A stretch of DNA of 37,329 bases. Origin: a virus. The notes beneath the pieces were generated by a model. The model saw nothing but the letters and a program-made list of their open reading frames with translations, was not told the origin of the DNA and ran no database searches. Both the position numbers and the translations under genes were made by a program. How positions within the stretch are numbered: the first letter of the stretch is position 1; each line of letters starts with the position of its first letter. Below are positions 1 through 37,329 of the stretch, piece by piece. The stretch lies in IMG/VR virus record IMGVR_UViG_3300021440_000072, positions 1 through 37,329 of that record; one strand, written 5' to 3'.

Positions 1-140
1 GCGAACCAAGAAGTCCCCGTTCGACGCCTGAAAAGTTTTGCTACCTTCCCGTACACGTTTTACACCCAAAAACCACCACTCATTCCAGTCGATGCGTGGC
101 GGGGGAACCAAGAAGTCCCCGTTCGACGCCTGAAGTTCCA
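1..140 (+). repeat. 102-bp in-frame tandem repeat, left-end copies
   Basis: One full copy spans 16-117 and a second starts at 118 and diverges after about 20 bases. The unit is the same as that at 37129-37329. Bases 1-12 match the last 12 bases of the window except for one base (c instead of g at position 2), as expected if the assembly broke inside the array. The period of 102 bp is exactly 34 codons, so copy-number changes keep the reading frame. Confidence 0.9.
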
Positions 141-1134
141 CCAAACGTACCCCTCGGTCTTCACTGATGCCCTTTTAAGCCTGTTGCCGGTCTCTTCGGC
201 TGGTTGGCAGGGTAGCAACGAATGGCCAGCCAGACGAGCTAGAATCGCTCCACCAAGCGAGGTTTTCTTCGTTCCTCTCCCAATTGTAAACGTCGAAACT
301 ATCACTGTTGATAAATGGCTTCAGAATCAGGTCATGCCGGTACGTCGTCCTCAATTCCTCAACTTCGACAGTCTCACTTTTGTCCCGAATTTTACGACTA
401 CACCAGAGACAATCACCATCGACAAGTGGTTTTCAGCTATTGTGCAACCAAACACGCTCGCGAAACGATACCCACGCTCTGACATTCAAGACCCATTCAG
501 TCCAGCGCAAACTGTTTCGTACGTTCCAACCTTCTCGGGCACTGATGCAACGATTATCGTCACGAGACAGGTACAGTACCAGGCAAACTTTAATCCACTT
601 CTCCCTGCCACATCGAACAAAGTCATTACCGTCGACAAGTGGTTCCGTGAGTCGGTGTTCCCAACATTAAAACGACCAACTCGGGCGAGCTACCCATCGT
701 TTGCGTTTATTGAAGTGCGTGAAAACGTAACCATGGACAAGTGGTACGCACCAATTGTGCAAATCTTCCGTCGCCGACCACAGCCAACCTCAACTCTCAC
801 GGTCACCGAGTTTGTTTTTGTACCACCGGCTCCCGTCATTCCGCTCGACCGTTGGTTTGCTCCGCTTCAGGAACCACAGCTACAGAAGCGTTCGTACCGA
901 CATATCCACCCATTCTACCCAGCTCTCGTCGAGTTCCAAATTCCACCATTCTGGTTCGAAAAATTCCCCGTACAGACCGATCCATTCACTGACCACGTCT
1001 TTACACCAAGCAACAATTTCACAGATAAGTACGGTACAGCTACTGACCCATTCGTCGATAAGGTGTATACTCCTAGTAACACATGGACGGACAATCCGAG
1101 CGCGGGAAGCAACACGTGGACTGATAAGTTTTAA
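1..1134 (+). CDS. Repeat-rich fibre-like virion protein, 3' part (gene spans the window ends)
   Basis: The frame is open from base 1 with no start needed, and continues the frame of the gene that begins at 36991; an ATG at 184 is only internal. The 377 residues seen are built of degenerate units of about 35-45 residues, each with an [IV]xxD[KR]W[FLY] core followed by a PVRR or RRP-like basic-proline segment, for example ITVDKWLQNQVMPVRRP and ITIDKWFSAIV. The C-terminal 50 residues switch to a second repeat, DPFxDxV[FY]TPSN followed by [FW]TD. It lies downstream of a LamG adhesin and upstream of tail genes, so a fibre, appendage or host-contact role is inferred. No enzymatic motif is visible. 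Start codon and repeat number depend on how the ends join. Confidence 0.7.
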   Translation, partial: ANQEVPVRRLKSFATFPYTFYTQKPPLIPVDAWRGNQEVPVRRLKFHQTYPSVFTDALLSLLPVSSAGWQGSNEWPARRARIAPPSEVFFVPLPIVNVETITVDKWLQNQVMPVRRPQFLNFDSLTFVPNFTTTPETITIDKWFSAIVQPNTLAKRYPRSDIQDPFSPAQTVSYVPTFSGTDATIIVTRQVQYQANFNPLLPATSNKVITVDKWFRESVFPTLKRPTRASYPSFAFIEVRENVTMDKWYAPIVQIFRRRPQPTSTLTVTEFVFVPPAPVIPLDRWFAPLQEPQLQKRSYRHIHPFYPALVEFQIPPFWFEKFPVQTDPFTDHVFTPSNNFTDKYGTATDPFVDKVYTPSNTWTDNPSAGSNTWTDKF

Positions 1135-1145
1135 TCACAATATCA

Positions 1146-1352
1146 ATGGAACCAACCATCATTAAAGTATCTGCAGACAACTACGACGTCACCGAGAGTA
1201 ACACTCGGCGCGTAAGTAAAGCAGGTCTCAAACAGGAGATTGCTGACCTCGAACAAATGCGGGACGACATCATGAAAAGCTCTGGTATCGCTGGTATTCA
1301 AGCAGAGATTGACGCAAAGAAAGCATTACTCAATGCAATCAAAAACGCATAA
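1146..1352 (+). CDS. Small helical virion-region protein, unknown function
   Basis: This 68-residue protein starts 12 bases after the fibre stop, and its stop TAA overlaps the ATG of the propeller-like tail gene (TAATG), suggesting translational coupling. Residues 1-22 look extended. Residues 25-66 are strongly helical with heptad-like spacing (ADLEQMRDDIMKSS), probably a short coiled coil. No Shine-Dalgarno motif precedes the ATG. Its place between fibre and tail genes suggests a small tail or assembly protein, but I recognise no family. Confidence 0.75.
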   Translation: MEPTIIKVSADNYDVTESNTRRVSKAGLKQEIADLEQMRDDIMKSSGIAGIQAEIDAKKALLNAIKNA

Positions 1353-3331
1353 TGGCCATTAAAGCGGAACTCATTTCACAACTCGGAGGCTTCGGCAATC
1401 GAAAACAAGAGCAAGTCGCGGAGCACTTCCGGTCGGCAGGCTTTTCTCGTTCAATGAACGGCATGATTGCGTCACCTTTCGTGTACAAATGGTGGAGTGA
1501 CTTCCAGCAAAACAGTACAAAATTCCCGCAGTACACATCATTCGGAGCGATTAGCCACATTGTGAACGGTCGTAGTAAACAAACTTTTAGCGGTTCTTCT
1601 TCAAACGGATTCCCGGTTCTTTATGCTTTGAATAGTGACGGACATATTTTGCGCTCTCGTGACGGTATTCAAGGAGTCGAAATGATTCGCCCGGACGATA
1701 ACAGTGCTTCACACTTTTATACTGGTGTTATGGGAGGATTGATTGTCGACCAAAAAGACCGCTTGCTTTACCCAGGACGTCGGTACCTCGGTATGTTTGA
1801 CGCCGCGATTTCTTCAGTCTCGAATACGTGTACCTTTACCAACGGTTCAAAAAATGTCGTGCGGACTGCGGGGACAGTTTTTGATGCGAGTATGGTAGAA
1901 CAATTCCTCACGGTGCAAAGTGGCTCGAACGTTTATTTCTATCGAATTAAAACCTTTATTGACGCAAGCAACATCGTACTTTACAATAACTTTGATCTCA
2001 CGACTGGTTCATACTTCCCTGATATTCAAATTGCATGGACAGAAAGCTGGAAAGATTTTGGAACTTCAATTGGTACCGCTACCGCTGAAGGGAATGTTCC
2101 ATATATTCCAACTGAAACGTACGAAGATACAGTACTTTTTGGACGACGCAATAACATTACAACTCTCAATACCCTGACTGATACTATTACGACTGATGCT
2201 CTTCCGGCATTTAGTCTCCCAACTGGTTTTGAGATTCTCTCCATTCACCGCGGGAACAACGGTATTTTGATTGGGTGTAACTTCCAAGGGAAAGGGTACC
2301 TCGTTTTATGGGACAACTACTCAACTCGCTCGATTGCGCCATGGATTCCACTCAATGACCGGCTGGTTTCTCTCTGTAAAAACAACGGAGACTGGATTGT
2401 GATTACCTCCCGAGAATTTTTCACGACCAATGGCTACTCGCTGACGCTCCTTACGAATAAAGTCCTCGACATGGACATTGACCCGCTCCCCCTTCAGCAA
2501 CTTCCACAGACATCGTTCGTTGTCGAGAATGACCTCTACTTCATCACCAACTTTTCGTACTACGGGAAGCGTCGTGAAGGGGTTTACCGCATGAATCTCG
2601 TGACTAAAATGGTCGAGTACATTCCACGGGCTGATTTTGACCAAGTTTCGAACAAAGTTCGTATGCTGTTCTACGGAAGTACCTACAACAAAATCTACGT
2701 GGGACAAACCGACTCTCTCGCCTACGTCGACCAGTCGTCGCAGTGTGCTACCCCGACGTTTATTAGTAACGCGGTTGGGATTGGCGACAATATCAAGTAC
2801 GCAGAAGCAGTCAAACTGAACCTCGGAGTCTCTCCGGCGTATTCTGCTCTCCTCGATTCACCATTCTCGTTCGAAGTGGCTGTGAAAGTCTGTCCTATTA
2901 ACAAGCAAATCTTTACCTACGGGGTCGTGAAGACGCTCCAGACTGTAGCCACTGAAATTGTGGTTGATGAAACGCTGTATGGTGTCGCTGAAGTGGGGGA
3001 CGAACTGGAATTTGTGAACGGTACCAATGGTGGCTACTCACGCAACATCACTGCCCGCTCTGGTTCTGGTGCAACAGTTACCTATACGCTCGACCGTGCC
3101 CTCCCATTCATGAGTCTTGCGAATGATACGTTCTTCCGAACGAAATTTGAGTTGGTCTCGTCCAAGGTGTTCACTAACATCACCAGAATTGACCCAAAAA
3201 TGCTCTACTTCAACATTAAAAATAAAATTGAAGGGAAACAGTACATGGTCAAAATCGACATTGAAGATGCCACTATTCCACTCGAAATTAAACCATTCTA
3301 CTTCGTGTATGATGACACTGGCGTTATATAA
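1352..3331 (+). CDS. Probable tail nozzle/hub protein, beta-propeller-like
   Basis: The 659-residue protein is dominated by short beta strands with recurring blade-like phrases (VLYALNSDGHILR, GGLIVDQKDRLLYPG, DLYFITNFSYYGKR, KIYVGQTDSLAYVD), as in the propeller-bearing nozzle proteins of short-tailed phages. Residues about 156-224 form an inserted small domain (GTVFDASMV, then FYRIKTFIDASNIVL) that recurs in the major coat protein at 33477. A C-terminal region (about 520-600) contains another beta module with GGYSRNITA. The position before the adaptor gene supports a tail role. The nozzle assignment rests on overall character and gene order, not on a decisive motif; a generic tail protein is the alternative. 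Confidence 0.6.
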   Translation: MAIKAELISQLGGFGNRKQEQVAEHFRSAGFSRSMNGMIASPFVYKWWSDFQQNSTKFPQYTSFGAISHIVNGRSKQTFSGSSSNGFPVLYALNSDGHILRSRDGIQGVEMIRPDDNSASHFYTGVMGGLIVDQKDRLLYPGRRYLGMFDAAISSVSNTCTFTNGSKNVVRTAGTVFDASMVEQFLTVQSGSNVYFYRIKTFIDASNIVLYNNFDLTTGSYFPDIQIAWTESWKDFGTSIGTATAEGNVPYIPTETYEDTVLFGRRNNITTLNTLTDTITTDALPAFSLPTGFEILSIHRGNNGILIGCNFQGKGYLVLWDNYSTRSIAPWIPLNDRLVSLCKNNGDWIVITSREFFTTNGYSLTLLTNKVLDMDIDPLPLQQLPQTSFVVENDLYFITNFSYYGKRREGVYRMNLVTKMVEYIPRADFDQVSNKVRMLFYGSTYNKIYVGQTDSLAYVDQSSQCATPTFISNAVGIGDNIKYAEAVKLNLGVSPAYSALLDSPFSFEVAVKVCPINKQIFTYGVVKTLQTVATEIVVDETLYGVAEVGDELEFVNGTNGGYSRNITARSGSGATVTYTLDRALPFMSLANDTFFRTKFELVSSKVFTNITRIDPKMLYFNIKNKIEGKQYMVKIDIEDATIPLEIKPFYFVYDDTGVI

Positions 3332-3333
3332 AA

Positions 3334-3615
3334 ATGGAACAATCAACCTTCGAAAATCTGCAAAAAAATAAAGGTATCGAGTTTGTCCCCCCAGCGACAG
3401 ACCCTGTTACTACTCCAACAAAACCAGCCGAGACGTTGGCCGAGCAATTTCCGTCCATCATGGCCATGCTTCGTGTAGTAAAGAAGCCAGTTTCGACGGC
3501 ACCAACCAACGTGCCGAAGAATTTTGTGGAGCAGTTTGTTATTTACGAAAACGCAGGGACATACCGGCTCTACGTCTACGTTAATCAGACATGGCGGTAC
3601 ACAGCATTAACCTAG
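3334..3615 (+). CDS. Small virion-associated protein, unknown function
   Basis: A 93-residue protein that starts two bases after the tail gene stop, with an A/T-rich region and no Shine-Dalgarno motif before the ATG. Residues 18-36 are rich in Pro, Thr and Val and look like a flexible linker. Residues 62-93 form a compact beta-rich tail with several aromatics (EQFVIYENAGTYRLYVYV, then WRYTAL). Tails of this type occur on small structural proteins near fibre and nozzle genes in phages, so a minor virion component is inferred. Confidence 0.7.
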   Translation: MEQSTFENLQKNKGIEFVPPATDPVTTPTKPAETLAEQFPSIMAMLRVVKKPVSTAPTNVPKNFVEQFVIYENAGTYRLYVYVNQTWRYTALT

Positions 3616-3618
3616 GTA

Positions 3619-3627
3619 TGTTATAAT
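3619..3627 (+). promoter_or_regulatory. Extended -10 promoter before the adaptor gene
   Basis: TGtTATAAT is a perfect extended -10 element. The ATG of the adaptor gene lies 13 bases after its last T, so the transcript would have a leader of only about six bases and no ribosome-binding site. I see no convincing -35, which is tolerable for an extended -10. Confidence 0.6.
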
Positions 3628-3639
3628 TTCACTATATAA

Positions 3640-4371
3640 ATGGTCAATCTTGAAGCGAAAAAAGCTCTCGCAAAAAAGCTCAATATCAGTTATGCCGACA
3701 TTGCATACAATGACCTCTTTACTGACGAGGATTTGCAATACTACGTGAACCAAGGTGCCATGCAAGCGTATGACTATACGTTTTGGGATTTCGCCGAACA
3801 CTCGAAAACGGCTACGCTTGGGGCTGGAGATATTACTAACGGGTACGTGGCCTACCCGCAGGATATTCTGCCATCGAGCATCTACTACCTGACCATTAAC
3901 GGTCAGGAGTTCACCAAAAAGAATTTCGCTTCGTTCAAAAAGTGGTTCCAAGATAACCCAACAGATCAAGGTCTATATTGGGCGGAATTTAAGCGTCTCT
4001 TATTCTTCAACAAGAACATGGCCAGTGCCGGACAGGTTATTGATATTTACGGCCGACGTGGATTCCGTCAACTCTCGGGCGATAACGACCTGCTCCCATT
4101 CTCTCCAGACACAGATAACGAAGAGTCGTCAGGGAATGAAGCATGTGTGCTCTTCGCCTACGCTGAAATTCTCGCGTCAGAAAAAAAGAAGAACCCCCAG
4201 CAAGCTGAAGTGGAAATTAAAAAGGCGCGTGCTATTCTTGACCTCCTTGCCTCACAGCAAAACCAAGGTCACGCAATCGAACAGAGTAAAAACCGTCCAA
4301 TGTTTGACGTCCCGAATCTTTTCCCGACTGGCGTCAATGGGAACGCAAGTATAGGAACTTTTAATTATTAA
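3640..4371 (+). CDS. Head-tail adaptor (connector) protein
   Basis: The 243-residue protein has the layout of podoviral adaptors that sit between portal and nozzle. An N-terminal helical part contains DLFTDEDLQYYVNQG and aromatic-rich AYDYTFWDFAEHS. A beta region follows (YVAYPQDILPSSIYYLTINGQ), then QVIDIYGRRGF and a long helical C-terminus (ACVLFAYAEILASEKKKNP through EIKKARAILDLLASQ). This pattern is typical of P22 gp4- or T7 gp11-like adaptors in overall form, and the gene is next to nozzle and internal virion proteins. The assignment is by pattern and gene order; I cannot confirm it by search. Confidence 0.6.
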   Translation: MVNLEAKKALAKKLNISYADIAYNDLFTDEDLQYYVNQGAMQAYDYTFWDFAEHSKTATLGAGDITNGYVAYPQDILPSSIYYLTINGQEFTKKNFASFKKWFQDNPTDQGLYWAEFKRLLFFNKNMASAGQVIDIYGRRGFRQLSGDNDLLPFSPDTDNEESSGNEACVLFAYAEILASEKKKNPQQAEVEIKKARAILDLLASQQNQGHAIEQSKNRPMFDVPNLFPTGVNGNASIGTFNY

Positions 4372-4373
4372 AA

Positions 4374-5918
4374 ATGGCAACAACATATTCCGTAAAAAGT
4401 GGAGACACGCTTGGCGCAATTGCGAAAGCAAACAATACGACGGTTGATGCGCTTGCCAAGGCAAACAACATCACGAACCCGAATCTGATTAAAGTCGGGC
4501 AAACTTTGACGATTGGTTCGAGCACGCCTCCTGCACCAATCACCTCATTTGACATACAGGACTACCGTACCAAACTCGCTTCACTCACGTCTCCGAGTCT
4601 TACCACCGCAAACTCTACGCCATCGTACATTCCACCACCTCCGGCTCCTCCGAAAGTAGAGCCGACTATTGGTATGCCAAAAACACCAGTAACAACTCCA
4701 CCAGTTACGACCACTCCAGTGACAACGCCAACCAAGCCGGTTGTGACTACTCCTGTTCCTCCAACGGCACCTGTAGTCACTCCCCCTACAACGGGGACTG
4801 GTCAGTATTCTGTCGTTAGTGGCGATACGTTGAGTCGCATTGCCGCGAAAAACGGTATGAGTCTCCAGCAACTCATGGCACTGAATCCAGGCATCACGAA
4901 CCCGAACATGATTCAGGTTGGCCAGCGTATTAACCTCGGCGGAGCAACACCACAAGCCACCCCAGGAGCAACGCCAGTCACTACTCCCACCACAGTTCAA
5001 ACTCCCGACCAGATTCGCGAGCAAAACAATGCTGACCTCGCTAAAAAAGCAGGGGAAGCTGGTCTGTCCATTCAGGAATATATGACCTTGATGCAGTCGC
5101 AGAACTCTGTCTCAAAAGAAGAAACAGACGCTATTGCCAAGGAACTCGGAATCACTGCTCTCGAAGGAGATGTCTTTAAGAAACCGAGCCAATCGAGTCA
5201 ACAGGTATACGACACAGCCTATAAGACAAGTGGTCTCGGGGACATTAAAAAGAAAATTGAAGCAATCAATACGAGTATCGAACGTGACCGCGCCAACCTC
5301 ACTGAAGCAACTGGCAAAATCGACGAGAATCCATTCCTCACGGAAACGTCTCGCGTCGGTCGTGGTCGCACTGTTCTCGCCCAAGCAGAAGCGACAATCA
5401 ACAACAAACTGGCACAAGCCAAAACGTTACAAGACCTCTATGACGGCGGGGTAAAGGAAATTGAAGCTCTCGTGACTCGTAACACTAACGACTTCACCAC
5501 TGACCAGACCGTGAACCAAGCCAAACTCAACTACCTCCTGAAGAAAGCGGAAGTTGAAGCAACACAAAAGGTATCGGCTCGTACGACTGGTTCAACCAAC
5601 TCGTACCTCGAAGCTCGCGCAGGGGCAAAAACTCCTGACCTCGTGGGAACGAGTGAGACGGGGTACTTCAAATATGATTCTGGTACCAAGAAATTCGTAC
5701 AGGTCATTGCTCCGGCTCCAAAGAAAGCGACAACCACAGATACTTCCCCAGGTGCTTTCAAACCAACCGCAGACCAGAAAGCAATTGTCGGCCGGTTTTT
5801 GAGTACGTCAGAAGGGCAAGCTCTCGGTCTCACTCCTGATGAAATGACGGAAGCCATGAATGATTCAGTCTCATTCTACGCATTACTACAAAAGGCTTCA
5901 GATAACGGTATATATTAA
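4374..5918 (+). CDS. LysM-repeat internal virion or cell-wall-binding protein
   Basis: A 514-residue protein with two LysM domains, at residues 4-48 (YSVKSGDTLGAIAKANN, ending IKVGQTLTIG) and about 143-190 (YSVVSGDTLSRIAAKNG, ending IQVGQRINLGG). They are separated by a Pro/Thr/Val-rich linker containing PVTTPPVTTTPV. LysM modules bind N-acetylglucosamine in peptidoglycan. Residues about 200-430 are helical and coiled-coil-like, and the last 50 residues look like a small helical domain. Lying directly before the giant polyvalent gene, it probably belongs to the internal or ejected virion proteins and helps contact the cell wall during DNA delivery. No lytic catalytic domain is visible. Confidence 0.75.
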   Translation: MATTYSVKSGDTLGAIAKANNTTVDALAKANNITNPNLIKVGQTLTIGSSTPPAPITSFDIQDYRTKLASLTSPSLTTANSTPSYIPPPPAPPKVEPTIGMPKTPVTTPPVTTTPVTTPTKPVVTTPVPPTAPVVTPPTTGTGQYSVVSGDTLSRIAAKNGMSLQQLMALNPGITNPNMIQVGQRINLGGATPQATPGATPVTTPTTVQTPDQIREQNNADLAKKAGEAGLSIQEYMTLMQSQNSVSKEETDAIAKELGITALEGDVFKKPSQSSQQVYDTAYKTSGLGDIKKKIEAINTSIERDRANLTEATGKIDENPFLTETSRVGRGRTVLAQAEATINNKLAQAKTLQDLYDGGVKEIEALVTRNTNDFTTDQTVNQAKLNYLLKKAEVEATQKVSARTTGSTNSYLEARAGAKTPDLVGTSETGYFKYDSGTKKFVQVIAPAPKKATTTDTSPGAFKPTADQKAIVGRFLSTSEGQALGLTPDEMTEAMNDSVSFYALLQKASDNGIY

Positions 5919-5921
5919 ACA

Positions 5922-8900
5922 ATGTCAACAGAATCAGTACGAGCAAAATTGGGAATTGGAGTCACTCCAAACGAATCTCTTGGTGCTGATCTCAATAAGA
6001 CAGGCACTACGCAACCAGTCGTTCCGCAAGGGGCGACGGGTCTTGATGCGTTACACGCGAAACTCGGGATTGGTGGTGGCGGTGCGCCGGTTACACCGAA
6101 AGCTCCCGTTGCTCCCGCGACTGAATCCCCAAGTCTCTGGTCGCGCTACTCTACTGGTGCCCAACGTGCTCTCGCTGTCACTGACGCGGGAATCGTAGCT
6201 GGTGCCGGACAACTCCTTCGCTCATTTCAGTGGACGGCTGACCGACTCGTTGGTGACCGTGCAGAGCAGAAAGCCAGTGACGTCGTGCAAAATTCGGAAA
6301 TTCAGGCGTCGAGTGATATGTTCAAAATCTACAAGCACTATAAAGATATTGGAGACACCGCCAACGCTGACCGCATTTTCAAAAAACTTCAGGTCATGGA
6401 CAAGAGTACGTCTCCGTACAAAGCGTATGCTGATACGACTGACTCATTCGCATACAAAGCGCAGGATAAAACCCAAGCATGGGCAGACGCACTCAAAACA
6501 AATGCAGGGGTTACTCCCGAGAACCAAACCTTTGCGGAAAAAGTGCTCGAAGGGGCGGGTTCTTCATTGGTCTATTACGTCCCAGGTATCGGCGTAGCGC
6601 GAGGTGCCTCTATTCTCGCAAAAGTATCTCCGGCCATTGCCACTATTTTCGGAGGGTCTGCGTCGGCCGCTCTTGAAGCTATGTCTGAAGCTGGCTCGAC
6701 GTTTGACACTGTCAAAAAAACGGACGGTCTCCAGAAAGCGGGGGAAGAATCAACCAAAGTATTCCTCGCCAATGCCATTCTCCTCGCGGTCACCAACCAC
6801 CTCGGTATTTTCAATACGAGTAAATTGAGTCTGCTCAAAAAGGCTCTCCTCTCTGCACCCGTCGAAGGGTCACAGGAAGCCGTTCAGCAAATGATTCAGA
6901 ACAATGCAACCGGCAAACCAATTTGGGACGGGGTGCTCGAAGCGGGAACGATTGGAGCCATTATCGGTTCAGTCCTCGGCGGTACTACTGACCTCCTCAT
7001 GGAACCAGGAGCCACCGAAAATGGCGCCGGACTACCTTCGACAACAATTCCCCCTGCTCGGGCGTCTCTCCACTCAAAGCTCGGTGTCACTGACCAGCCA
7101 GTCACAACGCCAGATACCCGTACCGCCCTCGAACAGCAAAAGGCAATCGAGCAAGCTACCCAAACCGAAACCGTTACACCAACAGCGACTGTTCCACAGG
7201 AAACTACCCATATCACTCCTGAAACCCAACCAACAGAATCACCGAAAATCAACCCCACTGACCTCTTCCCAAAGAGTGAAACGCCGGTTGTCGAGAAACC
7301 GCCGGTTACTGAAATGAAAATTTCAAAGGAACAGCAAGCCAAAGCCACTGAAGATTGGGCAAATAACTACGCTGACCAAGTGACCGTGCTCGACCGTGAG
7401 TACAACGACATCATTACGCAAATTAAAGAAGCCAAAGGAGTCGAGCGTGAAAAACTTCAGACCCAGAAACTTGACGTGCAGGAACGTCTCGTTAAACTCG
7501 AACAGGAGTATCTCCAGAAGTGGCAACCAAAAGCGGAAGCCGTTACATCACAGAGTCTCTGGACAAATAAACTCGGCCTCGAAAGTGACAATGGTACCGC
7601 TGATGTCCAAACTGGTGACGCCGTTACGTTCAACGGGAAACACTGGACAGTCGGAACCATTCTTGAAATGTCGAAGGGTGATACCAAGTACGAACTGATT
7701 CCGGAGTCTGCGAGTACCCCAGCGCAGAAGCAAGCGATTGAAGAAAAAAAGAACCCGACTCCAGATGGCGAGCCGGTAGTTACGAGTAAGACCCCAGCTA
7801 CGCCTGAATTAGCGGCCGAAGAGTATTGGGACAAGGTTATTAAACCAGCGTCACAGAAAGACGAGCCAATTGTAATTGGAGCAGATGATCTGAAAGACTA
7901 CTTCGGAAACGACTATAATGACGCGAATCACCCCATCTACTCACGGGCGGCGTTTTTGCTGTATGAGCGGGCACTGGCTGAAACGACTCCCCAAGATGAA
8001 GTGGTGCTCACTGGTGGTGGCGCGGGTTCTGGTAAGACCGAGATTCTCGTCAAGGAAATGAAAGCGGCCGGATTCACCGGTATCATTTACGACTCCAACA
8101 TGGCCAACCTCGAAGGGGTGAAGAAGCAGATTAAAATGGCCGAGGACGCCGACCGTACCGTCCGCATTTACGGCATTACCCCGAATCTCGAAAGTGCCCG
8201 AACGTTTACAATTCAGCGCGAGAATAAAATTGGTCGTGGTATTTCTGATGCGACGTTTGCTCGTGGCCACGCGGGGTTCCCAAACGTTATTGCACAACTC
8301 CTCACGGAAAAAGTAATCAGTCCGAAGAACGTATTTTTGCTCGATACTCGTGGACAGGTCTCGCTCGAACAAGCCAAAGAAATGGTACGCAATGGAACGT
8401 TTGTGAAGAACCCACTTGCCTACGTGAAAAAATTGGGGTATACTGAAGATTATGTTAAACAGACCTATTCGAAAGACGGGTTCAGTCAAACAACTGGACA
8501 ACGCCTTCAAGGGGGAGAGATTCCTCAAAAGCCTCGTGTCACACCTGACAAAAGTGGGACAAATAAAACCACACTCTCACTAGAAGTTCAGAACGCGCCG
8601 ACCGAAAAAGAGAGTAAAACCCAGACGGAAGTCGCGGGTAAAAAAGTGAATCGTTTCTCCGGCCAGCCACAGGAATCAGCAACGCCACGTGTCCAAGGAA
8701 AACTGAAACCGCTCGTCACCAAGACGGGATTAAAAGCGTTGCTCAACAATACGCCGGACTTCAAAGCTAACCCCGTTCTGAAAGTGGAAGAACAAACGGT
8801 CACCTTCACTCACGGGAATAACGAGCCGAACAAAACTATGAAAGTGCTCGCATGGTCAAACGGCAAGACGTCATTTGCAATTAAACCAAGTGCGCTTGGA

Positions 8901-11900
8901 CTCGTTGAAGACAACCTCAAAGTTGGTGATGCTGTACAGGTATCAGTCGAATCTCTCTCTCGCAGTGGGAATGAGTTTCGTGTTATCAAGTACGACGAGC
9001 AGGGCAAAGGCACGTCATATGCGAGCGTCGGGAAGTACCGAGAAAATACTCCCCTCAAACCAACCGAAATTAAAGTTGGCGATACGGTAAAAATTACTCA
9101 AAAAGTTCGCAAGCCAAACGAACCGGCTTTCCGCGTTGGTATTGTGCGAAAGGTCGACCTCAAAGATTCCGTGAATAAAATTGGCCAGACACTACCGGCC
9201 GGAATTGTGGCCGACATGAACGAGCCGTACCTTTTCGGAAATAAAACATCATTCAAAGACAACGTCATTACCCCGCATACGTTGACCGCTGAAGAACAGA
9301 AGCAGGTTGACTCCACTATTGCAGAGAATATCTCGGCAAAAGAGTTTATGGTTCAGCAGATGCGTCAATCGGGTAATCACGCTTCAATTGGTACGTACCG
9401 TGACGGTACCGAGGTGATCTCGAATAATCCTGACAACCTCAAACCGCTCCAGTTCCCAGAACTCGTTGGTCTCGCCAAAGAACTCTCGGGCAATGTACCA
9501 TTCCTCCGAAAATATAAAAAAGCCAATGGTATGTTCTATCCGAAAGGCGACGGGGAAATTGGACTCAACCCTGAACTTTTCAAACGTGAGAATCTCTCAC
9601 AGCTTCAGGCGACGCTTGCGCATGAAATTGGCCACCTCGTCGATTACCTGCCTGACAAAACTATGACGCGCGGGAATTTGCTTGGCCGACTGAATACCCT
9701 CAAAGGATTCAGAACTGATTTCTACCACGAAGCCGGTACTACTCGTACGGACAAGCAACTGCGCGAAGAAATGTACCAGCTTTCGAAATACTGGCGTCCA
9801 TTCGAAGAAGAGTCCGTCCCCGCGTCGTACCTCGCGTACCGAAAATCCGCTCCGGAAGTGTACGCCGACTTCATCTCGGCACTCTTCAATGACCCGCGCA
9901 CAGTCAGTGAAATTGCGCCAACAGCGTACAATCTCTTTTTCGAGCAACTCGACCGCAAGCCAGCCGTTAAAACTGCCTACTTCGACCTCCAGACGCTCTT
10001 GCGTACGGGAGACCTTACTGCGTCTCGTCGTTCAGCGACCACTGATATGTTCAAACTGACCGAACAGCAATCGAAGGAACGTCAGATTCAAGAGCAAATC
10101 AAACAGGAAGAAAAGGAGCGCAGTGTGTGGTTCAAGTTCAAAACTGAAATGGTGGACATTGCGGAAGTCGTGCGCGAGGACGTGAAAAAAGCGATGAAAG
10201 CCGGTGCGTACGTGAACCCCGACGATAACCCAACCTACTACCTCGAAGAACGCAACTACCTTGGTGGCCATATCAAAGCGGAGGTTGACACGAAATTCAA
10301 TACCATTTACCAAGAACTTCAGAAAAACGGACTCACATGGGAAGACCTCGGGGAACTCATGTTTTACGAACGTGTCGCTAAAGGTGACCGCCAAGAAATT
10401 GCGAACCCACTCGGGTACCAGCCAGACTTTGTACAAGAACTCATGGAAGTGTATGACGACGTCGGGAAGGTAGAGCCGAACGCCGAAGCTCACCGCAAGG
10501 CAACAAGCGATATGCGTACCACCATGGGCGATGAGAAGTACGGCAAACTGCAATCACTGGCCGTACAGTACCGTGAGAACCTCAAAGGCATTTTCCAAGA
10601 GGGATTTGCGGAGGGTATCTACTCGGACGAACTCAACCAACTCTTCAACGAAAACGCGTATTACGTGCCATTCAAAGGTGCGAAGTATTCTGGTGTATCA
10701 CGTACTACCTTCGGAGTGAAACAGCAAAAAGGAACGCTCGACAATATCGAAAACCCCGCCAACACGGGAATTGAAAAAGCCGTCTCCATTATTCGTGCTA
10801 TAGAACGCAACAAGGTCACGCGCAAGACCGTCGAGTTCTACAAAGCAAACTTCCCTGAAGAGGTAACGGAAGCAACACTCGATAAAAATGGGTACCCACT
10901 CGAACCAAAAGACAAATCGCTTGGTCTCGTGACGTACATGGAGGGAGGCAAGGTTAAGGGGTACCACGTCGACGCCTACATTGCCGAAGCGATTAAAAAG
11001 ACACCAGTCGCCAATATGAACGTCATGGTCGAAGGTTTGCGGTTCTTCAACTCGAATCTATTCCGTCCACTCTTCATTACGTTCAACCTCGGGTTCCAAA
11101 CGTTCAACCTGATTCGCGATATGAAGCGATTCTGGAAAAACGTTCCGAATATGACGGTGCTTCAAACTATGCGTCTCTACTCACAATCAATGCGGGCGTC
11201 GAAGATTCGCGCATTTGGTCTCCCCGCCAACCCTTCCGTCGCTGACCAAGAGGCGTATGATCTAATCAACAAACTCGAAAATGAGAAGGTAATCTCGATT
11301 ACTTACAACGACATCATTAAAGGCGAGTCACTTGAAGACGCGCAGATTGAACGTATTCTCCGTGAAGTGGGAGTGCGTGAGGTAAAAGATACCAAGCTCG
11401 GATTGCTCGGCCAAAAAGTTGGTCTCACAAAAAATTCACCAATTCTCAAACAGGCGTTTGCGCTCATGGACTTCATTGAGAAAACTGGTAACATGATTGA
11501 AACACTACCGAAGGTAGCTGGCGTCAAAGCCATTGAAGGTACTATGGCACCAATCGAAATGCGCTCGTTCGTTCGCAAGTACGTCGGCTCGCCAGACTTC
11601 CTCGCTGGTGGTCGTGATAAGAAGTCGATGAACGAAGTGTTCCTCTTCGCCAATGCCATTTTCCAAGGTGTCCGCTCGGACTACGAGATTGCTACTGCTC
11701 CAAAATCACGGGGTGCGTACTGGATGAAAACCATGCAGTCTGAAATCATTCCAAAGATGCTCATGGCTCTCGCGGCCGCTGGTCTCTTCGGTGATTACCT
11801 CAAAGAACTGCTCGGGAAAATCAGCGAGTACGACAAAACCAACTACACTACGATTCCGTTTGGTGAAGACCAGAACGGCAAAACGGTGTACTTTCGCCTC

Positions 11901-12755
11901 CCGTCAGATGAAACCGGCCGACTGATTAGTGGAATCTTCTGGAAAATGGCTAGTGCTGTTTCTGACCCAAAGAAGCTCGCTGAATTTGGCACCTACACCG
12001 ACATGGTCTCGTATGCAGGTGGCCAGGTGCCAGGCGTCACACCAGTCGCTACCGCTGGATTCAACCTCATGCAATTCCTCGGTGGCGCAAACCCGTATGA
12101 CTTCTTTCGTCAGCAACCACTTCTCACTGACGAACAGCAACTCGCCGGTGGCATGGAGCGAGTGAAGCCATTCGCGTCCTATATGTTCCAGCAACTCGGC
12201 GGAGGTATCTTCATGAAGCTCTACACCAACGAGACCGTTCCAAAGAACCCGTCACTCTCTGAAAAGATTGCCAGTTTCCCTCTCATTGGGAACGTCGCTG
12301 GTCGATTCCTCAAAGCCTCGAACTACGGTGAAGTGGAGAAGGTGCGCGAGGTCACCAACGAAGTGCGCTCACAGAAAGCGTCCGAGAACATTGCCAACCG
12401 TCGCGTAGTATTCAACTACGTCGACCAAGCTAAAGACATGAGTCCAGCCGAGGTACAGGCCTTCAAAAAGAAAATGATTCAGGAAATCTATGGTGGGGTA
12501 CCAAAGACCCCGAGCGACCGTACGCAAGCGCGTAACCTCGAAAAACGTTTCGACACACTCCGTCTCCGTGGCAAAGCTGACGCCAAGCTCGACGCGTTGA
12601 TTACTGCTCAATCGAACGAAGAAAAGGTGGTACTATTGGGTGAGTACCAGAAGTCGATGTCGGACACTGAATTCGCTGACCTGAAAAAATTCATCATTAA
12701 AAACAAAGTGGTGAGTCCTGCCGTGTTCCAAGAGTTCAACCGCGTTAATAAATAA
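5922..12755 (+). CDS. Giant polyvalent internal/ejection virion protein (P-loop kinase-like, HExxH peptidase, LPD38-like)
   Basis: The 2277-residue protein carries several domains on one chain, the signature of phage polyvalent proteins thought to be packaged and injected. The N-terminus has low-complexity linkers and hydrophobic stretches (about residues 208-260). A P-loop domain begins near residue 665, with Walker A GGAGSGKT at 699-706 and a zeta-toxin-like layout (GFTGIIYDSNMANLE follows). A metallopeptidase motif HEIGH lies at 1234-1238 (ATLAHEIGHLVDYLPD), with downstream acidic candidates in SAPEVYADFISAL. The C-terminal third (about 1700-2100) has the RPLFITFNLGFQTFNLIRD segment and amphipathic helices typical of LPD38-type regions. 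A short KLG[IV] motif occurs three times near the N-terminus. Enzymatic activities are inferred from motifs only. I see no RNA polymerase motif. Confidence 0.75.
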   Translation: MSTESVRAKLGIGVTPNESLGADLNKTGTTQPVVPQGATGLDALHAKLGIGGGGAPVTPKAPVAPATESPSLWSRYSTGAQRALAVTDAGIVAGAGQLLRSFQWTADRLVGDRAEQKASDVVQNSEIQASSDMFKIYKHYKDIGDTANADRIFKKLQVMDKSTSPYKAYADTTDSFAYKAQDKTQAWADALKTNAGVTPENQTFAEKVLEGAGSSLVYYVPGIGVARGASILAKVSPAIATIFGGSASAALEAMSEAGSTFDTVKKTDGLQKAGEESTKVFLANAILLAVTNHLGIFNTSKLSLLKKALLSAPVEGSQEAVQQMIQNNATGKPIWDGVLEAGTIGAIIGSVLGGTTDLLMEPGATENGAGLPSTTIPPARASLHSKLGVTDQPVTTPDTRTALEQQKAIEQATQTETVTPTATVPQETTHITPETQPTESPKINPTDLFPKSETPVVEKPPVTEMKISKEQQAKATEDWANNYADQVTVLDREYNDIITQIKEAKGVEREKLQTQKLDVQERLVKLEQEYLQKWQPKAEAVTSQSLWTNKLGLESDNGTADVQTGDAVTFNGKHWTVGTILEMSKGDTKYELIPESASTPAQKQAIEEKKNPTPDGEPVVTSKTPATPELAAEEYWDKVIKPASQKDEPIVIGADDLKDYFGNDYNDANHPIYSRAAFLLYERALAETTPQDEVVLTGGGAGSGKTEILVKEMKAAGFTGIIYDSNMANLEGVKKQIKMAEDADRTVRIYGITPNLESARTFTIQRENKIGRGISDATFARGHAGFPNVIAQLLTEKVISPKNVFLLDTRGQVSLEQAKEMVRNGTFVKNPLAYVKKLGYTEDYVKQTYSKDGFSQTTGQRLQGGEIPQKPRVTPDKSGTNKTTLSLEVQNAPTEKESKTQTEVAGKKVNRFSGQPQESATPRVQGKLKPLVTKTGLKALLNNTPDFKANPVLKVEEQTVTFTHGNNEPNKTMKVLAWSNGKTSFAIKPSALGLVEDNLKVGDAVQVSVESLSRSGNEFRVIKYDEQGKGTSYASVGKYRENTPLKPTEIKVGDTVKITQKVRKPNEPAFRVGIVRKVDLKDSVNKIGQTLPAGIVADMNEPYLFGNKTSFKDNVITPHTLTAEEQKQVDSTIAENISAKEFMVQQMRQSGNHASIGTYRDGTEVISNNPDNLKPLQFPELVGLAKELSGNVPFLRKYKKANGMFYPKGDGEIGLNPELFKRENLSQLQATLAHEIGHLVDYLPDKTMTRGNLLGRLNTLKGFRTDFYHEAGTTRTDKQLREEMYQLSKYWRPFEEESVPASYLAYRKSAPEVYADFISALFNDPRTVSEIAPTAYNLFFEQLDRKPAVKTAYFDLQTLLRTGDLTASRRSATTDMFKLTEQQSKERQIQEQIKQEEKERSVWFKFKTEMVDIAEVVREDVKKAMKAGAYVNPDDNPTYYLEERNYLGGHIKAEVDTKFNTIYQELQKNGLTWEDLGELMFYERVAKGDRQEIANPLGYQPDFVQELMEVYDDVGKVEPNAEAHRKATSDMRTTMGDEKYGKLQSLAVQYRENLKGIFQEGFAEGIYSDELNQLFNENAYYVPFKGAKYSGVSRTTFGVKQQKGTLDNIENPANTGIEKAVSIIRAIERNKVTRKTVEFYKANFPEEVTEATLDKNGYPLEPKDKSLGLVTYMEGGKVKGYHVDAYIAEAIKKTPVANMNVMVEGLRFFNSNLFRPLFITFNLGFQTFNLIRDMKRFWKNVPNMTVLQTMRLYSQSMRASKIRAFGLPANPSVADQEAYDLINKLENEKVISITYNDIIKGESLEDAQIERILREVGVREVKDTKLGLLGQKVGLTKNSPILKQAFALMDFIEKTGNMIETLPKVAGVKAIEGTMAPIEMRSFVRKYVGSPDFLAGGRDKKSMNEVFLFANAIFQGVRSDYEIATAPKSRGAYWMKTMQSEIIPKMLMALAAAGLFGDYLKELLGKISEYDKTNYTTIPFGEDQNGKTVYFRLPSDETGRLISGIFWKMASAVSDPKKLAEFGTYTDMVSYAGGQVPGVTPVATAGFNLMQFLGGANPYDFFRQQPLLTDEQQLAGGMERVKPFASYMFQQLGGGIFMKLYTNETVPKNPSLSEKIASFPLIGNVAGRFLKASNYGEVEKVREVTNEVRSQKASENIANRRVVFNYVDQAKDMSPAEVQAFKKKMIQEIYGGVPKTPSDRTQARNLEKRFDTLRLRGKADAKLDALITAQSNEEKVVLLGEYQKSMSDTEFADLKKFIIKNKVVSPAVFQEFNRVNK

Positions 12756-12764
12756 GCCTTGTGA

Positions 12765-12893
12765 ATGAATCGAGATGATATAATGCAATGTATAAAGGAA
12801 GCGTTTATTGCTCTCTTTTGGGTAATTATATTTTTATCAATTTTCATTCCTTCCGCGCTAGACACTTGGCTGGCCGAAGGTTTTATTAACTAA
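12765..12893 (+). CDS. Small single-pass membrane protein, possible lysis accessory
   Basis: A 42-residue reading frame sits between the giant virion gene and the next gene, with gaps of only nine and three bases. It starts MNRDDIMQCIKEAF, followed by a strongly hydrophobic helix (ALFWVIIFLSIFIPSAL, about residues 15-31) and a short C-terminal tail. An alternative start is Met7 at 12783. Because it directly precedes two further membrane proteins and the muramidase, a role in lysis is inferred. Complication: a strong -10 box lies inside its first codons, so transcripts from that promoter would not carry its full start region. Confidence 0.6.
   Translation: MNRDDIMQCIKEAFIALFWVIIFLSIFIPSALDTWLAEGFIN
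12776..12784 (+). promoter_or_regulatory. Extended -10 promoter for the lysis genes
   Basis: TGaTATAAT is a perfect extended -10 element just after the end of the giant virion gene. Transcription from it would start near 12791 and cover the membrane proteins at 12897 and 13239 up to the terminator at 13489. It overlaps the 5' end of the 42-residue gene. A good -35 is not visible. Confidence 0.5.
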
Positions 12894-12896
12894 CGA

Positions 12897-13226
12897 ATGG
12901 AATCACTCCTCTCTCCCAAGAATGTAGTTTTTCTTTTGGGTATTATTGGCACAATTTTTGGAGTGTATAAATACTTCAGAGACCCCCAAGTTGCTTCACA
13001 ACAAGAAGATGCCCTGATGAATCAGCAGATGAAATTCTTTGTAGAGTCAACCGAGAAGCGATTCACTGACATTCAAAACACAATCAATGCTCTCCAGGTT
13101 CAGGTGAACACTCACGCGCATACCACGGACTCAAAATTCAATAATTTGAGTAACAGTATGGGCGAGATGTCGAAGCAGGTCGTCAGGCTTGCGACGATTA
13201 TTGAAGAACGGATTCCTAAAAATTAA
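12897..13226 (+). CDS. Membrane-anchored coiled-coil protein (spanin- or holin-like)
   Basis: The 109-residue protein has one N-terminal transmembrane helix (VVFLLGIIGTIFGVYKYF, about residues 10-27) followed by a soluble coiled-coil region (about 45-105: STEKRFTDIQNTINALQVQV and later EMSKQVVRLATIIEERI). That topology matches inner-membrane spanins and some holin accessory proteins. It lies between the 42-residue membrane protein and a three-helix holin candidate. No lipobox partner is visible nearby, so a two-component spanin pair is not demonstrated. Confidence 0.7.
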   Translation: MESLLSPKNVVFLLGIIGTIFGVYKYFRDPQVASQQEDALMNQQMKFFVESTEKRFTDIQNTINALQVQVNTHAHTTDSKFNNLSNSMGEMSKQVVRLATIIEERIPKN

Positions 13227-13238
13227 CTTCACAATTAA

Positions 13239-13475
13239 ATGGACATAAATCAATTTCTCGCGATCGGAGTAGTCGGTGCCTTCCTCTCTCTCATGATTGA
13301 ATTTTTCATGAAAGAAATCTCCAACCCCCTCCTTTCGAAAATGGTTGTACTCGTATCAGCTATTGTTGTTGGTGCGGTGTACGTTCTCCTCCATAACACT
13401 CCCTACTTCCAGACAGTTATGACCATTCTAGGGTCGGCGTCTATCGTGTACGGATTTTTCCTCAACAAGAAGTAG
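13239..13475 (+). CDS. Putative holin, three transmembrane helices
   Basis: This 78-residue protein is almost wholly hydrophobic, with likely transmembrane helices at about 7-26 (AIGVVGAFLSLMIEFFM), 34-52 (KMVVLVSAIVVGAVYVLL) and 57-75 (FQTVMTILGSASIVYGFF), ending in NKK. Size, topology and placement just before a muramidase fit a holin, which would permeabilise the membrane at the end of infection. Holins are too diverse for a sequence-only family call. A terminator hairpin follows 13 bases after the stop. Confidence 0.65.
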   Translation: MDINQFLAIGVVGAFLSLMIEFFMKEISNPLLSKMVVLVSAIVVGAVYVLLHNTPYFQTVMTILGSASIVYGFFLNKK

Positions 13476-13488
13476 AACCCAGATAGGT

Positions 13489-13514
13489 GGGTGACAAAAT
13501 GTCACTCCCCTTTT
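13489..13514 (+). terminator. Rho-independent terminator after the holin gene
   Basis: GTGACA-AAA-TGTCAC forms a six-base-pair stem, extended by GG/TC pairs, followed by CCCCTTTTCT. It separates the holin gene from the muramidase gene, which therefore needs readthrough or its own promoter. Confidence 0.65.
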
Positions 13515-13535
13515 CTGCGCTTTACTGCGTAGTCA

Positions 13536-14012
13536 ATGCCAATAAAAAACCGTACATTCGTCCGTGTTTCAATTATTTTGATTCTCACGGGGATTCTCTC
13601 GCAGATAGTGACGATAGAGGAACCCATACAAGCAGAGCCGGTCGTTGCTCAAACTGAAGCAACTTCCACTCTGATTACTCCGGAACCTCTGCCGGAGCTA
13701 GTTCCCGTAGTACCAATTCTGGCAAAGATTGCGTGGTGTGAGTCACGGAACGTCCAACTAAACCCCGACGGTAGTGTTCTTCGGGGCAAAATCAACTCAC
13801 AGGACGTCGGAAAGTGGCAAATCAATGAATCGTACCATTTAGCCGAATCAAAGCGTCTCGGGCTAGATTTGCACACCGAGGAGGGCAATGAAGAGTACGC
13901 CGTGCACCTCTTTTTGACACAGGGCACTCGTCCGTGGAATTGGTCAAAGCCATGTTGGGGTGATGAAGAACGTGTGTGGACAAAAAAGAACGGAGAATAC
14001 TGGTCGAAATAG
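13536..14012 (+). CDS. Secreted lysozyme/transglycosylase-like muramidase
   Basis: The 158-residue protein starts with a basic N-terminus and a hydrophobic helix (VSIILILTGILSQIV, about residues 10-24), so it is exported or anchored. A Pro/Thr-rich spacer follows. The catalytic-like domain (about 65-150) begins IAWCESRNVQLNPDGSVLRG, where the Glu of CES is the probable catalytic acid. It continues DVGKWQINESYH, GLDLHTEEGNEEYAVHLF and TRPWNWSKPCWG. This is the lysozyme-like/transglycosylase fold; this variant, with NPDGSVLRG and PWNWSKPCWG, is one I associate mainly with Patescibacterial genomes. It would cleave peptidoglycan glycan strands. The signal helix may make it a signal-arrest-release endolysin. 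Confidence 0.8.
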   Translation: MPIKNRTFVRVSIILILTGILSQIVTIEEPIQAEPVVAQTEATSTLITPEPLPELVPVVPILAKIAWCESRNVQLNPDGSVLRGKINSQDVGKWQINESYHLAESKRLGLDLHTEEGNEEYAVHLFLTQGTRPWNWSKPCWGDEERVWTKKNGEYWSK

Positions 14013-14017
14013 AGTTT

Positions 14018-14062
14018 TGCACAGGTGTGCACAAGCCAGACACAAATAGTTTGTGGTAAATT
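14018..14062 (+). promoter_or_regulatory. Inverted repeat and extended -10 upstream of the replication gene
   Basis: TGCACAGGTGTGCA (14018-14031) is a perfect inverted repeat with a two-base spacer, a plausible operator for an unknown regulator. TGgTAAATT (14054-14062) is an extended -10 ending six bases before the ATG at 14069, so the mRNA would be leaderless or nearly so. A good -35 is not visible. Confidence 0.5.
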
Positions 14063-14068
14063 TGGGTT

Positions 14069-14779
14069 ATGAAATACGAAAAGGGTACTTTTGTTACCGT
14101 TCCAAACATACAAGCGTTACAAATTTTACCCCCTGCCTCACAAGCATTATTTATGTGGCTCTGCTCGTACGCTGACGCTGACGGCTCTTGTTTCCCCTCT
14201 CGGGCACTCCTCGCAGAGAATTTGAAGTGCTCCGTTCGTGCAATTGATACCCATTTAGCGAAGTTGGTTGAGGAAGGATTCATTGAAAAAGAGAACCGCT
14301 TCAAAGACAATAAAAAAACCAGTAATGCGTACCAGATATTGCTAGTTAGTAGCGCAGATTCTGCGCATACCCTAGCGCAGAATCTGCCCATACCCCGTGC
14401 AGATTCTGCGCATAGAACTAAACCCACTGAACCAAATCCAAAAGAACTAAAGAAGCATGTGTCTGAAAAGCACCCTTACGGGGAATTCAAAAACGTCCGT
14501 CTCTCTGATGAAGACAAAGAAAAATTGAAGAACCTTTACGGGGTTGCGAACGCGAAGAAGTTGGTCGAGGCATTGAGTATCTATAAAAAAAGCAAAGGAC
14601 GAGAGTACGTGAATGACTATGCCACCCTCCTCGGATTTGCTCGACGGGACAAAATGGAAGTGATTCAAGAGAAGCCGAAACCAAAAGCGCCGGAACCCGA
14701 GACCGTACTGACTCCAGAACAACAGGAAAAAATTCGGCAGACTCGTGAAGCGATTACTAAAAAATTAGCCAGAAAATAA
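14069..14779 (+). CDS. Replication initiator-like protein with winged-helix domain
   Basis: Residues about 18-90 match the helix-turn-helix of phage replication proteins of the HTH_36/DnaD-like kind: LPPASQALFMWLCSYADADG, then CFPSRALLAENLKCSVRAID and THLAKLVEEGFIEKE. Such domains bind the origin and load host helicase. The gene contains three iteron-like repeats at 14352-14413, as in lambda O-type initiators whose origin lies within the gene. The C-terminal part (about 130-210) is a separate helical domain, ending in a charged tail. At 236 residues it is a normal size. No helicase or primase follows, so host enzymes must be recruited. It starts the early gene block after the lysis genes. Confidence 0.75.
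   Translation: MKYEKGTFVTVPNIQALQILPPASQALFMWLCSYADADGSCFPSRALLAENLKCSVRAIDTHLAKLVEEGFIEKENRFKDNKKTSNAYQILLVSSADSAHTLAQNLPIPRADSAHRTKPTEPNPKELKKHVSEKHPYGEFKNVRLSDEDKEKLKNLYGVANAKKLVEALSIYKKSKGREYVNDYATLLGFARRDKMEVIQEKPKPKAPEPETVLTPEQQEKIRQTREAITKKLARK
14352..14413 (+). repeat. Three iteron-like repeats, candidate replication origin
   Basis: Three copies of a near-palindromic unit (GCGCAGATTCTGCGCAT, GCGCAGAATCTGCCCAT and GTGCAGATTCTGCGCAT) start at 14352, 14375 and 14397, spaced 23 and 22 bases apart, about two helical turns. They lie inside the replication initiator gene and encode a linker rather than a conserved domain. Iterons within the initiator gene are the classic arrangement of lambda-type origins. 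Confidence 0.6.
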
Positions 14780-14780
14780 A

Positions 14781-15230
14781 ATGCACACACTAAAAGACTG
14801 TAAAGGGATACATTGCCGGTGCATGAATTACCACTGCCATAGATTTCACTTTGCTGATTGTGAATCAAACCAGTCAAATCGAGGAGAAGACGACCCAAAG
14901 AAAAAAGCAATTGAGGATACCGCTCGGCAACTCCACGGTTGGTACCTCTCTGCTACACTAAAATTAAACCCCGAAAATTTTAATGAAAAAGCACAGGTTC
15001 AGTATGATGCCCTGAATGAAGAGCAAAAGGACATAGACCGGTACATTGCAGAAAAAATACTCGCGGTTATTATCGGCATTCGAAGGGAGCACAAAAACGC
15101 GATTGAACAAATTATTCGAATGGCTGATGATCTCGAACATGATTGCAACCGAGACGGTGACAAAGGTACCGAGCAATGGAAATTATTCAAGGGGTTCCGG
15201 AATACTATTCGAGATAAATTTTTACAATGA
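14781..15230 (+). CDS. Conserved phage helical protein with Cys/His-rich N-terminus
   Basis: The 149-residue protein starts two bases after the replication gene. The first 27 residues are Cys/His-rich (CKGIHCRCMNYHCHRFHFAD) and may bind a metal. Residues about 45-100 contain ARQLHGWYLSATLKLNPENF and ALNEEQKDIDRYIAEKIL, a phrase I know from many small uncharacterised phage proteins. The remainder is helical. Its stop overlaps the next ATG (ATGA). No function is assigned; proximity to replication genes suggests an early role. Confidence 0.7.
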   Translation: MHTLKDCKGIHCRCMNYHCHRFHFADCESNQSNRGEDDPKKKAIEDTARQLHGWYLSATLKLNPENFNEKAQVQYDALNEEQKDIDRYIAEKILAVIIGIRREHKNAIEQIIRMADDLEHDCNRDGDKGTEQWKLFKGFRNTIRDKFLQ

Positions 15231-15511
15231 AAATAAAATTTGAAAATCAGTACTTGATTCACGTTTGCCCGGGGTGTATTGAAGAGCACCTGATACCTAT
15301 GTTTGGGAAAGACCCATGGACATTCAACCAAAACTTCGATAGTCCGACGCTCTCCCCTTCTGTGAAGCATACTCTCACGAGAGACGGGAAGGAACGGATT
15401 TGCCACTACTTTATTGTCAACGGAATGATTGAATACTGTAGTGATTCAGACCACGTACTAGCAGGAATGAAAGTTGATTTGCCAGAATATCCCCAAGATG
15501 TGAACAAGTAG
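15227..15511 (+). CDS. DUF6527-like small zinc protein
   Basis: The 94-residue protein matches the general plan of a widespread phage family often mislabelled ammonia monooxygenase. It has a CPGC knuckle at residues 14-17, WTFNQNFDSPTLSPSV in the middle, then ICHYFIVNGMIEYCSDSDH, and VDLPEYP at the end. The conserved Cys and His residues probably bind zinc. It overlaps the preceding stop by four bases. The function of the family is unknown. Confidence 0.75.
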   Translation: MKIKFENQYLIHVCPGCIEEHLIPMFGKDPWTFNQNFDSPTLSPSVKHTLTRDGKERICHYFIVNGMIEYCSDSDHVLAGMKVDLPEYPQDVNK

Positions 15512-15513
15512 AC

Positions 15514-15542
15514 TTGCGTATTATTTGGGTATGAATTAGAAT
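15514..15542 (+). promoter_or_regulatory. Sigma70-type promoter before the sigma-4 gene
   Basis: TTGCGT (15514-15519) and TAGAAT (15537-15542) are separated by exactly 17 bases. The ATG at 15552 follows the -10 by nine bases, giving a leader of only a few bases. Confidence 0.6.
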
Positions 15543-15551
15543 ATAAAGGTA

Positions 15552-15758
15552 ATGATAACGAAAGAAAAACGAGAAGAATTAAAAACAAAGCTGGAGACCG
15601 TTTCGGTGACTGCAAGAAATAAAAAAATCTTCAAATACCGGTACGGACTCGACGACGGAATCTATCGAGAGGTGAGTGAGGTCGGGAAGAAATTCAAACT
15701 GACCGCCGAATCCATTCGACTGATTTGCAAAAAAATTAACGCGTTGATTGAAGGTTAG
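15552..15758 (+). CDS. Stand-alone sigma region 4-like DNA-binding protein
   Basis: This 68-residue protein consists of little more than a sigma70 region 4 domain. KIFKYRYGLDDGIYREVSEV matches the RYGL-plus-acidic start of region 4. VGKKFKLTAESIRLICKKIN matches its helix-turn-helix, including the SIR-type recognition helix. Region 4 normally contacts the -35 element and activators. A free region 4 cannot replace sigma but could compete with it, or act as a transcription regulator. It has its own promoter and stands alone, with gaps of 40 and 64 bases to its neighbours. Confidence 0.75.
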   Translation: MITKEKREELKTKLETVSVTARNKKIFKYRYGLDDGIYREVSEVGKKFKLTAESIRLICKKINALIEG

Positions 15759-15822
15759 CATTACATTTTACCAATCAGGTTAGTCCTTCCTAAAAGGCAC
15801 GTAGTTCACTAATAAAACACTT

Positions 15823-16050
15823 ATGCAACAAATTAAAGAACTCTCGATGGTATTCGCAATGATTGTTATTGCTTGCCTCGTCGCGTTGTTCGCCTTCACT
15901 CTTATCGAAACTTCACTCAATCGCAGTGAGGTTGTTTCGTGTCTGAAGTTACAGAAGCAGTCGAAGCAGTTCGCCGAATTTACTCTCGCCCCATGGGAAG
16001 AGGAGATGTGCGCGACTCACAGCATTACCATTAACTCCCCTGTCAAATAG
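15823..16050 (+). CDS. Small single-pass membrane protein
   Basis: The 75-residue protein has a transmembrane helix at about residues 8-27 (SMVFAMIVIACLVALFAFTL) and a soluble C-terminal part with two cysteines, SCLKLQKQSKQF and PWEEEMCATH. I associate this Cys-LQKQ...W...Cys arrangement with small membrane proteins of uncultured phages and Patescibacteria, but I know no function. The preceding 64 bases hold only a weak A/T-rich -10-like stretch. Confidence 0.65.
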   Translation: MQQIKELSMVFAMIVIACLVALFAFTLIETSLNRSEVVSCLKLQKQSKQFAEFTLAPWEEEMCATHSITINSPVK

Positions 16051-16051
16051 T

Positions 16052-16228
16052 ATGGGGTACTGCGAAGATTGTGGGTGCAGAACGAGCGGAGGAGTGTGCT
16101 CAAACTGCCAAGAAGAATTATTCATTGTAGAGAATCAGGGAGAATTTATCGACCGACCTCTCTCGCAAGAATTCCAACAAAAAGTATACGAACAGGAGAA
16201 GTTACTCGAATCACGTAAAAATATATAA
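16052..16228 (+). CDS. Zinc-ribbon mini-protein
   Basis: A 58-residue frame starts one base after the previous stop and ends three bases before the next start, so it fills the gap exactly. It begins MGYCEDCGC and continues GGVCSNCQEEL, giving CxxC (4, 7) and CxxC (16, 19) pairs of a compact zinc ribbon. A charged helix follows (LSQEFQQKVYEQEKLLES). It may bind nucleic acid or a protein partner; the role is unknown. Confidence 0.65.
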   Translation: MGYCEDCGCRTSGGVCSNCQEELFIVENQGEFIDRPLSQEFQQKVYEQEKLLESRKNI

Positions 16229-16231
16229 ATT

Positions 16232-17122
16232 ATGAAAATCACAAAGAGCACTGACCCGCAAGAGAAGCCGTCAATCGTCATGATTGTGTACGGTAACGGT
16301 GGCGTCGGGAAGACCACGTTCGCTTCAACCGCACCAAAGCCATTACTGGTTGACTGCGAAAACGGAGCGAAATACTTCGGTCTGCGGGGGATTAAAATGG
16401 ACGTCGCAAAAATTTCTAGCTGGTCAGATATGGAAGGCCTCTTCGACATTGCCAAGAGTGGCGAATACAAAACCATTATCATTGACCCGATTGGTGAACT
16501 TATGGAAAAGCTGAAGCGGTACATGATTACCAAGGGCGACAAAAAGCTCGTTATGGCTGACGGCTCACCGACCATTGCTGGTTGGGGCTGGCTCAAAGAT
16601 ACGATGCGCTCGACGATTAAGATTCTGCGCGACTCAAACGTGAACCTCCTTATTGTGGCGCACGTTGAAGAGAAGCAGGACGAACAGGCACTCGTGAAGC
16701 GTCCGCTCCTTATGACCAAGCTCTCGGACGAGATCATAAACATGGTCGACATTGTGGGCTATATGACCGTCGTGAATGACCCTGAAGCCGGAGAGAAGCG
16801 CATCATCATTGTTGACCCAGCGTCAGACAAGTACATTGCGAAAGACCGCACCGGCCAGCTCGGGAAGGTTATCCCTCCGAACTTCACCGACATCATTGAC
16901 GCGTGTCAAGGGACGAAGACATTTAAGTGGAGTAATGCCGGTGCAAAAACAGCTAAAAAGGGGAAGGCACCAGCAGACGAAGACACCGCTGAACCACCAG
17001 CAGAAGATGCGGTTGCGAAGAAACTGAAGAAAGCAAAGAAGACCAGTGCGAAGAAGAACGTCTCGGAAGACACAGTGGCGTCGGACATTGTGGACGATAA
17101 CATTGCAGACCTCGCGGAATAA
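16232..17122 (+). CDS. Sak4-like RecA-fold ATPase (single-strand annealing recombinase)
   Basis: The 296-residue protein has Walker A GNGGVGKTT at residues 21-29 and Walker B TIIID at 81-85. LLIVAHVEEKQ and KLSDEIINMVDIVGYM follow, as in the phage AAA_24/Sak4 family of Rad51-like ATPases. Sak4 proteins assist single-strand annealing together with phage SSB, and an SSB and a RecB-like nuclease follow at 18230 and 17347. The C-terminal 60 residues are a low-complexity Lys/Ala/Asp tail that probably mediates contacts. Similar AAA_24 proteins are sometimes annotated only as nucleotide-binding proteins. Confidence 0.8.
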   Translation: MKITKSTDPQEKPSIVMIVYGNGGVGKTTFASTAPKPLLVDCENGAKYFGLRGIKMDVAKISSWSDMEGLFDIAKSGEYKTIIIDPIGELMEKLKRYMITKGDKKLVMADGSPTIAGWGWLKDTMRSTIKILRDSNVNLLIVAHVEEKQDEQALVKRPLLMTKLSDEIINMVDIVGYMTVVNDPEAGEKRIIIVDPASDKYIAKDRTGQLGKVIPPNFTDIIDACQGTKTFKWSNAGAKTAKKGKAPADEDTAEPPAEDAVAKKLKKAKKTSAKKNVSEDTVASDIVDDNIADLAE

Positions 17123-17123
17123 T

Positions 17124-17366
17124 ATGGGAATCAAAATCGTAACGGTAGCTGAAGCAGTGAAAACTGCACAACTCTGCGAACAATACCAAGAGGCATACGC
17201 CGAAGTGAAGGGGTTCGCCAACGCAGATTACATTTGCGACAACTCGGGTGTTCCCATTCCAAAGGACACCGAATGCGTCGCCATACTGGTACTTCCAACC
17301 GTCAAACACCACAATTATTCGCACCAACTAAATATGCTCAAAAATTATGTCCACCAAAACACCTAA
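17124..17366 (+). CDS. Small hypothetical protein in the recombination operon
   Basis: An 80-residue frame with its ATG one base after the Sak4-like stop, overlapping the next gene by 20 bases. It begins MGIKIVTVAEAVKTAQL and has a central segment DYICDNSGVPIPKDTECVAI with two cysteines, a possible half zinc site. The translation start is chosen by tight spacing; an upstream frame extension lies wholly inside the previous gene. No function is recognised. Confidence 0.65.
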   Translation: MGIKIVTVAEAVKTAQLCEQYQEAYAEVKGFANADYICDNSGVPIPKDTECVAILVLPTVKHHNYSHQLNMLKNYVHQNT

Positions 17367-18243
17367 AAAGCCGGTTGAAATGGTCTCGTTCTACGGAGGA
17401 CGAGCACTCATTGAAAAGAAGCCGTGGGGTGACCACTTCCGATTCACTATCGACGGCCGGAGCGGAATTTTATCCTGTACTGGTATTACCAAGTACCTCG
17501 ACAAATCCCAAGCTCTGCTCCCGTGGGCAGTCGGACTCGTCGGGACGCACGTCAAATCAACTTTCGAAGCCCGCGCAGGTCAAACGTTCAGCAAAGAGGA
17601 AATCTTCATTGTCGTACAGGAGGCGGTATTGAAGCCAGAAGAAGCAAAAGTGGCCGGAGGGAAGACGGGAGACGCTATCCACGACTACGCTCATGCCTTT
17701 GCCGAAGCTGACATTGCTGGCTACCCACTCCCTGATGTACCAAAGCTGATTGACCTCCCTGACGAAGAGCGTAAAAAGGCTCTCAATGGTATCAGTGCCT
17801 TCCTTGATTTTTACAACAACCACGACGTAAAATTCCTGCAAATGGAGCGACTCGTGTACTACAACTCACTTCTTGCTGGTCATACGCAACCGCATGAACC
17901 AGTTGTCGAATACCTCGGGATTCTCGATTTGCTCGCCCGAGTCGACGGTAAAGTTGGCGTATGGGACTACAAAACCGGCAAGCGTGTGTACGATGAACAG
18001 CGGTTCCAGCTTTCGGGGTACGTGAAGTGTGTCAACTCGGACGAGTCTCACCCTGAAATGCACTGTGAAGAGTCTGGCGTGCTCTCCTTCAATAAAGAGA
18101 CCGGCGAACTGGTTGTGTGTCGGGTCTCTCTCGAAGAGAGTGCCAAGGATTTCACTGCCTTCAAAGGACTCCACGCTGTTGCCGAACGAGTGAAGCAATT
18201 AGAAACCGAACGCGTTAAATCAAAGAAAAATGAACTACAGTAA
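17347..18243 (+). CDS. PD-(D/E)XK nuclease of the RecB/Cas4 type
   Basis: The 298-residue protein shows the full motif set of RecB-family nucleases: a GxxIH motif at about 108-112 (GDAIHDYAHAF), E167 in FLQMERLV, D194 in GILDLLARVDG, D207-x-K209 in VWDYKTGKR, and QLSGY at 221-225. Such enzymes degrade DNA ends. Together with the Sak4-like ATPase and SSB it probably makes single strands for annealing recombination or helps mature concatemers. It overlaps the SSB gene by 14 bases. No Cas4-type cysteine cluster is seen. Confidence 0.8.
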   Translation: MSTKTPKKPVEMVSFYGGRALIEKKPWGDHFRFTIDGRSGILSCTGITKYLDKSQALLPWAVGLVGTHVKSTFEARAGQTFSKEEIFIVVQEAVLKPEEAKVAGGKTGDAIHDYAHAFAEADIAGYPLPDVPKLIDLPDEERKKALNGISAFLDFYNNHDVKFLQMERLVYYNSLLAGHTQPHEPVVEYLGILDLLARVDGKVGVWDYKTGKRVYDEQRFQLSGYVKCVNSDESHPEMHCEESGVLSFNKETGELVVCRVSLEESAKDFTAFKGLHAVAERVKQLETERVKSKKNELQ

Positions 18244-18700
18244 AACTATCCTCGTTGGCCGTGTTGGTCGCGACCCAGAAATGAAGGTAATGCCAAACGG
18301 CAATGCTGTGACAACGTTCTCGATTGCCGTCGGACGCTCATGGAAAGACGAAAATAAAAACGTTCACGAAGAAACCGAATGGAATAATATCGTCTTTTAC
18401 GGAAAGCCCGCTGAAATTTTGGCGCAGTATCTGAAGAAGGGAGCATTGTTACTGGTCGAAGGACGACTCAAAACCCAAACGTGGGAGAAGGACGGAGTAA
18501 AACATTACCGTACAGAAATCGTTGGCGAAGCATTCCAGTTTGCACCGAAGAGTAGCAAAAACGGAGAAGCGGACGATTGGGGAAGCGAAGCGACGCCACC
18601 AAAACGCGACGAATCACCGAACCACCCAGACCCAAAGAAGCGCAGTGTATTACCAGAGTATTCTCCCGAGGATATTAACCCAGAAGATATTCCATTCTAG
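18230..18700 (+). CDS. ssb: Single-stranded DNA-binding protein
   Basis: A 156-residue canonical bacterial-type SSB. The OB fold is clear: MNYSKTILVGRVGRDPEM, TTFSIAVGRSW, TEWNNIVFYGKPAEILAQYL and KGALLLVEGRLKTQTWEKDG. A flexible linker (about 108-142) leads to the acidic tip EDINPEDIPF, the conserved docking peptide for SSB partners. It coats single strands during replication and recombination, and the tip may recruit host proteins. It overlaps the nuclease gene by 14 bases, consistent with translational coupling. Confidence 0.93.
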   Translation: MNYSKTILVGRVGRDPEMKVMPNGNAVTTFSIAVGRSWKDENKNVHEETEWNNIVFYGKPAEILAQYLKKGALLLVEGRLKTQTWEKDGVKHYRTEIVGEAFQFAPKSSKNGEADDWGSEATPPKRDESPNHPDPKKRSVLPEYSPEDINPEDIPF

Positions 18701-18702
18701 CT

Positions 18703-18897
18703 ATGCAACCACCACTTATAATCGACGGAGTTCGATGTGAAGACGAACAGGCAGTCCGCGACTACGCATTCAATTACGTAAAACAAGGATTCAAACAGGA
18801 TTTCCGGCTCGCGGCCGGAGCATACAAACTCCCCTTCATTCAGTTGGTCGAACTGCTTGATACTACTGGCCACGAGATCATGCAAGCAGGGATATGA
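18703..18897 (+). CDS. Small helical hypothetical protein
   Basis: A 64-residue protein starting two bases after the SSB stop and ending in an ATGA overlap with the next gene. It begins MQPPLIIDGVRCEDEQAV and ends with AYKLPFIQLVELLDTTGHEI, which could be a small helix-turn-helix-like domain, but no clear match is seen. The coupling to SSB suggests an early DNA-metabolism role. Confidence 0.65.
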   Translation: MQPPLIIDGVRCEDEQAVRDYAFNYVKQGFKQDFRLAAGAYKLPFIQLVELLDTTGHEIMQAGI

Positions 18898-19346
18898 ACG
18901 CATATCTCCGCCAGTGTCCAGAGTGTAGAATAATTACAGATTCTGCGGGGAAGCGTATACCTTCGATTGTCGTACTAAAAAGTGTTCCGCAGATAAAGTG
19001 TTTACACGACTGCATGAAAAAACACGTCGTCGACCACAAAAAAATGCAAGAGGTGACTGAAGACGGAATCAAACGAAGTTTCGAAAATGCTCATGAAGAA
19101 TGGCGAGCGATGGCACTCCACCACCTTCACCAGCTTTGTATTTCAAAAGAAACATTTACGGTCAACGACCTTCGTGACATTGTCAGAAGTTCTCCCCTAA
19201 AAACTCATGATAACCGTGCAATGGGAGGGGTCATAGTGACGGGGAAGAAAAATGGTTGGCTCGCTCCGACTGGTGAAAGTATTCCGAGCGTGATTGGTCA
19301 CAAAGTTCATATTCAAATTTGGAAGTCATTGATTTACAAACAATGA
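18894..19346 (+). CDS. Winged-helix phage protein with N-terminal cysteine cluster
   Basis: The 150-residue protein has an N-terminal CPEC pair (8, 11) and two later cysteines in IKCLHDC, a probable zinc site. Residues about 78-148 resemble a winged-helix domain common in phage recombination clusters: HHLHQLCISKETFTVNDLRD, then AMGGVIVTGKKNGWLAPTGE and IQIWKSLI at the end. It probably binds DNA. It sits between SSB and two nuclease genes, and its stop overlaps the next ATG by four bases. Confidence 0.65.
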   Translation: MNAYLRQCPECRIITDSAGKRIPSIVVLKSVPQIKCLHDCMKKHVVDHKKMQEVTEDGIKRSFENAHEEWRAMALHHLHQLCISKETFTVNDLRDIVRSSPLKTHDNRAMGGVIVTGKKNGWLAPTGESIPSVIGHKVHIQIWKSLIYKQ

Positions 19347-19672
19347 ACCACATTCCAAAGGCGCTTAATGATGAACTGAACGACGACCCATTTTACACAC
19401 GATGCGTCCTAGGGAGACTAGGTGGTTGCGGGGGACGAATCGAGCGACATCATGCACTGATATTCGCCGGTCGTCAGCTACAAAAGAAATTCTGCATTCT
19501 ACCGACATGCCACGAGCATCACATGCTGGCCAACCGGAAGGATATAAAAGAACGGTTCGATTGGGTTCTCCTCAATCGAGCCACCGACGATGAACTGAAG
19601 GAAATCTCAAAGGCAAAGGACTATATTCGTGAGAGGTCGCGTCTCAATAACATTTATGGGCAATGGACTTAA
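19343..19672 (+). CDS. HNH-type endonuclease-like protein
   Basis: The 109-residue protein has C21 and C29 (CVLGRLGGCGGR), the double histidine ERHHALIFAG (36-37), and ILPTCHEHHMLAN at 53-63, which fit a zinc-stabilised HNH/beta-beta-alpha metal fold. Such enzymes nick or cut DNA and in phages can resolve recombination intermediates or aid packaging. I chose the ATG at 19343, which forms an ATGA overlap with the previous stop; an upstream ATG at 19319 would add eight residues. Confidence 0.7.
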   Translation: MNHIPKALNDELNDDPFYTRCVLGRLGGCGGRIERHHALIFAGRQLQKKFCILPTCHEHHMLANRKDIKERFDWVLLNRATDDELKEISKAKDYIRERSRLNNIYGQWT

Positions 19673-19995
19673 AAGAAAAAGAAAGTGACATACAAAACAC
19701 AATTTGCGAGTACCTTGAAACGAGGCGACGGTGTTTCTTCCGACTTAACAACATACCGGCATTCGACCGGAAAGCAGGGGGCGGAATCACGATGCGTCGA
19801 CTCCCCAAGTACACGCCGAAGGGACTCCCCGACATTGTCGTTATTGCAGGTGGGGCATTTATAGGCCTCGAAGTGAAGACGAAAATTGGTAAACAGTCGA
19901 AGGAGCAGAAGGAATTCGAAGCACTTATTAAAAAACACTCTGGTCAGTATCACGTCGTGCGGAGTGTCGAGGACGTAATCGCAATTGGTCTATGA
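19663..19995 (+). CDS. VRR-NUC domain endonuclease
   Basis: The 110-residue protein is a stand-alone VRR-NUC nuclease: the N-terminal helix carries ESDIQNTICEYLETR, followed by KGLPDIVVI with D57, GLEVKTKIGKQS with E70 and K72, and KEQKEFEALIKKHSGQYHVV at the end. These are the catalytic positions of the PD-(D/E)XK fold. VRR-NUC enzymes in phages are thought to cut branched or flapped DNA during recombination. It overlaps its upstream neighbour by 10 bases and its downstream one by four. Confidence 0.85.
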   Translation: MDLKEKESDIQNTICEYLETRRRCFFRLNNIPAFDRKAGGGITMRRLPKYTPKGLPDIVVIAGGAFIGLEVKTKIGKQSKEQKEFEALIKKHSGQYHVVRSVEDVIAIGL

Positions 19996-20351
19996 AAGAA
20001 ATAGACATTAGTAATATACTTTTCAGTCGACTCGAATCATGCGGTGCGATTAAATGGCACAAAAACGCAAACCATTCGTTTTACCTCAAATTCAGAGACG
20101 TTCGCCTTGGAAGCATTCGAATTGCGAACCATAGAGGGCGGGAACGGTATCACTACACGTACGAAATCTTTGTAAAAGACAAAGATATTGAACAAAAAAT
20201 TGAAGAAATCGTGGAGTCCGTGACCATGAAAGCCAGGTATATCAATGGATTTGACCCAGAAAAATTCATTGTATTCGACCGAGAAACTCGTCAGTACATT
20301 GAGGTCGATAATTTCACGGAGTATAAAAATCGTATTCTTAAAAAACAATAA
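19992..20351 (+). CDS. Conserved phage hypothetical protein
   Basis: A 119-residue protein with SFYLKFRDVRLGSIRIANH followed by GRERYHYTYEIFV, a phrase I recognise from uncharacterised phage proteins in which a beta-rich N-terminal half reads like a DNA- or protein-binding sheet. The C-terminal half is helical and charged. It lies inside the nuclease cluster with overlapping starts and stops. No function is known to me. Confidence 0.7.
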   Translation: MKEIDISNILFSRLESCGAIKWHKNANHSFYLKFRDVRLGSIRIANHRGRERYHYTYEIFVKDKDIEQKIEEIVESVTMKARYINGFDPEKFIVFDRETRQYIEVDNFTEYKNRILKKQ

Positions 20352-20758
20352 TGAAAATCTCACGTAAAAAACCGCCACACTTTTGGCTCATGAAGTTACT
20401 CTACAAATGCGATTGGGGAAACACCGCATTCGGATTCGGCGATAAAATTTACGCCAAGTACACCCTTCCTGTTGACCTCATTACGCACGAGAATACCCAC
20501 TGCGAACAGCAACGATTCTCGTACCTACTGGCATGGGTGTGGCTGGCTAGATACATTGTCTCGCGCTCATTCCGCTACCGTATGGAACTGGAGGCGTACC
20601 AGAATCAGTTCGCCCACTACAGCGCAATCAATCCCCACCAGAAGTACCTCTTCCTCGATCGCATAGCAAAAGATTTGTCTGGAGAAATGTACGGTAATCT
20701 CGTAACGTACGCCGAGGCTCGCGAGAAAATTCAACATGGCCGAAAAACTAAAAAATAA
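20351..20758 (+). CDS. Zincin-like protein with HExxH motif
   Basis: The 135-residue protein has HENTH at residues 46-50 (VDLITHENTHCEQQ) and, about 30 residues later, FRYRMELEAYQNQ with glutamates at 79 and 81. This is the His-Glu-His plus distal Glu arrangement of zinc metallopeptidases. A hydrophobic aromatic helix (YLLAWVWLARYIV) lies between and could associate with membrane. Small zincin-like proteins of this kind occur in many phages with no known substrate. It shares a one-base overlap with the upstream stop. Confidence 0.6.
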   Translation: MKISRKKPPHFWLMKLLYKCDWGNTAFGFGDKIYAKYTLPVDLITHENTHCEQQRFSYLLAWVWLARYIVSRSFRYRMELEAYQNQFAHYSAINPHQKYLFLDRIAKDLSGEMYGNLVTYAEAREKIQHGRKTKK

Positions 20759-21224
20759 AAAGAAACAGAAGCACACGCGCACGCAACGTAAATTCGCGCC
20801 TGAAGTCGTCGAGACCAAAGACTTCAGCGGGAAAATTGTCGAGGGTGACGGAGCAAATAAAAAACTTCAAATTTCGGCGCCAGTCTGGTACCAGCACCAA
20901 TTGAATAAGTTCAAAGTTGGGGAGACGGTAACCATCTACATTAGCTCACGTCGACCAAAACGGTCACTCGCGCAGAACGCCTACTATTGGGGAGTGTACC
21001 TCCCGCTCATTGGCAAAGAGACCGGCGAGCACGATATTGAAGCGTTGCACAAACTCTTCACCGGTAAGTTCCTATCAAGCGGAATCAAACACGTGCTCGG
21101 GCAACCGGTACGAATGACGCGGTCGAGTGCCAGTCTCTCAAAGAGCGACTTCACCGAATACATTATGTCAATTGAAGCCTTGACGGGTATCATGGCACCA
21201 CCAACCGATAACTACTACGACTAG
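20736..21224 (+). CDS. ninB: NinB-like recombination protein
   Basis: The 162-residue protein contains the NinB signature RPKRSLAQNAYYWGVYLPLI followed by GEHDIEALHKLFTGKFL and SASLSKSDFTEYIMSIEAL. Lambda NinB (Orf) is a recombination mediator that works with SSB and can replace host RecFOR functions. The first 25 residues are a Lys/Arg-rich extension that may bind nucleic acid. It closes the recombination module and overlaps the zincin gene by 23 bases. Confidence 0.85.
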   Translation: MAEKLKNKKKQKHTRTQRKFAPEVVETKDFSGKIVEGDGANKKLQISAPVWYQHQLNKFKVGETVTIYISSRRPKRSLAQNAYYWGVYLPLIGKETGEHDIEALHKLFTGKFLSSGIKHVLGQPVRMTRSSASLSKSDFTEYIMSIEALTGIMAPPTDNYYD

Positions 21225-21281
21225 CAAGAATCCACCAAGTTATCCCCAAACGAGACCAGTGCAAAACACCTCATTCAATAG

Positions 21282-21287
21282 TAAAAT
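21282..21287 (+). promoter_or_regulatory. Weak -10-like element after the recombination module
   Basis: TAAAAT lies in the only sizeable gap of this block (21225-21307), 20 bases before the ATG at 21308. No good -35 or Shine-Dalgarno motif is seen. Confidence 0.3.
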
Positions 21288-21307
21288 AAAGGCATAACCA
21301 ATCAATC

Positions 21308-21778
21308 ATGCAAAACATATTTCAATTCGCCATGCACTTACTCTTCGGACGTCGCTGGCACATCTTCGACCTGAAGCAAGGGTACCGAGCCACCATCTAT
21401 ATCAACGACATGGAAGTGGCCATGAACGAGCAACGGGTCAACGATGTTGAAGACCGAAAGGTACAGATGCAAGCAGAACTGAAGGCTCTCGAAAACCGAG
21501 CACCACTCACCGATGAACAGTACCGCGCACTTCAGACTGACCCTTCAGTCGAACTCACGGGCAAGGAATTGTACGAACACAAAAAGAAAATCGACGGTGA
21601 ACGTGCAGAACAGGTCACCGCTATGCGGAACCGGTTGAAGCAAATGGACGACGAGGCGGCGAGTGCCTTCGGGGAACTCCAGAAGGCGTACGCAATCGCG
21701 TACCAGAACCGAGTGAAATACGACTTTATTAGAACCTATAAACCAACAAAGGAATCGTATGCCGACCAAAACAAGTAA
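21308..21778 (+). CDS. Coiled-coil hypothetical protein
   Basis: A 156-residue protein with a short N-terminal beta-like part (RRWHIFDLKQGYRATIYIND). It continues with long charged helices, RKVQMQAELKALENRAP and GERAEQVTAMRNRLKQM, separated by LTDEQYRALQTD. It overlaps the next gene by 20 bases; the next protein also pairs beta strands with coiled coil, suggesting the two may interact. No family is recognised. Confidence 0.65.
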   Translation: MQNIFQFAMHLLFGRRWHIFDLKQGYRATIYINDMEVAMNEQRVNDVEDRKVQMQAELKALENRAPLTDEQYRALQTDPSVELTGKELYEHKKKIDGERAEQVTAMRNRLKQMDDEAASAFGELQKAYAIAYQNRVKYDFIRTYKPTKESYADQNK

Positions 21779-22274
21779 AAAAGCAGACCTGATTGACGAG
21801 TCCGCTATTATCGCCACCACCACGTTTGAACTGAAGAAGTTCGAAATGAAAGGTGACGACCTTCAGTGGCGCATGAAGCTCGAACTGAAAACCCGCCTGA
21901 ACCACACGTTCCGCGAGTACAACGTTCGCTTCAGTGTGAACGAAAAGCCGTTCGAGATTCGCATTGAAGACCTCGAACGGCGCAAGCAGATGATTCAGGA
22001 CGAAGTGCAAATGGCCATTGACGACGGCAGTCCGGCGTCGAACCGCAAGCAACAAATCAAAAACATTGATTTGGAAATCGACCAAGTGCGAGCCGAACTG
22101 GAGCAGATGATTGCCGACCTTCCGGTAATGTCCTTCGATGGCGTCATTGAGAAGCTAGAGTACAAGTACGGAGACACTGTCGTCACGATGATGTTCCCGT
22201 CTGAAGCTCTCGCTGAACTGAACACCCAGCGCGGAATGTTGCCCCATTACAAGATTGAGTTAATTCGAGAATAA
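21759..22274 (+). CDS. Hypothetical protein, beta domain split by a coiled coil
   Basis: The 171-residue protein has beta-rich ends (ATTTFELKKFEMKGDDLQW and GVIEKLEYKYGDTVVTMMF) around a helical hairpin (IEDLERRKQMIQDEV, then IKNIDLEIDQVRAELEQMI). This looks like one small beta domain with an inserted coiled-coil hairpin. The start overlaps the previous gene. No catalytic motif is seen. Confidence 0.65.
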   Translation: MPTKTSKKADLIDESAIIATTTFELKKFEMKGDDLQWRMKLELKTRLNHTFREYNVRFSVNEKPFEIRIEDLERRKQMIQDEVQMAIDDGSPASNRKQQIKNIDLEIDQVRAELEQMIADLPVMSFDGVIEKLEYKYGDTVVTMMFPSEALAELNTQRGMLPHYKIELIRE

Positions 22275-22279
22275 ATTTT

Positions 22280-22675
22280 ATGATTACCACCATTTCAATT
22301 GTTGTACTCTTCCTCCTCGCGGGGTATCTCTTGATTCGTTTGGATATTGTAGAGAAACGAGTTGAAGAAGACGTCATGTACCACCACCGGAATTTGAAAT
22401 CAAACGAAGACCGACTCAATGCTCGACTCGAAGGTTTCGCGAAAAGCATTGACTCTTTGAATCGAAGAGTAACCGACGGATACAAAGACACCTTGGATAT
22501 GTTCAGCGACGTCCGTAAAATACTAAACGAACTCGCAAACATTGCTGGCTATGAAGTAACCGTCGGACGAGTACAGCACCCAGATCACACAACTTGCGGG
22601 TGTAACCGTACCCGAGAGACTCTCGTACTGAAGCCAAAAGTCGCGAAGAAAGTAGCCGTAAAACGTCGACGTTAA
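22280..22675 (+). CDS. Membrane-anchored coiled-coil protein
   Basis: The 131-residue protein has an N-terminal transmembrane helix (ISIVVLFLLAGYLLIRL, residues 5-21), a helical region (about 30-95), a CGC motif in HTTCGCNRT, and a strongly basic C-terminus (KKVAVKRRR). Membrane tethering with a basic tail could place it at the membrane with nucleic acid or acidic proteins bound; that is inference. It lies among accessory genes far from the lysis cassette. Confidence 0.65.
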   Translation: MITTISIVVLFLLAGYLLIRLDIVEKRVEEDVMYHHRNLKSNEDRLNARLEGFAKSIDSLNRRVTDGYKDTLDMFSDVRKILNELANIAGYEVTVGRVQHPDHTTCGCNRTRETLVLKPKVAKKVAVKRRR

Positions 22676-22679
22676 TTCC

Positions 22680-22853
22680 ATGCCAACCTTCATTTTCCAA
22701 CCAAAAGACGAACACACTCTCTGCCCGTACGGTATCTGTGACGGCTCTGGAGTAGTTTCAACTGACGAAGACGACGGTGAAGGTCACACTATGCGAGGAG
22801 TCGGCGAACGTCCATGCCTTTGTAACCCAGTAAAAAGTAATGGAGTGGAATAA
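22680..22853 (+). CDS. DnaJ-type zinc-finger mini-protein
   Basis: A 57-residue frame, with ATG four bases after the previous stop and a 14-base overlap with the next gene. It contains CPYGICDGSGVV and, 22 residues later, RPCLCN, so it carries the CxGxG-like halves of a DnaJ-type zinc finger without a J domain. Short proteins of this type are frequent in phage accessory regions and probably act through protein or RNA contacts. Confidence 0.6.
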   Translation: MPTFIFQPKDEHTLCPYGICDGSGVVSTDEDDGEGHTMRGVGERPCLCNPVKSNGVE

Positions 22854-23082
22854 CCTCAAAAATCTTCGTTGCCCGAAATGCAACGCCAAACTAGTCGAAG
22901 CCCACCACGGCCTCGGCTATGTTTGTTCTATGAAGGAGACCATTGTGCCCTGTCTCTTCAGTATCTCGTACGAACGATTCCAAGAGATTGTGAAAAACAT
23001 TTACCAGCCCCGTCCGAGCCACCCCAATCGCGTCAGAATAATCAGCGAAGAGGAGAACCAACGGGAATTAAACAACCTATAG
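22840..23082 (+). CDS. Zinc-ribbon small protein
   Basis: An 80-residue protein beginning MEWNNLKNLRCPKCNAKLVE. A CPKC knuckle is followed by YVCSMKETIVPCLFSISY, giving a probable four-cysteine zinc site. The rest is helical (ERFQEIVKNIY) and ends NQRELNNL. It overlaps the upstream mini-protein by 14 bases, so these zinc proteins are co-translated. The target is unknown. Confidence 0.65.
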   Translation: MEWNNLKNLRCPKCNAKLVEAHHGLGYVCSMKETIVPCLFSISYERFQEIVKNIYQPRPSHPNRVRIISEEENQRELNNL

Positions 23083-23084
23083 CC

Positions 23085-23366
23085 ATGCAAACAAACTACA
23101 CCGGAGTAATGGAGATACTCACCTGTCCACATGAAGGGTGTCACTGCCTATTCGGGATAGACTCACTAGTGGTCAGTCGTCTCCGAGATTCAAAGGAAAC
23201 GTTCTACTGTACATTTGGTCACTCCCAGTCATTCCGAGGAACTCCAGAAATCGACAAACTGAAGAAGGAACTCGAAGCGAAGACGTCACTGATTACCGCG
23301 CTGACTGGTGAGATTCAAACACTGAAGGAGAAACCAAAGCGCACACGACAGAAGAAGGTAGTATAA
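23085..23366 (+). CDS. Zinc-binding protein with coiled-coil tail
   Basis: The 93-residue protein carries CPHEGCHCLFGIDSLVVSRL, followed by ETFYCTFGHSQSFRG, a phrase I know from many phage proteins where paired Cys and a Cys/His bind zinc. Residues 58-85 form a coiled coil (EIDKLKKELEAKTSLITAL). The C-terminus is basic (PKRTRQKKVV). I start it at 23085, two bases after the previous stop; a longer frame upstream overlaps the whole previous gene and is rejected. Confidence 0.7.
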   Translation: MQTNYTGVMEILTCPHEGCHCLFGIDSLVVSRLRDSKETFYCTFGHSQSFRGTPEIDKLKKELEAKTSLITALTGEIQTLKEKPKRTRQKKVV

Positions 23367-23367
23367 T
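23362..23367 (+). promoter_or_regulatory. Leaderless -10 promoter of the small terminase gene
   Basis: TATAAT is followed after seven bases by the ATG at 23375, so transcription would start at or within one or two bases of the start codon. It overlaps the stop of the previous gene. No Shine-Dalgarno motif is possible on this transcript. Confidence 0.65.
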
Positions 23368-23374
23368 ATCGTTA

Positions 23375-23854
23375 ATGGCAACCACTAAAAAAGAAAAAGA
23401 CGAATACACTGCTCTCCTTCAGAAGATGAAGCCAGCACAGATTCGCTTTGTTACTCTCTACCTCGGAGGAGAAGACGGAAAGTGTTTCAACAACGCAACA
23501 CTGGCATACATTCGAGCATTCGATATTCAATGTCGTACAACCAAAGATGCAAAAGGAGAATACGACAAGAAGTATTTGTCCGCAAAACAGATGGGTTATG
23601 CTCTATTGACTAAAGTTGACATTCAACGTCTGAAACACAACATGCTACTGGAGCAGGGATTCAAGCCAGAGAATATCAAAAAGCGATACGCAGAACTGGC
23701 CAATCAAAACAAAAACCTTCCCATTGCTCTTACTGCTACAGATCGTATGGCGAAGATTGCCGGAGTAATCGCAGACGACCCGACCAAGGTAGATATTCCA
23801 CAACTCACCGAATTGACCGAGCACATTAAAAACATTCTCACACCCAAGCGATAA
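23375..23854 (+). CDS. terS: Small terminase subunit
   Basis: The 159-residue protein has the plan of phage small terminases. An N-terminal helix-turn-helix (PAQIRFVTLYLGGEDGKC, FNNATLAYIRAFDI, KQMGYALLTKVDIQRL) is followed by helical KPENIKKRYAELANQNK and a segment ALTATDRMAKIAGVI typical of Terminase_2-like proteins. It would recognise phage DNA for packaging. It is unusual in lying about 4.8 kb upstream of the large subunit at 28632, with accessory and RNA genes between. Confidence 0.75.
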   Translation: MATTKKEKDEYTALLQKMKPAQIRFVTLYLGGEDGKCFNNATLAYIRAFDIQCRTTKDAKGEYDKKYLSAKQMGYALLTKVDIQRLKHNMLLEQGFKPENIKKRYAELANQNKNLPIALTATDRMAKIAGVIADDPTKVDIPQLTELTEHIKNILTPKR

Positions 23855-24021
23855 TGAATCACGAAACACCAAAGCCAGGGAGTCCTGAAGCAATGAAGCT
23901 CGGGTGTACTTGCCCTGAAGACGTAAACTATGGGGGTCAAGGATTCATGCTCAATGGTGAATCGAAGTTCTGGTATGCAAAGGACTGTCCGGTTCACGTT
24001 GTATTCGATAAACTGAAATGA
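23854..24021 (+). CDS. Small conserved phage cysteine protein
   Basis: A 55-residue frame overlapping the small terminase stop by one base (TAATG) and the next gene by four. It reads PGSPEAMKLGCTCPEDVNYG and later FWYAKDCPVHV. This GSPEAxxxGCTCP...CPxH form recurs in small phage proteins of unknown role, with three cysteines and a histidine as a likely zinc site. The exact fit between neighbours supports it as real. Confidence 0.65.
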   Translation: MNHETPKPGSPEAMKLGCTCPEDVNYGGQGFMLNGESKFWYAKDCPVHVVFDKLK

Positions 24022-24452
24022 AAAAGAAACTCACCGCAAAACAGAAGTGGGGGAAGAAGCAGGTATTCCCTATATTCCTCGACCCGTATCGCCAAGAGTG
24101 CATTGTAGTTGTAAATGGAAATATGGGAGACGCTGTCACCTACCTAAAGAAACTCAAAACTAAAAACGCTGACGCTCTCGTTAAAGAAATCATGGAGTAT
24201 GACGATTGGAAGACCGGAAAGAATACTGAAGGTGGTGCGTCTATCTGGCTCGACTTCAAATGCGGGTACATCATGATATTCGACCATGAGGACAACTGGA
24301 AAGAGACACTCGCAAACGTTGGGCATGAGTGTATTCACCTCTGCAATGCCGTTCTCCATAGAGCCGGACTCAAACTGACACGTGATAGTGAGGAAGCATT
24401 CACGTATCTCCACACCAAAGCATTCCTCGATATTAGCCATAAGATTTATTAA
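24018..24452 (+). CDS. Second zincin-like protein
   Basis: The 144-residue protein has HECIH at residues 103-107 (TLANVGHECIHLCNAVL) followed by LTRDSEEAFTYLHTKAFL, whose glutamates at 125-126 are candidates for the third zinc ligand. This is the HExxH plus distal Glu pattern of phage zincin-like proteins. The N-terminal 90 residues are a mixed alpha/beta region with YIMIFDHEDNW. Substrate and role are unknown; it is unrelated in detail to the zincin at 20351. Confidence 0.65.
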   Translation: MKKKLTAKQKWGKKQVFPIFLDPYRQECIVVVNGNMGDAVTYLKKLKTKNADALVKEIMEYDDWKTGKNTEGGASIWLDFKCGYIMIFDHEDNWKETLANVGHECIHLCNAVLHRAGLKLTRDSEEAFTYLHTKAFLDISHKIY

Positions 24453-24456
24453 AAAT

Positions 24457-24573
24457 ATGATATTTCGTTCATTTATGTGCATACCCCCGACGGCACAAGC
24501 AGACCCAATGATTATTCACCTCGTTCAAACTTCGGTTGATTCAGTATCAGCAATAAAAATTACAGCGCAATGA
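24457..24573 (+). CDS. Possible 38-residue protein
   Basis: A short frame fills the gap between two genes, beginning four bases after one stop and overlapping the next ATG by ATGA. It starts MIFRSFMCIPPTAQADPM and is otherwise featureless. Spacing is the only support. Confidence 0.4.
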   Translation: MIFRSFMCIPPTAQADPMIIHLVQTSVDSVSAIKITAQ

Positions 24574-25157
24574 AAACAGAAAACCAATTGAGTGCCCACC
24601 AGTTCAAAGCTATGTATGAGAAGGAAGGTATCGACCTCGCCACTCTTGGGTGCGTTATGCTCGACACAGAACCAATCCCAAAGCCACTCATGTACGAGCG
24701 GGAGATTCCGGAAGCGTTCTACACCTCACCAGACGAAAAGAAGTTCTGGATTAAAGGGTATGTCGCTGACCAAACGCCTCACGTTACCTTGCTCTATGGA
24801 CTCATGACACCAGCCAACGAGCAACCCGAGAACATTGCGACCGTTATGGAAGGGTGGTCACTCGATTCAGTCGTCATTGAAGAGTTCGGGTTCTTTGAAT
24901 CTACTATGAAGGACGAGCCGTACTATTGCATTGTCGGGCATATCGAAGTGACCTCAAAGCTCCTCGAAGGCCACGAGCGACTTCAGTTCCTGCCCCATAT
25001 CGACACTTTCGCAGGGTACCGGCCACATATCACGATTGCGTACGTGGTTAAAGATGAAGCCATTCGTGATCGAGTGATTAACGACATGAACAAAATGTAC
25101 GCGGGTAAAGAATTAACAGTCAGTCGCAAACTTAATCTCGGAGGGAACAAAGCATAA
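24570..25157 (+). CDS. 2H phosphoesterase (LigT/Acb1-type fold)
   Basis: The 195-residue protein has the two HxT motifs that define 2H phosphoesterases: H71-V-T73 in TPHVTLLYG and H153-I-T155 in YRPHITIAYV, 82 residues apart. The repeated beta strands around them fit the bilobal fold. These enzymes hydrolyse 2',5' or cyclic phosphodiester bonds. T4 Acb1, a member of this superfamily, degrades the cyclic nucleotides of CBASS defence, and others act on RNA ends. Anti-defence is plausible given the accessory location, but tRNA or RNA repair cannot be excluded. Confidence 0.75.
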   Translation: MKTENQLSAHQFKAMYEKEGIDLATLGCVMLDTEPIPKPLMYEREIPEAFYTSPDEKKFWIKGYVADQTPHVTLLYGLMTPANEQPENIATVMEGWSLDSVVIEEFGFFESTMKDEPYYCIVGHIEVTSKLLEGHERLQFLPHIDTFAGYRPHITIAYVVKDEAIRDRVINDMNKMYAGKELTVSRKLNLGGNKA

Positions 25158-25271
25158 ATGCCAATGAATCCCGTTGACTATTATCTAAACGGAGAGCCAC
25201 GTCCCTTTCGGAATAATTTTATTACCACTAGGGGTTGGCCTACACCAAGACGTAAATATAAAAACAAATGA
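25158..25271 (+). CDS. Possible 37-residue basic protein
   Basis: A short frame beginning at the stop of the 2H gene and overlapping the next ATG by four bases. It reads MPMNPVDYYLNGEPRPF and ends PTPRRKYKNK, a basic tail. It fits exactly between its neighbours; no family is recognised. Confidence 0.45.
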   Translation: MPMNPVDYYLNGEPRPFRNNFITTRGWPTPRRKYKNK

Positions 25272-25798
25272 TAATCACCACACTAAAGAAGCTCGTTGAC
25301 CAGTACAGTATCAACACTATAGAGGTGAATGTTGGAGAAGGAGTGAACCCCATGGCATTCGAGATTGATTCCCCCGACTACCGAGAACAGCAAAACTACC
25401 TCGTGAAAGGCGAGTACCGAATCCGCCAAGATTTTGCCACCGGTAAGCAGATTCTGTGGGTAGACCGGCTCGAAGAAGAGTTCACGAAACCAGCAGAAGA
25501 AGAAATCGCCGAAGACGAACCAACGGCTGAAGAGATTGCTATTATCGAAGAGCACTTCAATACGCCAATCACTGCTATTTTCTTTCACCGGCAGTCACTC
25601 CAATCAACCGCACTCGACATTTCACGTAAAGAAGTTCCTCACTACGCAGAGTCAGTCGTAAATGCCTACGCAGAAACATTCGGCGAAACCTCACTCGAAG
25701 AATTTGCAATGGTAGAGATTGATTGGAAGAACCAAGCCGTATCACTCGTCTCGATACCACAGCCTACCGTGGAGCCTGAACCAGACAGTGCGCTATAA
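25268..25798 (+). CDS. Hypothetical acidic protein
   Basis: The 176-residue protein has an N-terminal half with strands (YREQQNYLVKGEYRIR, GKQILWVDRLEEEF), a very acidic linker (PAEEEIAEDEPTAEE), and a C-terminal half (ITAIFFHRQSLQSTAL onward) ending in a Pro/Glu tail. No motif is recognised. The -10 of the next transcription unit overlaps its stop codon. Confidence 0.65.
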   Translation: MIITTLKKLVDQYSINTIEVNVGEGVNPMAFEIDSPDYREQQNYLVKGEYRIRQDFATGKQILWVDRLEEEFTKPAEEEIAEDEPTAEEIAIIEEHFNTPITAIFFHRQSLQSTALDISRKEVPHYAESVVNAYAETFGETSLEEFAMVEIDWKNQAVSLVSIPQPTVEPEPDSAL

Positions 25799-25799
25799 T
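25794..25799 (+). promoter_or_regulatory. -10 box of the Shine-Dalgarno-rich mini-operon
   Basis: A perfect TATAAT lies at the end of the previous gene. A start near 25806 would give a leader of about 24 bases carrying the AGGAGG site before the GTG at 25830. No clear -35 is seen. Confidence 0.55.
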
Positions 25800-25819
25800 C
25801 GAGAAGGAACCCGTTCATA

Positions 25820-25825
25820 GGAGGC
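25820..25825 (+). promoter_or_regulatory. Strong Shine-Dalgarno site deciding a GTG start
   Basis: AGGAGG lies four bases before GTG at 25830. This is one of very few canonical ribosome-binding sites in the window and identifies the unusual start codon. Confidence 0.7.
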
Positions 25826-25829
25826 AATC

Positions 25830-26018
25830 GTGAACATTCGTTCGTTACTGAAACCGAAAGAAACCGCGCCGTGCTGTCCGGTATGCACCCAGACCCTCAT
25901 GGAAGGGTTCGAAGTGCCAGTCGTGAAGCACAACGGTTGTTGCACCATTCAGGAGTACGTGTGCTCCAGTGCGTGTGCGACCGAATACAAGCTCGACAAC
26001 CTTCGGAGTCGCCTATAA
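25830..26018 (+). CDS. Small zinc protein with GTG start
   Basis: The 62-residue protein starts at GTG behind an AGGAGG site. It contains CCPVCTQTLMEG and, after 20 residues, HNGCCTIQEYVCSSACATEY, giving paired cysteines of a treble-clef or TRASH/MYM-like zinc fold. It is the only recognisable protein on a short transcript that runs from a TATAAT box to the terminator at 26148. Its explicit Shine-Dalgarno site sets it apart from the rest of the genome. Function unknown. Confidence 0.65.
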   Translation: MNIRSLLKPKETAPCCPVCTQTLMEGFEVPVVKHNGCCTIQEYVCSSACATEYKLDNLRSRL

Positions 26019-26034
26019 CAGAAAGGAGTCACAG

Positions 26035-26073
26035 ATGTTGTACGTGTCTCTTGGCGGAAAGGAGGTGATCTAG
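26035..26073 (+). CDS. 12-residue leader-like peptide containing a Shine-Dalgarno mimic
   Basis: ATG at 26035 is preceded by AAAGGAG at a good spacing and encodes MLYVSLGGKEVI, then TAG. The last codons hold AAGGAGGTGATC (26059-26070), a 12-base perfect match to the complement of the usual bacterial 16S rRNA 3' end. No start codon follows at a useful distance; a GTG 15 bases on meets a stop after three codons. The peptide may be real, a regulatory leader, or incidental to the RNA sequence. Confidence 0.45.
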   Translation: MLYVSLGGKEVI

Positions 26074-26147
26074 CGTCTCCCGAGGTGGGCGGGTAATCTC
26101 ACCACGAATTTGAATCTCGCGCATACGTCCTCCCAGCGCGGGCAACT
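26074..26147 (+). other. Structured untranslated region with an anti-Shine-Dalgarno loop
   Basis: Between the mini-peptide and the terminator, GGTG/CACC (26084-26103) can form a stem. CTCGCGC (26116-26122) pairs with GCGCGGG (26136-26142), with one G-U pair, around a 13-base loop containing TCCTCC (26128-26133). That loop is complementary to the GGAGG core upstream. Alternative pairing could mask or expose the Shine-Dalgarno mimic. Function is inferred. Confidence 0.4.
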
Positions 26148-26176
26148 GACAGTCCACTTCGGTGGGCTGTCTTTAT
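26148..26176 (+). terminator. Rho-independent terminator with TTCG tetraloop
   Basis: GACAGTCCAC and GTGGGCTGTC form a ten-base-pair stem (one G-U pair) closed by a TTCG tetraloop and followed by TTTAT. This is the clearest terminator in the window and ends the mini-operon. Confidence 0.85.
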
Positions 26177-26197
26177 CACATAACCAATCGAGTACAA

Positions 26198-26322
26198 TGG
26201 GACACTTCAGTCAGGAGGAAGCTGATATTGATTTCAATTTACCAGTCGTTGAAACAGTCGGAGTCTCGAAGCCAAGGGTTCACATGGCGAGTGAAGCGGT
26301 ATGCGTTGCGTGTGAAGGGTAA
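26198..26322 (+). CDS. Possible 41-residue protein
   Basis: A frame with ATG at 26198 begins MGHFSQEEADIDFNLPVV and ends AVCVACEG. The longer frame from a TTG at 26110 runs through the terminator and is unlikely. No Shine-Dalgarno motif precedes it. Its N-terminal charge pattern looks protein-like, but nothing is recognised. Confidence 0.4.
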
Positions 26323-26384
26323 TACACAGGTTTTGCCTATAGATTGGGTAATACTTGTGCGATAATTGATGAGGTGGGAGGTAG

Positions 26385-26390
26385 GATAAT
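26385..26390 (+). promoter_or_regulatory. Leaderless -10-like box before the Lys-rich mini-protein
   Basis: GATAAT is followed after eight bases by the ATG at 26399. A second GATAAT with upstream TG lies at 26361-26366. One of these probably also drives the non-coding RNA and tRNA that follow. Confidence 0.4.
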
Positions 26391-26398
26391 TTAATACA

Positions 26399-26500
26399 AT
26401 GAAATCAAAACCAAACGAGCCGAAACACAGTAAAGCTCATGAGAAGAAAGAGTCCAAAGCCGTGAAGTTGGACGAAAAGAAAAAGTTCAAGAAGAGCTAG
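26399..26500 (+). CDS. 33-residue Lys-rich protein
   Basis: The frame MKSKPNEPKHSKAHEKKE, ending DEKKKFKKS, is nearly half Lys plus Arg/His. Such peptides usually bind nucleic acid. A GGGGTGT/ACGCCCC hairpin follows directly at 26501-26522. Low complexity makes coding hard to prove. Confidence 0.45.
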   Translation: MKSKPNEPKHSKAHEKKESKAVKLDEKKKFKKS

Positions 26501-26660
26501 GGGTGTAAGCTCTCACGCCCCGTAATCCTTCTCGGTTCTTGTCGGGCGTCATGCCCGTGGGGACATGAACACATGAAGGATTCGGAGCGTGGGAGCGTAC
26601 CACACGTCTCTAGTAGTAGGTACCTACGAATGAGATAGAAAGGGGAAGCGTTCCTTCCCC
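26501..26660 (+). ncRNA. Structured non-coding RNA region upstream of the tRNA
   Basis: This 160-base stretch has no convincing gene but is dense in hairpins. GGGGTGT pairs with ACGCCCC (26501-26522). A long composite stem-loop spans 26524-26582: AATCCTTC/GAAGGATT, eight perfect pairs; GTTCTTGT/ACATGAAC, seven of eight; CGGGC/GCCCG around a GTCAT loop. A 12-base palindrome GTAGGTACCTAC lies at 26616-26627. GGGGAAG/CTTCCCC (26642-26660) ends five bases before the tRNA. It could be a stable small RNA or a processed tRNA leader. It matches no RNA family I know. Confidence 0.5.
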
Positions 26661-26665
26661 CATAT

Positions 26666-26736
26666 CGCGGAGTAGAGAACTGGTATCTCGCAAGGTTCAT
26701 TCCCTTGAAAAAGTGGTTCGATTCCACTCTCCGCAA
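26666..26736 (+). tRNA. tRNA with CAU anticodon, initiator (fMet) type
   Basis: A full cloverleaf can be drawn. Acceptor CGCGGAG/CTCCGCA has six pairs plus a C1xA72 mismatch. The D arm is GAGA/TCTC with A14, G18, G19 and A21. The anticodon stem CAAGG/CCTTG has loop TTCATTC, with CAU at 26698-26700. The variable loop is four bases. The T arm AGTGG/CCACT has loop TTCGATT. The discriminator is A, and CCA is not encoded. C1xA72 and A11:U24 are hallmarks of bacterial initiator tRNA. Only two of the usual three G-C pairs are present in the lower anticodon stem (A29:U41), and U37 is unusual. Elongator Met or lysidine-modified Ile2 is less likely. Confidence 0.8.
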
Positions 26737-26758
26737 CATTATTCAATAGTTCAACATC

Positions 26759-27847
26759 ATGAAAACAGAATTCACCACCGGCGCAGGGATAGATTATCGA
26801 ACAGCAGACCAGAAGGCACAGGACTTCCGTCCACAAGAGGCCTTCGCGTCCGTCGGAGTCCCCGTCGAGTGGAAACCAAAGAGTATCGACGAAATGGAAA
26901 AGAATATCAAAGCGACGTCTATCTCCCAAGGACAGACGTCTCGTTGCGTTTCCGAGTACGCAGGAATTGCTCTTGAAATGGCAGAGTTCGCAGAGACGGG
27001 CAAGCGTGTCGTATTCTCTCGCCGTGACGTGTATTGCCGACGTGCCAATCGTCCAGCCGAGGGTATGAGTATGCCTGACCTCTTCAAAATCATGCGTGAC
27101 GGCACGTGCCTCGAATCACAGCTCCCAAGTACCGCTACCAAAGAATCAGTGATTAACGAGGCGTATACGGTCACTGACGAGATGCTGAAAGCCCGTAAGC
27201 AGTACAGTGCGGGAACATCATTCACGTGGGACACCTTCACCATTAACGATATTGCTCTCCAAATTCAGAACGGAACACCCGTCTGTCTCTTCTGGTACTT
27301 CGATAACACCTCACGGGAAGAGTGGTGGAATACCAATCCGAAAGTGGTAAACACGAAAATTGATTTATACACACCGAGTACCGGCAGACACCAGTGCACA
27401 GCCATTGATTTCTGCACGGTAAACGGGGTAAAACACCTCCTCGTGATGGATTCAGCAGGTCAGGGTACTGGACTCGGGAAACAGGGCAATTTGCGCCTTG
27501 TAAGCGAATCGTTTTTCAAAGCTCGTTGCTACGGGGCTGGCTTTACGATTGACCAGAAAGACCTCGACTTCAAACCGGAGCCAGTTATTCGCTACACCTT
27601 CACTAAAAACCTCCGTAATGGTATGGAAGATGCTGACGTACAGGTGCTTCAGAAGATTCTCGTCCTCGAAGGGTGCCTCGCCATTAAGACTCCGACTCGC
27701 TACTACGGTGGAATGACACAGAATGCAGTCGCCAAGCTCCAAGAGAAGTACGCCGACGAGATTCTGAAGCCTCTCGGACTCACTCGGGGGACTGGTTTGT
27801 TCCTCGATGCCACTCGCGCTTTTATCAATAAGAAATACGGAGCCTAA
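26759..27847 (+). CDS. Peptidoglycan-targeting lysin: papain-like cysteine peptidase plus PG-binding domain
   Basis: The 362-residue protein has a papain/C39-like N-terminal domain: C63 in SQGQTSRCVSEYAG (with an upstream Gln for the oxyanion hole), H211 in TGRHQCTAIDFC, and D231 in LLVMDSAGQG. The C-terminal domain (about 280-360) is a PG_binding_1-type module: DADVQVLQKILVLEG, YYGGMTQNAVAKLQEKYADE, then ILKPLGLTRGTGLF and ATRAFINKKYG. This variant, with KYADEILxPLGLTxGTG, is one I associate with Patescibacterial wall proteins. It probably cuts peptide cross-links as a second endolysin or virion lysin. There is no signal peptide. It follows the tRNA by 22 bases. Confidence 0.7.
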   Translation: MKTEFTTGAGIDYRTADQKAQDFRPQEAFASVGVPVEWKPKSIDEMEKNIKATSISQGQTSRCVSEYAGIALEMAEFAETGKRVVFSRRDVYCRRANRPAEGMSMPDLFKIMRDGTCLESQLPSTATKESVINEAYTVTDEMLKARKQYSAGTSFTWDTFTINDIALQIQNGTPVCLFWYFDNTSREEWWNTNPKVVNTKIDLYTPSTGRHQCTAIDFCTVNGVKHLLVMDSAGQGTGLGKQGNLRLVSESFFKARCYGAGFTIDQKDLDFKPEPVIRYTFTKNLRNGMEDADVQVLQKILVLEGCLAIKTPTRYYGGMTQNAVAKLQEKYADEILKPLGLTRGTGLFLDATRAFINKKYGA

Positions 27848-28258
27848 ATGCAAGCAACAAAATTCCCCCGAGCGTACCGAGCGTGGAATCTCGATACACA
27901 GACCATGCTTATGCCTGATGAACTAGTAAAAACTGGCTTTACCATTACGCCTGATGGTCTCCCAAGCTACCGTGAGATGCCGTTTGCAGTGGTACTCATG
28001 TGGTTCTCGGGTAAACAAGACGTCAATAACCAGCCAATTTTTGAAGGCGACATTTGTAAAGTGCAGATCAAGAATGAATTCGGCTCGATGATTGTCGACT
28101 ATGGCATCATGCGGTGGGAATCAAACATGAGTGCATTCATGCTTCAGGTACCGTCACTGAATGCTGGACAGATGCTCGACGTACAGTCAGTTGAATTACT
28201 CGGGAATGAGTTCCAGAACCCTGAACTCGTGCCACTCGTTAAACTTCCCGTGAAATAA
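27848..28258 (+). CDS. YopX-family protein
   Basis: The 136-residue protein follows the YopX plan: YRAWNLDTQTMLMPDEL near the start, YREMPFAVVLMWFSGKQDVN, then PIFEGDICKVQIKN, DYGIMRWES in the middle, and SVELLGNEFQNPELV at the end. YopX proteins are common in phages and have no established function. It starts at the lysin stop (TAAATG) and shares one base with the IF-1 gene (TAATG), so it is probably co-translated with it. Confidence 0.85.
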   Translation: MQATKFPRAYRAWNLDTQTMLMPDELVKTGFTITPDGLPSYREMPFAVVLMWFSGKQDVNNQPIFEGDICKVQIKNEFGSMIVDYGIMRWESNMSAFMLQVPSLNAGQMLDVQSVELLGNEFQNPELVPLVKLPVK

Positions 28259-28458
28259 TGGACGAGAAAATCAAAGGTGAGGTGCTGGAAATGCTCCCCA
28301 ACGTACGATTCCGCGTAGAGTTGGAGAATGGACGGGTAATTCTCTGCTACCTTGCGGGGAAACTGCAAAAGAATTTCATTAAAGTGATTATCAGCGACAA
28401 GGTACTGGTCGTCGTGCCAAGTACCGGTGATATTGGTAGAATTATCAAGCGATACTAA
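28258..28458 (+). CDS. infA: Translation initiation factor IF-1 homologue
   Basis: The 66-residue protein aligns with bacterial IF-1 (about 72 residues) along its length. KGEVLEMLPNVRFRVELENG corresponds to the most conserved stretch of IF-1, with LAGKLQKNFIKVIISDKVLV and GDIGRIIKRY following. It is a single S1-like OB fold. IF-1 occupies the ribosomal A site during initiation and helps select initiator tRNA and start codon. The basic GKMRKN loop of host factors reads GKLQKN here, losing one Arg. It lies in a TAATG-coupled string between YopX and a basic mini-protein. Host-derived or phage-specialised origin cannot be decided here. Confidence 0.92.
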   Translation: MDEKIKGEVLEMLPNVRFRVELENGRVILCYLAGKLQKNFIKVIISDKVLVVVPSTGDIGRIIKRY

Positions 28459-28631
28459 TGGCACGACAGGCAAAAGCACTCGTTCAACCAGAGTCAGGCT
28501 ACCGTCACAGGGAACACCGCTCCAAGAAAACAAGTAAGCCGTTCTACCAATTCAAAAAACGCATGAAAAAACGTATAGCTCGACTGCAAGAGAAGCAACC
28601 AAACGGTCGCAAAGGTAAGTGGAAAACCTAA
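28458..28631 (+). CDS. Highly basic 57-residue protein after IF-1
   Basis: The frame overlaps the IF-1 stop by one base (TAATG) and ends directly before the large terminase ATG. About 40 percent of residues are Lys, Arg or His: YRHREHRSKKTSKPF, FKKRMKKRIARLQEK and GRKGKWKT. The composition is like that of small ribosomal proteins or RNA-binding peptides, but I match no family. Coupling to IF-1 suggests a possible ribosome or RNA role; a packaging or DNA role with terminase is the alternative. Confidence 0.65.
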   Translation: MARQAKALVQPESGYRHREHRSKKTSKPFYQFKKRMKKRIARLQEKQPNGRKGKWKT

Positions 28632-30125
28632 ATGGACATCATTGACCAAGCAATCCTCGATTTAGTGTCCCCGCAAATGCGCGAGGATATTTTTCGTCTC
28701 GTCCGCCAGATGTACAAGAACGAAGACGGCACACCGGTACTCCTCACTCCCCTTCAGTGCTGTATCTTTGCGATTATCTCCATGAAGCTCCACCCGCGCG
28801 TGCACTGCATGATATTTACGCGGTACGGCAAGTCGTTTGTGGTTGCGCTCGCCGTGCTGACACGTGTTGCGACCTTTCCCGAGAAGTGGGCAATCGTAGC
28901 GGGGAGTAAAGAGAAAGCGAAAATCATCATGGGCTACATTAACAGCCACATTTTTGATTCCGAGTACACGGCCGCGAAATTCCGTATGGAGCGCGGGGAC
29001 AGTGCAGAAGCGATTCGTCGGAATCGAAACAAAAACCACATTTCGTTTGACCTCGGGAATGGTCTCATGAGTGAAGTGTTCGTATGTTCAGCCAAAGAAG
29101 CGATTGGGTTTGGTGCGCCAAACATTATCGAAGACGAATCGTCACTGATTGATAACAGTGAACACTCCCTCGTCATGCGTATGCTCGGAGACAACCCGAA
29201 CGAAAACTTCCTGTTCAAGATTGGTAACCCGTTCAACCGGAACCACTTCCTCGATTCGTACAATGACCCGAAGTATCTGAAGCTCGTGATTGACTGCTAC
29301 CAAGGGATTGAAGAGGGACGTATGAACCAGTCGACGATTGAAGAAAACCGTCCGTACTCATTCTTCAGTGTGCTCTACGAGTGCAAGTTTCCGTCTGCTA
29401 CATCGGTTGATGATAAAGGGTGGGCATACCTACTCACGGAAGACGACATTAAAGCGGCCACCGCACGCTGGAACAAAGCCGAGCACTTCGGAAAACGTCG
29501 ACTCGGGAATGATATTGCCCGTGGTGGCCGTAACTTCAATGTGTGGGCACTCCGTGGTGAAAACTACGCGACTATTTTGCAGAAAGACCACGACGACGAT
29601 TTGATGAGTGTGGCCGGAAAGACGCAGGGGTTCATGCGAACCCACCGCATTGACGAAGAAGACGTCTCACTCGACGACGTAGGAGTCGGGGGTGGCGTCG
29701 CTGACCGTATGAAAGAGGCGGGGTACAAAAACGTAAACAAAGTGCGTGTTGGTGACCCTGCTACCGAGAAGGTAATTGGCTATAACCCGAAAACTAAAAA
29801 AGACGAAGAGATGCCCGAGTATGCAAACCTCCGTGCTCAACTCTACGCAGGACGCAATGGTCTCGCCAATTGGGTGAAGCGTACTGGTGCTCTCGACCCC
29901 GAGGTTGACTGGTCTGAACTCACGCGCATTCGCTACAAAAAGAACGGAGCAGGACTCACAGTGATTGAATCAAAAGAGGATATGCGTGGACGTGGCGAAG
30001 AGTCTCCCGACGTGGCTGACGGTCTCATGCTCACGTTCTTTGATGCAACTGGTGGGGGTAATAAAGTGGACTTCAAACCAGTCGACCCTGCTATAATTCT
30101 TCAACAAGGACAGAAGTTGTGGTAG
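28632..30125 (+). CDS. terL: Large terminase subunit
   Basis: The 497-residue protein has the ATPase and nuclease halves of a packaging motor. Walker A is the deviant TRYGKS (63-68), Walker B is NIIEDESS (164-171), and the coupling motif includes FKIGNP. The RNase H-like nuclease acidic residues are D294 in LGNDIARGG, D348/D349 in LDDVGVGGG, and D460/D463 in ESPDVADGL. It would translocate DNA into the procapsid and cut concatemers. It begins immediately after the basic mini-protein, with portal downstream. Confidence 0.92.
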   Translation: MDIIDQAILDLVSPQMREDIFRLVRQMYKNEDGTPVLLTPLQCCIFAIISMKLHPRVHCMIFTRYGKSFVVALAVLTRVATFPEKWAIVAGSKEKAKIIMGYINSHIFDSEYTAAKFRMERGDSAEAIRRNRNKNHISFDLGNGLMSEVFVCSAKEAIGFGAPNIIEDESSLIDNSEHSLVMRMLGDNPNENFLFKIGNPFNRNHFLDSYNDPKYLKLVIDCYQGIEEGRMNQSTIEENRPYSFFSVLYECKFPSATSVDDKGWAYLLTEDDIKAATARWNKAEHFGKRRLGNDIARGGRNFNVWALRGENYATILQKDHDDDLMSVAGKTQGFMRTHRIDEEDVSLDDVGVGGGVADRMKEAGYKNVNKVRVGDPATEKVIGYNPKTKKDEEMPEYANLRAQLYAGRNGLANWVKRTGALDPEVDWSELTRIRYKKNGAGLTVIESKEDMRGRGEESPDVADGLMLTFFDATGGGNKVDFKPVDPAIILQQGQKLW

Positions 30126-30142
30126 AATTTTAATATACATGA

Positions 30143-31834
30143 ATGGATAATAACAAAATCTCGTACGACGAAAATCAAATGTCGATTCGTACGAAAAAGT
30201 ATTGTGACGGAGCCACACAGTATCAGGAGCGACGACACCCCGACTGGCGTGAGACATACTCACTCTACCGAGATAAAACCCAGTTGAACCGCCTGACCCA
30301 GCGTCAGAGCGTGAATGTGCCACTGATGAAAGAGACCATTCGTACTCTCCTCTCAAAGATGGACGAGTTCCCTGACCTCTATTTCGAGTCACTCGGAAAT
30401 GACAAACAAAAAGAAATTTTCCTCAATGAATACTGGAAGTGGTGGGTAGTCGAGGACAACTTCGAGATTAAAGATATTGTCGATAAAAAACAGGAAGGAC
30501 TGTATGGTCGCTCGACCATGAAGTTGAATCTGTTTGACGGACGCCCAACCGCGGAAGTGCTCGAACCGTACGACTGGATTGTTGACCGGTACGCAGACCC
30601 ATCTGATCTTGACGGGACTGCTATGTACCAAGGCCACCTGAACATTTTCCGGTCACTCTCACAGCTTGAATCAAACCCACTCTACGATAAAGACGTAGTG
30701 AACCGAATCAAACTCCAGTACGCCGAAGCCATGGGACTTGCTCGTTCAGAAGAAAACATTCGTCAGATGCAAGCGCGCAACCAGCGTCTCGAAGACATGG
30801 GACTCTGGCAAGTTGAAGCTCCAGAACTCGGTGAAGCCGTCGTTCGATTGACGGAGCACTACATGAAGGTCTGGTCACCAGAGCGCAAGAAGCTCGTGAT
30901 TTGGTACCGTGTAACAGTCGACGAGTTTGTGCTGATTATGAAGCCACTCGAAGATTTGCTCGCCATTAACTTCTTCCCATTCTCCTCATGGGCTGACGAC
31001 ATTGAAAAAACCGACGTGTACTCTGATGGTGTGGGGGACATTGTCCGTACACCAAACAAGATTCTGAACTCGTGGTTCTCACAACTTGTGGAAAACCGTA
31101 CGCTCCGAAACTTCGGTATGACGCTCTACGACGCGACTGCTTCAGAGAAGTGGATTCCACAGACGTACGAGCCAGTGCCATGGGGCTGGTACCCAACCGC
31201 CGGAGACCCTAACAAGACGACCAAGCGTATCGACATTCCAGAACTCTCTGAAAGTCTCGACGAAATGTCATTCGTAATTGGTATGGTCGAGAAAGCTACT
31301 GCGTCAACCGCTACCGAGAAGGGCGTACAGGAAGGCAAAGACGTCACGCTCGGCCAAGTGAAACTCATGCTCCAGTCGTCTAATGACCGTATCACGTCAG
31401 TCGCGAAGTTCTACCGCGTGGCTCGCCGACAGTTCGGTGAGAAGTGGTACAAGTTCCTCATGGCCAACGAGCAGTGGATTAAGCCCGTCGAGATTTACAA
31501 GAAATCGTCGAAGGGGAACTACTTCAAAGAGACAGTCTCGACGACTGACTGGAAAGATGAAGCGGGCTACGTGTGCAAGGTGACCTCAACCGCTGAACGT
31601 GCCCAGAAGAATATCGAAGCGGTGCAGAAAATCCAGGCCGTTGCTGGTATGTTCCCGAACAACGTTCCGCTGGAGAAAATCATGAAGAAAAAGGCTCTCG
31701 ATTTGATTGACGGTCTCTCCCAGGAGGAGATTGATGAGGTTATGAACTTTGAAGCCCAGACACCACCAGCTAATCCGGCTCTCCCCGCTAATCCAAGTAA
31801 TCCCCAAATTACACCCACGGCACCGGTTGGATAG
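30143..31834 (+). CDS. Portal protein
   Basis: The 563-residue protein directly follows terL and has portal character: an N-terminal helical region (GATQYQERRHPDWRETYSLY, NVPLMKETIRTLLSKM), a wing with PYDWIVDRYADPSD, FPFSSWADDIEKTDVYSDGV, GDIVRTPNKILNSWFSQL, and a long helical stem/barrel region with TLGQVKLMLQSSNDRI. The C-terminus is Pro/Asn-rich. It forms the dodecameric channel for DNA. A weak extended -10 (TGgTAGAAT) lies 14 bases before its ATG. Confidence 0.85.
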   Translation: MDNNKISYDENQMSIRTKKYCDGATQYQERRHPDWRETYSLYRDKTQLNRLTQRQSVNVPLMKETIRTLLSKMDEFPDLYFESLGNDKQKEIFLNEYWKWWVVEDNFEIKDIVDKKQEGLYGRSTMKLNLFDGRPTAEVLEPYDWIVDRYADPSDLDGTAMYQGHLNIFRSLSQLESNPLYDKDVVNRIKLQYAEAMGLARSEENIRQMQARNQRLEDMGLWQVEAPELGEAVVRLTEHYMKVWSPERKKLVIWYRVTVDEFVLIMKPLEDLLAINFFPFSSWADDIEKTDVYSDGVGDIVRTPNKILNSWFSQLVENRTLRNFGMTLYDATASEKWIPQTYEPVPWGWYPTAGDPNKTTKRIDIPELSESLDEMSFVIGMVEKATASTATEKGVQEGKDVTLGQVKLMLQSSNDRITSVAKFYRVARRQFGEKWYKFLMANEQWIKPVEIYKKSSKGNYFKETVSTTDWKDEAGYVCKVTSTAERAQKNIEAVQKIQAVAGMFPNNVPLEKIMKKKALDLIDGLSQEEIDEVMNFEAQTPPANPALPANPSNPQITPTAPVG

Positions 31835-31836
31835 GG

Positions 31837-31842
31837 TATACT
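31837..31842 (+). promoter_or_regulatory. -10 box between portal and next gene
   Basis: TATACT lies 12 bases before the ATG at 31855, in a 20-base gap. No -35 is visible. The resulting mRNA would have a leader of about five bases. Confidence 0.4.
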
Positions 31843-31854
31843 AAAGATACCTGA

Positions 31855-32199
31855 ATGATACTCGAAGAATTACTACAAAAATACGGAGTCGACCGCAACA
31901 CTCTCACTGCGGCCGAATCAGAGGTTCTCGACAAGTGGGCGAAGATGCTGGCTATCAAGCAACTCACCCTCTCGGACATTGAGAACCACGTGAACGCCAT
32001 GATTGAGTCACTCGAACGAGAACTCACCGGTCACGAAAACCCACCTGTAACGTTTGCGAATCTCGTATTCCGCGGACGACGAGAACGCCACCTCAAAGCT
32101 CGACTGCAAAATTACATTATGCTCCGAGACTTTGTCACTTCACCAGAGCGTGCTCGCCAGTACATAGAGAAGCAGTTGAGTAGCTTCACAGCTACATAG
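31855..32199 (+). CDS. Small helical protein between portal and scaffold
   Basis: A 114-residue, almost fully helical protein (LTAAESEVLDKWAKML, LTLSDIENHVNAMIESLERE, RARQYIEKQLSSF) with a basic patch FRGRRERHLKARLQNY. The position after portal is often occupied by small head-assembly or packaging accessory proteins. No family is recognised. Confidence 0.7.
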   Translation: MILEELLQKYGVDRNTLTAAESEVLDKWAKMLAIKQLTLSDIENHVNAMIESLERELTGHENPPVTFANLVFRGRRERHLKARLQNYIMLRDFVTSPERARQYIEKQLSSFTAT

Positions 32200-32213
32200 T
32201 GGTGAAGTATAAT
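32185..32213 (+). promoter_or_regulatory. Sigma70-type promoter before the head-assembly genes
   Basis: TTCACA (32185-32190) and TATAAT (32208-32213) are separated by exactly 17 bases. It overlaps the previous stop and lies 22 bases before the ATG at 32236. It would drive the small protein, scaffold and coat genes. Confidence 0.7.
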
Positions 32214-32235
32214 TATTCGCATAGCTCATACAAAA

Positions 32236-32559
32236 ATGGATTCAACATCACAAGAAATGTTCGAGACTATTTTGGCCAAAGACCAAGCTAGTCTGACGGA
32301 CGACGAAAAGGGATTCCTCATGGCACGACGTTCGTACATGAACGACGACCAGAAGAAGCGATACGCTGAAATGATTGACTTGCACGAGAAGGGGGAACTC
32401 TTCAGTGCTCCAGTCGAAGACGAGAATGATTTGAAGTCACTCTCTCTCGCACGATTGAAGGAAATCGCCAAAGTAGAAAACGTTGAAGTAAAAGGATTGA
32501 AGAGTGTCGCCGAGTTCGCCCGAGCAATTCAGGCCACTCGTGACGAAAAAGAAGCGTAG
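32236..32559 (+). CDS. Small protein with Rho-N/HeH-like C-terminal domain
   Basis: The 107-residue protein has a helical N-terminal part (DKGFLMARRSYMNDDQKKRY) and a C-terminal segment KSLSLARLKEIAKVENVEVK followed by GLKSVAEFARAIQ. That segment resembles the Rho N-terminal or HeH/LEM-type helical domains found on small phage head proteins and thought to bind nucleic acid or proteins. It sits just before the scaffold gene. The domain call is tentative. Confidence 0.6.
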   Translation: MDSTSQEMFETILAKDQASLTDDEKGFLMARRSYMNDDQKKRYAEMIDLHEKGELFSAPVEDENDLKSLSLARLKEIAKVENVEVKGLKSVAEFARAIQATRDEKEA

Positions 32560-32616
32560 TCCATTGTCAGAAGCATAATGCCAAACCCCTGAAACACGGG
32601 ACGGTCACAATACACA

Positions 32617-33438
32617 ATGAACCCAGTAGAATTTAAGCCAGAAGGGGAAGCTCGTGTTATCATTAACGCATTCCCACGGCAAACCACCCCAGAGGTGACG
32701 CCTCCAGTTACTCCGGTCACTGTAGAAAAAACTCCGGAAAAAGGTGAAGAGAAGACACCAGAACCGACGCCAGTCGTGGAACCTGTTCCACCAGTAACGC
32801 CTCCAGCCCAACCGGTCGTACCGACGGCACCCGAGGCGAAACCAGAGCCTGACTACAAATTAAAGTTTTCAGAATCTACTCGGCGCAATCAGATCGTTGA
32901 ATCTCAATTCAAGGAACTGCAAAAAATTCTCGGGGATATTACACAACAGGAAGTCCCAACTGACGAAGAAATGATGGTAAAGTTCAGCGATTGGGAGTAT
33001 CTCTCTGACCGCGAAAAGAATGCCGAGCGTCGTCTCGCCATTCTCGAAGCCCGAGAGAACAAGCGTACGTTGGAAATGAAGCGACTTGAACAAGAACGTG
33101 AGACTCTCACGAAACTCGACGAGTACATTAGTACCGAGCCACGGTTGAAAGGAAAAGAGAACGAGTTCTATGAATTCGCAACTCGTCCAAATAATCAAGG
33201 CGCGTCAGTCGAAGTCTTGCTCAATGCCTTCCTCTTCGAGACTACGCCAATCACCGCCGTTGAAACTGTCGTCCCACCCGTGGAGACGCCCCCTGCGCTC
33301 GAACGCGGAAACCCGAGTGGAGACATGCCACCAGAAACCCGAAAAGACGGCCAGATGTCAGACGAAGAACTGACTCGCCTTCGAACCACCGACCATAAAA
33401 AGTACAACGATATGGTACGGCGCGGGTTGATAAAGTAA
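32617..33438 (+). CDS. Probable scaffolding protein
   Basis: The 273-residue protein lies directly before the coat gene, the usual scaffold position. Residues about 22-78 are Pro/Val/Thr/Glu-rich and disordered. Residues 85-180 are coiled-coil-like (SQFKELQKILGDITQQEV, AERRLAILEARENKRTLEMK). The C-terminus is charged and ends KKYNDMVRRGLIK, a basic helix like those by which scaffolds bind coat protein. Composition and position support the call; there is no family-specific motif. Confidence 0.7.
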   Translation: MNPVEFKPEGEARVIINAFPRQTTPEVTPPVTPVTVEKTPEKGEEKTPEPTPVVEPVPPVTPPAQPVVPTAPEAKPEPDYKLKFSESTRRNQIVESQFKELQKILGDITQQEVPTDEEMMVKFSDWEYLSDREKNAERRLAILEARENKRTLEMKRLEQERETLTKLDEYISTEPRLKGKENEFYEFATRPNNQGASVEVLLNAFLFETTPITAVETVVPPVETPPALERGNPSGDMPPETRKDGQMSDEELTRLRTTDHKKYNDMVRRGLIK

Positions 33439-33476
33439 TCGTTACAAAGACTCCACAGTTTTAAGATTCGCATTGA

Positions 33477-34565
33477 ATGGCTACCTACGGTACCAACGTG
33501 GGAGAGAAGTTCGCCAAGAACACTCTCCGAATCTTCTTCCAGCGAGCAATCGCACCTGACATCACGAACCAGGACTACGAAGGAGAAATTAAGGGAGGTG
33601 GTGCAGACCGCTTGAACGTTCTTACGTTCGGTGCGCTCACCCTGAAGAACTACACCGGTGTCGCTATGACAGTGGACACACCAACAGAATCAGAAGGTGT
33701 ACTGATTGTGAACCAGAAGAAAGCGTACTACTTCCAGGTTGAAAGTTTTGCGAAGTTCTCTTCGTATGCTGAAGACCCAGCGAGTACACTGATTGATACA
33801 GCCGGTAAAGTACTTGCTCGTACAGTCGACAACTTCGTCCTCGGTCTCTACACGAAAGTGGGAGCCGGTAACCGAGTTGGTACTGATTACACGACTGGAA
33901 CCGTAACAGTTACGACTGGTACTGGTGCAGTAGTGGGAGTCGGTACAACCTTTACTGCGGCCATGGTAGGTCTTGGATTCAAGGCTACTGGACACACAAA
34001 GTGGTACCGCGTAAAGACTTTCACAGATGCCACAAACATTGTGATTGAAGACGACATGGACGACCAGACCTCTGCCTACACTGGTGGAGCAATCTCGGGA
34101 GGTTCTGCCTATACCATCGAAGCCGTTACCGTAATCACTGTAACGAAGACCACCATCTTCGATTACCTCGTGGATATGAAGACCAAGCTCGATTCGGCTG
34201 AAATTCCAGCCGAAGACCGTTGGGCGGCGTTTCCTTCTATCGTAGCGAACTTGCTCCTCAAATCAGCACAGCTCCAAACCGCAGTTGATACTGCTTACGA
34301 GAATGTGATTCAGAAGGGTATTGTTGGTTACGTAGCAGGGTTCAAGCTCTACTCGAACGAACAGGTAGCTGGTAACAACACCACTGGTTACTACTGTCTC
34401 GCTGGCCATAAAGCCTTTATCACTATGGCAATGGCATTCACTGAATCGGGCATGGAACCGTTCATCGGTGGATTCGGTAACAACTTCAAAGGATTGACTT
34501 GTTACGGTGCGAAAGTGATTGATGAACGACGCAAAGCAGGTACATACTTGTTTGCAAAGGTTTAA
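33477..34565 (+). CDS. Major capsid (coat) protein
   Basis: The 362-residue protein follows the scaffold and has an HK97-fold coat layout: N-terminal NTLRIFFQRAIAPDITNQDY, an extended-loop-like GEIKGGGADRLNVLTFG, the spine region with VDNFVLGLY, and a C-terminal part with MAFTESGMEPFIGGFGNNF and VIDERRKAGTYLFAKV. Residues about 140-217 are an inserted beta domain (GTTFTAAMVG, then YRVKTFTDATNIVIEDD) that also occurs in the tail protein at 1352. It would form the icosahedral head, with the insertion probably on the outer surface. Confidence 0.85.
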   Translation: MATYGTNVGEKFAKNTLRIFFQRAIAPDITNQDYEGEIKGGGADRLNVLTFGALTLKNYTGVAMTVDTPTESEGVLIVNQKKAYYFQVESFAKFSSYAEDPASTLIDTAGKVLARTVDNFVLGLYTKVGAGNRVGTDYTTGTVTVTTGTGAVVGVGTTFTAAMVGLGFKATGHTKWYRVKTFTDATNIVIEDDMDDQTSAYTGGAISGGSAYTIEAVTVITVTKTTIFDYLVDMKTKLDSAEIPAEDRWAAFPSIVANLLLKSAQLQTAVDTAYENVIQKGIVGYVAGFKLYSNEQVAGNNTTGYYCLAGHKAFITMAMAFTESGMEPFIGGFGNNFKGLTCYGAKVIDERRKAGTYLFAKV

Positions 34566-34627
34566 CCTCTAATCGAGGTATAACCCTACTCTTCCTCTCT
34601 CTACATGAGGGAGGAAGGAATAGGGTT
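34565..34627 (+). terminator. Two stem-loops after the coat gene
   Basis: ACCTC/GAGGT (34565-34579) forms a small hairpin starting at the stop codon. A much longer one spans 34582-34627, with perfect AACCCTA/TAGGGTT ends and a pyrimidine-rich/purine-rich, mostly paired middle around a TACAT loop. There is no terminal T run, so it may be a weak terminator, a processing site or a 3' stabiliser of the abundant coat mRNA. Confidence 0.55.
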
Positions 34628-34667
34628 GTCCTCCTTCAGAGCATTATTAAGATTAACCAAAACTCAA

Positions 34668-35117
34668 ATGGCACGACGCTATGCGATTGATGGTCAGGAT
34701 ACAAACACAGCCAACACTTCAATCCTCGGATTGACTTCGGCTGCTACTATCCGCCCACGAATCTACGACCTGATTTTCGGGTCTGACGCAACCCCTGCTG
34801 ATATGGCCGCTAAATATGTGCTTCAACGCCATACTGCGGCCGGAACCTCGACTGCGGTCACTCCGACTGCTCTCGACCCAGCAGATCCGGCGGCACTTGC
34901 TTCGGCTGGTATGGCTCACACTATTGAACCTACTTTTACCGCCGGTGCAATTTTGCTCCACTTCGCCCTCAACCAGCGTGCCACCTTCCGTTGGGTAGCT
35001 GTACCAGGTGCAGAACTTGTTCTCCCTGCAACGGCCGCTAACGGTGCCACTCTTCGTGTTATCACGACGAACGGTACTCCGGTGAACACTAACTGTACAA
35101 TTGAGTACGAGGAATAA
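34668..35117 (+). CDS. Probable capsid decoration or head-associated protein
   Basis: The 149-residue protein begins MARRYAIDGQDTNTANTSI. It contains ATIRPRIYDLIFGSDATPAD, AVTPTALDPADPAALASAG and ALNQRATFRWVAVPGAELVL, a pattern I know from small structural proteins encoded right after coat genes. It is beta-rich and probably decorates the capsid. I start it at 34668; a longer frame from 34605 would begin inside the stem-loop after the coat gene and add unlikely residues. Confidence 0.7.
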   Translation: MARRYAIDGQDTNTANTSILGLTSAATIRPRIYDLIFGSDATPADMAAKYVLQRHTAAGTSTAVTPTALDPADPAALASAGMAHTIEPTFTAGAILLHFALNQRATFRWVAVPGAELVLPATAANGATLRVITTNGTPVNTNCTIEYEE

Positions 35118-35129
35118 TTCCTTTCTGCA

Positions 35130-35447
35130 ATGGAGACTCCAATTGATTTATCACTCGCACAATACGAGAAGAATCCTTCTGGAGTCTTGCTTATGGACGG
35201 GAAAGAAGTGGCGCACACCCTACAGTGTTGTCACTGTCAGGCGCACTTCATCTCAATGCGAGGAAGTGGAAAGCGTCGAGCCTACTGCACCCAGTGTAAA
35301 AAAATTACCTGCGGGGCACACAAGTGTGATATTTGCATTCCATTCGAGGAAAAACTTGACCTCATGGACGGCAATTTGTCACTGAACAAATCGAAATACA
35401 AAGATGAGGTCTTGCTTTTCGGAGCAGACGGCACTAAACTTATATAA
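35130..35447 (+). CDS. Zinc-ribbon protein of the head region
   Basis: The 105-residue protein has LQCCHCQAHFISMRGSGKRR, then AYCTQCKKITCGAHKCDICI, providing eight or more cysteines and a histidine for two zinc sites. A C-terminal tail follows (DEVLLFGADGTKLI). This CxxC...GSGKxR...CxxC...C form is common next to phage coat genes. Its role is unknown, possibly assembly or virion association. Confidence 0.75.
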   Translation: METPIDLSLAQYEKNPSGVLLMDGKEVAHTLQCCHCQAHFISMRGSGKRRAYCTQCKKITCGAHKCDICIPFEEKLDLMDGNLSLNKSKYKDEVLLFGADGTKLI

Positions 35448-35464
35448 ATATAACCACATTCACA

Positions 35465-35875
35465 ATGGCAACAATTCCAGAACTCATTGAAGATTACCGA
35501 AGCAAAGGTTGGTCAGTCGACGAAACAACACTCACGCTCGTTTCAAAGGTAGACGACATGCAAAAGTATGACGTAAACGTTGTGTCACCTGACAACGTGT
35601 TCGGAACGGCACAGATTATCGAGAGTCCAGACGGCGCAATTGCTTCAGGGATTTGGGCAGAGCAGAAAGTCGTAACGAAGTCATTCCCTGAACTCCTCAC
35701 TGACTACGTGCGGAGTCTTGAAACTGGTGACGTATTTGCGGTCGTGATTGGGAACATCTTCCAAAACGACAATTCAGCCATTGCCACCAAGTACACCGGC
35801 ACAACTACTGTTGCCGAGAAACAAATTCTCATTAAATACCGCAATAACGCATTTTCTGTAAAAGAGATTGCATAA
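35465..35875 (+). CDS. Small hypothetical virion-region protein
   Basis: A 136-residue alpha/beta protein: MATIPELIEDYRSKGWSV, VFGTAQIIESPDGAIASGIW, FAVVIGNIFQNDNSAIATKY, and strands near the end (QILIKYRNNAFSVKEI). It lies between head and adhesin genes, and its stop precedes the adhesin ATG by four bases. It may be a minor structural or head-completion protein; no family is recognised. Confidence 0.65.
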   Translation: MATIPELIEDYRSKGWSVDETTLTLVSKVDDMQKYDVNVVSPDNVFGTAQIIESPDGAIASGIWAEQKVVTKSFPELLTDYVRSLETGDVFAVVIGNIFQNDNSAIATKYTGTTTVAEKQILIKYRNNAFSVKEIA

Positions 35876-35879
35876 TTAA

Positions 35880-36971
35880 ATGGCACAGTTCTCTGTCACC
35901 ATTGATAAGACAAAAGTAACGGCCGACCAGACAGATTTCCCCGTTTACATTAACCTTGCTGATATGCCAGCAGGGTTTTGGTCGGTTGTAGCAAGCGGTG
36001 GCGGAGACATTCGGTGCTATAAAATCGACGGTACTACGGAACTTCCGCGCGAAGTCGTTTCATGTGTAACCGGCGGAACAAATACTGGTGAATTACACGT
36101 GAAATATACCGGAACTCTCTCGGCGTCAGTGAATACGGTCATTATTATCGACGTGGACGGGGTGCGTTCTGACTACTCGGTCAGTGCGACGTTCGGCCGG
36201 AATAACGTATGGACTGGCTATCGCGCGATCTATCACTTGAATGAAGCCTCGGGGAACGCCAATGATGCAACAGGGAATGCTCTGACGCTTACAAATACCA
36301 CCAGTAAAAGCTACGTAGCTTCGCCTATGGGGCGTGGTATTGATATGGGTAGCTCAATTCGAAATACAACAGAACTTACTACCACGGGTATTTTAACTTC
36401 AATTGGGAACCTCACAATGTCAGTGCGCTTCAAAATGAACCTTGCATTGTCGGTAAGCAATGGAGACCCAGGATTGTTTATTCTCCCGTATGCAAATGCT
36501 TCAGGTATGGCCGTTGCTATGATTCCTCAATGGAATGGTGGGTCACCTCGTATTGCAATCATTCGACGCACTGCCTCTGACGCAACTGCATTTACTTCAT
36601 TTGGGAATGACACTACCCTTTGGCATAATCTTCATGCTGTATACGATAATGGAGGGAATACTATTTCAGGATATTTAGACGGGGTCGCTTTTTCAACAAC
36701 TGCGGTAGCAAGTTCAGGAACTTTTAACGCGACTGCATATCCAATTTCTCTTGGAGGTTCATTCATGAGTAGTAACGCAACGGCAATTCTTGATGAAGCT
36801 CGTGTATCAAATTCGGCTATTTCTTCAACATGGATTAGTACAGAGTACAATAACCAAAATTCATCATCGACTTTCTATGCGACGGGAACTATTGCCACTG
36901 CAATCGTTGGATTAAATGACGGAGTACCAACTGCTTCGATTGGTCGAAGAGTATCAATGGTTGGCTACTAG
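35880..36971 (+). CDS. DUF2341/LamG-type adhesin
   Basis: The 363-residue protein begins with a DUF2341-like region (about 15-105: TDFPVYINLADMPAGFWSVV, IRCYKIDGTTELPREVVS). This is followed by a concanavalin A-like LamG domain (about 115-325: YRAIYHLNEASGNANDATGN, GIDMGSSIRN, WHNLHAVYDNGGNTISGYLD, ILDEARVSNSAIS, WISTEYNNQN). This pairing is common in surface adhesins and suggests glycan binding. The short C-terminal tail (ATAIVGLNDGVPTASIGRRV) may attach it to the virion. It directly precedes the fibre-like gene. Confidence 0.8.
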   Translation: MAQFSVTIDKTKVTADQTDFPVYINLADMPAGFWSVVASGGGDIRCYKIDGTTELPREVVSCVTGGTNTGELHVKYTGTLSASVNTVIIIDVDGVRSDYSVSATFGRNNVWTGYRAIYHLNEASGNANDATGNALTLTNTTSKSYVASPMGRGIDMGSSIRNTTELTTTGILTSIGNLTMSVRFKMNLALSVSNGDPGLFILPYANASGMAVAMIPQWNGGSPRIAIIRRTASDATAFTSFGNDTTLWHNLHAVYDNGGNTISGYLDGVAFSTTAVASSGTFNATAYPISLGGSFMSSNATAILDEARVSNSAISSTWISTEYNNQNSSSTFYATGTIATAIVGLNDGVPTASIGRRVSMVGY

Positions 36972-36975
36972 GTAG

Positions 36976-36984
36976 TGGTAAAAT
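36976..36984 (+). promoter_or_regulatory. Leaderless extended -10 promoter of the fibre-like gene
   Basis: TGgTAAAAT ends six bases before the ATG at 36991, in the 19-base gap after the adhesin gene. This spacing implies a leaderless mRNA, the same form as at 14054. Confidence 0.55.
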
Positions 36985-36990
36985 AAACCA

Positions 36991-37329
36991 ATGGCAAAAT
37001 ATGCGGGTGGTAATCCTACCATCGTTTTTACAAAACAGATTCAATACCAAGCGAACTTCGTTCCTCTGAAGGCGCTTTCTTCCACTACGCCGGTCAACCT
37101 CGACCGCTGGTACGCGCAACACCCTATTCCCGTTCGACGCCTGAAAAGTTTTGCTACCTTCCCGTACACGTTTTACACCCAAAAACCACCACTCATTCCA
37201 GTCGATGCGTGGCGGGGGAACCAAGAAGTCCCCGTTCGACGCCTGAAAAGTTTTGCTACCTTCCCGTACACGTTTTACACCCAAAAACCACCACTCATTC
37301 CAGTCGATGCGTGGCGGGGGAACCAAGAA
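36991..37329 (+). CDS. Repeat-rich fibre-like virion protein, 5' part
   Basis: The frame opens with ATG at 36991 and is still open at the last base after exactly 113 codons; base 1 continues in the same frame. Residues 10-50 (TIVFTKQIQYQANFVPLKAL, then VNLDRWYAQHPIPVRRL) are related to a later segment of the same protein (TIIVTRQVQYQANFNPL, then ITVDKWF). The gene therefore arose by repeated internal duplication. The last two units seen are identical 34-residue repeats ending PVDAWRGNQE. Joined to 1-1134, the protein would be about 490 residues or more, depending on repeat number. Confidence 0.7.
   Translation, partial: MAKYAGGNPTIVFTKQIQYQANFVPLKALSSTTPVNLDRWYAQHPIPVRRLKSFATFPYTFYTQKPPLIPVDAWRGNQEVPVRRLKSFATFPYTFYTQKPPLIPVDAWRGNQE
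37129..37329 (+). repeat. 102-bp in-frame tandem repeat, right-end copies
   Basis: Two copies that are identical as far as seen start at 37129 and 37231; the second is cut three bases before completion by the window end. The same unit occurs at 16-117. Perfect identity over three copies indicates very recent duplication or active copy-number change, and explains why the assembly ends here. Confidence 0.92.

Follow-up and report, generated by a model that had tools for sequence, protein, structure and literature searches.

A phage-encoded initiator-type tRNA with U37 and an excess of A before presumed late start codons

The window analyzed here, the whole 37,329-base stretch of IMG/VR record IMGVR_UViG_3300021440_000072, is a phage contig with genes for a terminase, a capsid protein, a Sak4-like recombinase, SSB, and a LysM endolysin-like protein; no near relative was found among cultured phages. 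A tRNA gene at 26666..26736 (+ strand) lies between two blocks of genes. Upstream of it is a presumed early block (14069..25798, +) encoding a replication initiator-like protein, the Sak4-like protein, an exonuclease, SSB, and others, with a mixture of A and T before the start codons. Downstream are presumed late genes (26759..36971, +), including the terminase (28632), the portal (30143), and the capsid (33477), whose starts are nearly all preceded by A (exceptions are 26759 and 34605, both with C). The remaining presumed late block (1146..14012, +) contains tail genes, the LysM endolysin-like gene, and a 2277-residue protein, again with A before the starts. Shine-Dalgarno (SD) sequences were detected at 3 of 38 window genes, which is the background level (10%), and Bacteroidia do not use SD (PMC9976891). 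We infer a Bacteroidota host from two indications, this absence of SD and the company in which the anticodon loop of the tRNA is found elsewhere (see below).

ARAGORN calls a tRNA-Met(CAT) at 26666-26737, and 26666-26736 reaches 50.1 bits with the Rfam tRNA model (cut-off 29); a whole-window cmscan at the gathering threshold missed this hit, which was found in a shorter stretch, apparently an effect of the fast filters. Segmentation yields positions 1-73 with no encoded CCA: an acceptor stem (CGCGGAG/CTCCGCA) followed by U8 and A9; a D stem (GAGA/UCUC) with a 7-base loop; G26; an anticodon stem (CAAGG/CCUUG) enclosing the loop UUCAUUC (26696..26702, +; U32 U33 C34 A35 U36 U37 C38, with U37 at 26701 and C38 at 26702); a variable region (AAAA); a T stem (AGUGG/CCACU); and A73. 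A preliminary description of this DNA had reported the initiator features C1xA72 and A11:U24 together with two departures, A29:U41 and U37, and segmentation places all of them on the + strand: C1 (26666) is mismatched with A72 (26735), A11 (26676) is paired to U24 (26688), and A29 (26693) is paired to U41 (26705). Initiator identity is further backed by every formylation determinant that can be checked in the sequence, with G2:C71, C3:G70, G4:C69, and A73 all present (determinants taken from PMC9976931 and PMC7949028).

The gene shares these features, the CAU anticodon, and the pairs G30:C40 and G31:C39 with canonical tRNA-fMet (E. coli metZWV/metY), but differs from it in having UUCAUUC in place of CUCAUAA (U32, U37, and C38), in A29:U41, in its short D loop, and in being phage-encoded. 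Two of the loop changes, U32 for the usual C32 and C38 for the usual A38, are additional to those described earlier. Because 29:41 is A:U, leaving two of the three G-C pairs expected at 29:41, 30:40, and 31:39, and because the loop departs from CUCAUAA with its A37, the gene is, as judged from its sequence, an initiator-type variant rather than a standard tRNA-fMet. Identity as tRNA-Ile2, with CAU read as lysidine-AU and t6A37 as an isoleucine determinant (PMC9976931), is ruled out by U37, C38, and the C1xA72 mismatch. A29:U41 was considered as a key feature and rejected: of 161 IMG/VR initiators whose loop is canonical, 85 have A:U at 29:41, 34 have U:A, and 42 have G:C, so the A:U pair, common among phage initiators, is unremarkable.

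Several unrelated phage groups carry the UUCAUUC loop, in a total of 36 distinct tRNAs. The D-arm (A11:U24) and the loop were part of the search patterns, so that 11:24 is not an independent test in this wider set; the 1:72 position and the other stems are. All 36 have a non-pairing combination at 1:72 (CA in 11, CT in 11, AA in six, CC in four, TT in two, AG in one, and TC in one), and the remaining stems are intact in every one, with just 12 G-U pairs in total. The 30:40 pair is G:C in all 36, and 29:41 is A:U in 27. The loop is shared by close relatives of the window (loci L002, L004, L038, L040, L112, and L115-L117), by a family of phages unrelated to it (L111/L113), and by a large set of Bacteroidales Mu-like prophages in which the tRNA always lies between the small terminase (TerS) and protease genes; isolated cases were identified on Sedimentisphaerales, Cerasicoccus, and Agitococcus contigs. 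This recurrence of loop and mismatch in related and unrelated phages rules out chance or artefact.

The same data bear on whether the gene is an unused relic or decoy, a reading that the preliminary description had linked to lack of expression. The divergent loop and the missing CCA would suit such a gene, but divergent copies preserve the 1:72 mismatch together with their stems, the position between TerS and protease is kept in divergent Mu-like prophages, and the start sites described below fit the tRNA; we therefore regard a relic or decoy as very improbable. One contig (IMGVR_UViG_3300047463_000043) contains two copies of the tRNA (L118, 56-127, and L111, 5889-5960) 30.3 kb apart, each within about 1 kb of flanking DNA that is 92% identical between the copies. 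Duplication of an attachment site was rejected here, the second copy being part of the 92% identical 1-kb repeat; the doubling may reflect assembly of two strains or a real duplication.

Positions 32, 37, and 38 vary in other phage initiators as well, including those of cultured phages. Initiator-type tRNAs in the latter have the loops AUCAUAG, UUCAUAA, UUCAUUA, UUCAUAC, and UUCAUGC and are mostly filed as tRNA-Met (L460, 1501-1575, in Bacteroides phage LoVEphage; L461, L465, L467, and L470-L473).

The variant does not appear to have been taken over from a host. A canonical CUCAUAA initiator is also present, by the same pattern search, in most of the 21 variant-carrying genomes. Of 295 genomes of the Bacteroidales (the order of Xylanibacter), 2 contain the variant pattern, both of them seed genomes that carry it in a prophage; the canonical pattern was found in 70 of 80 genomes sampled from that order. 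UUCAUUC is rare outside prophages in Bacteroidales. This rarity, together with the canonical initiator present in most carriers, leaves the earlier proposal that the departures reflect a divergent host initiator unsupported.

The base at position 37 of the initiator has been proposed to take part in an extended codon-anticodon interaction. According to the passages of PMC4587860 and PMC9229432 that cite Esposito et al. (2003), a U immediately before the start codon (position -1) favours initiation, an effect put down to a fourth pair involving base 37; the proposal is also cited in PMC9841429. By the same logic as U(-1):A37, an initiator with U37 would therefore favour A at -1. Compared with that proposal, both partners appear to be swapped here, A at -1 and U37 in place of U at -1 and A37, and the setting is natural phages.

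We compared the -1 base in tRNA carriers with that in control relatives, defined as phages with a related capsid and without a U37 tRNA (362 genes); start sites and early and late classes are predicted, late genes being taken from position and gene content. In the tRNA-less relatives T precedes 208 of 362 starts (57%) and A precedes 112, against A before 44 of 50 late genes (88%), T before four, and C before two in the tRNA-carrying phages of the window family. For A versus T, this difference has a Fisher p of 2.6e-14. This value counts genes singly, although those of a clade are not independent of each other: the whole window clade represents about one evolutionary event, and the main comparison therefore amounts to approximately two clear events and one weak one. 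A comparable swing occurs at -1 only and is absent from neighbouring positions. The D-arm pattern, which recovers the 3 positive records, found no initiator-type tRNA in the 29 complete control records.

The picture is the same when homology is used to fix the starts of orthologous genes, with A at 34 and T at seven in the tRNA clade and A at 32 and T at 76 outside it. The portal start is preceded by A in four of four cases in the clade versus T in nine of 11 outside, and the capsid start by A in five of five versus T in 35 of 47. Partial contigs of the window clade are A-rich at -1, and the next relatives (L043 and L045) are T-rich. One phage with a capsid 64% identical to the window's (L052) has an initiator-type tRNA (2017-2093) with the loop CUCAUAA, U29:A41, and A31:U39, and T at -1 in six of 10 genes, which fits A37. 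The effect is weaker in the Mu-like prophages, where A precedes 71 of 96 orthologous starts with the tRNA versus 71 of 136 without it; their terminase gene is an exception, having kept T at -1. The suggestion in the preliminary description that the departures might alter start-codon selection is thus supported in narrower form, as covariation of the -1 base with base 37.

Carrier genomes also differ internally. In the window family, genes upstream of the tRNA (replication genes, presumed early) have A at 27 starts, T at 24, C at four, and G at four, versus the 44 A, four T, and two C of the downstream, mainly structural genes presumed late (A versus T, p = 1.6e-5; window alone, p = 0.003; L040 alone, p = 0.03). 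The contrast survives removal of starts that directly follow a stop codon (p = 0.0007), so the A at -1 does not simply come from adjacent stop codons. A similar contrast is found in the L111/L113 family (late, A at 26 and T at three; early, A at six and T at six; p = 0.01). Proteins of this family have solely a weak match (29%) to the window's, to the Sak4-like gene; one of its lysis-region genes has a 41% match in another member of the window family.

These contrasts weigh on the possibility that the tRNA is a real initiator but that A before late genes has nothing to do with base 37, reflecting instead the start-site taste of a particular host or of genes with strong expression. The window clade is a single clade, probably with one kind of host, and genes of Prevotella-type hosts already have approximately 50% A at -1, both of which would be compatible with such confounding. 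However, the early and late genes that differ are in the same genomes, late genes of the tRNA-less relatives have T, the pattern is repeated in the unrelated L111/L113 family, and genes of Alistipes-type hosts have only 5-17% A at -1. We consider this explanation distinctly unlikely, although somewhat less so than a relic.

A pyrimidine at position 37 should weaken stacking on the anticodon, and the relation between bases 37 and -1 is not a general rule, because three other U37 loci (L186, L145, and L209, the last in an SD-using phage) have no excess of A at -1 and initiators with G37 are accompanied by no excess of C, the latter in few genes. A rule extending to any base was accordingly set aside, unseen for G37 and C in these few genes; if real, the relation may be confined to SD-less hosts. 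The SD-using Erwinia phage phiEa21-4 (loop UUCAUUA) was left out of the -1 comparison on account of its many tRNAs and its different mode of initiation. Pairing of C38 with G at -2 was ruled out, as G is not enriched at -2.

Taken together, we think it somewhat probable that the tRNA is a working initiator of late infection that reads AAUG by extended four-base pairing and favours late phage genes. Charging by host MetRS is expected (anticodon CAU and A73), as is formylation by the host transformylase (1x72 mismatch, G2:C71, C3:G70, G4:C69, and A11:U24). U37 would lie opposite mRNA base -1 and form a fourth pair with A (AAUG), where canonical A37 would pair with U (UAUG). The shift of late start sites from U to A at -1 would then favour late mRNAs for the phage initiator, and the fourth pair might carry greater weight than usual in hosts without SD. 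The phage initiator would be made and used late in infection, with late start sites adapted to it. We infer expression, charging, formylation, physical pairing between -1 and 37, and preferential late translation from sequence data.

The main rival is nuclease evasion alone, in which the loop is altered so that a VapC-type host nuclease spares the phage copy; the phage initiator would replace a destroyed host pool, and the -1 base would have drifted later or would differ for another reason. VapC cuts tRNA-fMet at A38-C39 (PMC4105405), and it is precisely A37 and A38, beside that bond, that are replaced here by U37-C38. Loop changes are already documented in phage tRNAs (van den Berg et al. 2023, PMC10264068); the present loop, too, departs from the host version where a nuclease is known to cut, and the variation of other phage initiators at 32, 37, and 38 also agrees with evasion. 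According to that study, however, phages generally avoid tRNA-fMet when it is the molecule that the nuclease attacks, in contrast to the present case of an initiator whose single loop sequence recurs together with matching starts. Evasion alone makes no prediction of A at -1 limited to late genes and leaves the constancy of UUCAUUC unexplained, since many other changes would protect; matches to the VapC(fMet) family were found in 2 of 21 carrier genomes, below the cut-off. As a complete account we judge evasion unlikely, if less so than the host-taste explanation, but it could be the origin of the loop change. Preferential translation of late genes and survival of a nuclease-resistant initiator are compatible as the primary gain, because a change driven by resistance would also create a new pairing preference.

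The purpose of tRNA genes in phages has long been debated, and for an initiator tRNA ordinary codon usage offers no explanation. The reading of the tRNA as a late AAUG initiator suggests that this phage may initiate its own proteins by a route that is partly private. We see roughly even chances that this extends to a natural, partly orthogonal initiation code in phages of SD-less bacteria, with base 37 and the late -1 base exchanged together, late AAUG read best by the phage initiator, and UAUG mRNAs dependent on the host initiator. If true, this would be a natural co-change of an initiator tRNA and the start sites that it serves, giving a late, partly private entry to translation in SD-less bacteria, and it would provide direct evolutionary evidence for the -1:37 fourth pair, which has so far rested on few experiments. 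No paper dealing with phage-encoded tRNA, initiator tRNA, and start codon together was found in a search of the open-licence literature, which gives weak support for novelty.

Two further features lie upstream of the tRNA. Positions 26503-26602 (+) form one long predicted hairpin (-54.1 kcal/mol, z -5.9), which matches no Rfam family and is absent from this place in relatives. About 1.5 kb upstream of the tRNA, 24570-25157 (+) encodes a protein of 195 residues that resembles 2H phosphoesterases (PF13563, 32.5 bits) and, weakly and below the cut-off, the anti-CBASS protein Acb1; the gene might serve in counter-defence.
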